Positions 1 to 64,000 of a DNA stretch of 64,000 bases are shown here, piece by piece. The translations under genes were made by a program, and so were the position numbers. Source of the DNA: Phycisphaerae bacterium. Lineage in GTDB: Bacteria > Planctomycetota > Phycisphaerae > UBA1845 > Fen-1342. The stretch is taken from assembly GCA_022072445.1 (NCBI GenBank), contig JAJVHV010000003.1, forward strand, positions 259,204 through 323,203, given 5' to 3'. How positions within the stretch are numbered: position 1 is the stretch's first letter; each line of letters starts with the position of its first letter. The notes under the pieces are model-generated. The model saw nothing but the letters and a program-made list of their open reading frames with translations. It searched no databases and was not told where the DNA came from.

Positions 1-45
1 CCGCACGACGGCGGGGACGAGCTGCGGGCCGCCGCCGGCGCCTGA
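1..45 (+). CDS. 3' end of an unidentified gene (partial)
   Basis: Frame 1 is open from the window edge to a TGA at 43-45 and gives the tail PHDGGDELRAAAGA. The piece is too short to assign a family. A real coding tail is plausible because the next gene lies close by on the same strand, but the open frame could be chance. Confidence 0.3.
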   Translation, partial: PHDGGDELRAAAGA

Positions 46-133
46 GTCGGCGCTCCGGCGCAGCTCCGGCGGTGGTCACGTCGGCTGCACCTGCGTGTTT
101 CAGTTGCTGGGCGATCAGACCGATCGTCCGAAT

Positions 134-1516
134 ATGCCTGATTTTCCCGCCGGGCCTGCCCGGCCGCCCCGCGACCGACGTAGCCGCTCGCCACAGCTTG
201 CGCGTCGCGCCACGGCGCTGCTTTGCGCCGGATATGTTCTGGTGGTGGCGCCGATCGCGTGGTGGAGTTGGCGGGCGCACGAGTACGAGCGGCGGACGAT
301 GCGCGCACTGGCGGAGCCGCTGCTCGCCGCCGTCTTGGCCGAGCGGCTCGAACGCCACGCGGCCCGCGGGCAGTCGATCGCCGACGCGCTGGCGCGCGTC
401 GCCGACGAGAATCAGCGTCTGGCGTGGGCCGCGGTGATCGACGCGCAGGGGCAGGTGGTGGAGTTCCGCAAGCGCGTTTCGCTGACCTACGAGGAAATCC
501 GCCCCCAGATCGACCTTTCGGCCGGCTCGATGCGGCTTGCGGCACTGCGCGTCGGCGCGGGCTTTTCGCCGACGATGCGGCTGCTGAGCGTTCCGCTCGC
601 CGGAGGCGGCAGCCTGGCCGCGATCATCGACGTCGAGCCTCCAGCACCGCCCGAGCACCTGGCTGCGCTGGCGATCGGCGTCAGCGTGGGCGGCCTGCTT
701 GTCGTGCTGGTGCTGCTGCAACGCTGCGTGCTTCGCCCGCTGCGCCGGCTGGGCCAGCGCGTCGCCGACGTGCGCGGCGAGCTGGCCGAGCTGCTGCCGC
801 TGGGCGTGGTGCCGACCGAGCTGCACGCGCTGGTCACGGGCATCGACCAAACCCGCCGCGCCCTGCGCGAAACGCGCGAAGAGGCCGCCGAGCTGCGCTA
901 CTTCATGGACGACCGCGTTTCGCGGCGGACGCGGACGGCGCAGGTGGCGCAGAAGCAGGCCGAGCAGAGCGCCGACACCGACGCATTGTCCGGGCTGCTC
1001 AACCGCCGGGCCCTGCATCGCGAGCTGCCGGCGCTGGTCGCCAAGCAGATGGCGGCAGGCGGTCCGCTCTCGCTGATGGTCATCGACGTCGACCACTTCA
1101 AGGAGCTGAACGACCAGCGCGGACACACGGCCGGCGACGACGTGATCCGGTTCATCGGCGAGCTGATCCGCGCCGTCACGCGGCGGAACGTCGACCTGGC
1201 GGTGCGTTACGGCGGCGACGAGTTTGTGGTCGCGATGCCCGGCGCCGCCGGCCGCGACGCGGCCGCCGCCGCGCTGCGCCTGGCGACGATGTTCGCGCAG
1301 CAGGTCCGCACGCTGGGCGCGCTGCCGGAGCCGCCGGCGCTTTCGATCGGCGTGGCGACGCTGCCGCAGGACGGTCCGCGAAGCGGCGACGACCTGCTCA
1401 AGCTGGCGGACCAGACGATGTACACGGCGAAGCGCAACCGCCGCCACGTGTTGACGGCGGGCGAGGCCCGCAACCTGCCGCAGGGCGACGCGCGTCACGC
1501 ACGCGCTCGCTCGTAG
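134..1516 (+). CDS. membrane-bound diguanylate cyclase (GGDEF)
   Basis: Predicted to make cyclic di-GMP from two GTP at the inner membrane. Counting from the ATG at 134 (460 aa), there is a transmembrane segment at about 28-46, an extracytoplasmic sensor-like region of about 130 residues, a second transmembrane segment at about 175-196, a linker with coiled-coil character, and a C-terminal GGDEF domain. The catalytic signature GGDEF is intact at residues 360-364. An RxxD product-inhibition site (RNVD, 351-354) lies exactly five residues upstream, so feedback inhibition is expected. DVDHFKELND, the metal and substrate loop, is also present. A GTG at 95 would add 13 residues; neither start has a good Shine-Dalgarno. 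The sensor region matches nothing I recognise. Confidence 0.88.
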   Translation: MPDFPAGPARPPRDRRSRSPQLARRATALLCAGYVLVVAPIAWWSWRAHEYERRTMRALAEPLLAAVLAERLERHAARGQSIADALARVADENQRLAWAAVIDAQGQVVEFRKRVSLTYEEIRPQIDLSAGSMRLAALRVGAGFSPTMRLLSVPLAGGGSLAAIIDVEPPAPPEHLAALAIGVSVGGLLVVLVLLQRCVLRPLRRLGQRVADVRGELAELLPLGVVPTELHALVTGIDQTRRALRETREEAAELRYFMDDRVSRRTRTAQVAQKQAEQSADTDALSGLLNRRALHRELPALVAKQMAAGGPLSLMVIDVDHFKELNDQRGHTAGDDVIRFIGELIRAVTRRNVDLAVRYGGDEFVVAMPGAAGRDAAAAALRLATMFAQQVRTLGALPEPPALSIGVATLPQDGPRSGDDLLKLADQTMYTAKRNRRHVLTAGEARNLPQGDARHARARS

Positions 1517-1625
1517 CCTGCCGCGCCGCGGCCGACGAGCTGACGAGCTGGCTTGATCCACAGGTTGCGGGGGGCTATCCTTGTTTGATGGTGTGTTGCG
1601 CCTCGGGCTGGGGACGGAGGTGCGC

Positions 1626-3591
1626 ATGTGCGGGTTGGGGTTGGTCGAGCGAGAGTCGGTGGGCGGCTTTGCGCCGCCGGCGCGGCGTCGAAACGCGCGG
1701 GTCGCGTGTCGTGCGATCGGCGCGCTGATTCTGATTGGCGGGGGGGGGGGCGCAAAGCCTCTTGGCGGGTGATCCGTTCTGGGGAATGTCCAAGACGGCC
1801 GCCATCGGCACCAGCAAGCTGGAGCCAACCGTGGCAGTCGGTACCGATCGGATCGTGCAGGTCGGCAATCATCGGATCATCGTGTTTGACCGCGACGGCG
1901 TCGAGAAGTGGCGCGCTCGGCTTGGTTTCAACGAAATCGACTCAAGTTATTCGACCGACTTCTGGGACGATGTCGATTCGGGCATCGGCGGGACGTTTGA
2001 CGCCCGGGTCGTCTACGATCAAGTCACATCGCGCTTCGTGGTGATGATCTTCGAAACCGGAGTCCCACAGCAACAGCCGCCGACGAAGGACCGCATTCTG
2101 CTGGCCGTCTCAAAGGGCGGGGCGAACGACCCTGTCGACGGCACGGGTGACTACGGGTCGGGCACCGGGTCCTGGTATAAGTTCGCGATCAACGCGCAGC
2201 TTGTCCCGCCGGGATGCTCGACCGAATTCGGAGTCGATTACCCGGGCCTGGCGTGCACCGCGAACTGGATCGCGGTTACGACTCGCGCGGTGGACTACTC
2301 GGGCAGCGAGTGCTTCTTCGGGCATCGGGCGCACGTCCTTCGAAAACCGCCGGCGGGGTCGTGGACGTACCAGGCCGACTACTACGCGAGCGCCGGTAAC
2401 CACGCCGTCGCCTGGGTCGCTATCCCATACGCCGAAGATGAGTTCGTGGCGCTGCCGATGCCGGCGCAGGTGTTCGGCGCGCAGTCGGCCGAGACGATTT
2501 ACCTTGCACAGATGGCGGCAACGAACGCGGCCGGACAGGGAAAGCTTCGGGTTCACAAGATCACAGACCCGTTCGGGACGTTGACGCTCGCCTCGGCTGA
2601 ACTGAACGTCAATCCGGTCAGCAGAGCTTTCGTACTTCATACTGCTCAGCTTTGTCCGGGATCCGACAACCACGGAGACGTGACCCGTTCTCTGGGCAAC
2701 GTCCAAAACGCGGTCTGGCGTGGGGACAAGTTGTACCTCGCCTACGAGCATGCCGCCGAGGCCGTCGGCGGCGGACCGACCGCACGCGTTGTCGCGCGCT
2801 GGCACACGATCGACATTACGGATTGGCCTCCGTCGCTCAGCCAGTCCGGCGTCCTGGACGGCGGGCGCATCTTCAAGAGCGACAATCCGAACGGCGACCG
2901 GCCGATTCACTTCATGTACCCGATGGTCATGGCGTGCGACGACGGCAGCATGGGGCTCTTCGTCACGCGCGTCTATTCGAGTAGCTACGTCAACCTCTAC
3001 TTCACCGGCCGGCGCTCGGCGGACCCATCGAACCGGCTCACCGCGCCGCTCGCACTGCTTCAAGCGGCTGGGGCGGGTGTTCGAACCCAGAGCATCTGGG
3101 GCGAATACGAGGGCCTCGCACTCGATCCGATCGACGGCAACCGCATCTGGGCGACGGCGCAGCTTGGCCGCTGCGCTGGGGCGTGTGTGCCGTGCACTGA
3201 GGAAGGCGAGTATGAGGAGAACTTTCACACCACCGTCGGAAGCTACAAGGTCCCCACGACGACGACGACCTACCAGCTCACGCTTCAGCGCCAGGGCGGC
3301 CAGAAACCGTCGTCGTTGACGATTAAGTACACACCGCCGGACGTCGTTTCTGCGTACAGCGATATCACGCTCAACAGCTCAACGCCGACATCGGTGCTGA
3401 CGTTTGCGATCGGCACCATGGTGACGTTGCGGGCACCCGACCTCGAATCGCTGTCGCCGCCGTGGGGATTCCGCCACTGGCTGGTCGATGGTGTGCAGGT
3501 CATCGGCCAGGACCATCCGCGGCAGATCAGCGTCAACATGGATGCGAACCACACGGCCATCCCGGTTTACCTGCCTTCGGCTTATCCTTGA
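1626..3591 (+). CDS. large secreted protein, frameshifted at an 11-G tract
   Basis: Unknown function, probably a secreted beta-propeller-like protein. The ATG at 1626 is preceded by GGAGG (1616-1620). It opens a signal-peptide-like N-terminus (CRAIGALILIGGGG) that runs out of frame at the G run 1740-1750. The long downstream frame (1735-3591, about 618 codons) begins directly at that run with AQSLLAGDPFWG and has no ribosome site of its own. Removing one G would join the two into a protein of about 654 aa. Recognisable features are a FDARVVYDQVTSRFVV stretch, a WGEYEG...DPIDGNR segment at about 3097-3150, and a C-terminal beta-sandwich-like domain. The last part is repeated in the fragment at 4347-4829. 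The PEP-CTERM gene follows after 16 bp, so the two are probably co-transcribed. Confidence 0.72.
1740..1750 (+). repeat. 11-G homopolymer at the frameshift site
   Basis: Eleven consecutive G (1740-1750) sit between the codons of a signal peptide and the rest of the secreted protein. With 11 G the frame closes at a TGA a few codons later; with 10 it stays open to 3591. This could be phase variation, a fixed mutation or a homopolymer miscall. Confidence 0.85.
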
Positions 3592-3607
3592 GAGGCGGAG
3601 GAATCAC

Positions 3608-4417
3608 ATGAAACTCCCACACTTGCTGCTGGGCATCAGCGTCACAATGGGCACGGGCAGCGCGCTCGGCCAACCCAAGGTGCGTTTCTTTTTCGACCAG
3701 AATGGCGTCGGCGAACAGGAAGATCGCGGCGTCGGCGACCTGTTCTTCGAGAATCCGGTCGCCGATGGCGCGGAGCGCTTCTACTTGTACGGTCAGTTTC
3801 TCAGTCGCACGGTCAGCACGTGGCAGGGAATCGGCCTGGATATCGAGGTAACCGGCGGGGGCGTCATCACGGCGTGGAATATCTACAACCACAATATGGC
3901 CGACGGGTTCACGCGTTGGGCGGGAGTCGACAATAAAGTCGGCGGTACGCTAACGAGCAAGGTGGACGATATTTTCATGGGCATCCCGTACTTTGGGATG
4001 CAACTCAAAGACGCTGAGACCATCGATTTCAAGCACTTCCGCAATCACCAGGAGGATCAGATCACAGCGTTCGGTAATACGCTGCTGGGCTACATCGACG
4101 TGAGTTCCAATGGCAGCCCGTACTCGGAGGTCCGCCTGGGTATCGGCGCGGCCGGCATCGCAGCGAAGGAAGGCGGCGCGATCGGTCAGGGGATCGCCTT
4201 TGGCTTCGGCGACGAAGACGCAGGCATCAAGGGCGACAGCTTCGGCATGCAGAGCCCGATCGCCGACGCAACGATCATCCCCGAGCCAGCCACGCTGCTG
4301 TCGGCGCTCGCAGCCGCCGGCGCGGTATGGGTCAGCCGGCGACGCCGACCAGTGGGGAGAGTACCAGGGCGTCCCGCTCGATCCGACGGACGGCAACCGA
4401 GTCTGGTGCATCGGTGA
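3608..4417 (+). CDS. PEP-CTERM protein, 3' end altered by fusion
   Basis: Secreted protein with a signal peptide (about residues 1-20, MKLPHLLLGISVTMG...) and a C-terminal PEP-CTERM sorting signal: PEPATLL, a hydrophobic stretch, then RRRR. The signal would be recognised by an exosortase, not seen in this window, for surface attachment. The ATG at 3608 has GGAGG at 3597-3601. A natural PEP-CTERM protein stops right after the arginine cluster. Here the frame continues about 22 residues past it, because at about 4347 the DNA switches to a fragment of a paralogue of the preceding gene. The extra tail (PVGRVPGRPARSDG...) is therefore not ancestral. The middle region is similar to the PEP-CTERM protein at 4849, so the two are paralogues. 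Function unknown. Confidence 0.8.
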   Translation: MKLPHLLLGISVTMGTGSALGQPKVRFFFDQNGVGEQEDRGVGDLFFENPVADGAERFYLYGQFLSRTVSTWQGIGLDIEVTGGGVITAWNIYNHNMADGFTRWAGVDNKVGGTLTSKVDDIFMGIPYFGMQLKDAETIDFKHFRNHQEDQITAFGNTLLGYIDVSSNGSPYSEVRLGIGAAGIAAKEGGAIGQGIAFGFGDEDAGIKGDSFGMQSPIADATIIPEPATLLSALAAAGAVWVSRRRRPVGRVPGRPARSDGRQPSLVHR

Positions 4418-4829
4418 AGTCGGCCGCTGTCGGCCGGACGGTCCCACGTGCGGCGACTGCGACGCGGGTGTTCACCAGACGGGTTACCACGGTGCGGCCG
4501 GAGACTACGTCGTTCCACAGGACGCCGTCGTGACGATGACGATCAATCGACAGTCCGGCGACCCACCGCCGGGCGACATTACCGTCCTGGTGATGCCGCC
4601 GGACACCGGGAATCAGGACGACGCCGTGCTTTCAACCGGTACGCCGTCGTACACGCGCAAGTACGGGACGGGGACAAACGTGACGCTGCGAGCGGTCGAG
4701 GACATCCCCGGCTGGCACTTCGCGCATTGGACCATCAACGGCCTACAGGTCTCGCCCAACCCCGGTCCCAACATGAGCGTGCTCATGCTCGGGAACCGGA
4801 CGGTCGTGCCGGTGTTCAAGAAGGACTGA
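4347..4829 (+). pseudogene. 3' fragment of a second copy of the large secreted protein
   Basis: In the frame ending at 4829 the translation from DQWGEYQGVPLDPTDGNRVW onward matches the last third of the protein encoded at 1626-3591. The order is the same: WGEY.G..LDP.DGNR.W, GRC, a TMTINRQSG segment, and a W.F.HW..NG.QV motif near the end. No start codon, ribosome site or signal peptide belongs to it, and its left edge lies inside the sorting signal of the upstream PEP-CTERM gene. It is best read as the remnant of a duplicated gene whose 5' two thirds were deleted. Confidence 0.75.
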
Positions 4830-4848
4830 CTTGTCCGGGAGGCGTACC

Positions 4849-5559
4849 ATGCACCGTCTTGGACTGTTGATAGTTCTTAGCGTGACGGCCGTAGGAAGTG
4901 AGGCGCGGGCGGCGCGCTTTTGGTTTTCTCTCTCCGGCGTCGATGAGGTCCAGCCGATCGATGGAACGCCCAGCGAGTTCACGGACTTCTTCACCGGCGT
5001 CAACCCCGAGTTGTCAGCAGATACCGGTCGTGCGAGGCTGTACATCTGGGGTACGCGCGACCCATTCGCTGGCGGCTACTACCATAGGATCGGCTGGGAC
5101 ATTACGGCGTACGTGACTCAAGGCGACGTCCAGTTCGTCGATAGCCGAATGTACGACTACTTCACGGCCGACGGCCGAGAGCGCTGGGGCGTAATCGTTC
5201 AGGGAGGCTTGTCGCAGCACACACTCGAAGACGCCATCATGGTTGCCAATAACGGATACGGCTTCGCGCCGAAGTTGAACGATCTGCAATACGATCCAGA
5301 GTCCGAGTCCATGCTGCTCGGGTTCGTCGAGCTTGAGATGTCGCCCGACGCGCGCGCCGAAGTCTTCTTCGGCGTCGGACCCGGTGAGCTGCTCTCCGTT
5401 CCCAACCAGCCGCTCTTCTTTGGCTGGGGTGACAACGCGGTGCCCGACATCGAGGGCCGCGAGAGCACGCTGGCCGACGCGACCATCGTCCCCGAACCGA
5501 CGACGCTGGCCCTGTTTGTCGCGGCGGCTGGGCTGCTGCGCGTGCGGCGGCGGCGGTGA
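4849..5559 (+). CDS. PEP-CTERM protein, second copy
   Basis: Secreted protein of 236 aa with a signal peptide (MHRLGLLIVLSVTAVGSEA) and an intact C-terminal sorting signal: PEPTTLAL, a hydrophobic stretch, then RVRRRR and stop. The ATG at 4849 has GGGAGG at 4838-4843. It is a diverged paralogue of the protein at 3608: both begin with an RF-F strand pattern after the signal peptide and end with ADATI-PEP-T. It follows the fragment at 4347-4829 just as the first PEP-CTERM gene follows its large partner. This shows that a two-gene module was duplicated. Function unknown; expected at the cell surface. Confidence 0.85.
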   Translation: MHRLGLLIVLSVTAVGSEARAARFWFSLSGVDEVQPIDGTPSEFTDFFTGVNPELSADTGRARLYIWGTRDPFAGGYYHRIGWDITAYVTQGDVQFVDSRMYDYFTADGRERWGVIVQGGLSQHTLEDAIMVANNGYGFAPKLNDLQYDPESESMLLGFVELEMSPDARAEVFFGVGPGELLSVPNQPLFFGWGDNAVPDIEGRESTLADATIVPEPTTLALFVAAAGLLRVRRRR

Positions 5560-5594
5560 GAAGTGGCAACCGCCGATGATCCGCTGAACTGGCT

Positions 5595-6308
5595 TCAGGG
5601 CCCGTTCGTTGTCGCGACGGACGGCGCCAGCTCCGCGAGGCTGCGGATCGTCCGGTGCGCGCCGGGCAGCGCGGGCGCGTTTCCCGGCCGAAGCGACAGC
5701 CGCGTCTGCATTCCCGCCGCCGCCGAGGCGTCCAGCTCGGCAACCACGTCCGAAACGAAGAGCATCTCGCCGGGGGCGACCTGGCACACGGCGGCGATGC
5801 GGCGATAGCTTTCAGGCGCTTGTTTCGGCCCCGTCGTCGTGTCGAAGAACCGCGAGATCAATCCGGACAGGTCGCCATCCTGCGTGTGCTTCAAGAACAC
5901 GCGCTGCGCCGCGACGCTGCCGCTCGAGTAGATGCACACGTCCACGCCGCCGTGGCGCCACGCGCGGATCGCCGGAGCCGCGTCGGCGAACAGCGGCGAG
6001 CGCAGGGCGCCGTCGGCGTAGCCCCGCTCCCAGATCAGACCTTGCAGGGCTTTGAGACCGGTCGTCTTGGCGTCGCGCTGCATGAGCGATTCGAGATGCG
6101 CCACCAGTTCGCCGCGGGGCAGCGCCGCGCCGCCCGCGTCCGCTTCGACCTGCGCGCGGGCGCCGCGGATGTCGGGCGAGTCCCAGTGCGCTTCGAGAAA
6201 CGCCGCGAGCCGCTGGCGCGCAAAGGGAAACAGGACGTCGTGTACAAACGCGATCGGCGCGATGGTGCCTTCGATGTCCAACAGCACGACGCGGACGCGA
6301 TCGATCAC
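5595..6308 (-). CDS. mtnC: acireductone enolase-phosphatase MtnC
   Basis: HAD-superfamily enzyme of methionine salvage. It enolises and dephosphorylates 2,3-diketo-5-methylthiopentyl-1-phosphate to acireductone. The nucleophile motif LLDIEGT is near the N-terminus (D11, E13), with SSGS and a late [10 protein letters not shown] acidic motif, all as in the family; 237 aa is typical. I start it at the GTG at 6308, whose GTGA overlaps the mtnD stop by 4 nt; a longer frame to 6362 would run into mtnD. It is the last gene of the four-gene operon. Confidence 0.92.
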
Positions 6309-6883
6309 CGCGGCACCGCGGGCGCCAGCGTGCGCGGCGGCAGATAACTCGGGCCCCAACACATGGGGACGTAGTCGCCGTGGACGCCGCCGTCGACGTA
6401 TTCCGGCGTCCAGCCGGCGACGTCCTGAAAGAGGCGGATGGCGCGGATGGTGCGTTCGGCGCAGAGGTCGAACCAGTGCCGCGTGCCGCGCGGGACGGTG
6501 ATCAGATCGCCGGCCTGCACCGTGATGGAGAACACCGGCCCGTCGTCGGGGTGGATGTGGAACAGCCCTTGGCCCTTGATGATGAAGCGGACCTCGTCCT
6601 CGCTGTGGCGATGCTCCTTGTTGAACTTGTTGAGCAAGGCGTCGAGACCGGGCGTGTCGGGCGTGACGTTGATCACGTCGGCGGTGACGTAGCCGCCGCG
6701 GCGCTTGAGCTCGTCAATCTCCGGGGCGTAGGCGGCGAGGATCTGATCGGACGAGGCGTCGGGGCTGACGCGCTCTTCGAGCGGCCAGCGCTCATACGTC
6801 ATGCCGAACGGCCGGAGAAATGCGACGATCTCGGCAGCGTCAGACAGCGTGCGGCTCTGCTCGGGGATGCGCAGCGTGGCCAT
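6305..6883 (-). CDS. mtnD: acireductone dioxygenase MtnD
   Basis: Cupin metalloenzyme that oxidises acireductone to 2-keto-4-methylthiobutyrate plus formate (Fe form). The metal ligands are visible as H-x-H-x4-E within [12 protein letters not shown] and a later His in GTRHWFDL. Length is 192 aa, near the family norm. The ATG at 6883 comes one base after the mtnB stop, giving TGACATG across 6887-6881, so translation is coupled. Its product is the substrate of the aminotransferase that heads the operon. Confidence 0.93.
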
Positions 6884-6884
6884 G

Positions 6885-7592
6885 TCAGCGTGCCTCGGCG
6901 GAGGTTGCGTACACATGCGGCGGAGCGGCGCGCGACTGCTCTGCGCCGCGGCCGACGACTTCGAACAGGAACTCGAGAATCTCGACGTGCCTGCGAGCCT
7001 CGGCCAGGTCGGCGCCCCACGTGTACAGACCGTGCCGGCGAATCAGGAACGCGTGCGGCGGGCCGTCGCCGACCCGGTCGATGTGCGCCTGAACTTGCGC
7101 CGCCAATGCCGGGATATCCTGCGTGTTCTCGAAGATCGGCACGTCGAGGGCGGTATCGTGCGTGCGGATGCCGGCGAGGCCTTTGAGCATCTCGTAGCCT
7201 TCGATCCGCACGGCGCCGCGGGCGGCATGCAGGTCGGACAGCAGCGTGTTCCAGATCGTGTGCACGTGCAGCACGGCGCCCACGCCGCCGCGCTGCGCCA
7301 GCACGACGTGCAGCAGCGTCTCGGCGGAGGGGCGCGGCGCGGCCGGGTCGAGCGCGATTCCCGACTCGTCGACCAGCACGAAGTCCTCATCGCTCAGCCG
7401 GCGCTTGTCGCGGCCGCTGGCGGTGACGAGCAGGCGCAGTGGCCGCGGGCGCAGCACGACGCTGTAGTTGCCGCTGGTGCCGAAGGCCCAGCCGCGCTCG
7501 TAAAACAGGCTCGAAACGTCGCGCAGCGCGCGGCTGGCGCTGGCGACGGCGGCGATGGTCGGGTCGGGCGCGCCGCGGACGAAATCAAGCAT
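6885..7592 (-). CDS. mtnB: methylthioribulose-1-phosphate dehydratase MtnB
   Basis: Class II aldolase/adducin-family zinc enzyme that dehydrates methylthioribulose-1-phosphate. Zinc ligands are visible in [10 protein letters not shown] and in [15 protein letters not shown] lies just before. The protein is 235 aa when begun at the ATG at 7592, which overlaps the end of the aminotransferase gene by 8 nt (ATGCTTGA). The longer upstream frame is the shadow of that gene. Order and overlaps indicate one transcript with mtnD and mtnC. Confidence 0.92.
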
Positions 7593-8757
7593 GGGCGGGC
7601 GCTCCCTTGAACGCGCGGATGCGCTGCGCCGCGTCGCGCAGCACGTCGTCTTCCTTCGCGAAGCAGAAGCGCAGCAGCTTCTCGCCCGCGGCGCTCTGAT
7701 AGAACGCCGTCCCCGGCACGCTGGCGACCTTCGTCTCTTCGAGCAGGGCCATGGCGGCGTCCTTCGCCCTGGCGAAGCCCAGGTGCCCAATCTCGGCCAG
7801 CACGTAATACGCGCCCTGCGGAATGATCGGCCGCAGGCCGGCGTCGCTCAGCCCCGCGCAGATGATGTCGCGCTTGCGCTGGTAATCAGCCTTCAGCTTC
7901 GTGAAGAACTCCGGCGGCGAGCGGAACCCGGCCGCCACGCCGTGTTGAAGCGGCGTCGCCGCGCAGACGTAGAACAGGTCGTTCGCCAGCGTGATCGCGC
8001 GGGCCAGCGGCTCGGGCGCGACGGCGTAGCCGACGCGCCAGCCGGTGATGCTGAACGTCTTCGAGAGCCCCATGAGCGTCACCGTGCGCTCGCGCAATCC
8101 GCCGACCGTCGCCGGGCAGACGTGCCGCCGGCCGTCGTAGATGATGTACTCGTAAATCTCGTCGGTGATCAGCAGCAAATCGTGCTCGCGGCAGATGCGG
8201 TCAAGCACGCGAAAGTCGGCTTCGCCGTACATCTTGCCGCTCGGGTTCGACGGCGTGCACAGGACGATGGCGCGCGTGTTCGGCTTGATCGCCGCCCGCA
8301 GCCGCTGCTCGTTCAGCTCAAATGTCGGCGGGTCGAGTGGCACGAACTGCGGCTGCATGCCGGCCAGCAGGGCCGCGTTCAGGTGATAGCCATAATACGG
8401 CTCGAACAGGATGATCCCGTCGCCGGGGTTCAGACAGCCCATCAGCGTGCAGGCGAAGCCGCCCGACGAGCCGACCGTGACGACGATCTCGCCCTTCGGG
8501 TTCGCCTCGATGCCGTTGTCGCGCCGCAGCTTCTCGGCGATGAGCTGGCGCAGCTCGATGATGCCTTCGGGAAACGAATAGGTGCTGCGGCGCTCCTGAA
8601 TGGCCTGGATGGCGCCATCGCGCACCGCCGGCGGCGTCGGCAGGTCGCCGAGACCCTGCCCAAGGTTGATTCCGCCGACGCGCTCGCACTCGCGTGTCAT
8701 GTTTCGGATTTCGGACTGGGTCATGGTTGCAAGTCGTTGCGCGACAAATCGAGTCAT
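7585..8757 (-). CDS. class I aminotransferase, probable MtnE role in methionine salvage
   Basis: PLP-dependent fold-type I aminotransferase, 390 aa. The PLP lysine is K233 in LSKTFSITGWRVGY; the substrate-binding CTPSNPSG and the cofactor-binding TDEIYEYI are intact. By sequence alone it could be an aspartate- or kynurenine-type enzyme. Its place at the head of mtnB-mtnD-mtnC suggests it performs the last salvage step, converting 2-keto-4-methylthiobutyrate to methionine. The ATG at 8757 is preceded by CGGAG; a TTG at 8787 would add ten residues. Confidence 0.88.
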   Translation of the reverse strand: MTRFVAQRLATMTQSEIRNMTRECERVGGINLGQGLGDLPTPPAVRDGAIQAIQERRSTYSFPEGIIELRQLIAEKLRRDNGIEANPKGEIVVTVGSSGGFACTLMGCLNPGDGIILFEPYYGYHLNAALLAGMQPQFVPLDPPTFELNEQRLRAAIKPNTRAIVLCTPSNPSGKMYGEADFRVLDRICREHDLLLITDEIYEYIIYDGRRHVCPATVGGLRERTVTLMGLSKTFSITGWRVGYAVAPEPLARAITLANDLFYVCAATPLQHGVAAGFRSPPEFFTKLKADYQRKRDIICAGLSDAGLRPIIPQGAYYVLAEIGHLGFARAKDAAMALLEETKVASVPGTAFYQSAAGEKLLRFCFAKEDDVLRDAAQRIRAFKGAPAHA

Positions 8758-9135
8758 GGACGGCTCCGGAGCGGCGGCGGGATTCAACGAGGGGAGCGCC
8801 GCCGAGAGAACGGTTCAGCGACAGAAACAGGTGCAGGCGTCGGCCGCGAGCATGAATGAGATGATAGGGAGCGGCGGGGCTGGGGGCAACAAGTGGGTTC
8901 AGGGTTCAGGGTTTCGGTTCGGGTTGCCCGCGATTCGAACTCCGAACGGTAGTGAGGGGCGTTGTCCGCCAGTGAGCGACCAATCGCGTGGGGGTGAAAT
9001 GCGGTCACTTCCGTCCGGTCGCGAGCACATTCGCGCGAAGGTACGATTCCGCTGGCCGCCGCTTCCTGACGGGCGCGGCTCTGGCGGCCAAGACCCGTCG
9101 CTGCCGCTCCGGGTTCGGATCGGCACGATCCGCCT
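8758..9135. other. intergenic region, aminotransferase / tatA
   Basis: No credible gene: the short frames here are GC-skew shadows. It contains a short direct repeat of GGGTTCAG around 8892-8910 and, at about 9058-9082, a stretch resembling the GCCGCGACCGT-type repeat found elsewhere in the window. It should carry the promoter of the methionine-salvage operon, but I cannot point to convincing -35/-10 boxes and see no clear SAM-riboswitch core. Confidence 0.4.
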
Positions 9136-9399
9136 CTAGCGGACGTGTTGCTCTTCGCGGGATGTCGCCGGGTTCACGTCCGCGGGAGCCTGGGTCGCGT
9201 CGGGCGGGTTGAGTCGCTGGGGTGGGGTGTCGCTCTCCTGACCAGCGCGGTTGATGTCGCGCTGCACGTCGCTGAGGCCCTTCTTGAACTCGTTGATCGC
9301 GCGGCCGAGCGAACGGGCGATCTCCGGCAGCCGGTTGCCAAACAGCAGCAGCGCGACAACGCCGAAAAACAGCATGTGAGCGGGGCTGAGCCAGTTCAT
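9136..9399 (-). CDS. tatA: Sec-independent translocase subunit TatA/TatE
   Basis: Small membrane protein of 87 aa. It has an N-terminal transmembrane helix (MLFFGVVALLLFGNRLPEI), a short hinge with the FG motif, an amphipathic helix (ARSLGRAINEFKKGL) and a polar tail, the classic TatA layout. It oligomerises to form the pore for folded, twin-arginine-tagged proteins. The ATG at 9399 has a GGAGGA ribosome site; the longer frame to 9537 lacks one. No tatC lies nearby. TatB is less likely because the tail is short. Confidence 0.92.
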   Translation of the reverse strand: MNWLSPAHMLFFGVVALLLFGNRLPEIARSLGRAINEFKKGLSDVQRDINRAGQESDTPPQRLNPPDATQAPADVNPATSREEQHVR

Positions 9400-9629
9400 T
9401 CGTGGTCCTCCGCCGGCGGCACGATCCGGGGTCGCACTCGAATTCGCGGCGAGCGCTGAGTAAATTCTTGCAGGTTCGGCGGTTGCTGTCAAAGCGGCGG
9501 CCGAGCGGTCTGATAATGACGGTGCGTACCGTTTCACAAGATCATAGCGCTGTGCGCGGCGGAAATGCCATTAAGATGGTCGGCCCGCGGCGGGATTGGG
9601 CCGCGGAATTCAGACACAGGCAGGAGGCA

Positions 9630-10379
9630 ATGGCCGGACATTCACACTGGGCGCGAATCAAACGTGCCAAAGCGGCGGTCGACGCCCGACGGGGCAAGGT
9701 GTGGACCAAGCTGGCGCGGGCCATCATCGTCGCGGCCAAGGCCGGCGGCGCGGACCCGGATTCGAATCTTGCCCTGCGCTACGCGATCGACGCGGCCAAG
9801 GAGGCCAACATGCCGCGCGACACGATCGAGCGCGCCGTCAAGAAGGGGTCGGGCGAGCTCGGCTCCGAGTCGTTTGAGGAGCTGCTCTTCGAAGGCTACG
9901 GACCGGGCGGCGTCGCCATCATGTGCCAGACGCTCACCGACAACCGCAATCGCACCGCGCCGGAGATCAAGAAGATCTTTGAGTTGAACGGCGGCAACCT
10001 GGGCGCCAGCAACTGCGTCTCGTGGATGTTCAGCAAGCGCGGCGTCATCATCGTGCCGAAGGCCGCCGCGGGCGAGGAAGCGCTGACCGACATCGCCATC
10101 GCCAGCGGCGCGGACGACTTGCGCGCCGCCGGCGACGCTTTTGAAATCACGTGCGACCCGGGCACGTTTGAGGAGCTGCGGGCCGCGTTCGCCGCCGCGG
10201 GCGTCTCGCCGGAGAGCGCTGGCGTGTCGATGGTCGCGTCGAGCGTGGTGACGCTGAGCGGTGCGCAGGCTCAGGCGGCGATGAAGCTGATCGAGGCGCT
10301 CGAGGAGCACGACGACGTTCAGGAGGTGTACAGCAATCTGGACGTTTCGGCCGAGGACCTGGAGCGGATGTCGGGTTGA
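9630..10379 (+). CDS. YebC/PmpR-family (TACO1-like) protein
   Basis: Full-length member of the YebC family (249 aa), which has been linked to transcriptional regulation and to translation at difficult motifs. The diagnostic start MAGHSHWARIKRAKAAVDA and the GPGGVAIMCQTLTDNRNRT segment are intact. The ATG at 9630 follows AGGAGG (9622-9627) at unusually short spacing. The frame extending back to 9402 is not supported. It is transcribed divergently from tatA, and cysK follows on the same strand. Confidence 0.92.
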   Translation: MAGHSHWARIKRAKAAVDARRGKVWTKLARAIIVAAKAGGADPDSNLALRYAIDAAKEANMPRDTIERAVKKGSGELGSESFEELLFEGYGPGGVAIMCQTLTDNRNRTAPEIKKIFELNGGNLGASNCVSWMFSKRGVIIVPKAAAGEEALTDIAIASGADDLRAAGDAFEITCDPGTFEELRAAFAAAGVSPESAGVSMVASSVVTLSGAQAQAAMKLIEALEEHDDVQEVYSNLDVSAEDLERMSG

Positions 10380-10544
10380 GGACGTGCCGGGCCGGTTGGG
10401 GCGGTGTCGGGTGTCGGGCTGCCCGCGAACGATATAGAATAGGACGCGTGCAGGCATCTCTGACTCAGGGCCGAAACCCTGCGCCGCCCTCGAATCATGG
10501 GCGGGCTGGCAAGAGTCGGCGTGCGGCGACATCAGGAGCGAAAC

Positions 10545-11492
10545 ATGGGCCGACTGTACAACGACATCACGGAAACCGTCGGGAATACGCCGCTGGTGCG
10601 CATCAATCGCGTCATCAAGAGCGCGGCGCGGGTCTACGCCAAGCTGGAGTTCTTCAACCCGCTCGCGAGCGTGAAGGACCGGATCGGCGTGTCGATGATC
10701 GAAGCGGGCGTCGCCAGCGGGCGGATCAAGCCCGACACGCACATCATCGAGCCGACGTCGGGCAACACCGGCATCGCATTGGCGTTCGTCTGCGCGGCCA
10801 AGGGCCTGCGGCTGACGCTCACCATGCCGGAGAGCATGAGCCTCGAACGCCGTGCCGTTCTCCGGCAGCTCGGCGCGGACATCGCGCTGACGCCGGCGAC
10901 GGAGGGCATGCGCGGTGCGATCAAGAAGGCCGAGGAGCTCGCGGCCGCCACGCCGAATTCGTTCATGCCGCAGCAGTTCCGGAACCCGGCCAACCCCGCG
11001 GTGCATCGCGAGACCACCGCCGAGGAAATCTGGCGCGACACCGACGGGCAGGCGGACATCCTGGTGTCGGGTATCGGGACGGGTGGGACGATCACGGGCG
11101 TGGGCGAGGCGATCAAGAAGCGCAAGCCGTCGTTCCGCTGCGTGGCGGTCGAGCCGGTTCATTCGCCGGTGCTGACGCAGACGCGTGCCGGTCAGCCGCT
11201 GCAGCCGGGTCCGCACAAGATCCAGGGCATCGGCGCGGGTTTTGTGCCCGAGGTGCTCAACATGGACGTGATCGACGAGGTCATTCAGGTCAGCAACGAT
11301 GATTCGTTCGCGTGGGCGCGGCGGACGAGCCGCGAGGAAGGGCTGCTGGTGGGCATCAGCTCCGGCGCCGCGATGTGCGCGGCGAATCAGGTAGCGACGC
11401 GTCCGGAGAGTGCCGGCAAGCTCATCGTGGTGATCATCCCGTCGTTCGGCGAGCGCTATCTTTCGACGGCGCTGTTCGAGAATCCGGCCTAG
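10545..11492 (+). CDS. cysK: cysteine synthase (O-acetylserine sulfhydrylase)
   Basis: PLP enzyme making cysteine from O-acetylserine and sulfide. The PLP lysine is K44 in [11 protein letters not shown]; the substrate loop TSGNTG and the phosphate-binding glycine loop ([11 protein letters not shown]) are present, and 315 aa is typical. The ATG at 10545 has AGGAG upstream. The C-terminus lacks a CBS domain, so CysK is favoured over cystathionine beta-synthase. The sulfate adenylyltransferase gene at 23.8-25.0 kb could feed the same pathway. Confidence 0.93.
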
Positions 11493-11571
11493 GGCGCCGC
11501 TCAGGCCGCGGCCTGCGGTCCGGCGGGGCTAACGTCGTCGCCTATTGCGTGTCTGTGAGCGAGGCCACAGA

Positions 11572-12657
11572 ATGGCGAGACTGATGAACTGTGATTCGAC
11601 GGGCATGCCACGAGCGCAGGCGGAAGGTGTCCGGGTGCGTCCGGCCGTCTCGGGCGACGCATCCGTCCGCGAGGTCGGCTGGTACGCGACCCTGAAGTTC
11701 GAAGTGGCGCGCTGGTTCCTGCTTGGCCTGGCGCGGCTGCTCGGGCTGCGGGGGCTCTACCTTTTCGGACGGTTCTTCGGCTCGGTCGAATACGCGATCA
11801 ACTTCCGCCGCCGGCAGCGCTACATGCAGTCGCTGCAGCGCGTCTTTCCCGAGGGGATCAGCGTGGCGCGGCAGAAGCGGATTACGCGCGGCTACTTCGC
11901 GCGGACGCGCTGCGACAAGATCTTCTACCTGATCTGCGACCGCCTGCCGCGCGAGAAGGTCATGCGGCGCGTGCGGTTCCACGGGCGGCAGTACCTGGAC
12001 GATGCCCTGGCGCGGCAGCGCGGCGTCTACGTCATGCTCTCGCACAACGGGTCGCATCACGTCGCCGGCTTGCTCATGGCGCTGCTGGGTTACAAGGTCG
12101 CCGGCATCCGCGACCGGAACGAAGGCGCCATCCGTCAGTACGTGCAGCAGAAATACGCCGAGACGTTTCCGGAGTTTGCGGCGGTCAAGGTGCTGTTCGC
12201 CGACGCGTTTCCGCGCGAAATCTTCCGCTGCTTTCAGGAGAATCGCGTGCTCGGCAGCGCCCTGGACGTGGGCCGCATCCGCGGAATGGCGCTCAAGACG
12301 TGTGGGGTGCAGTTCTTCGGACAGCGGCGCGAGTTTCTGACGGGCACCCTCCAGATCGCGCTGCGCTGCCGCGCTGCGATCGTGCAAGGCTTCGTGGTTT
12401 CGCGGCCGAATTTCTATTTTCGGCTGATCGTCAAACCGCCGCTGCTGGTGCCCGACGACGACCGCGCCTACGAGACCGACGAATGCGTCGCGGAGCTGAT
12501 GCAGCGCTACGCCGACGGAATCGAGGCGCACATCAAGGAGTATCCAGACCATCTGAGCCGGCTGATTTCGGACGGCCCGGACGAAACGGACCTGGATATC
12601 TCGCCGTCGGAACGCCGTGCCGCGCTGCTTCCGGGCGGGACGGGCGCGGGGACGTGA
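11572..12657 (+). CDS. LpxL/HtrB-like lysophospholipid acyltransferase
   Basis: Membrane-associated acyltransferase of about 361 aa, related to the lipid A late acyltransferases. It has a hydrophobic segment near residues 45-65 (WFLLGLARLLGLRGLYLF). The family catalytic box is normally H-x4-D/E. Here the aligned stretch reads LSHNGSHHVAG, giving H-x4-H, so the acidic partner appears to be replaced. The later region KYAETFPEF...LGSALDVGRIRGM fits the acyl-acceptor half of the fold. I place the start at the ATG at 11572 with GAGG upstream. It precedes the dehydratase-ACP-ketosynthase genes on the same strand and could transfer their acyl product to a lipid. Confidence 0.75.
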   Translation: MARLMNCDSTGMPRAQAEGVRVRPAVSGDASVREVGWYATLKFEVARWFLLGLARLLGLRGLYLFGRFFGSVEYAINFRRRQRYMQSLQRVFPEGISVARQKRITRGYFARTRCDKIFYLICDRLPREKVMRRVRFHGRQYLDDALARQRGVYVMLSHNGSHHVAGLLMALLGYKVAGIRDRNEGAIRQYVQQKYAETFPEFAAVKVLFADAFPREIFRCFQENRVLGSALDVGRIRGMALKTCGVQFFGQRREFLTGTLQIALRCRAAIVQGFVVSRPNFYFRLIVKPPLLVPDDDRAYETDECVAELMQRYADGIEAHIKEYPDHLSRLISDGPDETDLDISPSERRAALLPGGTGAGT

Positions 12658-12838
12658 CGCCGCCGCTCTGGCCAAGTGGGCGGCGTGGCGCTAAGATATC
12701 GGGCTTGGCGCGGGTCGGCGGCAGCGGTTCGCCGGGCGCGCCGGTCGTCCGGCCCGGCCATAGCGGCGCTGTCGCGCGGCGAACAACGTGGCGGCGGGCG
12801 GCGGTGCGTCGGGAGCGAGAACTGACGGGGCCTGGAGC

Positions 12839-13324
12839 GTGAAGTTTCTGCTGCTCGATCGCATTGTCGAGCTGGAAAGCCGCCGGAGGATCGTGGCCTG
12901 CAAGGCGCTGTCGCTCTCGGAGGAGTACCTGGCGGATCATTTTCCGCGCTTTCCGGTGCTGCCGGGCGTGTTCATGCTGGAGGCGATGGTTCAGGCGTCG
13001 GCGTGGCTGGTTCACGCGAGCGAGGATTTTGCACACGCGCTGGTGTGTCTGAAGGAGGCGCGGAACGTCACGTTCAAGAGTTTCGTGACGCCCGGGCACG
13101 TGCTGACGGTCGAGTCGGATTGCAAGGAGCTGGGCCGGGAGACGAGTTTGTTTGCCGCGCGGGTTCACGTGGAAGAGCGCGAGATGGTCAAGGCGAACCT
13201 GGTGCTGAGTCACATCAATCTGGCGGATCGGAACCCCGCGCTGTCGCCGACGGACGAGCGGCTGCGTGCCGAGCACCGGGCTCGATACGGGTTGCTGCGC
13301 GGCGCGGCTGCGTCGGCGAGCTAA
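12839..13324 (+). CDS. FabZ-like 3-hydroxyacyl-ACP dehydratase (first copy)
   Basis: Single hotdog-fold protein of 161 aa. The active-site helix HFPRFPVLPGVFMLEAMVQ keeps the catalytic His and Glu of FabZ, so dehydration of a 3-hydroxyacyl-ACP is expected. I start it at the GTG at 12839 with TGGAG just upstream; the frame running back to 12788 adds a low-complexity leader. It is the first of two dehydratase-like genes flanking the ACP gene. No ketoreductase or enoyl reductase occurs in the cluster. Confidence 0.85.
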   Translation: MKFLLLDRIVELESRRRIVACKALSLSEEYLADHFPRFPVLPGVFMLEAMVQASAWLVHASEDFAHALVCLKEARNVTFKSFVTPGHVLTVESDCKELGRETSLFAARVHVEEREMVKANLVLSHINLADRNPALSPTDERLRAEHRARYGLLRGAAASAS

Positions 13325-13369
13325 GGCGACGGGCCGGGCCGGTCGGCCGCGATTGGAGGATGGCGAGCG

Positions 13370-13768
13370 ATGCCAACGATGTCCAAGGATGAGATCTTCG
13401 CGAAGGTGAAGCGCACGCTGGTGGACGCGCTGAGCGTCGACGACGACGAAGTGACGGAAAGTGCGACGCTGACGGGCGACCTCGGGGCCGAGTCGATCGA
13501 CTTTCTCGACATCGTTTTCCGGCTCGAGAAGACGTTCGGCATCAAGATCCCGCAGGACGAACTGATTCCGCGCGACATCTTGAGCAACCCGGAATTTGTC
13601 ACCAACAGCAAGATGAACGCCGACGGGCTGCGGAAGCTCCAGCAGACGATGCCGCACGCCGACCTGGCGGCCTTCGCGCAAGACCCGGACATCAACAAGA
13701 TCTCGGACATCTTCACCGTCGGCACGATCGTGAAGTTCGTCGAATCGAAGCTGAAAATGGCAGGCTGA
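13370..13768 (+). CDS. acyl carrier protein, unusually long (132 aa)
   Basis: Carries the phosphopantetheine site at S42 in GAESIDFLDIVFRLE, a normal ACP helix II start. Ordinary ACPs have about 75-90 residues; this one has 132. The extra residues lie between the helix II-III region and the last helix (IFTVGTIVKFVESKL). They contain a segment with LSNPEFVTNSKMN and LQQTMPHADLAAFAQ that I do not recognise. The ATG at 13370 has GGAGGA at 13355-13360. It lies between two dehydratase genes and just upstream of the ketosynthase pair, so it is the likely dedicated carrier of this pathway. Confidence 0.88.
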   Translation: MPTMSKDEIFAKVKRTLVDALSVDDDEVTESATLTGDLGAESIDFLDIVFRLEKTFGIKIPQDELIPRDILSNPEFVTNSKMNADGLRKLQQTMPHADLAAFAQDPDINKISDIFTVGTIVKFVESKLKMAG

Positions 13769-13775
13769 CCCGACC

Positions 13776-14261
13776 GTGCGCTGGTTCTGGATCGATCGCT
13801 TCGAGCAGTTCGAGTCGGGCCGGCGGGCCGTCGCCGTCAAATCGGTCACGCTCGCCGAGGAGCATCTGCACGATCACTTCCCCGGATTTCCCGTCATGCC
13901 CGCCTCGCTGCTGATCGAGGGCATGGCGCAGACCGCCGGCATTCTGGTGGGGGAAGCGCGGCAATTTGCCGAAAAGGTCATCCTTGCCAAGATCAAACGC
14001 GCCGTCTTCCACTCCCTCGTCCGCCCCGGTCAGCAGGTCCGCTACGAAGCGCTGCTCGAACAGCTCAGCGACGGCGCCGCGGCGACCAGCGGCCGGATCA
14101 CGCGCGGCGACGAGCTGGTGGGCGAGGTCGACATCGTCTTCTCGCACATCGATCAGAACATGGCGGGACTGAACTTTCCGCGCGAGAACTTCGTCTTCAA
14201 CCAGGAATTCATGACGATGTTCGAGGTCTTCCGCGGCCAGGAAGAGGCGGTGCGGCTGTGA
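13776..14261 (+). CDS. FabZ/FabA-like dehydratase (second copy)
   Basis: Second hotdog protein, 161 aa. The active-site segment HFPGFPVMPASLLIEGMAQ keeps His and Glu, but the usual Pro-Gly is Pro-Ala. It may prefer a different chain length, or act as a thioesterase or structural partner. The GTG start at 13776 lies 7 bp after the ACP stop. Its TGA overlaps the GTG of the next gene (GTGA, 14258-14261), which indicates translational coupling to the ketosynthase-like gene. Confidence 0.83.
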   Translation: MRWFWIDRFEQFESGRRAVAVKSVTLAEEHLHDHFPGFPVMPASLLIEGMAQTAGILVGEARQFAEKVILAKIKRAVFHSLVRPGQQVRYEALLEQLSDGAAATSGRITRGDELVGEVDIVFSHIDQNMAGLNFPRENFVFNQEFMTMFEVFRGQEEAVRL

Positions 14262-15598
14262 GCGCGCGTCGCGTCGCTATCACCGGACTCGGCCCCGTCA
14301 GCCCGCTGGGGGTCGGCGCCGCCGAATTCTGGAACGCGCTGCTCGACGGGCGCAACGCCGTCCGCGAACTCGCTTCATTCAACCCGGCGCGTTTCGAGTC
14401 GCGGGTCGGGGCCGAGATTGAGAGCTGCAACATTCAGGACGCGGTTCCCAAAGCGTATCGCAAGGCCGGCAAGATCATGGCCCGCGACATCGTGCTGGCC
14501 GTCGTCGCGGCACATAAGGCCGTCTCCGACGCCGGCCTGGTGACACGCTGTTTGCTCGAGCGCGGCGACCATCCGGGTCCGTGTAATCTCGACAGCGCGC
14601 GCTTCGGCGCCAACATCGGCGCCGGCCTGATCTGTGCCGACCTGCCCGAGCTGGCCGAAGCCCTGGCCAACGCCCGCGACGGCGAGCAGTTCAGCCTGGC
14701 GCGCTGGGGGGCCGAGGGCATGAACAACCTCACGCCGCTCTGGCTGCTGAAGTTTCTGCCGAACATGCTCGCATGCCACGTTACGATCGTGCATGACGCG
14801 CAAGGTCCCAGCAACACGATCACGTGCGGCGAAGCCTCCAGCCAGCTCGCGATCGGCGAGGCGTTCCGGACAATCCAGCGCGGCGTGGCCGACGTCTGCA
14901 TCTGTGGCGGCGCCGAGAGCAAGGCCAACCCCATGGCGCTGCTGCGGCAGTCGCTCGCCGGCAGGCTCAGCCGCCGCAACGACTCGCCGGCGACCGCCTG
15001 CCGGCCGTTCGGGCGCGAGCGCGACGGCACGGTGGTGAGCGAGGGCGGGGGCCTCGTGATCCTTGAAGAGCTGGAACACGCCCGGCGGCGCGGGGCGCGC
15101 ATCTATGCCGAGCTGGTCGGCTTCGGCGCCAGCAATGACGCGGCCCCGCCGGCGCAGCCGACGACGCCGCCGGCCGACGGGCGCGGGGTGTTGCTGGCAG
15201 CGCGGAAGGCGCTGCGCGACGCGCAGGTCGGCGCGGAGCAGCTCGACCTGGTGTCGGCGTTTGCGGCCGGCCTGCCGCAGCATGACGCGTCGGAGGCGGC
15301 GGCGACCCGCGCGCTGTTGGGTGGAAAGTACGGGCAGACGCCCGTGCTGGCGATCAAGGGCGGACTGGGGAACAACGGTGCCGGAAGCGGCGCGCTGGAC
15401 TTCATCGCGATGGTGCTGGCGACGGCCAACGGCACGCTCCCGCCGATGGTCAACGGCGAACTGGCCGATCCGGCGTTGGCGCCCAAGGTCGTCACGGGCA
15501 AGGCCGTGGACGCGAATATCGGCTGTGCGCTGGCGCTCTCATATGCCCTGGGCGGCGGGCAGAACGCGGCACTGGTCGTGCGGCGGCTGCGCGACTAG
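14258..15598 (+). CDS. ketosynthase-like protein without catalytic triad (KS-beta / chain-length-factor-like)
   Basis: FabF-fold protein of 446 aa (RRVAITGLGPVSPLG start, VVSEGGGLVILEELEHA body). The three catalytic positions are changed. The nucleophile segment reads NTITCGEASSQ, with Cys190 displaced from the canonical position. The first His (SAHGTGT in active enzymes) is F335 in SAFAAGL. The second His is N372 in GLGNNGAGSG. It is therefore unlikely to condense by itself. By analogy with chain-length factors of type II polyketide synthases, it would pair with the intact ketosynthase at 16267. It is coupled to the upstream dehydratase by a 4-nt overlap. Confidence 0.85.
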   Translation: MSARRVAITGLGPVSPLGVGAAEFWNALLDGRNAVRELASFNPARFESRVGAEIESCNIQDAVPKAYRKAGKIMARDIVLAVVAAHKAVSDAGLVTRCLLERGDHPGPCNLDSARFGANIGAGLICADLPELAEALANARDGEQFSLARWGAEGMNNLTPLWLLKFLPNMLACHVTIVHDAQGPSNTITCGEASSQLAIGEAFRTIQRGVADVCICGGAESKANPMALLRQSLAGRLSRRNDSPATACRPFGRERDGTVVSEGGGLVILEELEHARRRGARIYAELVGFGASNDAAPPAQPTTPPADGRGVLLAARKALRDAQVGAEQLDLVSAFAAGLPQHDASEAAATRALLGGKYGQTPVLAIKGGLGNNGAGSGALDFIAMVLATANGTLPPMVNGELADPALAPKVVTGKAVDANIGCALALSYALGGGQNAALVVRRLRD

Positions 15599-15604
15599 AG
15601 GCGA

Positions 15605-15740
15605 CCACAGAGGCACAGAGGCACAGAGAAGACCTCAAATGGAGTGTGATCGCGAGCAATTTTCCGAGCCGCGCGACCCGCTGACGCAAAGAAAAACCCA
15701 AGATGTTCTCCGTGTCTCTGTGGCTCTGTGCCTCTGTGGT
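15605..15740 (+). repeat. remnant GxxExxY cassette, first copy (internally deleted)
   Basis: An outer repeat of the CCACAGAGGCACAGAG type (15605-15630) is followed by an ATG at 15639 and about 18 codons (MECDREQFSEPRDPLT). Without the rest of the gene comes the inverted repeat CTCTGTGCCTCTGTGG (ending 15740). The codons parallel the N-terminus of the second copy at 15801 (MVDENEQSPEARDSLT). This is a deletion derivative of the same cassette. Confidence 0.7.
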
Positions 15741-15766
15741 TGCTCAGAACACCTGGGAGAAGGCGA

Positions 15767-15794
15767 CCACAGAGGCACCGAGGCTCAGAGAAGG
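15767..15794 (+). repeat. left flanking repeat of second GxxExxY cassette
   Basis: Starts CCACAGAGGCACCGAGGC and resembles the repeat at 15605-15630. It is the inverse of the CTCTGTG-rich tract at 16203-16240, so the second cassette is bracketed by imperfect inverted repeats. Confidence 0.65.
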
Positions 15795-15800
15795 ATTTGA

Positions 15801-16197
15801 ATGGTTGACGAGAACGAGCAATCTCCCGAAGCTCGCGATTCGCTGACGCATGCGGTGATCGGCGCTGCGATCGAAGTGCACAAGCACTTGGTCCGGGACT
15901 GCTCGAATCCGCGCACGAAGAATGCCTCTGCTTGGAGCTTCAAGTGCCTAGCCTCGCCTTCCGGCGCCAGGTCCCTTTGCCGGTAGTCTATAAGGGGCGC
16001 GACTCGACATCGGATATCGCATGGACGTAGTTATCGAGGGCTCGCTCATTGTTGAGCTTAAGACGGTGGAGAAACTGAACGACTTGCATCGCGCTCAGTT
16101 GCTGACATACATAAAACTCAGCTCGATACGCAAGGGCCTGTTGCTGAACTTCTGCCCCAGCTACCTTCGCGACGGAATCATCAATTTCGTGCTCTGA
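15801..16197 (+). pseudogene. GxxExxY-family gene broken by two frameshifts
   Basis: Three frames together give a full GxxExxY protein (TIGR04256 type, resembling PD-(D/E)XK nuclease folds). The first frame gives DSLTHAVIGAAIEVHKHLG. A one-base loss at about 15890 is followed in the second frame by GLLESAHEECLCLELQVP and LAFRRQVPLPVVYKG. A second indel at about 15994-16000 is followed in the third frame by RLDIGYRMDVVIEGSLIVEL, ending LRDGIINFVL with a TGA at 16195. The Y of the GxxExxY motif is H here. The family's function is not established. Confidence 0.8.
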
Positions 16198-16202
16198 ATG
16201 TG

Positions 16203-16240
16203 CTCTCTGTGTCTCTGTGTCTCTGTGCCGCTGCGGTCGC
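16203..16240 (+). repeat. right flanking repeat of second GxxExxY cassette
   Basis: CTCTGTGTCTCTGTG-rich tract, the inverse of the CACAGAG-type repeats at 15605-15630 and 15767-15794. It ends 26 bp before the ketosynthase start at 16267. Confidence 0.65.
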
Positions 16241-16266
16241 TTTCGGACGCCAAGTGAGGTAGTGCG

Positions 16267-17565
16267 ATGCGTAGACGAGTGGTCATCACGGGAATGGGCT
16301 GGGTCACCCCGCTCGGCGCCGACATCGACGCCGCCTGGAAGCGGCTTCTGGCCGGCGAGAGCGGCGTCGCGGCGACCACGATTTTCGACGCCCGCTCCTA
16401 TCCCACGAAGTTCTGCGCCGAGGTGAAGGGCTTCGATTTGAAGCAGTTCATCGGCGAGCGGATCGAGCAGCACCGCTCCGCGAGCCGCAACACGCGCTTC
16501 GCGCTGGCGGCGGCCGAAATGGCCTGGAAAAGTGCGGGCTTGAATGGCGCGACTGGCGTTCCGCCCGAGTTGGTGGGCGTCTACCTCGGCGGCGGCGAAG
16601 GGCCGATCGATTTTGACAACTTCACGGCCGCCGCGCTGGCGGGCTGGGACGCCGAAAAGCGCGAGTTGAACGCGATGCGCTGGGCGGAAGTGGCGTATGC
16701 GCGGATGAGCGCTGTGTGCGAGCTGGAGCAGGATCCGAATTGTGCCGCCGGCCACCTGGCCTATCGCTTCAACGCCCAGGGGCCGAATCTGAACACGCTG
16801 ACGGCCTGCGCCGCCAGCACGCAGGCCATCGGCGAGGCGACCGAGATCATCCGCCGCGGCGACGCCGACATCATGATTTCGGGCGGCGCGCACAGCATGA
16901 TTCACCCGCTGGGCGTGACCGGCTTCAACCGGCTGACCGCGCTCTCGACGCGGAACGACACGTGCCTGACGGCCTCGCGGCCCTTCGACCGCACGCGCGA
17001 CGGCTTCGTGCTGGGCGAAGGTTCGGGCATCCTGATCCTCGAGGAATACGAGTCGGCCCGGCGGCGCGGCGCGAAGATTCACTGCGAGGTGCTAGGCTAC
17101 GGCTCGACCGCCGACGCGTTCCGCGTGACCGACATTCACGAAGAGGGGCGCGGCGCGATCGCGGCGATGCGGGCGGCGCTGCACGACGCCCGCGTGAAGC
17201 CCGCCGAGATCGACTACATCAGCGCCCACGGCACCGGAACCGAGGAAAACGACAAGCTCGAGACGCTGGCCATCCGCAACGTTTTCGGCGACGCGGCCCG
17301 CAAGGTGCCGGTCAGCAGCATCAAGAGCATGATGGGGCACCTGGTCGCCGCGGCCGGCGCCGTCGAGCTGATCACCTGCGTGCTGGCGATCCGCGACGGT
17401 GCGCTGCCGCCGACCATCAACTACCAGAATCCCGATCCTAACTGCGATCTGGACTACGTCCCCAATCAGGCCCGCCGCGCGGCCGTCCGCACGGCGCTGT
17501 CCAACAGCTTCGGCTTCGGCGGGCAGAACGACACGCTGGTGGTGCGACGACTCGAGTCGGCCTAG
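16267..17565 (+). CDS. beta-ketoacyl-ACP synthase II-type (KS-alpha)
   Basis: Complete condensing enzyme of 432 aa in the FabF family. The Cys-His-His triad is intact: C181 in LTACAAS, H321 in SAHGTGTEEND, and H358 in SMMGHLVAAAGA. It decarboxylates malonyl-ACP and extends the acyl chain on the ACP. GAGG lies 8-9 bases before the ATG at 16267. It is the natural partner of the triad-less homologue at 14258, from which it is separated by about 670 bp of decayed repeat cassette. The pair would otherwise be adjacent, as in KS-alpha/KS-beta systems. A housekeeping FabF is possible, but the neighbourhood argues for a specialised pathway. Confidence 0.92.
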   Translation: MRRRVVITGMGWVTPLGADIDAAWKRLLAGESGVAATTIFDARSYPTKFCAEVKGFDLKQFIGERIEQHRSASRNTRFALAAAEMAWKSAGLNGATGVPPELVGVYLGGGEGPIDFDNFTAAALAGWDAEKRELNAMRWAEVAYARMSAVCELEQDPNCAAGHLAYRFNAQGPNLNTLTACAASTQAIGEATEIIRRGDADIMISGGAHSMIHPLGVTGFNRLTALSTRNDTCLTASRPFDRTRDGFVLGEGSGILILEEYESARRRGAKIHCEVLGYGSTADAFRVTDIHEEGRGAIAAMRAALHDARVKPAEIDYISAHGTGTEENDKLETLAIRNVFGDAARKVPVSSIKSMMGHLVAAAGAVELITCVLAIRDGALPPTINYQNPDPNCDLDYVPNQARRAAVRTALSNSFGFGGQNDTLVVRRLESA

Positions 17566-17613
17566 ATTCCCCGCGCGGCCAGGCAGGGCCGCCCGGAGTA
17601 CGATCAGCGCGCC

Positions 17614-19848
17614 ATGAAGCACGTTCCACAGGCGCGGCGCAGCATGAGACGCTCAAAACAATCCCGGCGCACACCGCGTGCGCCCCGAGTCTCGGCCGTG
17701 CAACCTGACGGCCTGCCGCCGCACGCACCCACCGGCTGGAACACGTGGGACTTTCGCGGCTTTAACCGGCTGGTCTACCTGCGCGCGGGTGTGACCGAAG
17801 TCGTCGTGCGGGCTGCCATCTGGGACGAAGATCATCGCCCGACCGATGAGGTGAAGAATCGCGGCGGCCTGCACCACGCCTTCCGCTGGACCGACGTTAC
17901 GCGGCTCGGGCCGCACGCGCCGCTCGGCTTACCCGCAAGCTTGGAATTCGTCGCCGGCGGAACGGCCTTCCGCCTGGAGGCGAGCGACCAGCGCGGCGAG
18001 CTGCGGCTGACGGTCGCGCCGCTCGCCGCGACGTCCAAGCGCGTCGTGTTTCAGTTCATTGCGCCTGCCGGAGAGCCGCTGTGCGTCGATGGGGCACGGC
18101 TCACATTCGCCGGGGCGCTGGTCCGATCGCGCGACGCCCGGCCGCCGGATGACTATTTCGTTAACACGGATCAACCTTTCGTCATCGGCCGGCCGGGGAA
18201 ACCCGCCACGATCCGCGTGCTGCCGGCATCGGCGGCACGCCGCGCAGCAGGCCGGGCACCGCGGCGTGCGCCGCAACCGCCGATGCTCGCTGGCGGCGGC
18301 TATCTCGCCGACGTGCCGCGCGCCATGACGACGGCGGTGACGTGGAACACGTTGTTCGACGCGCGCCGCCGGCTGGTCTCCTCGCCTGTCAGCCGCGACT
18401 GGTGCGCCGACTGGAAGGGCGTCGCCGTCTGGTGCTGGGACACGTTCATGATCGCCGCGATGATCTCAATCGCCTCGCCCGAGCTGGCGCGGCTGAATAT
18501 TGAGGCCGTGACGGCGGCGATCGACGAGCTGGGCATGGTGCCGAATTATTACTTTTCGCACGGCGCCGCGTCGAAAGACCGCTCGATGCCCTGCCTCGGC
18601 TCCTACATGATCTGGAAGACGCAGGCCGCGCGGCCTGACACGGCGTGGTTGCGGGCGATCTACCCGCGGCTGGCGACCTGGCACCGCTGGTGGATGAAGC
18701 ACCGCGACGGCAACGGCGACGGGTTGCTGGAGTGGGGCTCGGATGACAAACCGCGCTACCAGTTTCCGCAGCTCCTCCAGGACAATCCGCAGCTTCAGCA
18801 CTCCGCCAAGTGCGCCATGTACGAGAGCGGCCTCGACAACTCGCCCATGTACGACGACGTGCCCTTCAATGAAATAGCCTGCACGCTCGAAATGGCCGAC
18901 GTCGGGCTCAACTCGTACTACGCGATGGACTGCGAGGCGCTCGCACGTATCACCGAGTGCCTCGGCAAACCGCGCGCGGCCGCGGCGTATCGGCGCGAAT
19001 ACGAAGACGTGCGGCGGCGGATCAACGAGAGACTGTGGGACGAGGCCGCGGGAATCTACTGCAACCGGCATTGGGATGGGCGGCTGTCGCGGCGTTGGGC
19101 GCCGACCTCGTTTTTTCCGATGATCGCCGGCGTCGCGCCGCCCGAGCGGGCCGAGCGGATGCTCAGCGCGCACCTGTGCAACCTCGACGAATTCTGGGGC
19201 GAATGGGTGATTCCGTCGATCGCGCGCAACGATTCGGCGTTCCCGGATAACGATTACTGGCGGGGCCGCATCTGGGGACCCTTCAACCTGCTCGTCGCCG
19301 AGGGGCTGCGCCGTTACCGCTTCGACGACGTGGCGGCGCAGTTCGCGGAAAAGAGCCTGACGCTGTTCATGAAGAACTGGCGCGAGGACGGTGGCGTTTA
19401 CGAAAACTACAACGCGGTGACCGGCCAGGGGGCCGACGTGTGGAACGCCGCCCGGCTCTATCACTGGGGCGGACTGCTGGGCTTCGTCGCGATTCAGGAA
19501 CTGATCGACGTCGAGCCGGCCGGGTGGTTGCGGATCGGCTCGCAATTCGCGCCCGCCGCCAGCATCCGCAACGTCTGCCTCGGGGATGAGCGTTACGACG
19601 TGACGCTGGACGATGGCGTGCGCGCGGCGCTCAATGGTCGCGTCGTGCTCGCGTGCGACACGCGCGCCTGCGTCCGCATCCCGCTCGGCGCCCAGCGCTC
19701 GACTGCGATCGACATCCGCGCATCGGCCGCCGGACGCCTTTCGCTCCGCGGTCGTCTCGCCTCTGGCCGCGCCGCGACCGTCAACGGCGGGCCGACGCTG
19801 ATGCCCGAGCGCACCGCCCGCGGCGACGACTATGCGTGGAGTGAGTGA
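17614..19848 (+). CDS. GH63-like glycoside hydrolase
   Basis: Predicted inverting glycosidase of the GH63/trehalase-like (alpha/alpha)6-barrel group, 744 aa. Recognisable segments are WCWDTFMIAAMISIASPELA, GLLEWGSDD, YESGLDNSPMYDD and DYWRGRIWGPFNLLV, which hold the usual acidic catalytic residues of the fold. The N-terminal third is a beta-rich domain. No signal peptide is evident; the N-terminus is basic and Arg-rich, so the site of action is unclear. Substrate cannot be told from sequence; glucosylglycerate, mannosylglycerate or alpha-glucosides are candidates. It starts 48 bp after the ketosynthase, possibly in the same transcript. A terminator hairpin follows at 19937. Confidence 0.78.
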   Translation: MKHVPQARRSMRRSKQSRRTPRAPRVSAVQPDGLPPHAPTGWNTWDFRGFNRLVYLRAGVTEVVVRAAIWDEDHRPTDEVKNRGGLHHAFRWTDVTRLGPHAPLGLPASLEFVAGGTAFRLEASDQRGELRLTVAPLAATSKRVVFQFIAPAGEPLCVDGARLTFAGALVRSRDARPPDDYFVNTDQPFVIGRPGKPATIRVLPASAARRAAGRAPRRAPQPPMLAGGGYLADVPRAMTTAVTWNTLFDARRRLVSSPVSRDWCADWKGVAVWCWDTFMIAAMISIASPELARLNIEAVTAAIDELGMVPNYYFSHGAASKDRSMPCLGSYMIWKTQAARPDTAWLRAIYPRLATWHRWWMKHRDGNGDGLLEWGSDDKPRYQFPQLLQDNPQLQHSAKCAMYESGLDNSPMYDDVPFNEIACTLEMADVGLNSYYAMDCEALARITECLGKPRAAAAYRREYEDVRRRINERLWDEAAGIYCNRHWDGRLSRRWAPTSFFPMIAGVAPPERAERMLSAHLCNLDEFWGEWVIPSIARNDSAFPDNDYWRGRIWGPFNLLVAEGLRRYRFDDVAAQFAEKSLTLFMKNWREDGGVYENYNAVTGQGADVWNAARLYHWGGLLGFVAIQELIDVEPAGWLRIGSQFAPAASIRNVCLGDERYDVTLDDGVRAALNGRVVLACDTRACVRIPLGAQRSTAIDIRASAAGRLSLRGRLASGRAATVNGGPTLMPERTARGDDYAWSE

Positions 19849-19936
19849 GAGAATTTCGATTGAGACAGGCGCGCCGTTGCGGCGTGGCACTGCGGCGGAC
19901 ATGAAGCGCCGCGTGGGGGGGGCACACAAAAGCCGC

Positions 19937-19960
19937 GGGGCGGGCGCAAGCGCCCGCCCC
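19937..19960 (+). terminator. bidirectional hairpin between convergent genes
   Basis: GGGGCGGGCG, a CAAG loop and CGCCCGCCCC form a perfect 10-bp GC stem. It sits between the stops of the glycosidase (19848, plus) and the PPC-repeat gene (19982, minus). No T-run follows on either side. Its core matches the hairpin at 23672-23703. Confidence 0.65.
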
Positions 19961-19981
19961 ACGGCCATCGATACAATCAGC

Positions 19982-22147
19982 TTACGGCCGCGGCGATCGC
20001 TGCTGAAGTATGCGGTCGCAGGCGTCGCCGACACCGTCACCATCCGCATCAGCCTGGTCCGGATTGTAAGCCCGGCGGCAGTTGTCGCAGGCGTCCGCCA
20101 CGCCGTCGCCGTCGAGATCGGGCGAGTCCGAGTCGCAGCAGTCCCCGATGCCGTCCATGTCCGTATCGGACTGATCGGGGTTGGCAACGGTGGGGCAATT
20201 GTCGACCGTGTCCGGCACGCCGTCGCCGTCAAAGTCTCCCGGCGTGCCGGGGCCGAGAATCACGCGCGTCTCGTACAACCCGGCGCTGAAGCTGTACCCC
20301 ACCACCGCGACGTAAAAGTCGCCCGCTTCGCCCTCGGGCACGTAGTACAGCGCTCGGATCCAGTCGCCATCGAACTCCGGACCGCCGTACGACCAGCCGG
20401 TGAAGCCCAGTTGCGACAATCCGTCGGTGTCGTAGAGCGAGCCGCCCGCCAACCCGTTATTGGGGCTGGTCAGGGCGCGCACTTCGACCGAATAGACGCG
20501 CTGCGCGTCGGCCGAGAAGCGGAACCAGTCGCTATCGCTGCCATGGCTCAGCGTTCCGGCGATCGGCGTGCCATCGGTGCCAATCGGCGTCGCGGAGGCG
20601 GCGTCATCGCCATGATCATCGGCGGGCGTCGTACCCAGATCGGTGACGGTCAGCTCGTAGGAACCGCCGAACTCTCCCTGCCCCGCGTAGGCGAGCACGT
20701 AGTAGGTCCCACCGCCGTCGGCGGGCGCGCCATAGGCCAGGCCGCTCCACGGCCCCGGCCCACCGGGCCCGCCGTTGGACCAGTCGGAGAAATCAAGCTG
20801 ATACGGGCCGTCGAACAGGACGCTTGCGACCACCCATGAATCGGAGTGCGTCAGCGCGCGGATCTGTACGCTGTAGAGGTGATCCGGCAGGGCTTCGAAT
20901 GTGAAGTAGTCATAGTCACCGGGATAGTCGATCGTCCCGCTGAGCACGGTTCCATCCACCGGTGCGGCGGTGGCACCGGACTGCATGCCACTGTGGTCGT
21001 CGGCCTGCGGTCCGCGGTCGGTGATTCCCAGCCCCACGTAGCCGACGTAGGACGCCGCCGCAGAAGTGATCCGCATGTAATACGTACCCGTCGCGGGCGG
21101 GAAGAATCCCAGTTCGTTCTGATTCGCGGGACCCCACTCGGCCAGCACCGTTGTGCAATCTCCGTCGATCAGGTCGACCACCGGATAGAAACCGCCCGAC
21201 GCCGTCAGCGTCGTCAGTTCGTAGCGATTGCCCGCCTCGGCAAAAAAGCTGAGCCAGTCCTCGTCTGTCTCCGGATCGATCACGACGTCCGTCACCGTGC
21301 CATCGGTCGCGATCGGCGTCGCCGAGCCGCAGCCATTGCCGTGCTCGTCAGCAGCGAACGCGCCCAGGTCGGTGACGCGCAGGTCATAAGGCCCGATCAG
21401 ATCCTGCGTGCCGTTCACGCGCACCAGCAGATCGCCGTCGGCGCCCGCCGGCACGTAGTAACGCAGGACGACCCAGTCGCCGGGCGGGCCGTCGGCCGCG
21501 GCGCTCGACCAGCCCGTGCCGCCGATGCCGTAGAAGTCGCTGTAGAGGCCGGCCGTGACATTCCAATTGTGATCGGTCGCGGCGGCGCGCACTTCCATCT
21601 GGTAAAGATGCTGCCCGACGGCGCTGAAGCTGAACCAGTCCACGTCACCGGCGTAATCCACCAGCCCCGCGACGATCGAACCGTCGCTGGCGATCGGCGT
21701 GGCGCCGCCGCGCCGGCCGCTGTGATCGTCGGTCGTCGCGCCCTGGTCGGTTAGTCCGAGCTCGACGAAACCGACGTACGCGGCGCTGCTCGACGCAATG
21801 CGAACGTAGTAGGTATCCGTGGTGGGCGGGAATACGGTCAGCTCGTCGGGAGTCGAATAGCTCCAGTCGGCCACCACGGTGGTGCAGTCCGGTCCGATCA
21901 CCTCGACCACGGAGTAAAAGCTCGCCGACGACACGAGCGTCGTCGCCTCGTAGCGGTGGCCGGCGACGGCGCTGAAGCTCAGCCAGTCCTCGTCGGTGGC
22001 CGGATCGATGATGGCGCCGAGCACGCTGCCGTCGGTTACAATCCCGGTCGCGGTCGTGCAGGAGTCTCCGTAGTCGTCAACGGCGAGCGCCGAACCGGTA
22101 CCCAGAACCCAGCACGCCAGTGCTGTTGCTGCGCATGAGAGTTTCAC
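19982..22147 (-). CDS. secreted PPC-repeat protein with thrombospondin type-3-like calcium repeats
   Basis: Secreted protein of 721 aa. The GTG at 22147 has AAGGAG upstream and opens a signal peptide (VKLSCAATALACWVLGTGSALA). The body consists of about five units of roughly 110-125 residues, each with DDHGD/S...ATPI..DG...G.ID...D.DWFSFSA, the pattern of pre-peptidase C-terminal (PPC) domains. The C-terminus has DxDxDGxxD calcium-binding repeats (GDFDGDGVPDTVDNCP, DADGDGVGDACD). Such proteins are often surface or matrix components. There is no catalytic domain, so it is a binding or structural protein rather than a peptidase. It is divergent from the gene at 22422. Confidence 0.83.
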   Translation of the reverse strand: MKLSCAATALACWVLGTGSALAVDDYGDSCTTATGIVTDGSVLGAIIDPATDEDWLSFSAVAGHRYEATTLVSSASFYSVVEVIGPDCTTVVADWSYSTPDELTVFPPTTDTYYVRIASSSAAYVGFVELGLTDQGATTDDHSGRRGGATPIASDGSIVAGLVDYAGDVDWFSFSAVGQHLYQMEVRAAATDHNWNVTAGLYSDFYGIGGTGWSSAAADGPPGDWVVLRYYVPAGADGDLLVRVNGTQDLIGPYDLRVTDLGAFAADEHGNGCGSATPIATDGTVTDVVIDPETDEDWLSFFAEAGNRYELTTLTASGGFYPVVDLIDGDCTTVLAEWGPANQNELGFFPPATGTYYMRITSAAASYVGYVGLGITDRGPQADDHSGMQSGATAAPVDGTVLSGTIDYPGDYDYFTFEALPDHLYSVQIRALTHSDSWVVASVLFDGPYQLDFSDWSNGGPGGPGPWSGLAYGAPADGGGTYYVLAYAGQGEFGGSYELTVTDLGTTPADDHGDDAASATPIGTDGTPIAGTLSHGSDSDWFRFSADAQRVYSVEVRALTSPNNGLAGGSLYDTDGLSQLGFTGWSYGGPEFDGDWIRALYYVPEGEAGDFYVAVVGYSFSAGLYETRVILGPGTPGDFDGDGVPDTVDNCPTVANPDQSDTDMDGIGDCCDSDSPDLDGDGVADACDNCRRAYNPDQADADGDGVGDACDRILQQRSPRP

Positions 22148-22421
22148 GATGGTTCTCCTTTTCTTTCGTGCGGGCTTGCGCCTACAACTCGGAGCGACGG
22201 GACGAACCGCGCCTTCACGCGAAAAACGTCGGAAATCTCGCAGCGTCCCGCGGCCACCCGCCTCGCCCGGCAACTCCACCCGTCACAGCCCTTCACATGA
22301 AGACAACACGGCGTTAAATAGTTCCAAAGACCCAGCAGGCATGCTGATTGGCGCGGGGTCGAATGGCGACACCCCCGGTGTCTCGTATCCCGCCCGTTCA
22401 CCTTGCAGGAGGATTCAAGAA

Positions 22422-23639
22422 ATGAAGCGTTCCCTTTTGGCCCTCGCGCTGACACTTGCCCCCGCCGCCGCCCTCGCCCAGGACGCGGGCGGTCCGATCG
22501 TGGCGGGCGACGCGGCGTTCGGTCTGAGCCGCTCAGTGCTGGCCGACACAGCGCATCGCATTCGCGCCGGGGCCGTGCTCGGAAAGTGGCAGCAGGAGCC
22601 GTTCCTGCAGTCCATGGAGTTTGACAACGCCGACGGGCCGTTCTCGCACTCCGGCAACCTGCTCGCGCTCGATTTCGGCTCGAACTGCTCCACCGGCACG
22701 CCGCCGGGCGGCGAGATTTACGTACTCTCCACCGACGGCACCGACCAGCGACAGTTCCTGACGCGTTTCGACGACGTCGAGTTCGACATCAGCGCCTGTA
22801 CGCGCACCGGCGGCCTGAGCGTCAGCCCCGACAACACCAAGCTGGCGTTGATCGGCTATGACAGCGGCTCGCTGTTCGTCATGAATTACACCGCGGGCGC
22901 CCCCGGCAGCGCCGCGGTCAGCCTGAACGCCGAGGTGCCGTTCTTCTGCCCCGGCGCCACGACGCAGGGCACGGCCTGGCTGGACGATGACACCGTGCTG
23001 TGCTGCATTCTCGATCCGTTCTTTACGCCCGAGCGTTTCGACCTCGTGACCTACCGCGTCAGCGACGGCGCGATCACGACGGTCGTGGACGACGCGGTGG
23101 CGGTCGGAACGGCCTCGCGCTTCACCGACGTCGAATACAACCCGTGCATCGTTGACGACACCGTGTATGCCATCTACTCGTCGTTTACCGCGGGCGTCAC
23201 GACGAATACGCTGACGGTGGTGCAGAAGAGCACGTGGACGGTGACGGGGCAGTACACCTACAACACGAGCATGAACACCGGGCGCGAGATCGCGCTGGGG
23301 CCCGACGGGCTGCTGTATGTCGCGCAGTTCAGCGGACGCATCGACACGGTCGATCCCGCGGCGCTGGCCAACGACACCAGCGTCGACTACCACGTCTCGA
23401 CCGTCACCGCCGCGTCGTTCGTCGGCCTGGACGTCGCCGGACCGTGCGGCGCTTGTATTCCGTGCGACACGAACTGCGACGGCTCGGTGAACGGATTCGA
23501 CATCGATCCACTCGTCGGCCTGCTGACCGGCGGCGGCACGCCCTGCTCGCCGTGCGCCGGCGACGTGAACGGCGACGGGTCGGTCAACGGTTTTGACGTT
23601 GACGGCTTCGTGGCGGCGCTTTCGGGCGGCGGCTGCTGA
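22422..23639 (+). CDS. secreted protein with C-terminal dockerin-like domain
   Basis: Secreted protein of 405 aa. The ATG at 22422 is preceded by AGGAGG (22407-22412). The signal peptide is MKRSLLALALTLAPAAALAQ. The central region looks like a beta-propeller (repeated D-T-Y and GPDGLLYVAQFSGRI strands) but matches nothing I can name. The C-terminus has two EF-hand-like units, DTNCDGSVNGFDIDP and GDVNGDGSVNGFDVDGF, separated by a CSPC pair. The same tail ends the WD40 protein at 39920, so it is probably a common sorting or attachment module of this organism. A strong hairpin terminator follows. Confidence 0.82.
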   Translation: MKRSLLALALTLAPAAALAQDAGGPIVAGDAAFGLSRSVLADTAHRIRAGAVLGKWQQEPFLQSMEFDNADGPFSHSGNLLALDFGSNCSTGTPPGGEIYVLSTDGTDQRQFLTRFDDVEFDISACTRTGGLSVSPDNTKLALIGYDSGSLFVMNYTAGAPGSAAVSLNAEVPFFCPGATTQGTAWLDDDTVLCCILDPFFTPERFDLVTYRVSDGAITTVVDDAVAVGTASRFTDVEYNPCIVDDTVYAIYSSFTAGVTTNTLTVVQKSTWTVTGQYTYNTSMNTGREIALGPDGLLYVAQFSGRIDTVDPAALANDTSVDYHVSTVTAASFVGLDVAGPCGACIPCDTNCDGSVNGFDIDPLVGLLTGGGTPCSPCAGDVNGDGSVNGFDVDGFVAALSGGGC

Positions 23640-23671
23640 TCTCTCGCCGGTTGGCGAAGCGACTTTGTGCA

Positions 23672-23703
23672 AACCGGGCGGGCGCTCCAGCGCCCGCCCG
23701 GTT
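23672..23703 (+). terminator. bidirectional hairpin between convergent genes
   Basis: A perfect 15-bp stem (AACCGGGCGGGCGCT and its complement, loop CC) lies between the stop of the dockerin-like gene (23639, plus) and the stop of sat (23787, minus). The CGGGCGGGCGC core is shared with the hairpin at 19937-19960. Confidence 0.75.
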
Positions 23704-23786
23704 CGTGTTGCAGAGTGACTTACGCGCGACGATCCGCCGCGCGCGTGGCGCCTGCGGCGAGAATTCACACGGCACTGTCCGACCCG

Positions 23787-24956
23787 CTATCCGCCCGCCT
23801 TCATGCTCGCGATCAGGATGTCCGCGATCTCGGGACGGGTGAACTCGACCGGCGGGCGCTCGCCTTTGGCGAGCATGTCGCGCACCGCGGTGCCGGAAAG
23901 CGAGACCTGCTGATCGGGCGTGCTGTTGGTCGTCTTGGCCGTCGCCATCGAGCCGCTCTTGCGGCACCAGAAGCTGTTCTCGAATTTCAGCGGCGTGATG
24001 CCCAGGGCGGCAGGATCGAATTCATCGAACAGCTTCTGCGCGTCGTACGTGCCGTAATACTTGCCGACGCCGGCGTGGTCGCGGCCGACGATGAAGTGCG
24101 TCACGCCGTAGTTCTTGCGGATCAGCGCGTGGAGGATGGCTTCGCGCGGTCCGGCGTAGCGCATCGCGGCCGGCCAGACCGCCAGCAGCGTGTTCTTCGG
24201 GCTGTAGTAATTGGCCAGCAGCACCTCGTAGCACTTCATGCGCACGTCGGCGGGGATGTCGCCCTTCTGCGTCTCGCCGACGAGCGGGTGCACCATCAGC
24301 CCGTCGCAAACTTCCAGGGCGCACTTGGTGATGTACTCGTGTGCCCGGTGAATCGGATTGCGCGTCTGAAACGCGACCACCGTCTTCCAGCCGCGCTCGT
24401 TGAACGCCGCTCGCGTCTGCGCCGGCGTCAGGCGGTACTTGGTGTATTGCGGTTCGTGACGCGGCGTCAGCACGTCGAGCGGCCCCGACAGGCATACGTC
24501 GCCCTGGGCCTTGGTCACCGCAACTCCAGGATGCGCGTCTTCCGTCGTCCGGTAGACCTTCTCGCACTCCTTGGTCTTGTCGTGGCGATACTTCTCCTCG
24601 ACCGTCATCACTGCCAGCAGGCGGTCTTTCTCGTCTGTCAACGCGACCTTCCCGCCCAGCTCGATCTTGCCCGCGGCGGCGTTGTCCACCGAGCAGGTTA
24701 CCGGCACGCTCCACGCCGCTCCGCTCGCCAGCTTCATCCCGTCGCAGACGCTGTGAAAATCGGGCTCGGTCATGAAGGACGTCAGCGGGCTCATCGCGCC
24801 GACCGCCAGCAGCTCCAGATCGCATTGCTCGCGCTCCGTCAGCCGGATGCGCGGCAACTTCGCCCCCGCCGCCCTCAGCTCCGACGCGCGACCGTCCGGA
24901 ACAACCAGACTCACCAGCTTGCCACCGTGCGGCGGAATCAGTCCATGCACGCTCAT
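23787..24956 (-). CDS. sat: sulfate adenylyltransferase (ATP sulfurylase)
   Basis: Forms adenosine 5'-phosphosulfate from ATP and sulfate, or the reverse. This is the homomeric Sat type at 389 aa. The nucleotide-binding motifs QTRNPIHRAHE and GRDHAGVGKYYG are both intact. The ATG at 24956 has AGGAG upstream; the longer frame to 25082 is not supported. No APS kinase domain is fused, and no APS reductase or dissimilatory sulfite reductase gene lies nearby, so assimilation toward cysteine is the simplest role. Confidence 0.94.
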   Translation of the reverse strand: MSVHGLIPPHGGKLVSLVVPDGRASELRAAGAKLPRIRLTEREQCDLELLAVGAMSPLTSFMTEPDFHSVCDGMKLASGAAWSVPVTCSVDNAAAGKIELGGKVALTDEKDRLLAVMTVEEKYRHDKTKECEKVYRTTEDAHPGVAVTKAQGDVCLSGPLDVLTPRHEPQYTKYRLTPAQTRAAFNERGWKTVVAFQTRNPIHRAHEYITKCALEVCDGLMVHPLVGETQKGDIPADVRMKCYEVLLANYYSPKNTLLAVWPAAMRYAGPREAILHALIRKNYGVTHFIVGRDHAGVGKYYGTYDAQKLFDEFDPAALGITPLKFENSFWCRKSGSMATAKTTNSTPDQQVSLSGTAVRDMLAKGERPPVEFTRPEIADILIASMKAGG

Positions 24957-25141
24957 GCCCGTCTCCTGACGATGATCCGGGCGATGCCCGGAAAGTTCGG
25001 AAGGGGGGAATCTAGCAGGTCCCAGCCCAAAATCAAATCGGCAGGTTGGCGCGCGCGACTGAGGCTCGACGCACACGATCACGGCGGCCCAATTGTGCGT
25101 TTTCGGACCTTATCGCGCAGTAGCGTCAGACTCGCTGCCCA

Positions 25142-25206
25142 CACCGTAGCGTCGGGTCTCCGCGTTGACGTTTCGACCGTGGGCACTGAGGTCCGACGCT
25201 ACGGTG
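25142..25206. repeat. 14-bp inverted repeat
   Basis: CACCGTAGCGTCGG at 25142-25155 and its exact complement CCGACGCTACGGTG at 25193-25206, with 37 bp between. A partial third copy (CCGACGCTACGG) is near 25357-25368 at the end of the next gene. It is probably an intergenic mobile palindrome; its function is unknown. Confidence 0.75.
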
Positions 25207-25212
25207 AGTATT

Positions 25213-25243
25213 GAATAGCGAGTTAAGAATAACGAGTTGAACT
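25213..25243 (+). repeat. dispersed AT-rich element, copy 1
   Basis: Thirty-one bases starting GAATAGCGAGTTA and ending TTGAACT. The same stretch recurs at 42019-42049 with only two or three differences. Both copies are followed by a loosely inverse AATTCGCTATTC-like stretch. Confidence 0.75.
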
Positions 25244-25360
25244 GCGACGGCTGCAACGGCTGGTTTTGTCGCCGCGACGGCGTTATTCGTCACGCCGACG
25301 GCCGAATTCGTTCTTCGCTATTCGCCATTCGCTAATCCACGTGGCCGCGGCGGGCCGACG

Positions 25361-28312
25361 CTACGGCAGGCACGTGCCGCTCGTGCCGCCGGGGTTGTTG
25401 TCCGTCAGGCCGCCGGTGAACGTCAGGCCGGCGGCGTCGCAGGTGATGGTGCCATAATTGACAACCGGCACCTTGATTTCTCCGTAGCCGGAGATCGTGC
25501 CGTAATTCGTGAGCACGACGCCGGGCGGGCCGTCGACCACGCCGCCGGTGAGCTCCAGCCATCCGCCCGGAATGCCCGGAGGGTCGATCTGCCACGAGTT
25601 GACGACGACGAGCTTTCCGCCGCTGTCGACGATCGCGTGCCCGTCGTAGCCGTCGCCGAGGGCGGAGATGGCGCCGAGGATGCGCAGCGTCCCGCCGTTG
25701 TGGATGGTCGTGGTGGAGCCGATGGGCGAGGCGGCCTCGCCGTCCCAATCGTACGTGGCGACGGCAATGACCTGCGTCGCCCACACGTCGGCGTCACCGA
25801 CCTGAATGAGCTTGCCCGGCCCGTTGACGGTGGCGCCGTAGTAGTCGGTCTGGTCGCGAAGGACGATGAGACCCAGCGCACCGACGTTCAGCGTGCTGCC
25901 TGAGTTCAGTTCGAGCGGCGCTTCGAAGCTCAGCTCCGGCGCATTGTTCTGGATCAGCCGGTGGTTGACGACGGCGGCGCGGACGCTGCCGATTCCGCCG
26001 ATCGTGCCGTCGTTGGTGATTTCGGCGCCTTCGGCCGCGCCGCCGGCCAGCGAAAGGCGTCCGCCCGGGTTGGCGCCGACCGGCGGATCGATGACCCACG
26101 CGTTGTCGACGATCAGCGTGGCGCCGGATTCGACGATGACCTGGCCGTCGTAGCCGTCGGGGTTGGCGGAAATCTCCCCGAGGATGCGAAACGTCGCCGG
26201 GGCGTGCACAACGGTCTCGGCGCAGGATGCGCACGAGCCGCCCGTCTGCTCGCCGTCCCAGTTGTACTTCGACACGCCGATGGCCTGGTCCTGCCAGACA
26301 TGCGCGTCGGCCTGCTGGTCAAGCGTGCCGGTGCCGATGACCGATCCGCCGAAGTAGTTGGTTTCGCCGCCCAGCACCAGCGTGCTGACGCCGCCCACGT
26401 CGATCGTGCTGCCCGGCGAGACGAAGAGGCCGCAGCCGAAGAGGGCGTCGGTGGCGCCTGTGACCGTGACGCTCGAGCCGTCGTGAAGAAACGTGGTCTC
26501 GGCGTGCAGTCCGGCAACCGTGCCGTAGGGGAGGACGGCGTCATCGAAGACGAGCGTGCCGCCGTCGCCGATCGACCAGGTGATACCGGTCAGGTAGATT
26601 TGATTCGGCGCGTCGATGTACATCGCTCCCTGATAGTCGTCGAGGATGTTCGCGTTCTCGAAGTAGATGTTGCCGGCGGCCGCGCGAATGTATGCGACGA
26701 TCGGGTCGGGCGACCCGGGCACATCGCGAGACCCATCCAGATCGAACACCGCGGCGGCGCCGCCGACGAAGTGGAGGTCAGCCTGAAGCGGCGAGATGTT
26801 GCCGTTGTTCTCCAGGTATTCGACCTGCTGAATGGTGCCGCCGCCGCAGATGCCGTCGGCCGCGCCGCCCAGGTCGCAGGGCCGCTCGGACGCGCTGGGC
26901 CGGACGATGACCGTCCCGGCGTCGACGGTTCCGCCGCTGAGCTGCAGCAGGCCGGCGTCCCAGATGGTAAGCGTGGCGTCATTGGCATAGACGCGACCGC
27001 CGACTTCCAGAACCGAATCATTGCCGACGATGATCTGATCGGTTGCGGTGAGGGTGCCCGGCGTTAGCAGATGATCGACGAGCACGGTTCCACCGTGCTC
27101 GAGCAGGCTGCGGCAGGTGACGACGCCGCCGTCCTCGATGTGAAGCGTGCCGGCCTGCACGTTGACTTCGCTGGTGACGTCCAGCAGGAAATTCTGTGTG
27201 CGTAACGTGTTGGAATTCCAGACCCACAGGGACCGCGCCCACCCGCTGACGTTCATATACACCTGGCCGACGCTCGAATCGACGATCATCGCGTCGACCG
27301 TCGGGCCGCTGGCGTGCGGATACCAGTTGGTCGTGAGGTTCCAGGGGCCGCCGCCCGCATGGACGTAATTGGCGCGCGGCGTCGTGTAGGTCGTCCAGCC
27401 GTTCTCGCTGGCGATGGCGAGAACTTCGGTGCCGGTGGGGAGGTTGCGGATTCCCTGATCCGTGTAGTGCATGCAGCTCGGAGCCGCGATGTGATCTTCA
27501 TCGCAATCGCGCCGCGAAATGTCACCGTCGCCGTTCTTGTCTTCCCACGCAACTCGCACGCACATGTCGGCGCCGCCGATCAGGCTGGAGTCGATCTCCA
27601 CGAAGCCGTGGTCGGTTGAACTGCACCCGGTGCTCTTGTTGAGGTCGGCAAAGCCGAGCGCATGGCCGATCTCGTGCAGCGCGGTTCGGTACAGGTCGTA
27701 CTGAGTCTGGAGCCCCTCCGGGCCGTAGGGCCACTCCGGGACGGCGTCAGCAAGTCCGAACGCGACCTCGAGGTTGTCCGGCGGGCTTCCGCCGAAATAG
27801 TCGCCTTGTTCTGTGGCGGTGAGGCTTTGATAGACGGTCTGCGCCATCCAGAATTCGGAGTGTTCCCAGGGGGTGTCATCGACGAACCAGGGGATTTCGC
27901 TCCCGCTCTCGATGGTGTCGAACCGGATGCGGTACTTCCGGGCGGTCAGGCTGGTCTTGAGCGTGTCGGCCAACTGGTCGGAATTGTCGAGCCAGTTATG
28001 TAGCCAGGCGAGCGGCCCGGTGTAGTCGCCGGGATTGACGATATCGGTCCAGTAGTAGCGGATCTCGATGGTCTCGCTGACCGACGGGAAGCAGTCCTCC
28101 CAGTACTTCGCGGCGGTTTCCATGATGACCTGGAGCCTCTCACCGTCGGGGTCGTACGACGGTGGAACGCAATCGAGCCTGGACCAGTCGTATTCGAGCT
28201 CGATCTGGAGCTGGGCCACGGCGGTCGAGGCGGGTCCGATAGTCAGGGCGAGCGCGGCGATCAGACGCGTCACGAACGCGCCACGATGAGGGTGTGTTTG
28301 CGTCGGCTTCAT
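25361..28312 (-). CDS. secreted metzincin-type metalloprotease with beta-helix-like C-terminal region
   Basis: Secreted protein of 983 aa. The signal peptide is near residues 10-33 (RLIAALALTIGPASTAVA). The protease domain has zinc motif HEIGHALGFAD (H213, H217, D223), HExxHxxGxxD. The third ligand is Asp as in snapalysin-type metzincins rather than His. A plausible Met-turn SCMHYTDQG follows. From about residue 320 to the end are about 650 residues of short beta-strand repeats (G.L.V..GG...G., VVNYGTI, LLVDNAW) typical of parallel beta-helix autotransporter-like passenger regions. Two similar blocks repeat VSKYNWDGEQTGG and VATYDWDGEAASP. Substrate and attachment are unknown. Confidence 0.82.
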   Translation of the reverse strand: MKPTQTHPHRGAFVTRLIAALALTIGPASTAVAQLQIELEYDWSRLDCVPPSYDPDGERLQVIMETAAKYWEDCFPSVSETIEIRYYWTDIVNPGDYTGPLAWLHNWLDNSDQLADTLKTSLTARKYRIRFDTIESGSEIPWFVDDTPWEHSEFWMAQTVYQSLTATEQGDYFGGSPPDNLEVAFGLADAVPEWPYGPEGLQTQYDLYRTALHEIGHALGFADLNKSTGCSSTDHGFVEIDSSLIGGADMCVRVAWEDKNGDGDISRRDCDEDHIAAPSCMHYTDQGIRNLPTGTEVLAIASENGWTTYTTPRANYVHAGGGPWNLTTNWYPHASGPTVDAMIVDSSVGQVYMNVSGWARSLWVWNSNTLRTQNFLLDVTSEVNVQAGTLHIEDGGVVTCRSLLEHGGTVLVDHLLTPGTLTATDQIIVGNDSVLEVGGRVYANDATLTIWDAGLLQLSGGTVDAGTVIVRPSASERPCDLGGAADGICGGGTIQQVEYLENNGNISPLQADLHFVGGAAAVFDLDGSRDVPGSPDPIVAYIRAAAGNIYFENANILDDYQGAMYIDAPNQIYLTGITWSIGDGGTLVFDDAVLPYGTVAGLHAETTFLHDGSSVTVTGATDALFGCGLFVSPGSTIDVGGVSTLVLGGETNYFGGSVIGTGTLDQQADAHVWQDQAIGVSKYNWDGEQTGGSCASCAETVVHAPATFRILGEISANPDGYDGQVIVESGATLIVDNAWVIDPPVGANPGGRLSLAGGAAEGAEITNDGTIGGIGSVRAAVVNHRLIQNNAPELSFEAPLELNSGSTLNVGALGLIVLRDQTDYYGATVNGPGKLIQVGDADVWATQVIAVATYDWDGEAASPIGSTTTIHNGGTLRILGAISALGDGYDGHAIVDSGGKLVVVNSWQIDPPGIPGGWLELTGGVVDGPPGVVLTNYGTISGYGEIKVPVVNYGTITCDAAGLTFTGGLTDNNPGGTSGTCLP

Positions 28313-28638
28313 GGTTCACTCCGGCGAACTGCGGGGATCATGTGACAGCTTCCTGGCCGCGCCACGCGCGGCCATACCGGAGAACGACGTTGGCGTGCGA
28401 AACCGGCAAACTTGCTTATGCGGCAGGGCGCGGCGGACGAACGGGTATCAGTGAAAGCGGAGGAGCGAACCTTCGGTCCGCTCCTCCGTCGGTTTTTCCC
28501 CCCCTGGCTCGCTCCGATCAGCGGCGAATGCGCCGCCCACGTCCGCCGCGGTGTGTTTGCCCGCGACGGTCGACGAATCGCTTTGCTAGAGTGGCTGTTC
28601 GGCTGGCGCGCATCCCACCTTCCCACACGTGCGCCCGC
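28313..28638. other. intergenic region with strong hairpin
   Basis: No gene seen. It contains the terminator-like hairpin at 28458-28497. The rest carries no recognisable signal. Confidence 0.45.
28458..28497 (+). terminator. rho-independent terminator-like hairpin
   Basis: A 13-bp stem with one A-C mismatch (arms 28458-28471 and 28475-28488, loop TTC) is followed by TCGG and five T (28493-28497) on the plus strand. No plus-strand gene ends upstream. Read on the minus strand it lies about 150 bp after the stop of the TMTC-like gene but lacks a U-tract. It probably terminates that gene, or an unseen plus-strand transcript. Confidence 0.6.
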
Positions 28639-30846
28639 TCAATCCGACACCGCCACATGCCGCCATGGCCGTCCGCCGCGGTAGGCCTCGAGATAGCGGC
28701 CGATCTCCGCCGCCTTCTGCGCGTCGCCCTCGCCGTTGGCCATGCCCACCGCGTGCGCCGCGACGTCGGCGGCGTCGTGGAACTGCCCGGTCTCGGCCAG
28801 GCCGGCGGCCAGCGTGCTGAGCGGCGTCGGGCGCATGCCGGTCTGCGGGGCGACGACTGCTCGGACCAGCCGCACAGCCTCAGCCCCGTCGCGCAGCTCG
28901 TCACGCGGACACGTCGCCATCATCCAGGCGAACTGATTGGCGATCCGCGCATCGCCGGGGAATTTCGTGGCCGCCTCGCGGGCGGCGCGAAACGCGTCGT
29001 CATAGCGCCCCAGCTCATAGAGCGCCAGCATCAGCCCCTGCCGCGCGTCGGCGCGGGCCGCGTCGCCCCGAACCGCCGCCGCGTATGCCTCCGCGGCGCG
29101 TGACAGGCGCTTGACGGTGCGCTGCTGCACGAGCACGTTTCCCAGATGCGTCAGAAACTCCGCGTCGCCGGGAGCGCAGGCCACGGCGCGCTCCGCCGCC
29201 GCCAGCGCGTCGTCCATGCGGCCCTGGGCCGCGTAGACCCGGGACAGGTTATTCCACGGCACGCCCGCCGTCGGCAGCAGCTTGACGGAACGTTCGAGGC
29301 ATTCGGCCGCGTCGCCCAGCCGGTTCAGCTTCTGATAGACGACGCCCAGGTTGCTCCACGCACCGGACCAGTCGGGCTTGGCGTCGCGCGCCTTTTCATA
29401 CCAGCCGGCGGCGGCGCTCGGATCGCCACGCAGGTCGGCGAGCTGCCCCAGCCCACTGTAGGCCTCGAAGTGCGCCGGGGGATACTTCGTGGCGCGCTCG
29501 AACAGATCGCGAGCCTCGTCATGCCGGCCGGCGGCGGCGTAGTCGTTGCCGAGGTTGACCATGCCGATCCAGGCCTGGTCGTTGGCCGCCAGCGTGCGCT
29601 CCCACAGGGTCGTCGCGCCGCGGTAATTGCCCGCCTGGCGAAACGTAACCACGCCCAGCGCCGCCAGAACCGCGACCGCAAGCCAAGGCTGCGCCGCGGC
29701 ACGCCGGGGCGCGGGCAGCGCGCCGTCCAAAGCTCGGCGGGCGAGCAGCGCGAACAGCACGATGTATCCGAGGCTGCCCAGATAGTTGAAGTGATCCGCG
29801 ACGTACGAGAATCGATGCGGGTAGACGTTCAGAAAGCCCAGCGCCGGAAAGAGCGTCACGCCGATAAACAGCGCCAGCAGCGCCGGCGCCACGATTTTCC
29901 GCCGCGCCAACCAGGCGCAGCCGGTCAGGAGCAGCAGACAGCCGGCGAGCGGCACGTAATCCGTCGCGCGCGCCGCGTCGATCTGCCAGCGCGGGTAAAT
30001 GAAGATCAGCGGATGGGGCCAGACGATCTTGCCGGCGTAGAACCAGAGCGCTCGTGACGCGATGAGCACGCGTTCGAGCGGCCCGGCGCTCCACTCGGCG
30101 CCGACGGCGCCGACCTTGTCGCGCTCCAGATGCGCTGTGTGCAGGCCGAAGGCGATGCCCAGCACAAAGAACACGCCCACGAGCAGCAGGTCGCGCCGCG
30201 CAAAGCGCCCTGTCCGCCAGTACGTCATCAGCAGCAGGACAACCGGCAGCGTCGCGGTGACGCTCTTGCTGAGCAGGGCGGCGACAAACAGGAGCAGCGA
30301 CAGGGCGTACCAGCCCCAGCGGCGGCGCTGGTCGAATCGCAGATACGCCAGAATCGCCGCCAGGTAAAACATGCCGGACAGCACGTTCTTGCGCTCCGTG
30401 ACCCAGGCGACCGACTCGACGTGCACGGGGTGCAGGGCGAAGACTGCGGCGATGAGCCATGGCCAGGCGATGCGCAGCATGGTCGCGAGCCGCCAGACGA
30501 GCAAAGCGTTGATCGCGTGCAGAGCGATGTTGGTGGCGTGATAGCCGGCGGGGGCCAGACCCCACAGGCGGTGCTCGATCCACAAGCTGGTGAAGACCAT
30601 CGGGTAATACTGCACGGTCTTGCGCGTCAGCCAGATGTCGCCCAGGCCGTCGGCGCGCTGCACGAGCTGGTTCTCGGTCAGGTAGTCGTCGTCGTCCCAG
30701 ATGTAGCCGGCTCGCAGTGCCGGCAGATACGCCGCGAATGTCGCAACCAGAATCAGCCCGGCCCAGGCCGGTCCGCCGCGCGCGATGCCGCCGCGGGCGG
30801 GAGCCGCCGGCTGGTTTGCCCCTCGTGCGGACGCGTCGGCCGTCAT
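28639..30846 (-). CDS. TMTC-like membrane protein: GT-C fold plus TPR repeats
   Basis: Polytopic membrane protein of 735 aa. The N-terminal half has about ten transmembrane helices and a GT-C-like layout. After the first helix comes an acidic loop (GYIWDDDDYLTENQLV), the position where GT-C glycosyltransferases hold their catalytic Asp. LHPVHVESVAWVTERKN is typical of TMTC-type proteins. The C-terminal half, from about residue 400, is a run of TPRs (AWIGMVNLGNDYAAAGRHDEA, AWSNLGVVYQKLNRLGDA). Predicted to transfer sugar from a polyprenyl-phosphate donor to a protein or envelope acceptor; the acceptor is unknown. The ATG at 30846 has AGGAG. It is divergent from the GT-C-like gene at 31016. Confidence 0.8.
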   Translation of the reverse strand: MTADASARGANQPAAPARGGIARGGPAWAGLILVATFAAYLPALRAGYIWDDDDYLTENQLVQRADGLGDIWLTRKTVQYYPMVFTSLWIEHRLWGLAPAGYHATNIALHAINALLVWRLATMLRIAWPWLIAAVFALHPVHVESVAWVTERKNVLSGMFYLAAILAYLRFDQRRRWGWYALSLLLFVAALLSKSVTATLPVVLLLMTYWRTGRFARRDLLLVGVFFVLGIAFGLHTAHLERDKVGAVGAEWSAGPLERVLIASRALWFYAGKIVWPHPLIFIYPRWQIDAARATDYVPLAGCLLLLTGCAWLARRKIVAPALLALFIGVTLFPALGFLNVYPHRFSYVADHFNYLGSLGYIVLFALLARRALDGALPAPRRAAAQPWLAVAVLAALGVVTFRQAGNYRGATTLWERTLAANDQAWIGMVNLGNDYAAAGRHDEARDLFERATKYPPAHFEAYSGLGQLADLRGDPSAAAGWYEKARDAKPDWSGAWSNLGVVYQKLNRLGDAAECLERSVKLLPTAGVPWNNLSRVYAAQGRMDDALAAAERAVACAPGDAEFLTHLGNVLVQQRTVKRLSRAAEAYAAAVRGDAARADARQGLMLALYELGRYDDAFRAAREAATKFPGDARIANQFAWMMATCPRDELRDGAEAVRLVRAVVAPQTGMRPTPLSTLAAGLAETGQFHDAADVAAHAVGMANGEGDAQKAAEIGRYLEAYRGGRPWRHVAVSD

Positions 30847-31015
30847 GCATTGCTCCTGCGCCAGTGAGCCTGAAAGATACACGCAGCCGCGCCAAGCGCC
30901 CAAGTCCGCGCGCTGACTGTTCGAGTATCATCGGAATCGGCCGCGAGCTTCAGAACCAGGCCGCCACGGTACGCCCGGCGCGGGCGGGCGGCGGCTGCCG
31001 CGCGGGGCATGACGC

Positions 31016-32629
31016 ATGAACGACGCCGTCGAACCAGTTCCGAAACGCGCAAAGGCGGCACGTGCCGTCGGCGCGCTCGCGCTGGTCGTCATCCTCGCCG
31101 CCGCGTGGCGCATGACGCTGGCGGCAGCCGTGCCGTGCATCTCGCGCGACGGCGTTGAATTCTGCTGGTACGCCGAGCGGCTCGGCACGCAGGGGGTTGC
31201 CCACCTGTCGAGTCCGCAGACCCGCCAACACCCGCTCTTTCCACTGCTGATTCTGGCCACGCAGCGCGTCGCCCGCGCGTGCGGAGCCGCGGATGGCCCG
31301 CTGCTGTGGCAACGTTGCGGACAGGGCATTGCGCTGGCCAGCGGCCTGACGCTCGTGATCGTCGTGGCGCTGCTCACGCGCGTCGTCGTCCGCGGTCTCG
31401 ATCTGACAGTCGACGCCGATCGCGCCGCAATCTGGGCCGCCGCGCTGGCGGCACTACTCCCGCTCAACGCCTATCTGTCCGCCGACGTCATGTCCGACCC
31501 GTTGCACGCCGCGCTGTACCTCGCCGGCCTCGGCCTGCTGCTCGGACGCAGCACGGCCGGCCGAACGTTCGTGGCGGGCGTGCTCGCCGGGCTGGCGTTT
31601 CTCACGCGGCCGGAAGGCGCGATGGTGGCGCTGGCGGGCGCTGCGGCACTGCTGCTCCGCTGGCGCCGCGAGGGCGCCGCGCGGCACGGGCGATGGCCGC
31701 GGTCGATCGCGGCGCTTGCGGCCGGTTTCCTGCTCTGCGCCACGCCGTTCTGGATCGCCACCGGCCGGCTCGGCTCGCCCAAGAAAGACCTCTTCAGCAC
31801 CAGGCCGCCAGCCGGGGCGGCGTACGACGCATCGCGCCGGCCGCCGGCTTCTGAGCGGCTGCCGGCCGCCAGCGCCGATCTGCTCGGCGTCCTGGTGACG
31901 CGCGACGTTTCATGGCTCATGGCCGGACCGCTGGCGCTTTATGAGACGGCGCGCGGGGCGCGCGTGTTCGGCCTGCTGCTGGCGCTGCCGGTGCTGGTGC
32001 GGCTGCGCCGCCGCATGTGGGCAGCGCCGCTCGACGTGCCGCTGCTGGCCGCAATCGGACACTTCGCCTTGACAGCGCTGCTGCTGCGCCGCTGGGGCTA
32101 TCTCGACCCGCGCCACACGCTCGTCGTCGTGCTGCTCGCGCTGCCCTTCGCCGCCATGCTGCTTGACCGCCTGAGTGCCTGTCTGGCGGATCGTCGGCGA
32201 GCGGCCGCCGCGTGGGTCGTTATCGCCGCATGCCTGCTGACGTTCGGCGTGTACGCGCGGCGCGTGCCGAACGCGCAGGATGGATACTGGCGCGAGGCGG
32301 CCGCATGGCTCGCAGAGCACGAGCCGGGCGCCGCGAGCAGACTGCTGCTGGGTGGCAGCAAGGAGAAACGCCTCGCCTTCTATGCGGGCATGCAGCACCA
32401 GAACTGGCCCGAGAACTCGCCCTCGTTCGAGACGCTGCGCGAACACCTGCTGCACTTCAAGCCGGCCTATTTCGCGCTCGAGACCGGCACCGGCGACGAG
32501 CGCCGCGGCAACGCCGAGCTGCTCGAGCGGCTGCTGCTCGACGCCCGCACCGGCCCGGGCCTGAAGCAGATTCGCGCCCAGCCCGCGCCGCGCGGCGGCA
32601 CGCTGCACGTCTTTCGTTGCGCGTTTTGA
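31016..32629 (+). CDS. GT-C family membrane glycosyltransferase (ArnT/PMT-like)
   Basis: Polytopic membrane protein of 537 aa with about ten to twelve helices. After helix 1 comes SRDGVEFCWYAERLG, matching the acidic first-loop motif of dolichyl/undecaprenyl-phosphate-sugar-dependent transferases. GVLAGLAFLTRPEGAMVAL, with its Arg-Pro-Glu motif, is typical of the ArnT/PMT-like superfamily. The C-terminal 130 residues form a soluble domain. The donor is probably a polyprenyl-phosphate sugar; the acceptor is not predictable. It shares the 169-bp upstream region with the divergent TMTC-like gene, which suggests related roles in envelope glycosylation. Confidence 0.78.
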   Translation: MNDAVEPVPKRAKAARAVGALALVVILAAAWRMTLAAAVPCISRDGVEFCWYAERLGTQGVAHLSSPQTRQHPLFPLLILATQRVARACGAADGPLLWQRCGQGIALASGLTLVIVVALLTRVVVRGLDLTVDADRAAIWAAALAALLPLNAYLSADVMSDPLHAALYLAGLGLLLGRSTAGRTFVAGVLAGLAFLTRPEGAMVALAGAAALLLRWRREGAARHGRWPRSIAALAAGFLLCATPFWIATGRLGSPKKDLFSTRPPAGAAYDASRRPPASERLPAASADLLGVLVTRDVSWLMAGPLALYETARGARVFGLLLALPVLVRLRRRMWAAPLDVPLLAAIGHFALTALLLRRWGYLDPRHTLVVVLLALPFAAMLLDRLSACLADRRRAAAAWVVIAACLLTFGVYARRVPNAQDGYWREAAAWLAEHEPGAASRLLLGGSKEKRLAFYAGMQHQNWPENSPSFETLREHLLHFKPAYFALETGTGDERRGNAELLERLLLDARTGPGLKQIRAQPAPRGGTLHVFRCAF

Positions 32630-32719
32630 GAACGTGCAGCGGTCCGGCGTGACTCCTGGACGAGCGCGTCTCCGGCACCCCGTCAGCGCGCCACACCACC
32701 GCTCAGGCGGTTGCGATGC

Positions 32720-33262
32720 TCACAACCGCCCACGTTCGTGAATCGACGGCTCGCCGACAATCGGCACAACTCTCTCCTCCAGCAGAATCGGCTTCTGCGA
32801 GCGAGGCACGACGAAAATCCCGAAGGGCGTCACGGCGTCAGCGGTCGCCTGCGTCTGATACGTTATCAGGCGGTAGCGAAACCGCAGTGCGTCGGCTTCG
32901 TCGACGATCGCGTCCGCGACGATCGCGTCAACGTTCGAACCGCTGCCGGCGAAAATCGCGATGACCATATACTTCTCAAAGTCGATCTCCGGCACCCGCG
33001 GTCCGTGCTCGCGCTTTTCGAGCCAGTCCGGCTTGTGGCGCGTCCAGAGCGCCTCCCACTCTTTCGCTGATGTAACGCGAAATTGCCCGCTCGCCGTGAT
33101 ATGACTCTGCTTCCCAGACCAGGCCACAACCGGGCGGACGGGCCGGCCCTCCGTCCGAGTCGCCTGCCGGTCCTGCCCATGGCCGACCGAAACTGTAACC
33201 ACCAGCGCCGACAAGACGCCAGCGAGCAGACGGGCCCGCGAATGCGTGGCTGATGGAATCAT
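32720..33262 (-). CDS. small secreted protein of unknown function
   Basis: Secreted protein of 180 aa. The ATG at 33262 has AGGAG; the signal peptide is about residues 8-30 (ARLLAGVLSALVVTVSVGHG). The core has KEWEALWTRH, EIDFEKYMVIAIFAG, then a long strand pair and PFGIFVVPRS. This layout recalls PrcB-type protease-complex domains, but I would not assign it on that alone. It lies 50 bp before the thioredoxin-like gene's end and on the same strand, downstream of it. Confidence 0.65.
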   Translation of the reverse strand: MIPSATHSRARLLAGVLSALVVTVSVGHGQDRQATRTEGRPVRPVVAWSGKQSHITASGQFRVTSAKEWEALWTRHKPDWLEKREHGPRVPEIDFEKYMVIAIFAGSGSNVDAIVADAIVDEADALRFRYRLITYQTQATADAVTPFGIFVVPRSQKPILLEERVVPIVGEPSIHERGRL

Positions 33263-33312
33263 GCCGTTCTCCTGGGCGACTTCTGCATTCGTCATTCCGC
33301 ATCGCCGTTACT

Positions 33313-34131
33313 TTACGGCTCGCCGCCCAGCACGCGCTTGGCATACTCGACGTGGTCGGAATCGGCGTCCTTCAGCTCTACCAGCTTCTTCGCCGCCTCC
33401 TTGGCCTTCTCTGTGTTCTGAGCCGACATGTGGCAAGCGACGATCGACACTAGCGCGTAAGACCGCACCTTGCTGCTCATTTTCTCCGACGCCGCCCGCG
33501 CAAAAAACCCGACGGCCTTGTCGAACGAGCCAAGGTTCTGATAGTGGTCTCCAATCGCGTTGCACGCTTCACCCACCGTGTCGCCCGACGCGCCCGCTTT
33601 CTCCGCCTTCGCCAGGGCCGCCTCCGCCCCGGCAATGTCGCCGCGCATCCCCAGAATCGCCGCCACTTTGGCATTCGCCGCCGGATCGTCCGGATTCTTC
33701 GCCAGCGTTTCGCGCGCCTTGGCCAGGTCCGTCACCGACTGTGCGATCTTCGTCATCTCCGCCGCAAACGGCTCCGGTTTCATGTACCCGCCGATCCTGC
33801 CCACCACGTCGCCGTTGGCCTGCACGAACAGGATCGTCGGATAACCCTGCACGCCATACTTCACCGCCTGCTCCTTGCCCTCCTTCTCGGCGTTGAGCTT
33901 GACGCAGGCGAACTGGGCCGCGAGCTTGATGACCTTCTCGTCGGTGTAGGTGTCCTTGTCCAGTTTCTTGCACCATCCGCACCAGTCGGTATAGAAGTCC
34001 ACCATGATCAGCTTGTTGGACTTCTCCGCGTCGGACTTGGCCGCTTGCCAGTCCTTCGCCCACGGCAGGTCGCCGGCATGAACCGTGGCCGCGCACAGCA
34101 GCGTCGTGGCTGCAAACATGAGCTTTTGCAT
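33313..34131 (-). CDS. periplasmic thioredoxin-like protein with TPR tail
   Basis: Protein of 272 aa with signal peptide MQKLMFAATTLLCAATVHA. A thioredoxin-fold domain holds the redox motif C51-G-W-C54 in DFYTDWCGWCKKLD and the cis-Pro segment GYPTILFVQ. A C-terminal helical TPR-like region follows (AAILGMRGDIAGAEAAL, NAIGDHYQNLGSFDKAVGFF). Expected in the periplasm as a disulfide reductase or isomerase; CGWC is typical of the DsbD-gamma/thioredoxin_7 group. The ATG at 34131 has CGGAG upstream. Confidence 0.85.
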   Translation of the reverse strand: MQKLMFAATTLLCAATVHAGDLPWAKDWQAAKSDAEKSNKLIMVDFYTDWCGWCKKLDKDTYTDEKVIKLAAQFACVKLNAEKEGKEQAVKYGVQGYPTILFVQANGDVVGRIGGYMKPEPFAAEMTKIAQSVTDLAKARETLAKNPDDPAANAKVAAILGMRGDIAGAEAALAKAEKAGASGDTVGEACNAIGDHYQNLGSFDKAVGFFARAASEKMSSKVRSYALVSIVACHMSAQNTEKAKEAAKKLVELKDADSDHVEYAKRVLGGEP

Positions 34132-34262
34132 GTTCAAATCTCCGTACTGCGCGGGGTCATCGTGTCGGGTTGGCTGCGCAGCTATCCAGATAGTACCCGC
34201 CCCGCCCGGGGGGGCAATCGTGTCCCCAGCGTCCCGCCGGCGTCAGAGGCTGAGAATCTCTC

Positions 34263-34328
34263 GGGTGGAGCGGGCATTCTGCCCGCGGTTGTGCCGCCAG
34301 ACGGCAGGCAGGATGCCCGCCGCACCCC
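34263..34328 (+). repeat. dispersed GCGGGCAT-GCCCGC element, copy 1
   Basis: Begins GGGTGGAGCGGGCATTCTGC and ends GCAGGATGCCCGCCGCACCC, so the ends are inverse to one another around a variable centre. A second copy lies at 43838-43912 and a half copy at 58020-58043. Confidence 0.72.
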
Positions 34329-34355
34329 AACCGTTTTCAGCCTCACAGGGGCGAC

Positions 34356-35768
34356 ATGAACCGGCTGCTGGATTTCCTGCGCGTCGACGACATCCCGCGG
34401 ATGTCGCGCCGGAATTACCTCTACGAACGCCGCCACGTGCTCATCTGGGGCATGTTCGCCGGCATGGTGGAGGGAAATACCGCCAGCATCGTCGCCGCCA
34501 AGACCTTCGACGGCTCGCCGCTGCTGGTGACTGCCGTCTGGACCACCCCCATGGTCGCCAACATGTTGACGATCATCTGGGGCGTCCTGGCCCGCGGCCG
34601 CTCAAAAGTCCGGCTGATGACGACGCTCGGCCTGGCCGCCGCCTTCTTTGTCGCCTCGATCACGTTCACACCGAACAGTCCGGCGGCATGCGGCTGGCTC
34701 TTCGCCGCCCAGTTGCTGATGGCCCGCATCTTCCTCGCGGGTGTCGTCACGCTCCGCAGCAGCTTGTGGCAGGCCAACTACCCTGAATCGCACCGCGCCC
34801 GCATCGCCGGCCGCATCCAGCGGCTTCGCGCCCTGATGGCCCTGCTTGTCGTCGCCTCCGCCAGCGCGCTGTTCGATTGGGACCCCTCCTTCTACCGCTA
34901 CGTCTACCCCGCCGCCGCCCTGCTCGGCGCCGCCGCCGTCGTCCTTCTGCAGCGCATCCGCGTCCGCGGCGAGAAGCGCGAGATCGCCGACTATCGCCGG
35001 CAGTCGGCCGGCCACGCGGCCGGCGCGGGCCGCACGTTCCGGTCGGGACTGAGCGAGGCGGTCGGCATCCTGCGGGACGATCGCGAGTTCGCGCGCTACT
35101 GCACCGCGCAATTCTGCCTGGGCTCGGCCAACTTCATGGTCGATCCCGTCCTGGCGTTCGTCGTCACGCGCCAGCTCGGCCTGAGCTACTTCGTCTCCAG
35201 CGCGCTGCTCGACCAGATCCCCGTCATCTTTCTGCTCCTCTCCATCCCCTACTGGGCGGCCTACTTCGACCGCGCCGGCGTCCTCCAGTTCCGCGTCATC
35301 AACAGCGCCGTCTGGGTCGTCAGCTTCGTCATCTCCGCGATCGCGATCGCGCTGGTGCAGTTCGGCGGAATGCCAGTCTCAGCCGACCCCGCGAGCCCCG
35401 GGCCCGTCCGCTACGTGGGACCGTGGGTCACGGCCGCCGTCGTGCTGCTCTTCGTCGCCAGGCCGCTCAGCGGCCTGGGCAGCGGCGGCGGATCGATCGC
35501 CTGGAACCTCGGACACCTGCACTTCGCCGGCCGACACAACGCCGAAATCTACATGGCCATCCACGTCTCGCTCACCGGCCTGCGCGGCATCATCATGCCC
35601 TTCGTCGGCAAGTTCGCCTATCAGCTCAGCGGCAGCGGCTCGTTCGTCGCCGCCGCGGCACTGGGCGTCGCGTCGCTCTTCCAGTTCCGCCGCCTGGCGC
35701 GCGATGCGCTGCGCCGGCCGCCCGATCAGCCCTGCCCCGCCGGCCAGTCCGGCAGTTCGACGTCATAG
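34356..35768 (+). CDS. MFS-type transporter
   Basis: Membrane protein of 470 aa with about twelve hydrophobic segments. The N-terminus HVLIWGMFAGMVEGNTASI and the central basic loop (RIRVRGEKREIADYRRQ) fit a major-facilitator fold of a planctomycete-type family. The substrate is not deducible. The ATG at 34356 follows AGGGGCGAC. Its last 43 nt overlap the end of serA, which runs in the opposite direction. Confidence 0.75.
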   Translation: MNRLLDFLRVDDIPRMSRRNYLYERRHVLIWGMFAGMVEGNTASIVAAKTFDGSPLLVTAVWTTPMVANMLTIIWGVLARGRSKVRLMTTLGLAAAFFVASITFTPNSPAACGWLFAAQLLMARIFLAGVVTLRSSLWQANYPESHRARIAGRIQRLRALMALLVVASASALFDWDPSFYRYVYPAAALLGAAAVVLLQRIRVRGEKREIADYRRQSAGHAAGAGRTFRSGLSEAVGILRDDREFARYCTAQFCLGSANFMVDPVLAFVVTRQLGLSYFVSSALLDQIPVIFLLLSIPYWAAYFDRAGVLQFRVINSAVWVVSFVISAIAIALVQFGGMPVSADPASPGPVRYVGPWVTAAVVLLFVARPLSGLGSGGGSIAWNLGHLHFAGRHNAEIYMAIHVSLTGLRGIIMPFVGKFAYQLSGSGSFVAAAALGVASLFQFRRLARDALRRPPDQPCPAGQSGSSTS

Positions 35769-37333
35769 ACGGCGCGAATCGGCGGCCGATGCGTGCGCAG
35801 CCGCTCCAGCACGTCGCGCGGCAGCGCCCCGTCAATCTTGAAGAGCATCATCGCGTCCCGCTCCTGCCGCGACACCGCCAAGTCGGCGATGTTCACCTCC
35901 GCGTCGCCGAACTGCGTCGCCACCAGACCGATCGCGCCGGGACGGTCGTCGTTCTGCACCACCACCATGTGCCCGCGCGGCGTCATGTCGAGCGCGTGGC
36001 CGTTCAGCGAGCGCAGCCGCGGCTCGCCCGCGGCGATCAGCACGCCGCCCGCCGAGTGCGTCACACCGCCCGACTCCACCTCGACACGCACCGACGCCGG
36101 CCCTTCTGGAATCGCGGTCGTGTCGAAACGGATCGAGCGCTGCGCGGCGACCTCCAGGATGTTGACCACGCTGACCGGGCCGGCCAGGTAATCGTGCAGC
36201 AGCCGCAGCAGCACATGCCGGCCGAGCCACGTCCCCAGCCGCGCCAGCGACTCCCCCGCCACCACGACACGCACGCGCTGCACGCCCTGCTCGCAGAACG
36301 CCGCCAGCAGCCGTCCGATCCGCTCCGCCAGATCGACGTGCGCAAGGTCCGTCGGCGTCAGATCGTGGGGCAAGTCGACGACGTTCACCGCATTCCGCAC
36401 CACGCCGTCGCGCAGCACCTCGATGACGCTGTTCACCGCGTCGATCGTCACCGCAAGCTGCGCCTCGTTCGTGGACGCGCCCAGGTGCGGCGTGTGGATC
36501 ACGTTTGGCAGCCCGACCAGCGGGTTGCCCAGCGGCGGTTCGGCTGAAAACACGTCGATCGCCGCCCCCGCCAGCCGCGACGACTTCAGCGCCTCGGCCA
36601 GCGCCGCCTCATCCACCAATTCGCCACGCGCGCAGTTCACCAGCGTCGCCGTCGGCTTCATCACCGCCAGCGCCGCCGCGTCGATCAACGCGCGGGTCTG
36701 GGGCGTGAGGGCGGCATGCAGCGTGACGAAGTCGGACTGGCGGAGCACGTCGCGCAGGTCGCGCACTATTCGCACGCGCCCGCCCAGCGCCGTGGGTTCG
36801 GCCATCAGCGGGTCAAACGCGATCACCGACATCTCGAACGCGAGTGCCCGCGCCGCGACCGCCCGCCCGATCCGCCCGAACCCGACGATCCCCAGCGTCT
36901 TGCCCGCCAGTTGCAGGCCGTTGAAACGCCCCCGTTCCCAGCCGCCACTGGCCAGGTGCTGATGCGCCGGCACGATCCGCCGCGCCAGAGCCAGCATCAT
37001 CGCGAAGGCGTGCTCGGCGGTGGAGAGCGTGTTCGCGTCGGGCGTGTTGATGACCAGCACGCCGGCCCGCGTTGCGGCGGGCAGATCGATGTTGTCGACA
37101 CCGACGCCGGCGCGCGAAATGACGCGCAGCTTGCCGGGGTTCTGGAGGATGGCGGCGGTGATTTTTGCGCCCGAGCGGACGATCAAGGCGTCGTAGCGGC
37201 CGACCAGCTCGGCCAGCGCCGCCTCCGACTGCCCGGTCTTGATGTCAATCTGGAAGCGCTCGTCGGCGCGGAGCAGTGCCAGGCCCTCGTCGGCCAGCTT
37301 GTCGGCGATCAGGACTCGAAACGTCTCGGCCAT
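35726..37333 (-). CDS. serA: D-3-phosphoglycerate dehydrogenase
   Basis: First step of serine synthesis: oxidises 3-phosphoglycerate with NAD+. The long (type 1) form, 535 aa. It has the NAD-binding GIVGFGRIGRAVAARA, catalytic Arg and Glu in NCARGELVDE and SAEPP, and catalytic His in HTPHLGAST. An intervening (ASB) domain and a C-terminal ACT domain (VVVQNDDRPGAIGLVATQFG) follow, so serine feedback is likely. The ATG at 37333 has GGAG. Its 3' end overlaps the convergent MFS gene by 43 nt. Confidence 0.94.
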   Translation of the reverse strand: MAETFRVLIADKLADEGLALLRADERFQIDIKTGQSEAALAELVGRYDALIVRSGAKITAAILQNPGKLRVISRAGVGVDNIDLPAATRAGVLVINTPDANTLSTAEHAFAMMLALARRIVPAHQHLASGGWERGRFNGLQLAGKTLGIVGFGRIGRAVAARALAFEMSVIAFDPLMAEPTALGGRVRIVRDLRDVLRQSDFVTLHAALTPQTRALIDAAALAVMKPTATLVNCARGELVDEAALAEALKSSRLAGAAIDVFSAEPPLGNPLVGLPNVIHTPHLGASTNEAQLAVTIDAVNSVIEVLRDGVVRNAVNVVDLPHDLTPTDLAHVDLAERIGRLLAAFCEQGVQRVRVVVAGESLARLGTWLGRHVLLRLLHDYLAGPVSVVNILEVAAQRSIRFDTTAIPEGPASVRVEVESGGVTHSAGGVLIAAGEPRLRSLNGHALDMTPRGHMVVVQNDDRPGAIGLVATQFGDAEVNIADLAVSRQERDAMMLFKIDGALPRDVLERLRTHRPPIRAVYDVELPDWPAGQG

Positions 37334-37624
37334 GTGCTCTCCGAACGAGTCTCCCCGCTTGCTTGCGACTTTGTAATAACCTCCTCTATCGGAAGTAACT
37401 AGAGCCTATCCGAAATCCTGGGGGGACCGACCTCTGGCGGGTCTCGGCGCGCGTGCAAATACCCGAAATCCGGGCTTGCTCGGCACAAAGACGAGACGGA
37501 GTCCGGTCCCCCAACGGTAATAGAATAGCTTCGGCGGCCGAGGGTGTGCGCACGCCTGAGGGCGAGCGGATGCGATGCTCACGCCTGACGGCGAGAGCAT
37601 GCCACACGGCGAGAGCACTCCACG
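37334..37624. other. intergenic region with palindromic repeats
   Basis: No gene seen. The end next to acs (37545-37620) holds one full and two partial copies of the GCATGCTC...GAGCATGC palindrome. The rest carries serA promoter sequence that I cannot define. Confidence 0.45.
37573..37603 (-). repeat. REP-like palindrome, copy 1
   Basis: Inverse orientation of the element at 63511-63539: ATGCTCACGCCTGACGGCGA then GAGCATGC. Arms GCATGCTC/GAGCATGC with an inner CGCC/GGCG pair give a hairpin. Partial copies flank it on both sides. Confidence 0.75.
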
Positions 37625-39640
<2,016 letters not shown>

Positions 39641-39919
39641 TGTGCACCTCGAGTGGGTTGTGGAACGCAGGCAGCATCCGCCCGGCCCGGGCGTGTCGGC
39701 GCATCCTAGCGCGCCGCACCACCGGGCTCAAGAAGTGAAGCACGCGGCGTGCCAGACCGACGATGGCGCAGGTACTCGGCCAGGGGCAGCTGTGCTACGT
39801 AGACGGCGCGTAGGAGCGATCTTTGCGCGAGTTTGATGGGCTGGGAGGGTTGGCGAGGTGCTATAATTTTCAGCATCGTCGTCATTTCGCGCATCGTGGA
39901 ACCTGGCCGGGAGATTCGC

Positions 39920-42004
39920 ATGAAACGCGCTCACTTTTCCACAACCCGCGTATCGATTCCGGGCATGACCATCGCGTTGTCGCTTCTGAGCCCGGCGCTA
40001 CCGCTGCTGGCGGCCTCGGCCGCACGGGCCGACGGGCCGCCGGCGATCGTGCAGGTCTTTGGCGGGCAGCGCGGCACTACGTCCCTCGCGTATTCGCCGG
40101 ACGGACAGACCATCGCGAGTGGAGCGTTCGACGCGACCATCAAGCTGTGGGACACCGCCGACGGCCGACTGAAGCGGACGCTCATGACGCCGGTGCAGCC
40201 GGCTTCGCTGGCGTATTCGCCGGACGGGTCCGCGCTACTGTCGGGGCACTGGGATGGCGTCATTCGCATCTGGTCGCCCACCGACGGAGCGCTCGTTCGG
40301 GAGCTGCCCGGGCACTTCTCGGGCGTGCTCGGGCTGGCGCTGACGCCGGACGGACAGACGCTGGTTTCGTCCGGGGCAGACCGCACGGTGCGCGTCTGGG
40401 ACTGGCCGAACGGGTCGCCCTTGCGCACGCTCACCGGTCACATGGATTACGTCTACGGCCTGGCGAGTTCACCGGACGGCGTACACGTCGCGTCGGGCAG
40501 CAATGACAAAACCATCCGCATCTGGCGGATTTCCGACGGCGCGCTGATCCGCACGCTGAACGGGCATACCAGTTATGTCACCGGCGTGGCTTATTCGCCG
40601 GACGGATCGCGGCTTTATTCATGCTCGCTGGATCGATCGCTGCGGACCTGGCAGATCTCCAACGGCCAACTGTTGCGCAACACATCGCTGGGCACGTGCA
40701 GCGCGACGGCGCTGGGCGTGTGCGACGGCGGGGCGGCCGTTGCGGTGACGGCGTGCCACGACGTGCAAATCTACCAGACCTCGGACGGAGCGCTCCTGCG
40801 CACGCTTCCGCACGCGGATTTTGTGCGCACCCTGGCGGTCTCAGCCGCCGGCGACCGGCTGGCCACCGTGTGCAAGACGGTCGCCAGCGGCACGATTCAC
40901 GAGTGGAATCTCAATAGTGGCGATCTGATTCACTCGTTCGTCGGGCATTCCGACCATGTTCCGGCCGTGGCATTCGACCCGACCGCTGACACCGTCTGGA
41001 CCGGGTCGCACGATCAAACCGTCCGTTCGTGGGACGTCGGCTCGGGCCAGCAACTCTCGGCGATCGACGAGGAGTGGGGCGTGAACAGCCTGTCGGTCGC
41101 GCCCGATGGAACGCGCGTCGCCGTGGCCGACTTCCTGTCGCGCATCGTGCTCCGCGACCCGTCGGACGGGCAGATTCAGGCGACGATTTCGGGCTTCGGC
41201 GAGGTCTACGACGTGGAATACTCGGCCAGCGGCGCGCTGCTGGCCGCAGGCATGGCGAGCGGACACGTCCGCGTGTTCGACCCGTCCGGCGGCGCACTTC
41301 TCCAGACGTTTGGCCCGCTGGATGGGCCGGTCTTCGACGTCGAATTCTCACCCGACGACGCGTTGCTGGCGGCCGGGGCGTCGTGCGGCTGCGGCGAGTT
41401 GCCGAGCGACTTCGGCCCGGTGGCGGTCTGGCGGCTGAGCGATGGGGTCGAGATCTTCCGGCGCGACGCGCACGTCGACGCGACGACCAGCGTCGCATTC
41501 TCGCCGGACGGGGCGCTGCTGGCCTCGGTGGGAGAGGACGACGCGCTGCGGCTCTGGCGTGTCGCGACGGGAGAGCCGGTGCGAACGGCGCACGCGGGTG
41601 CGGCGCAGGCGGGGGTGCTGTTTACGGCGGATGGCCGGAGCTTGTTGACGACCTGCGCGGACGGGACGATTCGCGTCTGGCGGACGGCCGACCTGGGGCT
41701 GCGGACGACGTATGACCAGGAGACGGCGGGCGCCTGGGCGTTGGCGCGCTCCGCGGACGGCGCCCTGTTTGCGTATTCGCGCGACGACGCGTCGGTCGTG
41801 GTGGCGCAGACGCCCACATTCTGCGACGCGGTCGACACGAACTGCGATGGGTCGTTCAACGGGTTTGACGTCGATCCGTTCGTGGAGTTGCTGACGGGCG
41901 GCGCGGGGCCGTGTGCGCCGTGCGCGGGCGACGTGAACGGCGACGGCAGCGTCGATGGCGGCGACATCGATGGGTTTGTCGACGCGCTGCTGGGAGCGGG
42001 ATAG
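39920..42004 (+). CDS. secreted WD40-repeat protein with dockerin-like C-terminus
   Basis: Protein of 694 aa. The ATG at 39920 has GGGAG at 39909-39913. A signal peptide ends near the A-R-A-D-G stretch (LLSPALPLLAASAARA). About fourteen WD40 repeats of roughly 42 residues fill the body (LAYSPDGQTIASGAFDATIKLWD and variants), forming one or two beta-propellers. The C-terminus has the DTNCDGSFNGFDVDPF and GDVNGDGSVDGGDIDGF calcium-binding pair also seen in the protein at 22422. Expected outside the cytoplasm as a binding scaffold; no catalytic domain is visible. Confidence 0.85.
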   Translation: MKRAHFSTTRVSIPGMTIALSLLSPALPLLAASAARADGPPAIVQVFGGQRGTTSLAYSPDGQTIASGAFDATIKLWDTADGRLKRTLMTPVQPASLAYSPDGSALLSGHWDGVIRIWSPTDGALVRELPGHFSGVLGLALTPDGQTLVSSGADRTVRVWDWPNGSPLRTLTGHMDYVYGLASSPDGVHVASGSNDKTIRIWRISDGALIRTLNGHTSYVTGVAYSPDGSRLYSCSLDRSLRTWQISNGQLLRNTSLGTCSATALGVCDGGAAVAVTACHDVQIYQTSDGALLRTLPHADFVRTLAVSAAGDRLATVCKTVASGTIHEWNLNSGDLIHSFVGHSDHVPAVAFDPTADTVWTGSHDQTVRSWDVGSGQQLSAIDEEWGVNSLSVAPDGTRVAVADFLSRIVLRDPSDGQIQATISGFGEVYDVEYSASGALLAAGMASGHVRVFDPSGGALLQTFGPLDGPVFDVEFSPDDALLAAGASCGCGELPSDFGPVAVWRLSDGVEIFRRDAHVDATTSVAFSPDGALLASVGEDDALRLWRVATGEPVRTAHAGAAQAGVLFTADGRSLLTTCADGTIRVWRTADLGLRTTYDQETAGAWALARSADGALFAYSRDDASVVVAQTPTFCDAVDTNCDGSFNGFDVDPFVELLTGGAGPCAPCAGDVNGDGSVDGGDIDGFVDALLGAG

Positions 42005-42018
42005 GTGCGGAGAATGTC

Positions 42019-42049
42019 GAATAGCGAGTTACGAATAACGAATTGAACT
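42019..42049 (+). repeat. dispersed AT-rich element, copy 2
   Basis: Same 31-base stretch as 25213-25243 (GAATAGCGAGTTA... TTGAACT) with two or three changes. It is followed at 42072-42106 by an imperfect inverse (AATTCGTAATTCGCTA...). It sits between two convergent genes. Confidence 0.75.
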
Positions 42050-42112
42050 CCGGCGGCGGTTTTGTGAGCGCTGAATTCGTAATTCGCTACTCGTAGTTCG
42101 GAATTCACGCCC

Positions 42113-43627
42113 TCAGCGCCGCAACCACGCCGTGTAGACCGCTGCGCCAGCGGCGGGAATCCAGAGCGCCAGCGACGGCGACGGCCAGACCAGCAGCGCG
42201 GCCAGAAGCGCGGCGGGCAGCAGCCCGAAAGCGGCGGCGTTGGCGATGTCCGGTTCGCGTTCATCGAAGCACTGCCCCCGCTGCCACGTCAGTACCAGCA
42301 GCGCGATCAGCAGCCACGCACAGCCCCGGACGCCCAGCGCGGCATCAAAGTACGCGCCGATCAGGGCCAGGCCCGCGACGGAGGCGGCCGCGGAGCTGAG
42401 GCGGCGGGCGTCGGCCGGGGGACGGGCGGAGTGGGCGGTATAGCGGTCCACGTCGCGCGTCGGACCATCGGACCTGGAACGCAGCATGCGCCCCGCGGCC
42501 AGCAGCAGCAGCCCGCTGACGATTATTAGCGCGCCGGCCGACGGCACAGCGCCTGCCGATGCGCTTGCGCTCTGCGCGACGCCGATGACTGCGGCCCCCG
42601 CCGCCGCCACGCCGGCGAGCTGCCGCGCCGCGGGGATCAGCCGGCCGGCGGTGGTCCACGCGGCTCCGTTTCGCAGTTGCTGACGCCAGAAACCAGCCAG
42701 CCACGAGAGGTGCAGGCTGGCGACGCACAGGCCGTTCGCCGCACTGAGTGGCACAGCGGGCGAGTCGCCGAAAGGCGGTGGCCAGATTCGCGCGATCGCG
42801 GCGAAGGCGTGTGCTGTTGCCCCCGCTGCCAGCGCCAGGCCGACCGTCCCGGCGATCGGGAGACTGACGCGATGAAACGCGTTCAGCACGGCCAGAGCCG
42901 CGGCGAAGAGCGCCAGCGCGGTGAGCAGCGTGGGCGGTGCGGCCGCGACCAGCAGCCCGGCGATCGACCCGACCAATGTCGCGCTGGCCGCGAGTTCGCG
43001 GGGCGGCTGTTCGTCGTCCGCCAAGTGCTCGGGTTGCGTCAGCCAGGCGGCGCGACGCCGCTGCCAGCGGCGCAGCCCGTCCCCGACGACTGCGACCAGG
43101 GCCAGCAGGCTGAGCAGCAGCGCGATGCTGACGGGGTGGAGGGTGGCGGCGGTCGTGCGCTCCAGAGCGGGGAAAGCCGCGCGTGCCAGGCACACCACGG
43201 GTAGAAGCGCGTACGCTCCGCCGGCGGCGGTCGGCGCGACGCGCGACGCCGCCAGCGCGGCGAGCAGGAGCACGACGGCATCGGCGGCGCCGCCGGGCGG
43301 ACCCGACAGCAGGCAGGCGTGGGCCGCCAACCAGCACCAGGTGCTCGCGGCAGCGTGGATGGAGGCGCGCGCGCCGGCCGTCGTGCGGCCGACCGCCGAC
43401 GACGCAAGCCAGATCAGAGCCAGTGCCGCCAGCGCCCGGCCCACGCGGTGCGCGAACAGGGCGGGTGGGCTGGCGGCGTCGACGTAGGCAGTCAGGGCGG
43501 CGAGCGTCAGACCGGCGGCGAGCCAGCTTTCGGCGACGCCCGGCGAGCAGCGCCCGCGAATCAAAAACGCCGCCGCTGCAAAGAGGGCGGCCACGATTGC
43601 GGCGGGGAATTGCTCGACGAGGATCAC
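42113..43627 (-). CDS. polytopic membrane protein of unknown function
   Basis: About 504 aa when begun at the GTG at 43627 (CGGAG ten bases upstream). It is very rich in Ala and Leu with roughly twelve to fourteen hydrophobic segments. Short soluble loops occur at RRWQRRRAAWLTQPEHL and near RSRSDGPTRDVDRY. No motif is recognised. The longer frame to 44149 runs through intergenic hairpin repeats and the neighbouring J-domain gene and is rejected. Overall resemblance to large energy-coupling or O-antigen-like membrane proteins is only at the level of hydrophobicity. Confidence 0.6.
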   Translation of the reverse strand: MILVEQFPAAIVAALFAAAAFLIRGRCSPGVAESWLAAGLTLAALTAYVDAASPPALFAHRVGRALAALALIWLASSAVGRTTAGARASIHAAASTWCWLAAHACLLSGPPGGAADAVVLLLAALAASRVAPTAAGGAYALLPVVCLARAAFPALERTTAATLHPVSIALLLSLLALVAVVGDGLRRWQRRRAAWLTQPEHLADDEQPPRELAASATLVGSIAGLLVAAAPPTLLTALALFAAALAVLNAFHRVSLPIAGTVGLALAAGATAHAFAAIARIWPPPFGDSPAVPLSAANGLCVASLHLSWLAGFWRQQLRNGAAWTTAGRLIPAARQLAGVAAAGAAVIGVAQSASASAGAVPSAGALIIVSGLLLLAAGRMLRSRSDGPTRDVDRYTAHSARPPADARRLSSAAASVAGLALIGAYFDAALGVRGCAWLLIALLVLTWQRGQCFDEREPDIANAAAFGLLPAALLAALLVWPSPSLALWIPAAGAAVYTAWLRR

Positions 43628-43696
43628 GCGAGTCGGACTCCGGCGCGGCCGGGCGGCGGCGCGAGCGGTATCATAATGGCGGAAGCAGGCTGTGGG

Positions 43697-43801
43697 TGCG
43701 AGATGGGAATCTCGCACGAGCCGCCGCATGAGACGAATGCGGTGTGAACGGAGCGCGGGAGTGGATTCCCGCGAGCGTGGTGCGAGAGAAGATTCTCGCG
43801 C
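43697..43801. repeat. three successive small hairpins
   Basis: Palindromes GTGCGAGATGGGAATCTCGC (43697-43718), GCGCGGGAGTGGATTCCCGC (43753-43773) and GCGAGAGAAGATTCTCGCGC (43782-43801) follow one another. All share the form GCGRGA - spacer - TCYCGC. A further copy of the first is at 50930-50945 inside the NHL lipoprotein gene. Confidence 0.7.
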
Positions 43802-43837
43802 CAGCCACGAAAGGACTCTCGCACCAGCCACATTCTC

Positions 43838-43912
43838 GGGTGGCGCGGGCGTCCTGCCCGCTGTTGTGGTAGCAGGGGGCAGGCAGGATGCCGGCCCCAC
43901 CCTCGGGTGCGT
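43838..43912 (+). repeat. dispersed GCGGGC-GCCCGC element, copy 2
   Basis: Starts GGGTGGCGCGGGCGTCCTGC and ends GCAGGATGCCGGCCCCACCC, corresponding to copy 1 at 34263-34328. It lies just upstream of the J-domain gene. Confidence 0.7.
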
Positions 43913-43925
43913 GTGGAGTTGAGTG

Positions 43926-44483
43926 ATGTCAGCCCGGCCCAATGACCCGCAGGATGGGAGCGAAGCGCTGCACGCATTCTTCGAGCGTGTCTGGCGCGAG
44001 GACATCGCTCCCCTGCTCGACGACCACCGCCGGGCGCAGCGCGAGAAAGCGGCCCGCACCGCGGGCCGGCTGGCGGCGGGCGCGGGGCGGCTGGCTGATG
44101 GTTTGCTGGGTCTGCGCGGTAAACCATTCACGCGCTTCATGACGATCATGGGTTCGACGCTGGGCGCGGTCCTGCCGGACGTGTGGGATTGGCGCTGGTT
44201 CCGGCGGGCGGACGCGTCGCAGCGCCGCGCCGTCGAGGAGCACGTGCGCGGGCGCGTCGATCAGGGTGAGCTGGATGAGGCCCTGGCGCTGCTGGGTCTG
44301 GATCGTCGCGCGAACGCCGACGCGCTGCGGAGCGCCTGGCGCGGTTTGTCGCAGCGCTGGCATCCGGACAAGGCGCCCGATGACGCCTCGCGTGACGAAT
44401 ATCGGCTTCGCTTTGTCGCTCTCCAGGCGGCGCACGATCGCGTCGGTGCCGCGCTGGAGCGCGGCGAACTGCCGGCGCGCTGA
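43926..44483 (+). CDS. J-domain protein
   Basis: Protein of 185 aa with a C-terminal J-domain (about residues 115-185): LDEALALLGLDRRANADALRSAW and the catalytic HPD at 146-148 in QRWHPDKAPDD. It should stimulate an Hsp70 partner. The N-terminal part has charged helices and one weakly hydrophobic stretch (FTRFMTIMGSTLGAVLPDVW). No Gly/Phe-rich or zinc-finger region is present, so it is a specialised (type III) J-protein, not DnaJ itself. The ATG at 43926 has GGAG at 43915-43918. Confidence 0.83.
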   Translation: MSARPNDPQDGSEALHAFFERVWREDIAPLLDDHRRAQREKAARTAGRLAAGAGRLADGLLGLRGKPFTRFMTIMGSTLGAVLPDVWDWRWFRRADASQRRAVEEHVRGRVDQGELDEALALLGLDRRANADALRSAWRGLSQRWHPDKAPDDASRDEYRLRFVALQAAHDRVGAALERGELPAR

Positions 44484-44507
44484 GGCGGATGGAATCCGAT
44501 TCCGGCC

Positions 44508-45146
44508 ATGCAACGAATCCCGGAAGATCCGCCGCTGAGTGCCGATCTCATCCTGGCTGCCTATGCCTGCGGCGTGTTCCCGATGGCCGACGCCGACGGC
44601 GTCATTTCGTGGTTCAGCCCGGACCCGCGCTGCATTTTCGAGCTCGACCGCGTACACGTGCCCCGCACGCTGCGGCAGACCATCGGCCGGGGTCGCTTCG
44701 AGCTGCGGATCGACACCGCCTTCGCCGCCGTCATCGACGGCTGTGCCGACCGCGACGAGGAGACGTGGATCTCCAGCGAAATCCGCGAGGTCTATTGCGA
44801 GCTGCACCGGCGCGGCTGTGCGCACTCGGTCGAAGCGTGGCAGGACGGTGTGCTGGCCGGCGGGCTGTACGGCGTTGCGCTGGGCGGCGTGTTCTTCGGC
44901 GAGTCGATGTTCCACCGCGTCCGCGACGCGTCCAAGGTCGCGCTCGTCGCGCTGCTGGAGCGCCTGCGGCTGCGCGGCTTCCACTTTTGCGATACGCAGT
45001 GGCAGACGCCGCACCTGGCCCGCTTCGGGACCGTCGAGATCCCACGGCGCGTCTACCTCCGGCGGCTGTCCGACGCGTTGCAGGCCGACTGCCGTTTCGC
45101 GGAGGGTCCGGCCCCTGAGTGCAGGAACGATCAACCAGGAGATTGA
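44508..45146 (+). CDS. aat: leucyl/phenylalanyl-tRNA-protein transferase
   Basis: Transfers Leu or Phe from tRNA to N-terminal Arg or Lys of proteins, marking them for ClpAP in the N-degron pathway. Protein of 212 aa with the family core: AYACGVFPMADADG near the N-terminus, WFSPDPRCIFELD, GLYGVALGGVFFGESMFHR and FHFCDTQWQTPHLARFG. All are strongly conserved in Aat. It lies 24 bp after the J-domain gene, so the two may form a small protein-quality-control operon. Confidence 0.94.
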   Translation: MQRIPEDPPLSADLILAAYACGVFPMADADGVISWFSPDPRCIFELDRVHVPRTLRQTIGRGRFELRIDTAFAAVIDGCADRDEETWISSEIREVYCELHRRGCAHSVEAWQDGVLAGGLYGVALGGVFFGESMFHRVRDASKVALVALLERLRLRGFHFCDTQWQTPHLARFGTVEIPRRVYLRRLSDALQADCRFAEGPAPECRNDQPGD

Positions 45147-45222
45147 TGCCGCGACCGGCAAAGTTCGATGATAGAATCGTGCAATACGGTCATCTCCGAT
45201 TCCGTGTGGCCACTGGGCGACG

Positions 45223-46131
45223 ATGAAGCAATTATTGACCACCAAGCAGGTTGCCCGCGCCATCGGCGTCAGCGAAGCGTCCGTCAAACGCTGGTGCGAC
45301 AAGGGCGCGGTTCCGTGCGCCCGTACTGCCGGCGGCCATCGGCGGCTGACGCTTTGCGGCATCATCGAGTTCCTCCGCCGGAACGGCCACGAACTGGTGG
45401 AGCCCGAAGTGCTGGGCCTGCCGGCCGACACCGGCCGCCGCGAATGCGCGGTGGAGCGTTGCGCCAAGGCGTTTCATCGTTCGCTGGTCGCGGCTGACGA
45501 GCAGCACATGCGGCGCATGATTTACGACCTGTACCTAGCGGGGCGCACTTTCCGGGAAATCATGGACCGGCACCTCGCGCCCGCCGTCCGCGCCCTGGGC
45601 GAATGCTGGGCACACGGGGAGCTGGAGGTCTTTGAGGAACGCCGGGCGGTCGAGATGGCGCTGCGGGCGGTGTATGAGATGCGCTGCATTCTCGGACCGG
45701 TCTGCAATGAAGCGCCGGTTGCGATCGGCGCGTCGCTGGAGCACGACCCGTACACCCTGCCGACCGCGATGGTCGAGGTGACCATGCGCGAGCTGGGCTG
45801 GCGGGCGCAGTCGGTCGGCGCGGGGCTGCCGGCGGCAACGATCGCCACAGCCGTGCGGCGGGCACGTCCGAAAATCTGCTGGTTGAGTGTGTCGACCTTT
45901 CCGGACCTCGCGCGGTTCGTGGGAGACTACGCGATCGTCGCGGACGCGGCGCGCGGCTGCGGCTCGGCGATGGTCGTCGGGGGGCGGGCAATGAACGACG
46001 AGACCCGGCACGCGATCCGCTATGCCGCCTATTGCGACGCGCTCGGGCACCTGGTGGCATTCGCGGAGACGATTTATCAGAGAAGCGCGGCGTGCGTGGA
46101 TGCGGCGCTGCCGGATCGTGCAGTCTCGTAG
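45223..46131 (+). CDS. CarH/LitR-like MerR-type regulator, B12-binding residues lost
   Basis: Transcription factor of 302 aa. The N-terminal MerR/excisionase-type helix-turn-helix is TTKQVARAIGVSEASVKRWC and GGHRRLTLCGIIEF. A helical B12-binding cap (about residues 85-165) and a Rossmann-like cobalamin-binding domain follow. In CarH photoreceptors the cap carries W-x9-E-H. Here it reads W129-x9-E139-R140, and the Rossmann domain lacks the DxHxxG cobalt-ligand motif (it has EHDPYTL). It therefore probably no longer uses adenosylcobalamin as a light sensor. No carotenoid genes lie nearby, and its target is unknown. Confidence 0.82.
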   Translation: MKQLLTTKQVARAIGVSEASVKRWCDKGAVPCARTAGGHRRLTLCGIIEFLRRNGHELVEPEVLGLPADTGRRECAVERCAKAFHRSLVAADEQHMRRMIYDLYLAGRTFREIMDRHLAPAVRALGECWAHGELEVFEERRAVEMALRAVYEMRCILGPVCNEAPVAIGASLEHDPYTLPTAMVEVTMRELGWRAQSVGAGLPAATIATAVRRARPKICWLSVSTFPDLARFVGDYAIVADAARGCGSAMVVGGRAMNDETRHAIRYAAYCDALGHLVAFAETIYQRSAACVDAALPDRAVS

Positions 46132-46134
46132 CGC

Positions 46135-47139
46135 TTATTGGTCGTTCGGATGCGGAGCAAACAGAGCGCGGCGCAAGCGCTCGACGCGCCACCAGACCCA
46201 TATCCACACTGCCAAGGCAAAGAGCTGCGGCGCGAGAAATACGCCCCACTCCGCCGCGCTGATGAACCACCCCGACCACGTTGCGGCGAAGCTGGCGCGT
46301 TGCACGAGAGCGGTCAGCATGCTGAGGAGCAGGGCCAGGATCGGCGCAGCGACGATGAGCATGTGCGCCAGGCGTGTGCCGCCCGCTCCGCGCGCGATGC
46401 GGTCGCCGTCCTGATCGCTGAGCAGCGTGATCAGCAGCAGACAGGCGCAGACGGCTTCGAGCGGGCCGGCGATCGCGGCGCCGACGGCGAATCCCGGCAG
46501 CAGGCTCGCCAGCAGCAGCAAGCCGGCGACGAGCATGCCGGCGACGGCGTAGTGCCAGCCGAGCGTCTGCTCCTTGCCGCGGCCGGCAATCATGCACGCC
46601 CAGCCGCCGGCGCCGGCCGTCGCGATCGCCGCCAGCGGCGCGACGCCGGGGAGTATCCAGAGTTTGAGGATCAGACAGGCCCGAATCAACCAGAGCACGC
46701 GCTCGACGCGCCGCTGCTCCGCGCCTCCGAACCAGCGCTCCAACATCGCCCGGGCGTGCGCCTGGCCGCACTCGGGACAGCGGAATCCGCTGTGCTCCTC
46801 GAGGCGGTAGCCGCACGAGAGGCAGCGGAAGTGCGATTTGTCGTCGGCCGGCGGCGCGGGCGCAGACGGCCGGCGGGCCGTGGCGGCAGGCTGGGGCGAA
46901 CCCGGGGACGGCGGCGGCGCGACGCGCGACGAACCGCGGCTGTCTGACGGCACCGGGGTAGATCCATTCGCCGAGGCGGTGGGTGCGGCCGAGGCGGGCG
47001 CCGCGGGCGCGGGTTGCGGCATGGCGGCCGAAGCGGGACTGGCCGTTCGAGGCGGCGGCGTCGGGCGCGGCTCGGCGTCGGCGCTGAGGCGGTCAAGCGC
47101 GTTGATCAGGTCGCGATCGGGTTTGTCCGCGGACGTCAT
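46135..47139 (-). CDS. zinc-ribbon membrane protein
   Basis: Protein of 334 aa. A Pro/Ala-rich disordered N-terminus (about 100 residues) is followed by a zinc ribbon (FRCLSCGYRLEEHSGFRCPE, ending CGQ) with four Cys. About six transmembrane helices lie in the C-terminal half. The function is unknown; similar ribbon-plus-helix proteins are frequent in planctomycetes. The ATG at 47139 overlaps the stop of the upstream gene as ATGA (47139-47136), so it is co-translated with the alkaline-phosphatase-superfamily/TPR lipoprotein. Confidence 0.75.
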   Translation of the reverse strand: MTSADKPDRDLINALDRLSADAEPRPTPPPRTASPASAAMPQPAPAAPASAAPTASANGSTPVPSDSRGSSRVAPPPSPGSPQPAATARRPSAPAPPADDKSHFRCLSCGYRLEEHSGFRCPECGQAHARAMLERWFGGAEQRRVERVLWLIRACLILKLWILPGVAPLAAIATAGAGGWACMIAGRGKEQTLGWHYAVAGMLVAGLLLLASLLPGFAVGAAIAGPLEAVCACLLLITLLSDQDGDRIARGAGGTRLAHMLIVAAPILALLLSMLTALVQRASFAATWSGWFISAAEWGVFLAPQLFALAVWIWVWWRVERLRRALFAPHPNDQ

Positions 47140-49679
47140 GGCGGCGATGACTCCAGGCGGAAGGGTTTGCGCTGGGCGTAGAGCGCTCGCCGGCCGGCGA
47201 GCCGCTCGCGCAGCGCGCTGTCGCCCGACTCTCCCGCCAGCCGCAACGCTTCGTCGAGCGTGCTGAGGGCGTCGTCGAAGCTGCCGGCGGCGGCTTGAGC
47301 GGCGGCCAGCGTATCGAGCACCTGCGGGGTCGAACCGGCGATGCGGCGGGCCTCCTGAGCATGCTGGAGGGCGGCGGCGGGATCGCGGAACGCATCGTCT
47401 GGGCAGACCGCCAGCAGCCAGCCGAGATTGTTGTGCAACGAGGAATCTTCGGGCAGCGCCTCGACGCCGCGCTTCAGTGCCGCGATGGCCTGCTCGAACT
47501 GGCGAAGCTCGATCAGCGTGTCGGCGAGTGCGTCCCAACCGCCGGGAACGCGCGGGTTGAGCCGCAGGGCCTCGTTCAGCTCGGGCAGTGCGTCGGCGGG
47601 CCGGCTCAGGCGGCGCAGCGCGTCGGCGATCCGCACGCGCGTGATCGGGACGTTGGGCGCCAAACGCCGCGACAGCTCCAGTTCGCGGAGCGCCTCGTCG
47701 GGTTTGCCGAGCAGCAGGAGCACTTCGCCGCACTGCCGGCGGATGGGTGCGCCGTCGGGGGCGAGCTCGACGGCCCTGGCGAGTTCGGCCCGGGCGGCGG
47801 GTTCATCGTTGCGGCGGGCGAGGATTTCGGCGATCTGGACGTGAGCGAGCGGGAGATTCGGGTCGAGCCGCAGAGCCTGGCGGTTGTGCTCCAGCGCGGC
47901 ATCGAGGTCGCCTCGGCCGGCCAGCAGCCGCGCCAGAAAGACGTGCGACTGGGCGAAGACCGGCGGCACGTCGATCGCGGCGCGATAGTGCTGCTCGGCC
48001 TCGTCGATCTGGCCGAGCATTTCGAGCGTCAGGCCGAGATTGGTGAGCGTCCGACCGTCGCGCGGGTTGGAGCGCAGCGCGACGCGAAAGTGCTCGGCGG
48101 CCTCGCTGAGCTTGCCGCGCGACCAGAGGATGTTGCCGAGATTGGCGTGCGCCCAGGCGAACGAACCCCCCTGCTCGCCGGTCTGCGCGAGAATCTGACG
48201 GAGCGTGGCTTCGGCGGTGCGCATGTCGCCGGTGCGCATCAGCCACATGGCGTGGCTGGTGAGTCGAATCTCGTCGGCGCGGTCCATCGGGTTGATGCCG
48301 ACGGGTTCGAAGAGCGCCATTTCGCCGGCGCTGTCGGAGGGCTGCGAGGCGGCGTCGCCGCCCGAGGCATAGCCCAGCGCGCCGAGCGCCTGCTGGGCCG
48401 CCGGCGTGACGGCGAGGCGCGCCGATCCAGCAGCGCGGACCGGCGGCGACTGCTCGATCAGGGCGCGGAGCGCGGCGCGCATTTCGGCGACGCGTGCAGG
48501 CTGTCCCGCGGCCACGTCGGCCACTTCGCCGGCATCGGAGGCGACGAGGTACAGCTCGGGCCGCGGCGCGTGGATGTACTTCCAGCCGCCACCGCGGAGC
48601 ATGCGCAGGGCGGCGTAGCCGTAGTTGTAGAACCCATAGAGCGATTCGCCATAGGCCGTCAGGCCGGGATCGGCGGCGCCGTCGCGCGTGGCCGGTAGAA
48701 GCGACACGCCATTGGCACCGGACAGCGGGTCGCCGCCGAGAAAGTCGAGAATGGTGGGCGCGATGTCGGCGGTGCGCACTTGCCAGGGAATCCGGCGGCC
48801 AGCGGGCAAATGGCCCGGTCGCCACAGGACGAGCGGCACGCGCATCGTGGTGTCGTAGATGAACGCGGAGTGTGTCTCCTCGTTGTGTTCAAACAGTCCC
48901 TCGCCGTGGTCGGCGGTGACGACGACGAGCGTGCGGTCCAGCACGCCACGCCGCTGGAGCGCGTCGAGGATGCGTCCGATCTGGGCGTCGACGTAGGCGA
49001 TTTCGGCCAGGTATGGATCGCGCTGCCGGGCGGCCCACTCGGCAGGCGCTTCCCAGGGGCGATGCGGGTCGAAGAAGTGGACGAAATGGAAGAAGGGCCC
49101 GGCCGCGTCGCGCGCGATCGACTCGATCGCGCTGTCGGCGACCTCAGCGGCCGGCCGCTCGACGAACGCCTGGCGGGTCGAGGCGCGGGCCCGGTCGCGG
49201 GCGGTTTGAATGTCGTTGTAGACCTCGAAGCCCTGGTTCAATCCGAACTCGCGATTGAGCACGAAGGCGGCGATTTCGGCCGCGGTCGCATAGCCGCGGG
49301 CATGCAGCACCTCGGCCAGCGACTCGTTTTCGGCACGAAGCTGGAAGCTGCCGTTGTCGCGCACACCGTGCACGAACGGCCACGTGCCGCACAGCATCGT
49401 GGCGTGCGAGGGCAGCGTGATGGGGACGGCGGAGCTGCACTGCTCGAAGAGCACGCCCTCGCGCGCCAGGCGGTCAATGTGCGGCGTGGGGTCGCCGGCC
49501 TGGCCGTAGCAGCCCAGGCGGTCGGCGCGGGTGGTGTCGAGCGAGATCAGCAGCACGTTCATGCCTTCGCCACGCCGCGGCAGGTCGGGCACGCGGCTGC
49601 ACCCGGCGGCGGCGATCGCCCCCAGGGCGCACAGTCCGCGCAGCAGTCGTATGCCGTGATCGTGGCGCTGAAGTCGCAT
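47136..49679 (-). CDS. alkaline-phosphatase-superfamily (sulfatase-like) lipoprotein with TPR tail
   Basis: Protein of 847 aa. The ATG at 49679 opens a lipoprotein signal with lipobox AIAAAGC. The catalytic domain (to about residue 400) has the metal-binding LLISLDTTRADRLGCYG and VVTADHGEGLFEH. The nucleophile position, where sulfatases have C/S-x-P-S-R, reads T88-L-P-S-H. A formylglycine cannot form there, so a sulfatase is unlikely. Thr nucleophiles occur in phosphodiesterase and phosphoethanolamine- or phosphoglycerol-transferase members. The second half is about ten TPRs. Expected as a periplasm-facing lipoprotein acting on an envelope polymer. It overlaps the zinc-ribbon gene by 4 nt. 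Confidence 0.85.
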   Translation of the reverse strand: MRLQRHDHGIRLLRGLCALGAIAAAGCSRVPDLPRRGEGMNVLLISLDTTRADRLGCYGQAGDPTPHIDRLAREGVLFEQCSSAVPITLPSHATMLCGTWPFVHGVRDNGSFQLRAENESLAEVLHARGYATAAEIAAFVLNREFGLNQGFEVYNDIQTARDRARASTRQAFVERPAAEVADSAIESIARDAAGPFFHFVHFFDPHRPWEAPAEWAARQRDPYLAEIAYVDAQIGRILDALQRRGVLDRTLVVVTADHGEGLFEHNEETHSAFIYDTTMRVPLVLWRPGHLPAGRRIPWQVRTADIAPTILDFLGGDPLSGANGVSLLPATRDGAADPGLTAYGESLYGFYNYGYAALRMLRGGGWKYIHAPRPELYLVASDAGEVADVAAGQPARVAEMRAALRALIEQSPPVRAAGSARLAVTPAAQQALGALGYASGGDAASQPSDSAGEMALFEPVGINPMDRADEIRLTSHAMWLMRTGDMRTAEATLRQILAQTGEQGGSFAWAHANLGNILWSRGKLSEAAEHFRVALRSNPRDGRTLTNLGLTLEMLGQIDEAEQHYRAAIDVPPVFAQSHVFLARLLAGRGDLDAALEHNRQALRLDPNLPLAHVQIAEILARRNDEPAARAELARAVELAPDGAPIRRQCGEVLLLLGKPDEALRELELSRRLAPNVPITRVRIADALRRLSRPADALPELNEALRLNPRVPGGWDALADTLIELRQFEQAIAALKRGVEALPEDSSLHNNLGWLLAVCPDDAFRDPAAALQHAQEARRIAGSTPQVLDTLAAAQAAAGSFDDALSTLDEALRLAGESGDSALRERLAGRRALYAQRKPFRLESSPP

Positions 49680-49829
49680 GCCGGCCTTTCGAACGGACGA
49701 CGCACTCGCGTCATGAGTGGGACAAGGATACACGACGGGCGGCCGGTTCAGCGCTTGGGTCTCGGGCGCGGCACCGATGGAGACGATCGGCGCCGCAACG
49801 TCGGGCTGGAGGGTGAACTCTGGGCGGGC

Positions 49830-49852
49830 AGCGCCTTACGGTCGCGGCTCGG
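49830..49852 (-). repeat. GCCGCGACCGTAAGG repeat supplying a stop codon
   Basis: GCCGAGCCGCGACCGTAAGG on the minus strand provides the last residues (AEPRP) and the TAA of the NHL lipoprotein gene. It is related to the repeat inside acs and to the inverted repeat at 58050-58183. Confidence 0.65.
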
Positions 49853-51026
49853 CGGGGCGCGGTTCGCGCAGATACTGGAATACCTGAATACGTCGGTTGT
49901 ACGTGTCGGCGATCCAGATGCGGTCGGCGTCGTCGATGCAGATTCCCGACGGCAGCGAGAATTCGCCCGCTCGACGGCCCGGCCCGCCGAACGCCAGCAG
50001 CAGGCGGCCGGCGGCGTCGAAGACTTGCACATTCTCAAACTGGCTGTCGAGCACGTAGACGTGGCCGTCGGAGTCGACCGCGACGTCGCGCGGCAGCGAG
50101 AAATCGCCGGCGGCGTCGCCCTTGCGGCCAAACGCGTTGCCGCCGGAGTCATCGGCGGCGATGACTTGAACGCGAAAGTTCATCGCGTCGGCAACCAGCA
50201 GTCGCGGCGGCAAGCCGCCAATCGGGCCGGCGGCGCCGCTGAGGGCGATCCCGGCGGGGAAGTTGAACTCGCCGACGGCGTCGCCGCGCCGCCCGATCCG
50301 TCGCAGCACCCGGCCCTCGGGGCTGAACGCGACGCAAGTGTGCGCCGCCGCGTCCAGCACCCAGAGTGCAGCGCCGGCTTCGTCCCAGGTGACGGCGGCG
50401 GGGCGCGTCAACTCGCCGTGGCCGATCGAGCGCCGGAGCTGGCCGTCCCAGCCGAACAGCAGCAACTCGGCCCGCCGCGCGTCGACCACGGCGACGCCGG
50501 CGTCGGCGACGGCGACGTCGACGGGCGCCATCAGCGGCCGGTCGGAGGCGATGCGAATCGGCGACATGGTGCGGCGGCTCAGATCGAGCACATAAACGGC
50601 CGGACCGCCCGGGGCGCCGGGGTCGGCGACGGCGACGCGCGGCCAACGGGCGGCAACCGCGGCCGGGGTCACGAGGCGCTGCCGCGGCGGCGGACCTTCG
50701 ACGATGGCGCCGAGCGAGGACCAGAAATCGGGCGTGACGCCCAGCGAGTCTTCGCCGACCAGCTCACCGACGTAGCGGATGCGGGGCGTATCGGGCGGCG
50801 GGGGCCAGACCAGTGGCGGTTCGAAGTCGGGAAAAATCTCGCGCCGCGCGGCGTGGCAACCAATCACCATTGTGAGCAGCAGCGCGAGGAACGAGGTGGC
50901 GGCGGGCAGGCGGGCAGGCGTACGAGATGGGAATCTCGCGCGAGCGGCCGGCCCACCACTGGCGTGGTGGGTTCGGATCAGACCGGCACGTCCGTCCATC
51001 CGCGGCGATCGAGTCTCAGGGCTCAT
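49836..51026 (-). CDS. NHL-repeat lipoprotein
   Basis: About 396 aa. The ATG at 51026 overlaps the end of the barrel gene by 11 nt. The N-terminal leader contains a lipobox (LLLTMVIGC) after an Arg-rich stretch partly encoded by a palindromic repeat (50930-50945). The body is a six-bladed NHL propeller: GEFNFPAGIALSG, GDFSLPRDVAVDSDGHVYVLDS, GEFSLPSGICIDDADRIWIADT, each ending in R-x-Q-V. It ends PAEPRP and TAA within a dispersed repeat. NHL proteins are often found beside multiheme cytochromes and outer-membrane barrels. With the barrel gene upstream and the tetraheme gene divergent, a role in the same envelope complex is likely. Confidence 0.85.
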   Translation of the reverse strand: MSPETRSPRMDGRAGLIRTHHASGGPAARARFPSRTPARLPAATSFLALLLTMVIGCHAARREIFPDFEPPLVWPPPPDTPRIRYVGELVGEDSLGVTPDFWSSLGAIVEGPPPRQRLVTPAAVAARWPRVAVADPGAPGGPAVYVLDLSRRTMSPIRIASDRPLMAPVDVAVADAGVAVVDARRAELLLFGWDGQLRRSIGHGELTRPAAVTWDEAGAALWVLDAAAHTCVAFSPEGRVLRRIGRRGDAVGEFNFPAGIALSGAAGPIGGLPPRLLVADAMNFRVQVIAADDSGGNAFGRKGDAAGDFSLPRDVAVDSDGHVYVLDSQFENVQVFDAAGRLLLAFGGPGRRAGEFSLPSGICIDDADRIWIADTYNRRIQVFQYLREPRPAEPRP

Positions 51027-53130
51027 GGCGCGCCACAAGCGGGATTTCGCGGCGGAGCTTGATCCACGCCGCCGCGCTGCCGTCGCTTGAATCGGCCAGG
51101 TCGAGCAGCTTGTACTCGACTTCGAGCAGCGCGGTGAACAGCCCGATGCGCCAGTTGAGCGACGCGCTGACGTCGACGCCGTGGGTGATGCCGTACAGCT
51201 CGTCGTCTTCATAGCGGTAGAGGCCGGTGGCGACGGCCTCGATGCGCGGGGCGAGGGCGTAGCGATAGGTGAGGCCGGCGTCGAAGAGCGAGGTGGTCCG
51301 CGCGCCGAGGTCGTTGGTGCCTTCGAAGTTCAGGAATGAGAAGCGCGTCGTTCCGCCGAGCGACTGCTGGCCGTCTTCGAAGAAGGTGCAGTCGGCGTTG
51401 AGGTGCAGGCCCTGATAGGGGTCGATGGAGTCGTCGTTGAATTCGTATTCGCTGCTGGCGGACCAGCGCGGCTGGCGGTAGGCGAGGCCGGCGCGATGGC
51501 GGTTTACGCGGCGCGGCTCGAACGTGCGGAAGCGGGTCCGGTCGATGTCTTCGTCCTGGATCGAACCGGCGTAATAGGGCGTCCAGCCGCTGGTGAAGCG
51601 CTGCTCGACGCGCACGTCGACGCGATCGCGATTCAGCTCGAGGCCCTGCGAGGTGCGGTAGGTGTAGCTGACGAGCACAGTCTGATTGTCGACGATGCGG
51701 CCGGTCGGGACGCGGCGGATCGACGTGTAGCGGCCGACGCGCGTGATGACGTAGTCGCGGACGGGGAAGTAGGTGACGCGGCGGGTGCCATCGGTGACCA
51801 GGATGCTGATCGGCACGACGTCGGTGCGGGCCAGGAAGACGGGCAGCGGGTCTTTCAGCGTGACCGACTCGCCCATGACGACGCCGTTGCTGCCGCTGTC
51901 GTCGGCGCGCGAGTGGGTGTGGGTGTAGGTGGCGGTGGAGGAGAATCGGCCGAGGCTGTTGTCGCGATTGAACCAGAGGCTGCCGATGGCGCCCCACTCG
52001 TTCGAGTCGCCGCCGCGCTCGAGCTCCTGGCGCAGGCCGTAGAGGTCGGCGGAGCTGCCGAGGTTTTCGCAGGGCTGATGGGTGAGGCCGGCGTCGGCGC
52101 GGAAGATCTCGTGCTCGACGCCCTCGAACTCCTCGCGCAGGTACTGCCCGCGGTAGCGTGTGGCGAGCTGGTCGGTGTGCTGGAGGCGCAGTTGCGGGGC
52201 GAACTCGGCCATGTCGCGGGCCAGGTCGCCGCTCTCGTCCTGGAAGCGGGCGAGCGTGTCGAAGCGGCTGCGATGGTCCGATCCGAACTGCACGACGTGG
52301 TTGAGCGTGAGGTAGTTTCGGACCGTGTCGAAACGCGTGTCGGTGCCGGAAAACTGCTCGCGGCGGTCGTTGTACTCGTAATCGAGCCGCAGCGAGTGAT
52401 ACTGCGTCGGCTGCCAGGTGGCTTCGTAGCGCAGCTCGCGCGCACCGCGCTGCTCGTCTTCGTAGCGCTGCCGCGACGTTCCGTCGAGCGACTCGAACGT
52501 GTCCTCGAAGCTGAGCCGCATGGGCAGCACGCGGTCGTTGAAGAGCAAGCTGGCGCCGTAGCGCTCGCGGCGGCGGTCGAGGCTGGGCAGAAACGGGCGC
52601 GAGACGCGATCGTCGAGCTGCGACGCGAGCACGTCGATGGTGACCTTGCCGGCCGGCAGCAGCGTCAGCCGCGTGTCGTACTGGAGCAGGAAGCCGTCGG
52701 GGCTGTCGCGGCGATCGAGCCCTGCGCGGGTCTCGTGGTAATAGTCCTGATGCCAGCCGGTGCGGACGTCGAAGCGGTAAGTCGCGAAGCGCTCGTCGAC
52801 CAGCGTGCCCTCGCCGTGCGCTCCGACGGTTTCCTCGAAGCTACGCGCGCTGTTGGTCTGACGATCGCGGAACGGGTAGCCGGAGCGCGCGTCCTGGATC
52901 ACCTGCCGCCGGCGCCACTCGGCGTCGAAACCCAGGTCGAAGGTCAGCTCGTCGAAGGCGACGAGCGGCCGGCCCGCGCGGGCGCTGGCCGGCAGTTCTC
53001 CGGCGGCGGGCGACGACGCTGGTTGCGACGAGGGGCTCTGGGCGGCAGCGATGGTAGACAGCGCGCTGCACAGGCCGACGGTCAGCGCCGCGCCGATGCA
53101 CCCGCTCTTCCAAGACCGTCGCTGGTCCAT
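51016..53130 (-). CDS. outer-membrane beta-barrel protein
   Basis: Protein of 704 aa with a signal peptide (residues about 10-30, GCIGAALTVGLCSALSTIAA). The mature part is almost entirely amphipathic beta strands with alternating aromatic residues and Arg/Asp/Glu loops (FATYRFDVRTGWHQDYYHE, TAT YTHTH, LNWRIGLFTALLEVEYKLL). This is the pattern of a large barrel of perhaps 22-28 strands. The last strand is followed by LRREIPLVARHEP. No TonB box or plug is evident. Size and neighbours (NHL lipoprotein, divergent tetraheme cytochrome) fit the porin of a porin-cytochrome conduit, but there is no direct sequence match that I can name. Confidence 0.75.
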   Translation of the reverse strand: MDQRRSWKSGCIGAALTVGLCSALSTIAAAQSPSSQPASSPAAGELPASARAGRPLVAFDELTFDLGFDAEWRRRQVIQDARSGYPFRDRQTNSARSFEETVGAHGEGTLVDERFATYRFDVRTGWHQDYYHETRAGLDRRDSPDGFLLQYDTRLTLLPAGKVTIDVLASQLDDRVSRPFLPSLDRRRERYGASLLFNDRVLPMRLSFEDTFESLDGTSRQRYEDEQRGARELRYEATWQPTQYHSLRLDYEYNDRREQFSGTDTRFDTVRNYLTLNHVVQFGSDHRSRFDTLARFQDESGDLARDMAEFAPQLRLQHTDQLATRYRGQYLREEFEGVEHEIFRADAGLTHQPCENLGSSADLYGLRQELERGGDSNEWGAIGSLWFNRDNSLGRFSSTATYTHTHSRADDSGSNGVVMGESVTLKDPLPVFLARTDVVPISILVTDGTRRVTYFPVRDYVITRVGRYTSIRRVPTGRIVDNQTVLVSYTYRTSQGLELNRDRVDVRVEQRFTSGWTPYYAGSIQDEDIDRTRFRTFEPRRVNRHRAGLAYRQPRWSASSEYEFNDDSIDPYQGLHLNADCTFFEDGQQSLGGTTRFSFLNFEGTNDLGARTTSLFDAGLTYRYALAPRIEAVATGLYRYEDDELYGITHGVDVSASLNWRIGLFTALLEVEYKLLDLADSSDGSAAAWIKLRREIPLVARHEP

Positions 53131-53380
53131 TTCTTGACGCCGCCGCGCCGGCGGGCAGAGATTTTAAGTGAGGTGTCGGGCAGGCCCGGCACGGTTGACA
53201 CGGGCATCGGGGCACAGCTTGCGACTCGCCGCCGCGCCGCGACTCATCATGCTGCGTGAAGTTACGCAGGCGGCCCGCATCCGTCCAGCGTGAATCGGAC
53301 GTTGTGAGGATTCGCCGCCATTGCCGGTCTGTGGATGCGTCCGTATGATGCGGTTCATATTCACTGCTCGAGTGCGCCTG

Positions 53381-54052
53381 ATGCGAGCCGCTGACAAGCA
53401 AACGACGGGCCAGTCGCACGCGCGTCGTGCTGCCTGGCTCCTCGCCATCGCGGCCGGCGGCGCGCTGTTTGCCTTTGCCGCCGCGGCGCGCGACCCGGAC
53501 CTCCCTCCGTCGCAATCCGACGTTTCGCGCGAACCGATGACGCTGGGCTTGCGCGGCAGCAAGCACGATTTTTCCGACAGCGCCCGCGAGCCGCGCGACC
53601 TGTGCCTGCCCTGCCACACGCCGCACATCACTGCTTCGCAGGCACCGCTGATCGTGCGCCGGGCGGCGACCACGCAGCCGCTCCGGCCGTACCAGACGGG
53701 TATCGGCGGGCTGGATGAGTCGTCGCTGCTCTGCCTGGGCTGTCACGACGGCGTGGCGGCGCCCGACGTGTACGCGGGTGCGCATGGTCTGCGATGGTCG
53801 GATCGAACGGGCGCGCCGGGCGGGCTGGGCCGACGGCGGCTGACGAGCCACCCGGTCGGCATCGAATACCCCGCGGCGGACGCCAAGTATCATCCGGCGG
53901 CCGTCGTCACCGGCACCGCCGGGTTGAAGCTGCCGCACGGCCGGATTCAGTGCACGACCTGCCACGATCCGCACAACACGAGGCGTAACGCGGGGATGCT
54001 TGTGATCTCGAACGACGGCAGCCGGCTGTGCCTCTCGTGCCACCGGCTCTGA
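53381..54052 (+). CDS. tetraheme cytochrome c (doubled CXXCH)
   Basis: About 223 aa. A signal or anchor segment (RRAAWLLAIAAGGALFAFAA) is followed by four heme-attachment motifs CLPCH, CLGCH, CTTCH and CLSCH. They occur as two pairs, the doubled-CXXCH layout, with histidines between (HDFSDS, GAHGLRW, TSHPVGI, DPHN) as possible distal ligands. Expected in the periplasm as an electron carrier. The start is uncertain: ATGs at 53345, 53348 and 53381 are possible and none has a clear ribosome site. It is divergent from the barrel gene and convergent with the Ser/Thr kinase gene, 7 bp away. Confidence 0.88.
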   Translation: MRAADKQTTGQSHARRAAWLLAIAAGGALFAFAAAARDPDLPPSQSDVSREPMTLGLRGSKHDFSDSAREPRDLCLPCHTPHITASQAPLIVRRAATTQPLRPYQTGIGGLDESSLLCLGCHDGVAAPDVYAGAHGLRWSDRTGAPGGLGRRRLTSHPVGIEYPAADAKYHPAAVVTGTAGLKLPHGRIQCTTCHDPHNTRRNAGMLVISNDGSRLCLSCHRL

Positions 54053-54059
54053 GCGGGGG

Positions 54060-57000
54060 CTACGGGGCGTTGGGCTGGGCCTGGGACGTGGCCGGCTGTG
54101 TCGATGCGATCAGGGCGGCGAGCTGCGCGCGGCGCGACTCGGCCAGCGCGGCGCGGCCCTGACGCTCCGCGATCGCCAGCAGCCGCTCGAGCACGCGCTG
54201 CCGCTCGCGGAGCGACGTGTCGGGGTCGCCGGACATGGTGTGCTCGGCCTGCCGCAGCAGGATTTCCGCCTCGTCCAACATCCCGAGTTCGATCAGGCAG
54301 CGGCCCAGCGCGGAGGCCGCGAACGCGGTCCGCCGGTCGCTGTCGCCCAGCGTGCCGCGGCGGATGGCGAGGGCTTCGCGCAGGAGCGGCTCGGCCTGCT
54401 CGCTGTTTCCCTGGCGGATGTGCACGTCGGCCAGCTCGATCATCGGGCCGGTCGTCTCGGGGCTGCGTTCGCCGAGCGTCTTGCGGCGGATGCGCAGCGC
54501 GGATTCGAAGAGGGCCTGTGCCTCGTCGAGCTGCCCCATGTCGGTGAGAAGCTGTCCGACGCTGCTGTAGGCGGTCGACGTCGAGGCGTGTTCGGGCCCC
54601 ATGACGCGTTCGAAGCGGCGGATGACGTCGCGGCCGAGGTTGAGGGCTTCGTCGCGATGTCCCTGGTCGCGTAGCACGCACATCAGGTTGTGCATGGTGA
54701 TCAGCGTGTCGGGCTGGTTCGCGCCGACGGCGCGTTTTCCGGCTTCGAGCGCATCGCGATAGAGGACTTCGGCTTCGGCGAGCCGGTCGAGGCTGTGCAG
54801 GGCGGTGGCCAGTGAGTTGGTCGCGATGATGGTCTCGGGGTGGTCGCCACCCAGCACGCGGCGCGCGTCGTCGAGCGACTGCCGCAGCAGCTCCACGGCT
54901 TCGCCGGACTTTCCACTCGACTTGAGATAGTTCGCCAGGTTCGTGCGGGCGGAGATCGTGTCCTGGTGGTCGGGGCCGTATCGCTCGCTGCTCATCGAGA
55001 GCACGCGGCGTTGCGTCTCGATGGCCTCGGCGTGCTGCCCGAGCCGCGAGAGCGCCTGCGCCAGCCCGCGGAGACTCATGATCTCCCCGTCGCGCTGATC
55101 GCCCTGCAAGGCGTGCGTGGCCGCGTAAGCCTGGCGCCACATCGGCAGCGCCTCGCGGAAGTTTCCGAGGTTGCGGCTGCAGTCGGCGGCGATGCGCAGG
55201 GCCGTCGCGTAGTTGGGGTGCTGTTCTCCAAACACGCGTCCGATCTCGGCGACCAGCCCGCGCACCACGGGTTCGGCCTCCCGATAACGGTTGCGCGACA
55301 TCTGCATGCTGGCCAGGTTCATCCGCGCGACGAGCGTGTCCGGGTCGCTGGCGCCATGCACCCGCTCTCCGACCTCGACCGCCTCGCGGTAAAGCGGCTC
55401 GGCCTCATCGTAGCGCTTCTGATAATGCAGCAGGACGGCCAGGCTGTTGATGACCAGCAGCGTGTGGTTGTCGCCATCGCCGTCGAGCCGCCGGGCGAGT
55501 GTCAGCAGTTCGCGGTAGATGGCCTCGGCCTCGTCGTATTTTTTCTGCTCGGAGAGCGTCAGCGCCAGATCGGCCTGCAGGCCGCGCGTGCGGCTGCTTT
55601 CGGGCCCCAGGTCGCGTGTCGCGGCCGCGATCGCTTCGCGCAGCCCGGTCTCGGCGCGCGGCAGCTCGTTGCGGGCCCGGGCGATCGACGCCGCCGCGCC
55701 GCGCACCTGCGCGATCTGGTCGCCATGCGGCTCGTGCGCCTCGAGCAGTTCGCGGGCCCGTGTCAGGTGCGGCTCGGCCTCGTCGAGCATGCCCATCGAT
55801 GTAAAGATGCGCCCGACCACGGTGCGCACGCCGGCCTCGACCTCCGGCTCGCTGCTCAAGCCCCGCCCGACTTTGCCGGCGGCGCTCTGCAACACCTGCG
55901 ACACGGTCGCGTTGCGGCCCGCGGCCTTCACGTCGGCCGAACCGAGCATGTCGAGCAGAAACTCGTTGATCGCCGCGGCCCGCCGGCCGCTCACCTCGGC
56001 GGCCCGCTGGCTTTTCTCGGCGATGCGGGTCTGCTCCTCGGCGCGAAGCTGGTTCTCGCGGGCCGTCTCCTGCGCCCGCTCGGCACGGAACCGCTGCGCC
56101 GCCTCCGCCCGCAGGGCCGTCTCGGCGTCGCCGCGGGCGCGGCTGGCCTGAACCATCCCATAGAGCGACGCCGTGAGCCCCAGCAGGAGCGCCGTCAGCA
56201 CACCGGCCGCCGCCCCCAGCAGGACGCGATGCCGCCGCGCGAATCGGCTGAACTGGTACGCCAGCGTCGGCGGCCGCGCCGCGACCGGCCGCCCCTCCAG
56301 GTATCGCCGCAAGTCGTCGGCCAGGGCCGCAACCGAGTCGTAACGCCGGACGCGCTCCTTCTCGATCGCCTTCATTACGATCCAGTCCAGGTCGCCGCGC
56401 AGCACACTGCGCAGCCGATCCGGCTCCGTGCCGCGGGCCGCGGAAATCTCCGCGACGCTGCGGCGCGGCCGGTGCGGCGAGCGCGGGGGCGACTGCGACG
56501 AGCTGCCCGGCAGCGTGAGCTCCTCGGAGCTGACGCTGGCCGGCCGCGCGGGCCGCGAGCCCTTCGGCTCGGTCAGCCGCGTGCTGGGCCGCGGCGGGAG
56601 GGTCGCGCGGATCACCTGACTCACGCCCGCGACTCCCGCGCTGCGCAGCGCCATGCCATCGACCGGCAGCTCGCCGCACAGCAGCTCATAGAGCACCACG
56701 CCCAGCGAGTACACATCCGTCCGCGTGTCGATGTCCAGGCTCGCTTCGGCCTGCTCGGGGCTCATGTACTCCGGCGTTCCGATCATGCGCCCCACCGCCG
56801 TGTACAGCGTCTGTCCGCGGTGTGGGTCGGCGGTCGCCTTGGCCACGCCGAAGTCGATCACCTTGGGCGTCGGATGGTCGTTGATCAGCGTAACCAGCAG
56901 ATTGCTGGGCTTGAGATCGCGATGGATGATGCCGCGTTGATGCGCGTGCTGGATCGCGCCGCACACGTCCAGAAAAATCTCCAGCCGGGCGCAGATCGAA

Positions 57001-57404
57001 TGCCGCCCCGAGTCGCAAAACTGATTGATCGGCGTGCCGGCGACGTGCTCCATCACGAAGTAGGGCCGGCCGGTCTCGGTCGCGCCGGCGTCGTAGACAG
57101 CCGCCACGTTGGGATGGCTCATCAGCGCCAGCGTCTGGCGCTCGACGTCAAAGCGGGCCACAACCTCGCGCGTGTCCATCCCCAGCTTGATCAGCTTCAG
57201 CGCCACGCGCCGCCGAACCGGCTCGCGCTGCTCGGCCAGATACACCACCCCCATCCCGCCCTGGCCGAGCACGTCCAGGATGCGATACCGCCCGATCTGC
57301 TGCGGACGATCGTCCGCGTCCCACGACCCCGGCGGCCCGCCCGACGCCCGCGTGGGCGGCGCGTGGTCGTGTCCGGACGGAGTTGTCGCGTCGAGGTCGC
57401 TCAT
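54060..57404 (-). CDS. membrane Ser/Thr protein kinase with C-terminal TPR array
   Basis: Protein of 1114 aa. The N-terminal Hanks-type kinase has the Gly loop LGQGGMGVVYLA, Lys in VALKLIK, catalytic HRDLKPSN, DFGVAKAT and the APE-equivalent TPEYMSPEQ. A Ser/Pro-rich linker and the RRYDSVAALADDLRRYLEG motif typical of planctomycete kinases follow. A transmembrane helix at about 400-420 (RVLLGAAAGVLTALLLGLTASLYG) precedes a coiled coil and about twelve TPRs of the kinesin-light-chain type (A..Y...L...RR.LG..HP.T). The kinase faces the cytoplasm and the TPRs should lie outside it, making this a transmembrane signalling receptor with unknown ligand. Confidence 0.92.
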   Translation of the reverse strand: MSDLDATTPSGHDHAPPTRASGGPPGSWDADDRPQQIGRYRILDVLGQGGMGVVYLAEQREPVRRRVALKLIKLGMDTREVVARFDVERQTLALMSHPNVAAVYDAGATETGRPYFVMEHVAGTPINQFCDSGRHSICARLEIFLDVCGAIQHAHQRGIIHRDLKPSNLLVTLINDHPTPKVIDFGVAKATADPHRGQTLYTAVGRMIGTPEYMSPEQAEASLDIDTRTDVYSLGVVLYELLCGELPVDGMALRSAGVAGVSQVIRATLPPRPSTRLTEPKGSRPARPASVSSEELTLPGSSSQSPPRSPHRPRRSVAEISAARGTEPDRLRSVLRGDLDWIVMKAIEKERVRRYDSVAALADDLRRYLEGRPVAARPPTLAYQFSRFARRHRVLLGAAAGVLTALLLGLTASLYGMVQASRARGDAETALRAEAAQRFRAERAQETARENQLRAEEQTRIAEKSQRAAEVSGRRAAAINEFLLDMLGSADVKAAGRNATVSQVLQSAAGKVGRGLSSEPEVEAGVRTVVGRIFTSMGMLDEAEPHLTRARELLEAHEPHGDQIAQVRGAAASIARARNELPRAETGLREAIAAATRDLGPESSRTRGLQADLALTLSEQKKYDEAEAIYRELLTLARRLDGDGDNHTLLVINSLAVLLHYQKRYDEAEPLYREAVEVGERVHGASDPDTLVARMNLASMQMSRNRYREAEPVVRGLVAEIGRVFGEQHPNYATALRIAADCSRNLGNFREALPMWRQAYAATHALQGDQRDGEIMSLRGLAQALSRLGQHAEAIETQRRVLSMSSERYGPDHQDTISARTNLANYLKSSGKSGEAVELLRQSLDDARRVLGGDHPETIIATNSLATALHSLDRLAEAEVLYRDALEAGKRAVGANQPDTLITMHNLMCVLRDQGHRDEALNLGRDVIRRFERVMGPEHASTSTAYSSVGQLLTDMGQLDEAQALFESALRIRRKTLGERSPETTGPMIELADVHIRQGNSEQAEPLLREALAIRRGTLGDSDRRTAFAASALGRCLIELGMLDEAEILLRQAEHTMSGDPDTSLRERQRVLERLLAIAERQGRAALAESRRAQLAALIASTQPATSQAQPNAP

Positions 57405-57519
57405 GTGAAATTTGATCTGCGGCCGAGCAGATGAGACGCTCGATCATAAGGCCGAGCGGGACCAGGCTCAAAGCAAGATCGCACCCCGGCGCCCCGTCCG
57501 CCCCAGCGCCCGCCTGCGG

Positions 57520-57996
57520 TCATTCGGACAAGTTGATCCGCAAGAACGGCTCCGAAGCCCCACCTGAGAGGATGTGCTCGGCAATCTCCTGCAGCGCCCG
57601 CCGCTGGCCCGGCCACAGAAACTCGCGCAGGGCGTCACTCGTGCCGCGCCAACGAACCTCCGTGTGCTCGGCGCACAGCCGCACTTCCGCCCCGTCCGGC
57701 ACTTCCGCCGCAAAGCACACCGCCAGCATGACGCGGTCGGTCGCCGCGACGTAATACGCGTCGACCGAATCGAGCTGCCAGAATCGCAGCGGCGTCAGGC
57801 CGGTTTCTTCGCGCAGCTCGCGCAAGCCCGCCTGCCAGGCCTTCTCTCCCGACTCGATCTTGCCCTGCACACCCTGCCACGTTCCTCCCAGGCGCGACGA
57901 AGGACGCCGTCGCAGCAGCAGCCACTCGACGCCCGCGGCGCCCCGCCGGAACGGGAAAACCTGAATGATCTGCGCCGAAATCTCGGGCATACGCAC
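57520..57996 (-). CDS. NUDIX hydrolase
   Basis: Protein of 158 aa. The NUDIX box GKIESGEKAWQAGL-RELREETGL fits G-x5-E-x7-REUxEExGU completely. It hydrolyses a nucleoside diphosphate linked to another group; the sequence suggests a dihydroneopterin-triphosphate or NTP pyrophosphatase subgroup, but this is not certain. GTG at 57996 has GGAG six bases upstream; ATG at 57990 is the alternative with poorer spacing. Confidence 0.88.
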   Translation of the reverse strand: MRMPEISAQIIQVFPFRRGAAGVEWLLLRRRPSSRLGGTWQGVQGKIESGEKAWQAGLRELREETGLTPLRFWQLDSVDAYYVAATDRVMLAVCFAAEVPDGAEVRLCAEHTEVRWRGTSDALREFLWPGQRRALQEIAEHILSGGASEPFLRINLSE

Positions 57997-58019
57997 ATGC
58001 TACTCCGGCGGCGGGCGAC

Positions 58020-58043
58020 GGTGGAGCGGGCATCTTGCCCGCT
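58020..58043 (+). repeat. GCGGGCAT-GCCCGC element, half copy
   Basis: GGTGGAGCGGGCATCTTGCC and so on, matching the left end of the element at 34263-34328. It abuts the large inverted repeat at 58050. Confidence 0.6.
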
Positions 58044-58049
58044 GCCCCC

Positions 58050-58183
58050 GCTCCCAGCCGAGCCCCGACCGTGAGGGAGGGGTTCGACGTCGAGTTGCTA
58101 TCGAACTTGGTGCTGAACTTCGCCGAGTTCGTTGGCGACCGCTGTTCGAACCCCTCCCGCACGGTCGGGGCTCGGCTGGGAGC
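58050..58183. repeat. 38-bp inverted repeat, palindromic element
   Basis: The left arm 58050-58087 begins GCTCCCAGCCGAGCCCCGAC and contains GTGAGGGAGGGG. The right arm 58146-58183 ends GGTCGGGGCTCGGCTGGGAG. The arms are complementary over 38 positions with one mismatch, and 58 bases lie between. It sits 57-190 bp upstream of the NUDIX gene start and upstream of aroDE on the other strand. It has no coding capacity and is probably a MITE- or REP-pair-like element. Confidence 0.8.
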
Positions 58184-58296
58184 GCCACCGCGGGTGGGGT
58201 ATCGCGCGCCATCACGGGCGGGCCGTCGCAATTCGCCCGCGCGACGGCGCCCGGACGGGCTGGGATTCGCACCGCCGCGCCGCCACAATACGCGCC

Positions 58297-59859
58297 ATGA
58301 CGCCCCGCACGCTGCTCGCCGTGCCGATCACAAGTGCCGCCCGGCCGGTCGCCGCGCAAGCCGCCGAGGCCGCGGCGGCGCGGGCCGATCTGATCGAGCT
58401 GCGCGTCGACCTCATCGGCGATTGGCGCGCCGTCGAGACCTACCTCGCCGGTCCGCGCCCGCTGCCGGCCATCCTGACCATCCGGCCGCGGCGCGAGGGC
58501 GGCGGCTGGGACGCCGACGAAAACGAGCGGATCAGCCTGATGGAACGGCTCGGCCTGCATCTGCCGGGGTTCATCGACGTGGAGTGGTCGACCTGGAGCG
58601 CCTCGGCCAACGTGCGCCAGAAGCTCGGCCTGGTCTGCGAAACCAGCCCGCCGAGCCCGCACGACCGTCCGCGCAATCGGCTGATTCTCTCGCAGCACGA
58701 TTTCGCCGCCACGCCCGCCAACCTGGGCGCCGTCTTTGACACGCTCGCCTCGCAGCCGTATGCGATCGTCAAAGTGGCCTGCGCTGGCCACGACGCGAGC
58801 GACGCGCTGCACATGCTCGCCGAACTCGCCCGTATCGCCGGCCGTCGGCCGGCGATCGGCCTGACCATGGGCGAGGCCGGCGCCGCGACGCGCGTCCTGG
58901 CGGCGAAGTTCGGCGCTTGTCTGACTTACGCCCCGCTCGAACCGGCCGACGCCTCGGCCCCCGGCCAGCTCACGCTTGCCCAGCTTCGCGCCAGGCGCTT
59001 CCACGATGTCGGCCCGCGGACACGCGTGTACGGTGTCGTCGGCTGGCCCGTCGCCCATTCGCGCAGCCCCGCCCTGCACAACGCCGCCATGAGCGCGGCG
59101 GGCATCGACGGTGTTTACGTGCCGTTTCCCGTCTCGCCGGGCTTCGAGGCGTTTGACCGCTTCATGGTCCGCGCCGCGGCGCAGGAGCTGGATGTCGCCG
59201 GCCTGAGCATCACCATCCCGCACAAGGAAAACGCGCTCCGCTGGCTGCGCGCCAACGGCGGCGCCGTCGATCCGCTCGCGGCGCGGATCGGCGCGGTCAA
59301 CACGCTCTCGCGCGGTGCCGACGGCCGCTGGGACGGCTCGAACACCGACTCACCGGCGGTCATCGCGGCACTCCGGACCTGCGCGACGTGCGCAGGCGAC
59401 GGGTTGCATGAGCAGCGCGTCCTGATTCTCGGCGCCGGCGGTGCGGGTCGCGCCGCGCTCGCCGCACTCACCGAGCGCGGCTGCCCGGTGACCATCTGCA
59501 ATCGCGATCCGGCCCGCGCCGCGCAGCTGGCCGCCGAGTTCGACGCGGCGACCTTGCCCTGGGAGGCTCGCGGCGCGGCGCCCTTCGACATCCTGATCAA
59601 CTGCACCAGCGTCGGACTGTGGCCCGACGTGGACGTCTCGCCGTTCCCGCCGAGCGCTCTGACCTCCGGCCAGGTGGTCTTCGACACGATCTACAATCCG
59701 CCGCGGACGCGCCTGATTCGCGACGCGGCCGCCGCCGGTTGTCACGTTGTGCCCGGTGTCGAGATGTTCATCGCGCAGGCCATGCGGCAGTTCGAGCGCT
59801 GGCACGGCCGACCCGCCGACCGCGAAGTGTGCCGTCGCAGTTTGAAGAGCGCGGAGTGA
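58297..59859 (+). CDS. aroDE: bifunctional 3-dehydroquinate dehydratase / shikimate dehydrogenase
   Basis: Fusion protein of 520 aa covering steps 3 and 4 of the shikimate pathway. The N-terminal class I dehydroquinase (about 1-225) has DLIELRVDL, catalytic His in LILSQHDF and the Schiff-base Lys in AIVKVAC. The C-terminal AroE (about 235-515) has substrate-binding SRSPALHN, catalytic Lys in TIPHKENALR, and NADP-binding GAGGAGRAALAAL. The ATG at 58297 is the first that fits the domain start. The fused arrangement is known in plants, chlamydiae and planctomycetes. Confidence 0.95.
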   Translation: MTPRTLLAVPITSAARPVAAQAAEAAAARADLIELRVDLIGDWRAVETYLAGPRPLPAILTIRPRREGGGWDADENERISLMERLGLHLPGFIDVEWSTWSASANVRQKLGLVCETSPPSPHDRPRNRLILSQHDFAATPANLGAVFDTLASQPYAIVKVACAGHDASDALHMLAELARIAGRRPAIGLTMGEAGAATRVLAAKFGACLTYAPLEPADASAPGQLTLAQLRARRFHDVGPRTRVYGVVGWPVAHSRSPALHNAAMSAAGIDGVYVPFPVSPGFEAFDRFMVRAAAQELDVAGLSITIPHKENALRWLRANGGAVDPLAARIGAVNTLSRGADGRWDGSNTDSPAVIAALRTCATCAGDGLHEQRVLILGAGGAGRAALAALTERGCPVTICNRDPARAAQLAAEFDAATLPWEARGAAPFDILINCTSVGLWPDVDVSPFPPSALTSGQVVFDTIYNPPRTRLIRDAAAAGCHVVPGVEMFIAQAMRQFERWHGRPADREVCRRSLKSAE

Positions 59860-59949
59860 CACGCGCGGCCGCGCCGCGGCGAAGGTTCCCGGCTATCCTG
59901 CCGCGCCAGGGCCGCCGCCCAACTTTATGCCAGCCGCCGGAGAATCGTC

Positions 59950-60453
59950 ATGGTGAACCTCGAGTCGTTTCGCACACTGCTGAGATACAACGACTGGGCC
60001 GACGCGGCCCTCCTTGCCGCCGCCACGCCGCTCTCCGACGCGCAGCTCGACCAGCCCTTCGACATGGGCGTCGGATCGCTGCGCCGCACGCTGCTGCATA
60101 TCTTCAATGGCGAGCACGTCTGGTTGAAACGCTGGCAGAGCCGGGCCGAGACGCCCTGGCCGGACGAGGCCGAGCGCGTCGCGCCCGCGACCATCGGCGA
60201 GCGCCTGCAACGGACGTGGCGCGAGCGCGACGCATTCCTGGCGACGCTGCGCGATCCCGACCTCGCCCGTGTCGTCACCTATCGTGATTCGAAGGGCAGC
60301 TACTTCCGCGCGGCGCTCTCCGACATGATGGCGCAGATGTTCGTCCACTCGGCCCACCATCGCGCCCAGGCCGCCAACATGATCCGCCGCACCGGCGGGG
60401 CCGCGCTCGACGTGGACTACATGTACTGGATTCGCCAGCCCGTGCAGACTTGA
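59950..60453 (+). CDS. DinB-family protein
   Basis: Protein of 167 aa with a four-helix DinB/YfiT-type bundle. The three metal-binding histidines fit the family: H in LLHIFNGEHVW and the pair in VHSAHHRAQAANMI. Members act as thiol-dependent transferases or hydrolases in some lineages, but the substrate is unknown here. The ATG at 59950 has CGGAG upstream. It is probably co-transcribed with aroDE (90 bp gap) or free-standing. Confidence 0.85.
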   Translation: MVNLESFRTLLRYNDWADAALLAAATPLSDAQLDQPFDMGVGSLRRTLLHIFNGEHVWLKRWQSRAETPWPDEAERVAPATIGERLQRTWRERDAFLATLRDPDLARVVTYRDSKGSYFRAALSDMMAQMFVHSAHHRAQAANMIRRTGGAALDVDYMYWIRQPVQT

Positions 60454-60487
60454 TTCGCACGGCCCCCGTCGCTCCGTCGCTTGCCGT

Positions 60488-61261
60488 TCATCCACCCACG
60501 AGCACAAAGCATAGCGACAGCAGCCCGACGAAATTCATCACCATCGCGAAATACATGATGCCGGTCGTGCTCTGCGTGTTCCGCACGCCCACCGCCTGCC
60601 AGCCAAAAAACGCGAAGACCAGTGACGCCACCACGCCGATCATGACGTACATCAGCACGATCGCGATGGTGAAGGCTCCGGCGTAACCGTCGGCCCAGCG
60701 CGTCCAGAATCGCAGCACGACGCCGGCCGATGCCGCGGCCTGGGCGATCGCGAACAGCCCGTACCCCGCCACGACGCGCCGCAGCGGATCGATCGGCATC
60801 GCCTTGGCGGTCAGATACGCGTGCCCCAGCGCCGCGGCCATGGTCGCGAATCCGACCACCAGCGCCGCCGACAGCAGCGCCGCGCCCGCCACCACGTCGG
60901 TAGGCGCCATCAGGCGGTTCTCGGCCGCCAGTGCCCACGCTCCGCACAGTGCTCCGCCCAGCGCGGGCAGCGCCGCGGCCCGCCACGCGACGCCTCCCGT
61001 CGGCGCGCCGCCGGTGCGCAGCAGCAGCGCCAGCCAGGTCGCGCCCGCCAGCAGCGCCAGCCCAGACCCGCCGATGGCCCACGACCGCAGCCCCGCGCCG
61101 CCGGTGGGCTGGTAGAGCGCGAACAGCAGCATGCAGGCACACGCCGCCATCACCAGGATGATCGCGAATCGCCAGAAAGCCCACGCGACCTTCGGCGGAG
61201 GCATGACGATCGCGGCGAGAATCAGCGCCGCGGTCCAGAGGCTCAGCACGGTCGGAATCAC
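60488..61261 (-). CDS. polytopic membrane protein, translationally coupled to pepA
   Basis: 257 aa with about eight hydrophobic helices (LWTAALILAAIVM, WRFAIILVMAACACMLL, IAIVLMYVMIGVVASLVFAF, and others). No motif is recognised. The GTG at 61261 overlaps the pepA stop as GTGA (61261-61258); the frame further upstream is a shadow of pepA. Function unknown. Confidence 0.7.
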   Translation of the reverse strand: MIPTVLSLWTAALILAAIVMPPPKVAWAFWRFAIILVMAACACMLLFALYQPTGGAGLRSWAIGGSGLALLAGATWLALLLRTGGAPTGGVAWRAAALPALGGALCGAWALAAENRLMAPTDVVAGAALLSAALVVGFATMAAALGHAYLTAKAMPIDPLRRVVAGYGLFAIAQAAASAGVVLRFWTRWADGYAGAFTIAIVLMYVMIGVVASLVFAFFGWQAVGVRNTQSTTGIMYFAMVMNFVGLLSLCFVLVGG

Positions 61262-62766
61262 GATCCGCGTCGTTTCAGATAATCCACCAGCAGCCGCACG
61301 CCGAAGCCCGTCGCGCCCTTGGCGTAAAGTGAATTGCCGTTCTCCTCCGCGGCGGTCGAGGCAATGTCCAGATGTGCCCAGGGCATGCCGTTGCGGACGA
61401 ATTCCTTCAGGAACATCCCGCCGACAATCGCGTGCGCCTCGCGCTTGTTGCTGCTGTTGCGAATGTCGGAATCGACGCCGCGGATCAATTCTTTGTAGTC
61501 GTCCCACAGCGGCAGGCGCCACAGCCGCTCGTGCGTCCGCCGGCCGGATTCGCCCAGCGCGCCGGCCAGGGCATCGTCGTTGCTCATCAGGCCGGCGGCG
61601 GCCCGGCCCAGGGCGATACCCACGCCGCCCGTCAGCGTGGCCAGGTCGATAATCTCCGTCGGTTTGCAGTGCGTCTGCGCGTACCAGAGCGCGTCGGCCA
61701 GCACCATCCGCCCTTCCGCGTCGGTGCTGATGATCTCCACGGTCTTGCCGCTCATCATGCGGATGACGTCCCCCGGCCGGTAGGCCCGATCCGAAATCGC
61801 GTTCTCCGCCGCCGCGACCAGCCCGATCACGTTGCACTTCAGCCGCAGGTCGGCGACCGCCCTCAGCACGCCCAGCACGGTCGTCCCGCCGCACTTGTCG
61901 AACTTCATCCCCTCCAGCCCTTGCGCCGGCTTGATCGAATAGCCGCCGGTGTCGAAGGTGATCGCCTTTCCAACCAGCACCGTGTTGGATTTCGCGCGCG
62001 GCGCACCGCGGTATTCCAGGCGGATCAGGCACGGTCCGGGCGTGGCCCCCGCCCCGACCGCCAGCAACCCGTTCATGCCCAGCCGCTTCAACGGCTCCTC
62101 CGTGAGCACGGTGCACTTCAGCCCGCTGCCCCGCGCCAGCCGCCGCGCCTCGGCCGCCAGCGATTCCGGATTGACGATGTTGGCCGGGCGGTGCGCAATG
62201 GCGCGGGCGTAGTTCGCCGCCGCCGCGATCTGCGTGGCCTCAGCCACGGCGGCGCCGATTCGCCCCTGATTCGCATCCGACAGACCGGCCAGGCGCACCC
62301 GCACGGCCGCCAGAGCGCGCTTGTCGCGCTCGCGCAGCTCGTCGAACCGGAACGCCGACGTGGCCATCGCCGCGCACCACTCCGCGACGCCGTCCGAGAC
62401 CTCCAGCAGATCGAGCGCCTCGGCCCACAGACAGACGCGCTCAATACGCTCGCTGGTCAGCCAGCGCGTCGCCGCCGCGGCCGCCTTGCGCAGCGTCGCG
62501 AGCGTGAGCTGCGCCGAGTCGCCCAGGCTCACCGCCAGCAGCCGCCGGTGCGGTCCGCCGCAGATCGTCGTGGACAGGTGCCCGGCCTCCTCGCCAACCG
62601 CTCCGGCTCGGCGCAGCGCCGTCAAGCCTCCGCCGCTGGCCGCATCGACGCGCGAGACAAAGGGCATGGCCGGCTCGGGCTGTGTCGGCAGCGGGACAAG
62701 CAGCAGTTCGTCGGCGGGCCGGCCGCGTGCGGCGGTACTGAACTCGCAAATGGCGCCGTTGGTCAT
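61258..62766 (-). CDS. pepA: leucyl aminopeptidase, M17
   Basis: Dizinc or manganese aminopeptidase of 502 aa that removes N-terminal amino acids and forms hexamers. The C-terminal catalytic domain keeps the metal and catalytic residues: KAITFDTGGYSIKP, MKFDKCGG and STDAEGRMVLADAL (family NTDAEGR). The ATG at 62766 is preceded by GAGGAGG at good spacing; the GTG at 62775 is too close to it. In cytoplasmic protein turnover it complements Aat and the J-domain protein elsewhere in the window. Confidence 0.94.
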   Translation of the reverse strand: MTNGAICEFSTAARGRPADELLLVPLPTQPEPAMPFVSRVDAASGGGLTALRRAGAVGEEAGHLSTTICGGPHRRLLAVSLGDSAQLTLATLRKAAAAATRWLTSERIERVCLWAEALDLLEVSDGVAEWCAAMATSAFRFDELRERDKRALAAVRVRLAGLSDANQGRIGAAVAEATQIAAAANYARAIAHRPANIVNPESLAAEARRLARGSGLKCTVLTEEPLKRLGMNGLLAVGAGATPGPCLIRLEYRGAPRAKSNTVLVGKAITFDTGGYSIKPAQGLEGMKFDKCGGTTVLGVLRAVADLRLKCNVIGLVAAAENAISDRAYRPGDVIRMMSGKTVEIISTDAEGRMVLADALWYAQTHCKPTEIIDLATLTGGVGIALGRAAAGLMSNDDALAGALGESGRRTHERLWRLPLWDDYKELIRGVDSDIRNSSNKREAHAIVGGMFLKEFVRNGMPWAHLDIASTAAEENGNSLYAKGATGFGVRLLVDYLKRRGS

Positions 62767-63117
62767 CGGGCACAACCTCCTCGTGGCTGCGCGCCGCTTC
62801 CCCGCCGCGGCGCGGATTGTTGAGCGTACATCGAATGCCGATCGTGTGAAAGTCGCGGTGTGGCCTGCTCGCGCCCCGGTGGCAGGAGGCTCGCTTCATG
62901 GTTTCATGCTCTCGCCGTCAGGCGTGAGCACGCAGAAGCAGGGTGGTTATCCGCCCGCGCCGATGCCTTTCCGTGCGGGCCGCGTGAGCGGGTCGAATCC
63001 CGCCGCGGCCGCTCGTCTCCCCCACAGCCGCTCGATTACCATGGCGGCTGAGCCAGGCGCCGCGCCGCCGATCCGACTGAACGGCCGCCGCGCTTCCAGT
63101 CCATGGAAAGGAAGAGC
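62767..63117. other. intergenic region with palindromic repeat
   Basis: No gene seen. It holds the REP-like palindrome at 62905-62930. The rest is GC-rich and without recognisable signals. Confidence 0.45.
62905..62930 (+). repeat. REP-like palindrome, copy 2
   Basis: CATGCTCTCGCCGTCAGGCG then TGAGCA, the same element as at 63511-63539, slightly truncated at its right end. Confidence 0.72.
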
Positions 63118-63504
63118 ATGCCCGCCCCCGTCGTCCATTTTGAAATCGGCTGCGCTGACATTGAATCGACCCGCCGTTTCTATTCCAGCCTCTTTGGATG
63201 GGAGTACACCCCCGGCGCGCCCAACATGGGAATGATTGGCAACATCGGACCGTTCGCCGCCCAGCCGACCGCCGGCATCGGGGGACACATTCAGAGCCTC
63301 GGCCACCCGCCGCACCAATACGTCACGGTCTACGTTCAAGTCAGCGACATTCCCGCGACGCTGGCGAAGGTGGAGAAGCTGGGCGGGCGGACACTGATCC
63401 CGCAGTGCGAGGTTCCCGGGATGGGTCACTTCGCCTGGCTCACCGATCCGGAAGGAAACGCGATCGGCCTCTGGAAGCCTGCCTCGGAGTGCAAGGGACA
63501 ATGA
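63118..63504 (+). CDS. VOC-superfamily (glyoxalase-like) protein
   Basis: 128 aa vicinal-oxygen-chelate fold: VHFEIGCADIESTRRFYSSL is the typical first beta-alpha unit, with metal-ligand candidates H and E near strand 1. GHFAWLTDPEGNAIGLW is the typical last strand. Members include lactoylglutathione lyase-like and resistance proteins; the substrate is not predictable. The ATG at 63118 has AGGAAG six bases upstream; an ATG at 63103 is possible. Confidence 0.85.
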   Translation: MPAPVVHFEIGCADIESTRRFYSSLFGWEYTPGAPNMGMIGNIGPFAAQPTAGIGGHIQSLGHPPHQYVTVYVQVSDIPATLAKVEKLGGRTLIPQCEVPGMGHFAWLTDPEGNAIGLWKPASECKGQ

Positions 63505-63510
63505 AGGTGG

Positions 63511-63539
63511 CATGCTCTCGCCGTCAGGCGTGAGCATGC
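63511..63539 (+). repeat. REP-like palindrome, copy 3
   Basis: CATGCTCTCGCCGTCAGGCG then TGAGCATGC. Palindromic arms GCATGCTC/GAGCATGC. It lies 7 bp after the VOC gene stop. Confidence 0.8.
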
Positions 63540-63553
63540 CGTGAGGCGCGTGG

Positions 63554-63581
63554 CATGTTCTCGCCACAGGCGTGAGCATGC
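63554..63581 (+). repeat. REP-like palindrome, copy 4
   Basis: CATGTTCTCGCCACAGGCGT then GAGCATGC; a variant of copy 3. Confidence 0.75.
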
Positions 63582-63597
63582 TGCACGTCCCGCGCGG

Positions 63598-63636
63598 CGA
63601 TCGACGTCACAGCACGCGCGAGACGCGCTCGCCGCC
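63598..63636 (+). repeat. 39-bp direct repeat, copy A
   Basis: Identical over 39 bases to 63692-63730. Copy B contains the stop codon and last codons of the minus-strand E1-alpha gene. Copy A is therefore a duplicated gene end lying outside the gene. Confidence 0.88.
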
Positions 63637-63649
63637 AGAACTGGGGTGG

Positions 63650-63678
63650 CATGCTCTCGCCGTGAGGTGTGAGCATGC
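63650..63678 (+). repeat. REP-like palindrome, copy 5
   Basis: CATGCTCTCGCCGTGAGGTG then TGAGCATGC. It lies between the two 39-bp direct repeats and forms part of the same duplicated unit of about 94 bp. Confidence 0.78.
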
Positions 63679-63700
63679 TGCCCCCTCGCGCCGATCGACG

Positions 63701-64000
63701 TCACAGCACGCGCGAGACGCGCTCGCCGCCTGGGGCCGACGCCGCAGCAGCGGCGCCATTCTCGAGATACGCGCGCAGTTCGGCCATCTGCCGCTGCAAG
63801 TCCGCCGTCATCTCGGCGAACATGTACTTGAACATGCCATAGCGGTCGAGTTCGTACGCCTCGGCACGCTGGACAGCGGCGCGCAGCTCTTCCTGAATCT
63901 GCGTTTCGATCTCGACCTGCGTCTTGTCAGTCAGCAGCTTCTTGCGCACCAGGTAGGTGCGGAAGCGAATGAGCGGGTCCTTCGGCTCCCAGCATTTCAC
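63701..64000 (-). CDS. 2-oxoacid dehydrogenase E1-alpha, C-terminal part (cut by window edge)
   Basis: The last 99 residues of a thiamine-diphosphate dehydrogenase E1 alpha subunit, the pyruvate or branched-chain type. WEPKDPLIRFRTYLVRKKLL and the following Glu-rich helix with EELRAAVQRAEA are typical of this C-terminus. The 5' end lies beyond 64000. The Ala-rich tail ends GGERVSRVL. The stop codon is in the 39-bp repeat (copy B, 63692-63730). Confidence 0.85.
   Translation of the reverse strand: MKCWEPKDPLIRFRTYLVRKKLLTDKTQVEIETQIQEELRAAVQRAEAYELDRYGMFKYMFAEMTADLQRQMAELRAYLENGAAAAASAPGGERVSRVL

Follow-up and report, generated by a model that had tools for sequence, protein, structure and literature searches.

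A probable Uet-like porin-cytochrome conduit with an OmcE-family tetraheme cytochrome, spread over three loci of a Phycisphaerae draft genome

Results

Genes at the locus

The window analysed in this study is a stretch of 64,000 nucleotides from a Phycisphaerae draft genome. In this window, we found a gene for a predicted outer-membrane beta-barrel, a gene for an NHL-repeat lipoprotein on the same strand, and a divergent gene for a small multiheme cytochrome (Table 1). The original prediction had claimed a 704-aa barrel, an NHL lipoprotein whose gene shares 11 nt with that of the barrel, and a divergent cytochrome with four CXXCH motifs, and all of these coordinates were confirmed. The overlap of the two minus-strand genes is 11 nt when the NHL start is taken at 51026. 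The lipobox of the NHL protein reads LLTMVIGC (core MVIGC), and the NHL gene lies directly 3′ of the barrel gene in nearly all relatives. Past the NHL gene, about 100 bp are followed by a sulfatase gene, and the undecaheme cytochrome gene of the relatives is absent there.

Table 1. Features of the window locus and of the related loci on contigs C5 and C20 of the same genome
Feature	Position	Strand	Basis or remark
Sulfatase-TPR protein, next gene past NHL; unrelated	47136-49733	-	Pfam
Gap of ~100 bp; the undecaheme gene sits here in relatives	49734-49835	.	Comparison with relative loci
NHL beta-propeller lipoprotein	49836-51026	-	Pfam NHL 6.9e-18; lipobox
UetC-like porin candidate, predicted 704-aa outer-membrane beta-barrel with signal peptide	51016-53130	-	AlphaFold2 model
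Intergenic region flanked by the divergent barrel and tetraheme genes; both promoters presumed inside	53131-53380	.	Gene layout
Secreted tetraheme cytochrome, OmcE family, divergent from barrel	53381-54052	+	Four CXXCH; profile match to OmcE
Ser/Thr kinase-TPR protein, beyond tetraheme; unrelated	54060-57404		Pfam
Undecaheme orthologue	C5:93225-94907	-	Stands alone; 62-72% identity
NHL-octaheme lipoprotein and octaheme partner, together	C20:about 31223-34484		Own genome

In addition, the barrel and tetraheme genes have long spurious ORFs on their opposite strands (51403-53259 on the plus strand and 52841-54043 on the minus strand; GC about 70%). Elsewhere in the window, the plus-strand frame at 58132-59859 resembles a fused 3-dehydroquinate dehydratase/shikimate dehydrogenase (AroDE type), and the plus-strand frame at 45223-46131 has an excisionase/MerR-like helix-turn-helix start and an apparent B12-binding-type sensor region.

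Predicted fold of the barrel

The AlphaFold2 model of the 704-aa protein was all-strand (mean pLDDT 88.6, pTM 0.77), with about 29-30 long strands according to DSSP, a barrel of about 28-30 strands and a small inserted Ig-like segment at residues ~427-497. For comparison, MtrB has 26 strands. A pore too narrow for the proposed function, which the original prediction had named as an outcome against it, is made unlikely by the predicted strand count. In VIA-align, MtrB (6r2q_B) came first (Z 18.0, 444 residues, rmsd 9.9) but was tied with TonB-dependent transporters, and in Foldseek the Cir receptor came first and MtrB (6r2q_B) second. Ushers such as FimD were also among the structural neighbours. 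The model supports a large outer-membrane barrel, and the fold match leaves MtrB and TonB-dependent transporters unseparated.

The barrel family is present as a single copy in the genome of the window, and 52 of its 53 conserved residues are retained in the window barrel. The curated Pfam search of this protein gave no match, and the Pfam family OMP_b-brl was matched by 4 of 46 relatives. An NCBIfam "tail tube" hit on residues 414-511 scored 26 bits against a cut-off of 60 and was judged meaningless.

The first place of MtrB in the structural list might suggest that the barrel belongs to the MtrB/PioB or OmbB porin-cytochrome families. However, the window barrel had no MtrB/PioB match in Pfam or NCBIfam, its 46 relatives had no such match in Pfam, the family profile found no match among PDB sequences, and the Z score of MtrB equals that of the unrelated transporters. 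We consider this assignment highly improbable. As for the porin-cytochrome conduit of the original prediction, its barrel, NHL protein and small cytochrome do appear to be part of such a set, but their placement in the MtrB/PioB or OmbB sequence families was not upheld.

Tetraheme and undecaheme cytochromes

The CXXCH motifs of the tetraheme cytochrome are located at 53603, 53732, 53951 and 54029 of the plus strand, and Pfam Paired_CXXCH_1 was matched at 6.4e-13. Although the ORF is open from TTG 53321, the likely start is ATG 53381, which is followed by a Sec-type signal without a lipobox. The family profile matched OmcE of Geobacter (7tfs) across the mature length (E 5e-22) and the 16-chain entry 9yuq (E 2e-25). 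In the alignment with OmcE, all four CXXCH motifs and all four distal histidines align; among 32 sequences, H72, H167 and H208 are invariant and H92 is nearly so. Thus, the eight ligands needed for four bis-His hemes are available in the tetraheme. The entry 7tfs is OmcE, whose filaments have one inter-subunit heme ligand (PMC12954529, PMC9473688). Judged by these profile matches, the window tetraheme is an OmcE-family cytochrome, and polymerisation is a possibility.

The original prediction had suggested that the wire may need another cytochrome to be complete, a suggestion that proved well founded, and had proposed a search for further multiheme genes in the genome. This search found an undecaheme cytochrome on contig C5 and an NHL-octaheme protein with an octaheme cytochrome on contig C20. 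The undecaheme is the protein that normally completes the set; it is present in trans here and is 62-72% identical to those family members that sit in the syntenic position. It has 11 CXXCH motifs and a CX3CH motif that is invariant in all 19 aligned sequences, giving 12 possible hemes. Furthermore, the part with its first four hemes matched OmcE over 200 residues (profile E 6e-44), more strongly than the tetraheme did, and it also matched the tetraheme family directly (hhalign 4e-37, hmmsearch 3e-33). Homology to OmcE, as judged by sequence, is shared by the tetraheme and by the N-terminal four-heme part of the undecaheme, which is a new observation here. The idea of the tetraheme as a shortened plug of the barrel has to be given up, since it is a member of the OmcE family; the candidate for the plug is the undecaheme encoded away from the barrel. 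A test for another OmcE module in tandem, further along the undecaheme, gave no support, and the AlphaFold model of this protein had low confidence (pLDDT 35.8).

Several other multiheme genes were seen in the genome. On contig C8 (161494-164712; L137:6495-9713, minus strand), a 1073-aa protein has about 20 heme motifs behind an NHL propeller and possibly belongs to the same electron system; large multiheme frames resembling it occur in relatives. Two multiheme cytochromes of other families, with 8 and 7 CXXCH motifs, are encoded at C4:134889-136883 (L073:7890-9884) and C2:266726-268420 (L072:6727-8421), respectively.

Conservation in relatives

The comparison set included the genome of the window and 60 relatives of the class Phycisphaerae (61 genomes). 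The barrel family was found in 43 genomes, the undecaheme family in 45 and the tetraheme family in 44. Barrel and undecaheme occurred together in 43 genomes, the barrel alone in none and the undecaheme alone in 2, and both were absent from 16 (Fisher p 8e-13, or 1e-11 when a weak undecaheme match in G018 is discounted). The co-occurrence of barrel and tetraheme was also significant (p 3e-14). A barrel match in G114, limited to residues 13-77 (E 5e-4), was left out of account.

In 36 of the 39 barrel loci of the relatives, a cytochrome with 11 CXXCH motifs directly follows the NHL gene, and the tetraheme is close by; two of the three remaining loci lie at contig ends. The public genome set, with MAGs of Phycisphaerae and other Planctomycetota, supplied 55 named loci, and 47 of them show the order barrel-NHL-undecaheme as well. 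Thus, the conserved neighbourhood does contain the cytochrome, and a neighbourhood lacking it, which the original prediction had named as an outcome against it, did not occur. The NHL protein is a constant part of the gene set, in agreement with the expected link of NHL proteins with conduits. A chance neighbourhood of barrel, NHL and tetraheme genes was rejected on the conserved synteny and the co-occurrence statistics.

The arrangement around this core varies. In distant families, barrel, NHL and undecaheme genes are followed on the same strand by the tetraheme gene and a second NHL gene. In the family of the window, the genes for the tetraheme, an NHL-octaheme fusion and an octaheme cytochrome are divergent and lie upstream of the barrel gene. 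Across the phylum, nine genomes in a sample of 199 had an undecaheme; eight of these nine also had the barrel, and the two genes were adjacent in these eight except in the genome of the window. Thus, the counts from both samples indicate that the system is common in the order of the window and sporadic elsewhere in Planctomycetota.

Two variants were also observed. At three loci (L120, L126 and L127), which perhaps encode a paralogous conduit, the barrel belongs to a subfamily (about 30% identity) and has a divergent octaheme gene but no undecaheme gene next to it. In L086 (PLA1), one minus-strand ORF 3′ of the undecaheme near the barrel has 20 CXXCH motifs and an NHL region.

Dispersed parts in the genome of the window

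In the genome of the window, the parts lie at three loci (Table 1), a split that rests on a draft assembly of 50 contigs. In the maximum-likelihood trees of barrel and undecaheme, this genome pairs with G015 (supports 0.92 and 0.78), and the pairwise distances of the two proteins are correlated over 39 genomes (r = 0.94). Thus, the parts appear to have descended together and to have been split later by rearrangement.

The number of contigs leaves some room for an assembly or binning artefact, in which case the genome would really have the usual contiguous cluster. However, the three loci lie inside contigs of 353, 252 and 100 kb amid complete unrelated neighbours, the three pieces have matching tetranucleotide profiles (r 0.98-0.99), and other cluster splits are seen in G008 and G015, which carry the tetraheme and NHL-octaheme genes at a second locus. 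We regard such an artefact as very unlikely.

An operon without the undecaheme could also mean that the locus in the window is decaying, its barrel, NHL protein and tetraheme no longer cooperating after the undecaheme left. However, all genes are intact, and the rate test detected no faster evolution in any part (z -0.8 to -1.4). In addition, 353 of 356 conserved positions over five proteins are kept, and the undecaheme orthologue is retained elsewhere in the genome. Decay is thus hardly probable.

Discussion

We propose that the window contains the barrel, the NHL lipoprotein and the outer tetraheme of a Uet-like porin-cytochrome conduit, which would be completed in trans by the undecaheme on C5 and the NHL-octaheme protein on C20. 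We give this reading a probability of roughly 0.62. It rests on data obtained directly, namely the genes and their synteny, the nearly all-or-none co-occurrence, the 62-72% identity of the undecaheme, the matching trees, the single barrel with its predicted fold, the constraint on the parts and the homology of the cytochromes to OmcE. It is also supported by the same gene set having been reported for Uet (PMC10734462).

The undecaheme electron transfer (Uet) complex (uetABCDEFGHIJ) of Tenderiales and Gallionella, a wire of bacteria that take up electrons from electrodes, is the closest described system, and the likeness is one of gene content. In Gallionella, the Uet cytochromes are an undecaheme with 11-12 motifs, a tetraheme outside the cell and three trihemes, and the other parts are a barrel, two NHL proteins and a prolyl isomerase (PMC10734462). 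The undecaheme with 11-12 heme motifs (here off the window locus), the tetraheme (UetA), the beta-barrel porin (UetC) and the NHL-repeat proteins (UetHI; here the NHL lipoprotein and the C20 NHL-octaheme protein) are shared. Genes for the trihemes UetDEG or the prolyl isomerase UetB were not seen near the loci examined, and rotamase genes are present on C9 and C10. Unlike Uet, the Planctomycetota set has extra NHL-octaheme and octaheme lipoproteins, and the genome of the window spreads the set over three loci.

Other systems are less similar. The MtrCAB complex of Shewanella also has a large outer-membrane barrel whose interior could be filled by a secreted multiheme cytochrome, and the barrels are similar at the level of the fold. 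However, the set described here has no family-level sequence match to MtrCAB, has different cytochromes and has NHL proteins in place of MtrC. The PCC3 and PCC4 clusters (He et al. 2017) likewise combine a porin with multiheme cytochromes, and PCC4 is present in some Planctomycetes (PMC5566968). However, their heme counts and gene content differ, we saw no inner-membrane cytochrome b-like gene here, and NHL proteins, present in the window set, are not mentioned for PCC3/PCC4 (PMC5566968). The tetraheme is similar in size to the OmcE nanowire protein of Geobacter sulfurreducens (PDB 7TFS), with which the N-terminus of the undecaheme also aligns. Unlike OmcE, to which its identity is low, the tetraheme is embedded in a barrel-NHL-undecaheme gene set.

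The working of such a conduit may be as follows. The barrel would insulate the undecaheme in the outer membrane, and this cytochrome, with 11 or 12 hemes, would carry electrons through it. The NHL lipoprotein would keep the assembly at the membrane. The tetraheme, as a monomer or a filament, may dock on the undecaheme at its OmcE-like N-terminal module and exchange electrons with a partner outside the cell. In the genome of the window, the parts from separate loci would have to meet in trans. The docking, filament formation, direction of electrons and substrate are inferred here.

The main rival to the conduit reading is that barrel and NHL protein form a machine for the secretion or assembly of nanowires. 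The tetraheme would leave through the barrel and polymerise outside, and the undecaheme would be the base or a periplasmic donor. This idea gains from the tetraheme being an OmcE-family protein, from the ushers among the structural neighbours of the barrel, and from its inserted domain. There is also a precedent in Geobacter: in 2025, Shen et al. reportedly proposed that the OmcS-companion (osc) cluster, with channel-like and beta-propeller proteins, serves nanowire secretion or assembly. However, the undecaheme is the part most tightly tied to the barrel, lying directly 3′ in most relatives, which fits a plug better than a cargo, and the tetraheme is found at another locus in G008, G015 and G022. 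A secretion machine is thus an unlikely explanation, though a serious rival.

Within the conduit reading, the barrel-seated undecaheme may also be the anchor of a nanowire, its OmcE-like N-terminal module acting as the first subunit for polymerising tetrahemes, so that the nanowire would run straight through the outer membrane, with the parts encoded at three loci here. This proposal is tentative and rather doubtful at present. The secretion and anchoring of cytochrome nanowires, and their supply with electrons at the outer membrane, have been described as unresolved (PMC12307469). A barrel, an undecaheme with an OmcE-like N-terminus and an OmcE-like tetraheme, co-inherited across one order of Planctomycetota, make a testable candidate for such an anchor.

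Furthermore, these results would extend Uet-like conduits to Planctomycetota. The original prediction had called planctomycete versions little described, and this agrees with the literature, in which porin-cytochrome complexes of this phylum are only briefly mentioned, in UBA1845 MAGs (PMC10732223) and in cave MAGs (PMC13264449). In the genome of the window, the system would be overlooked by operon-based searches. The finding is of interest chiefly because it may connect the OmcE nanowire family with a conduit in the outer membrane.
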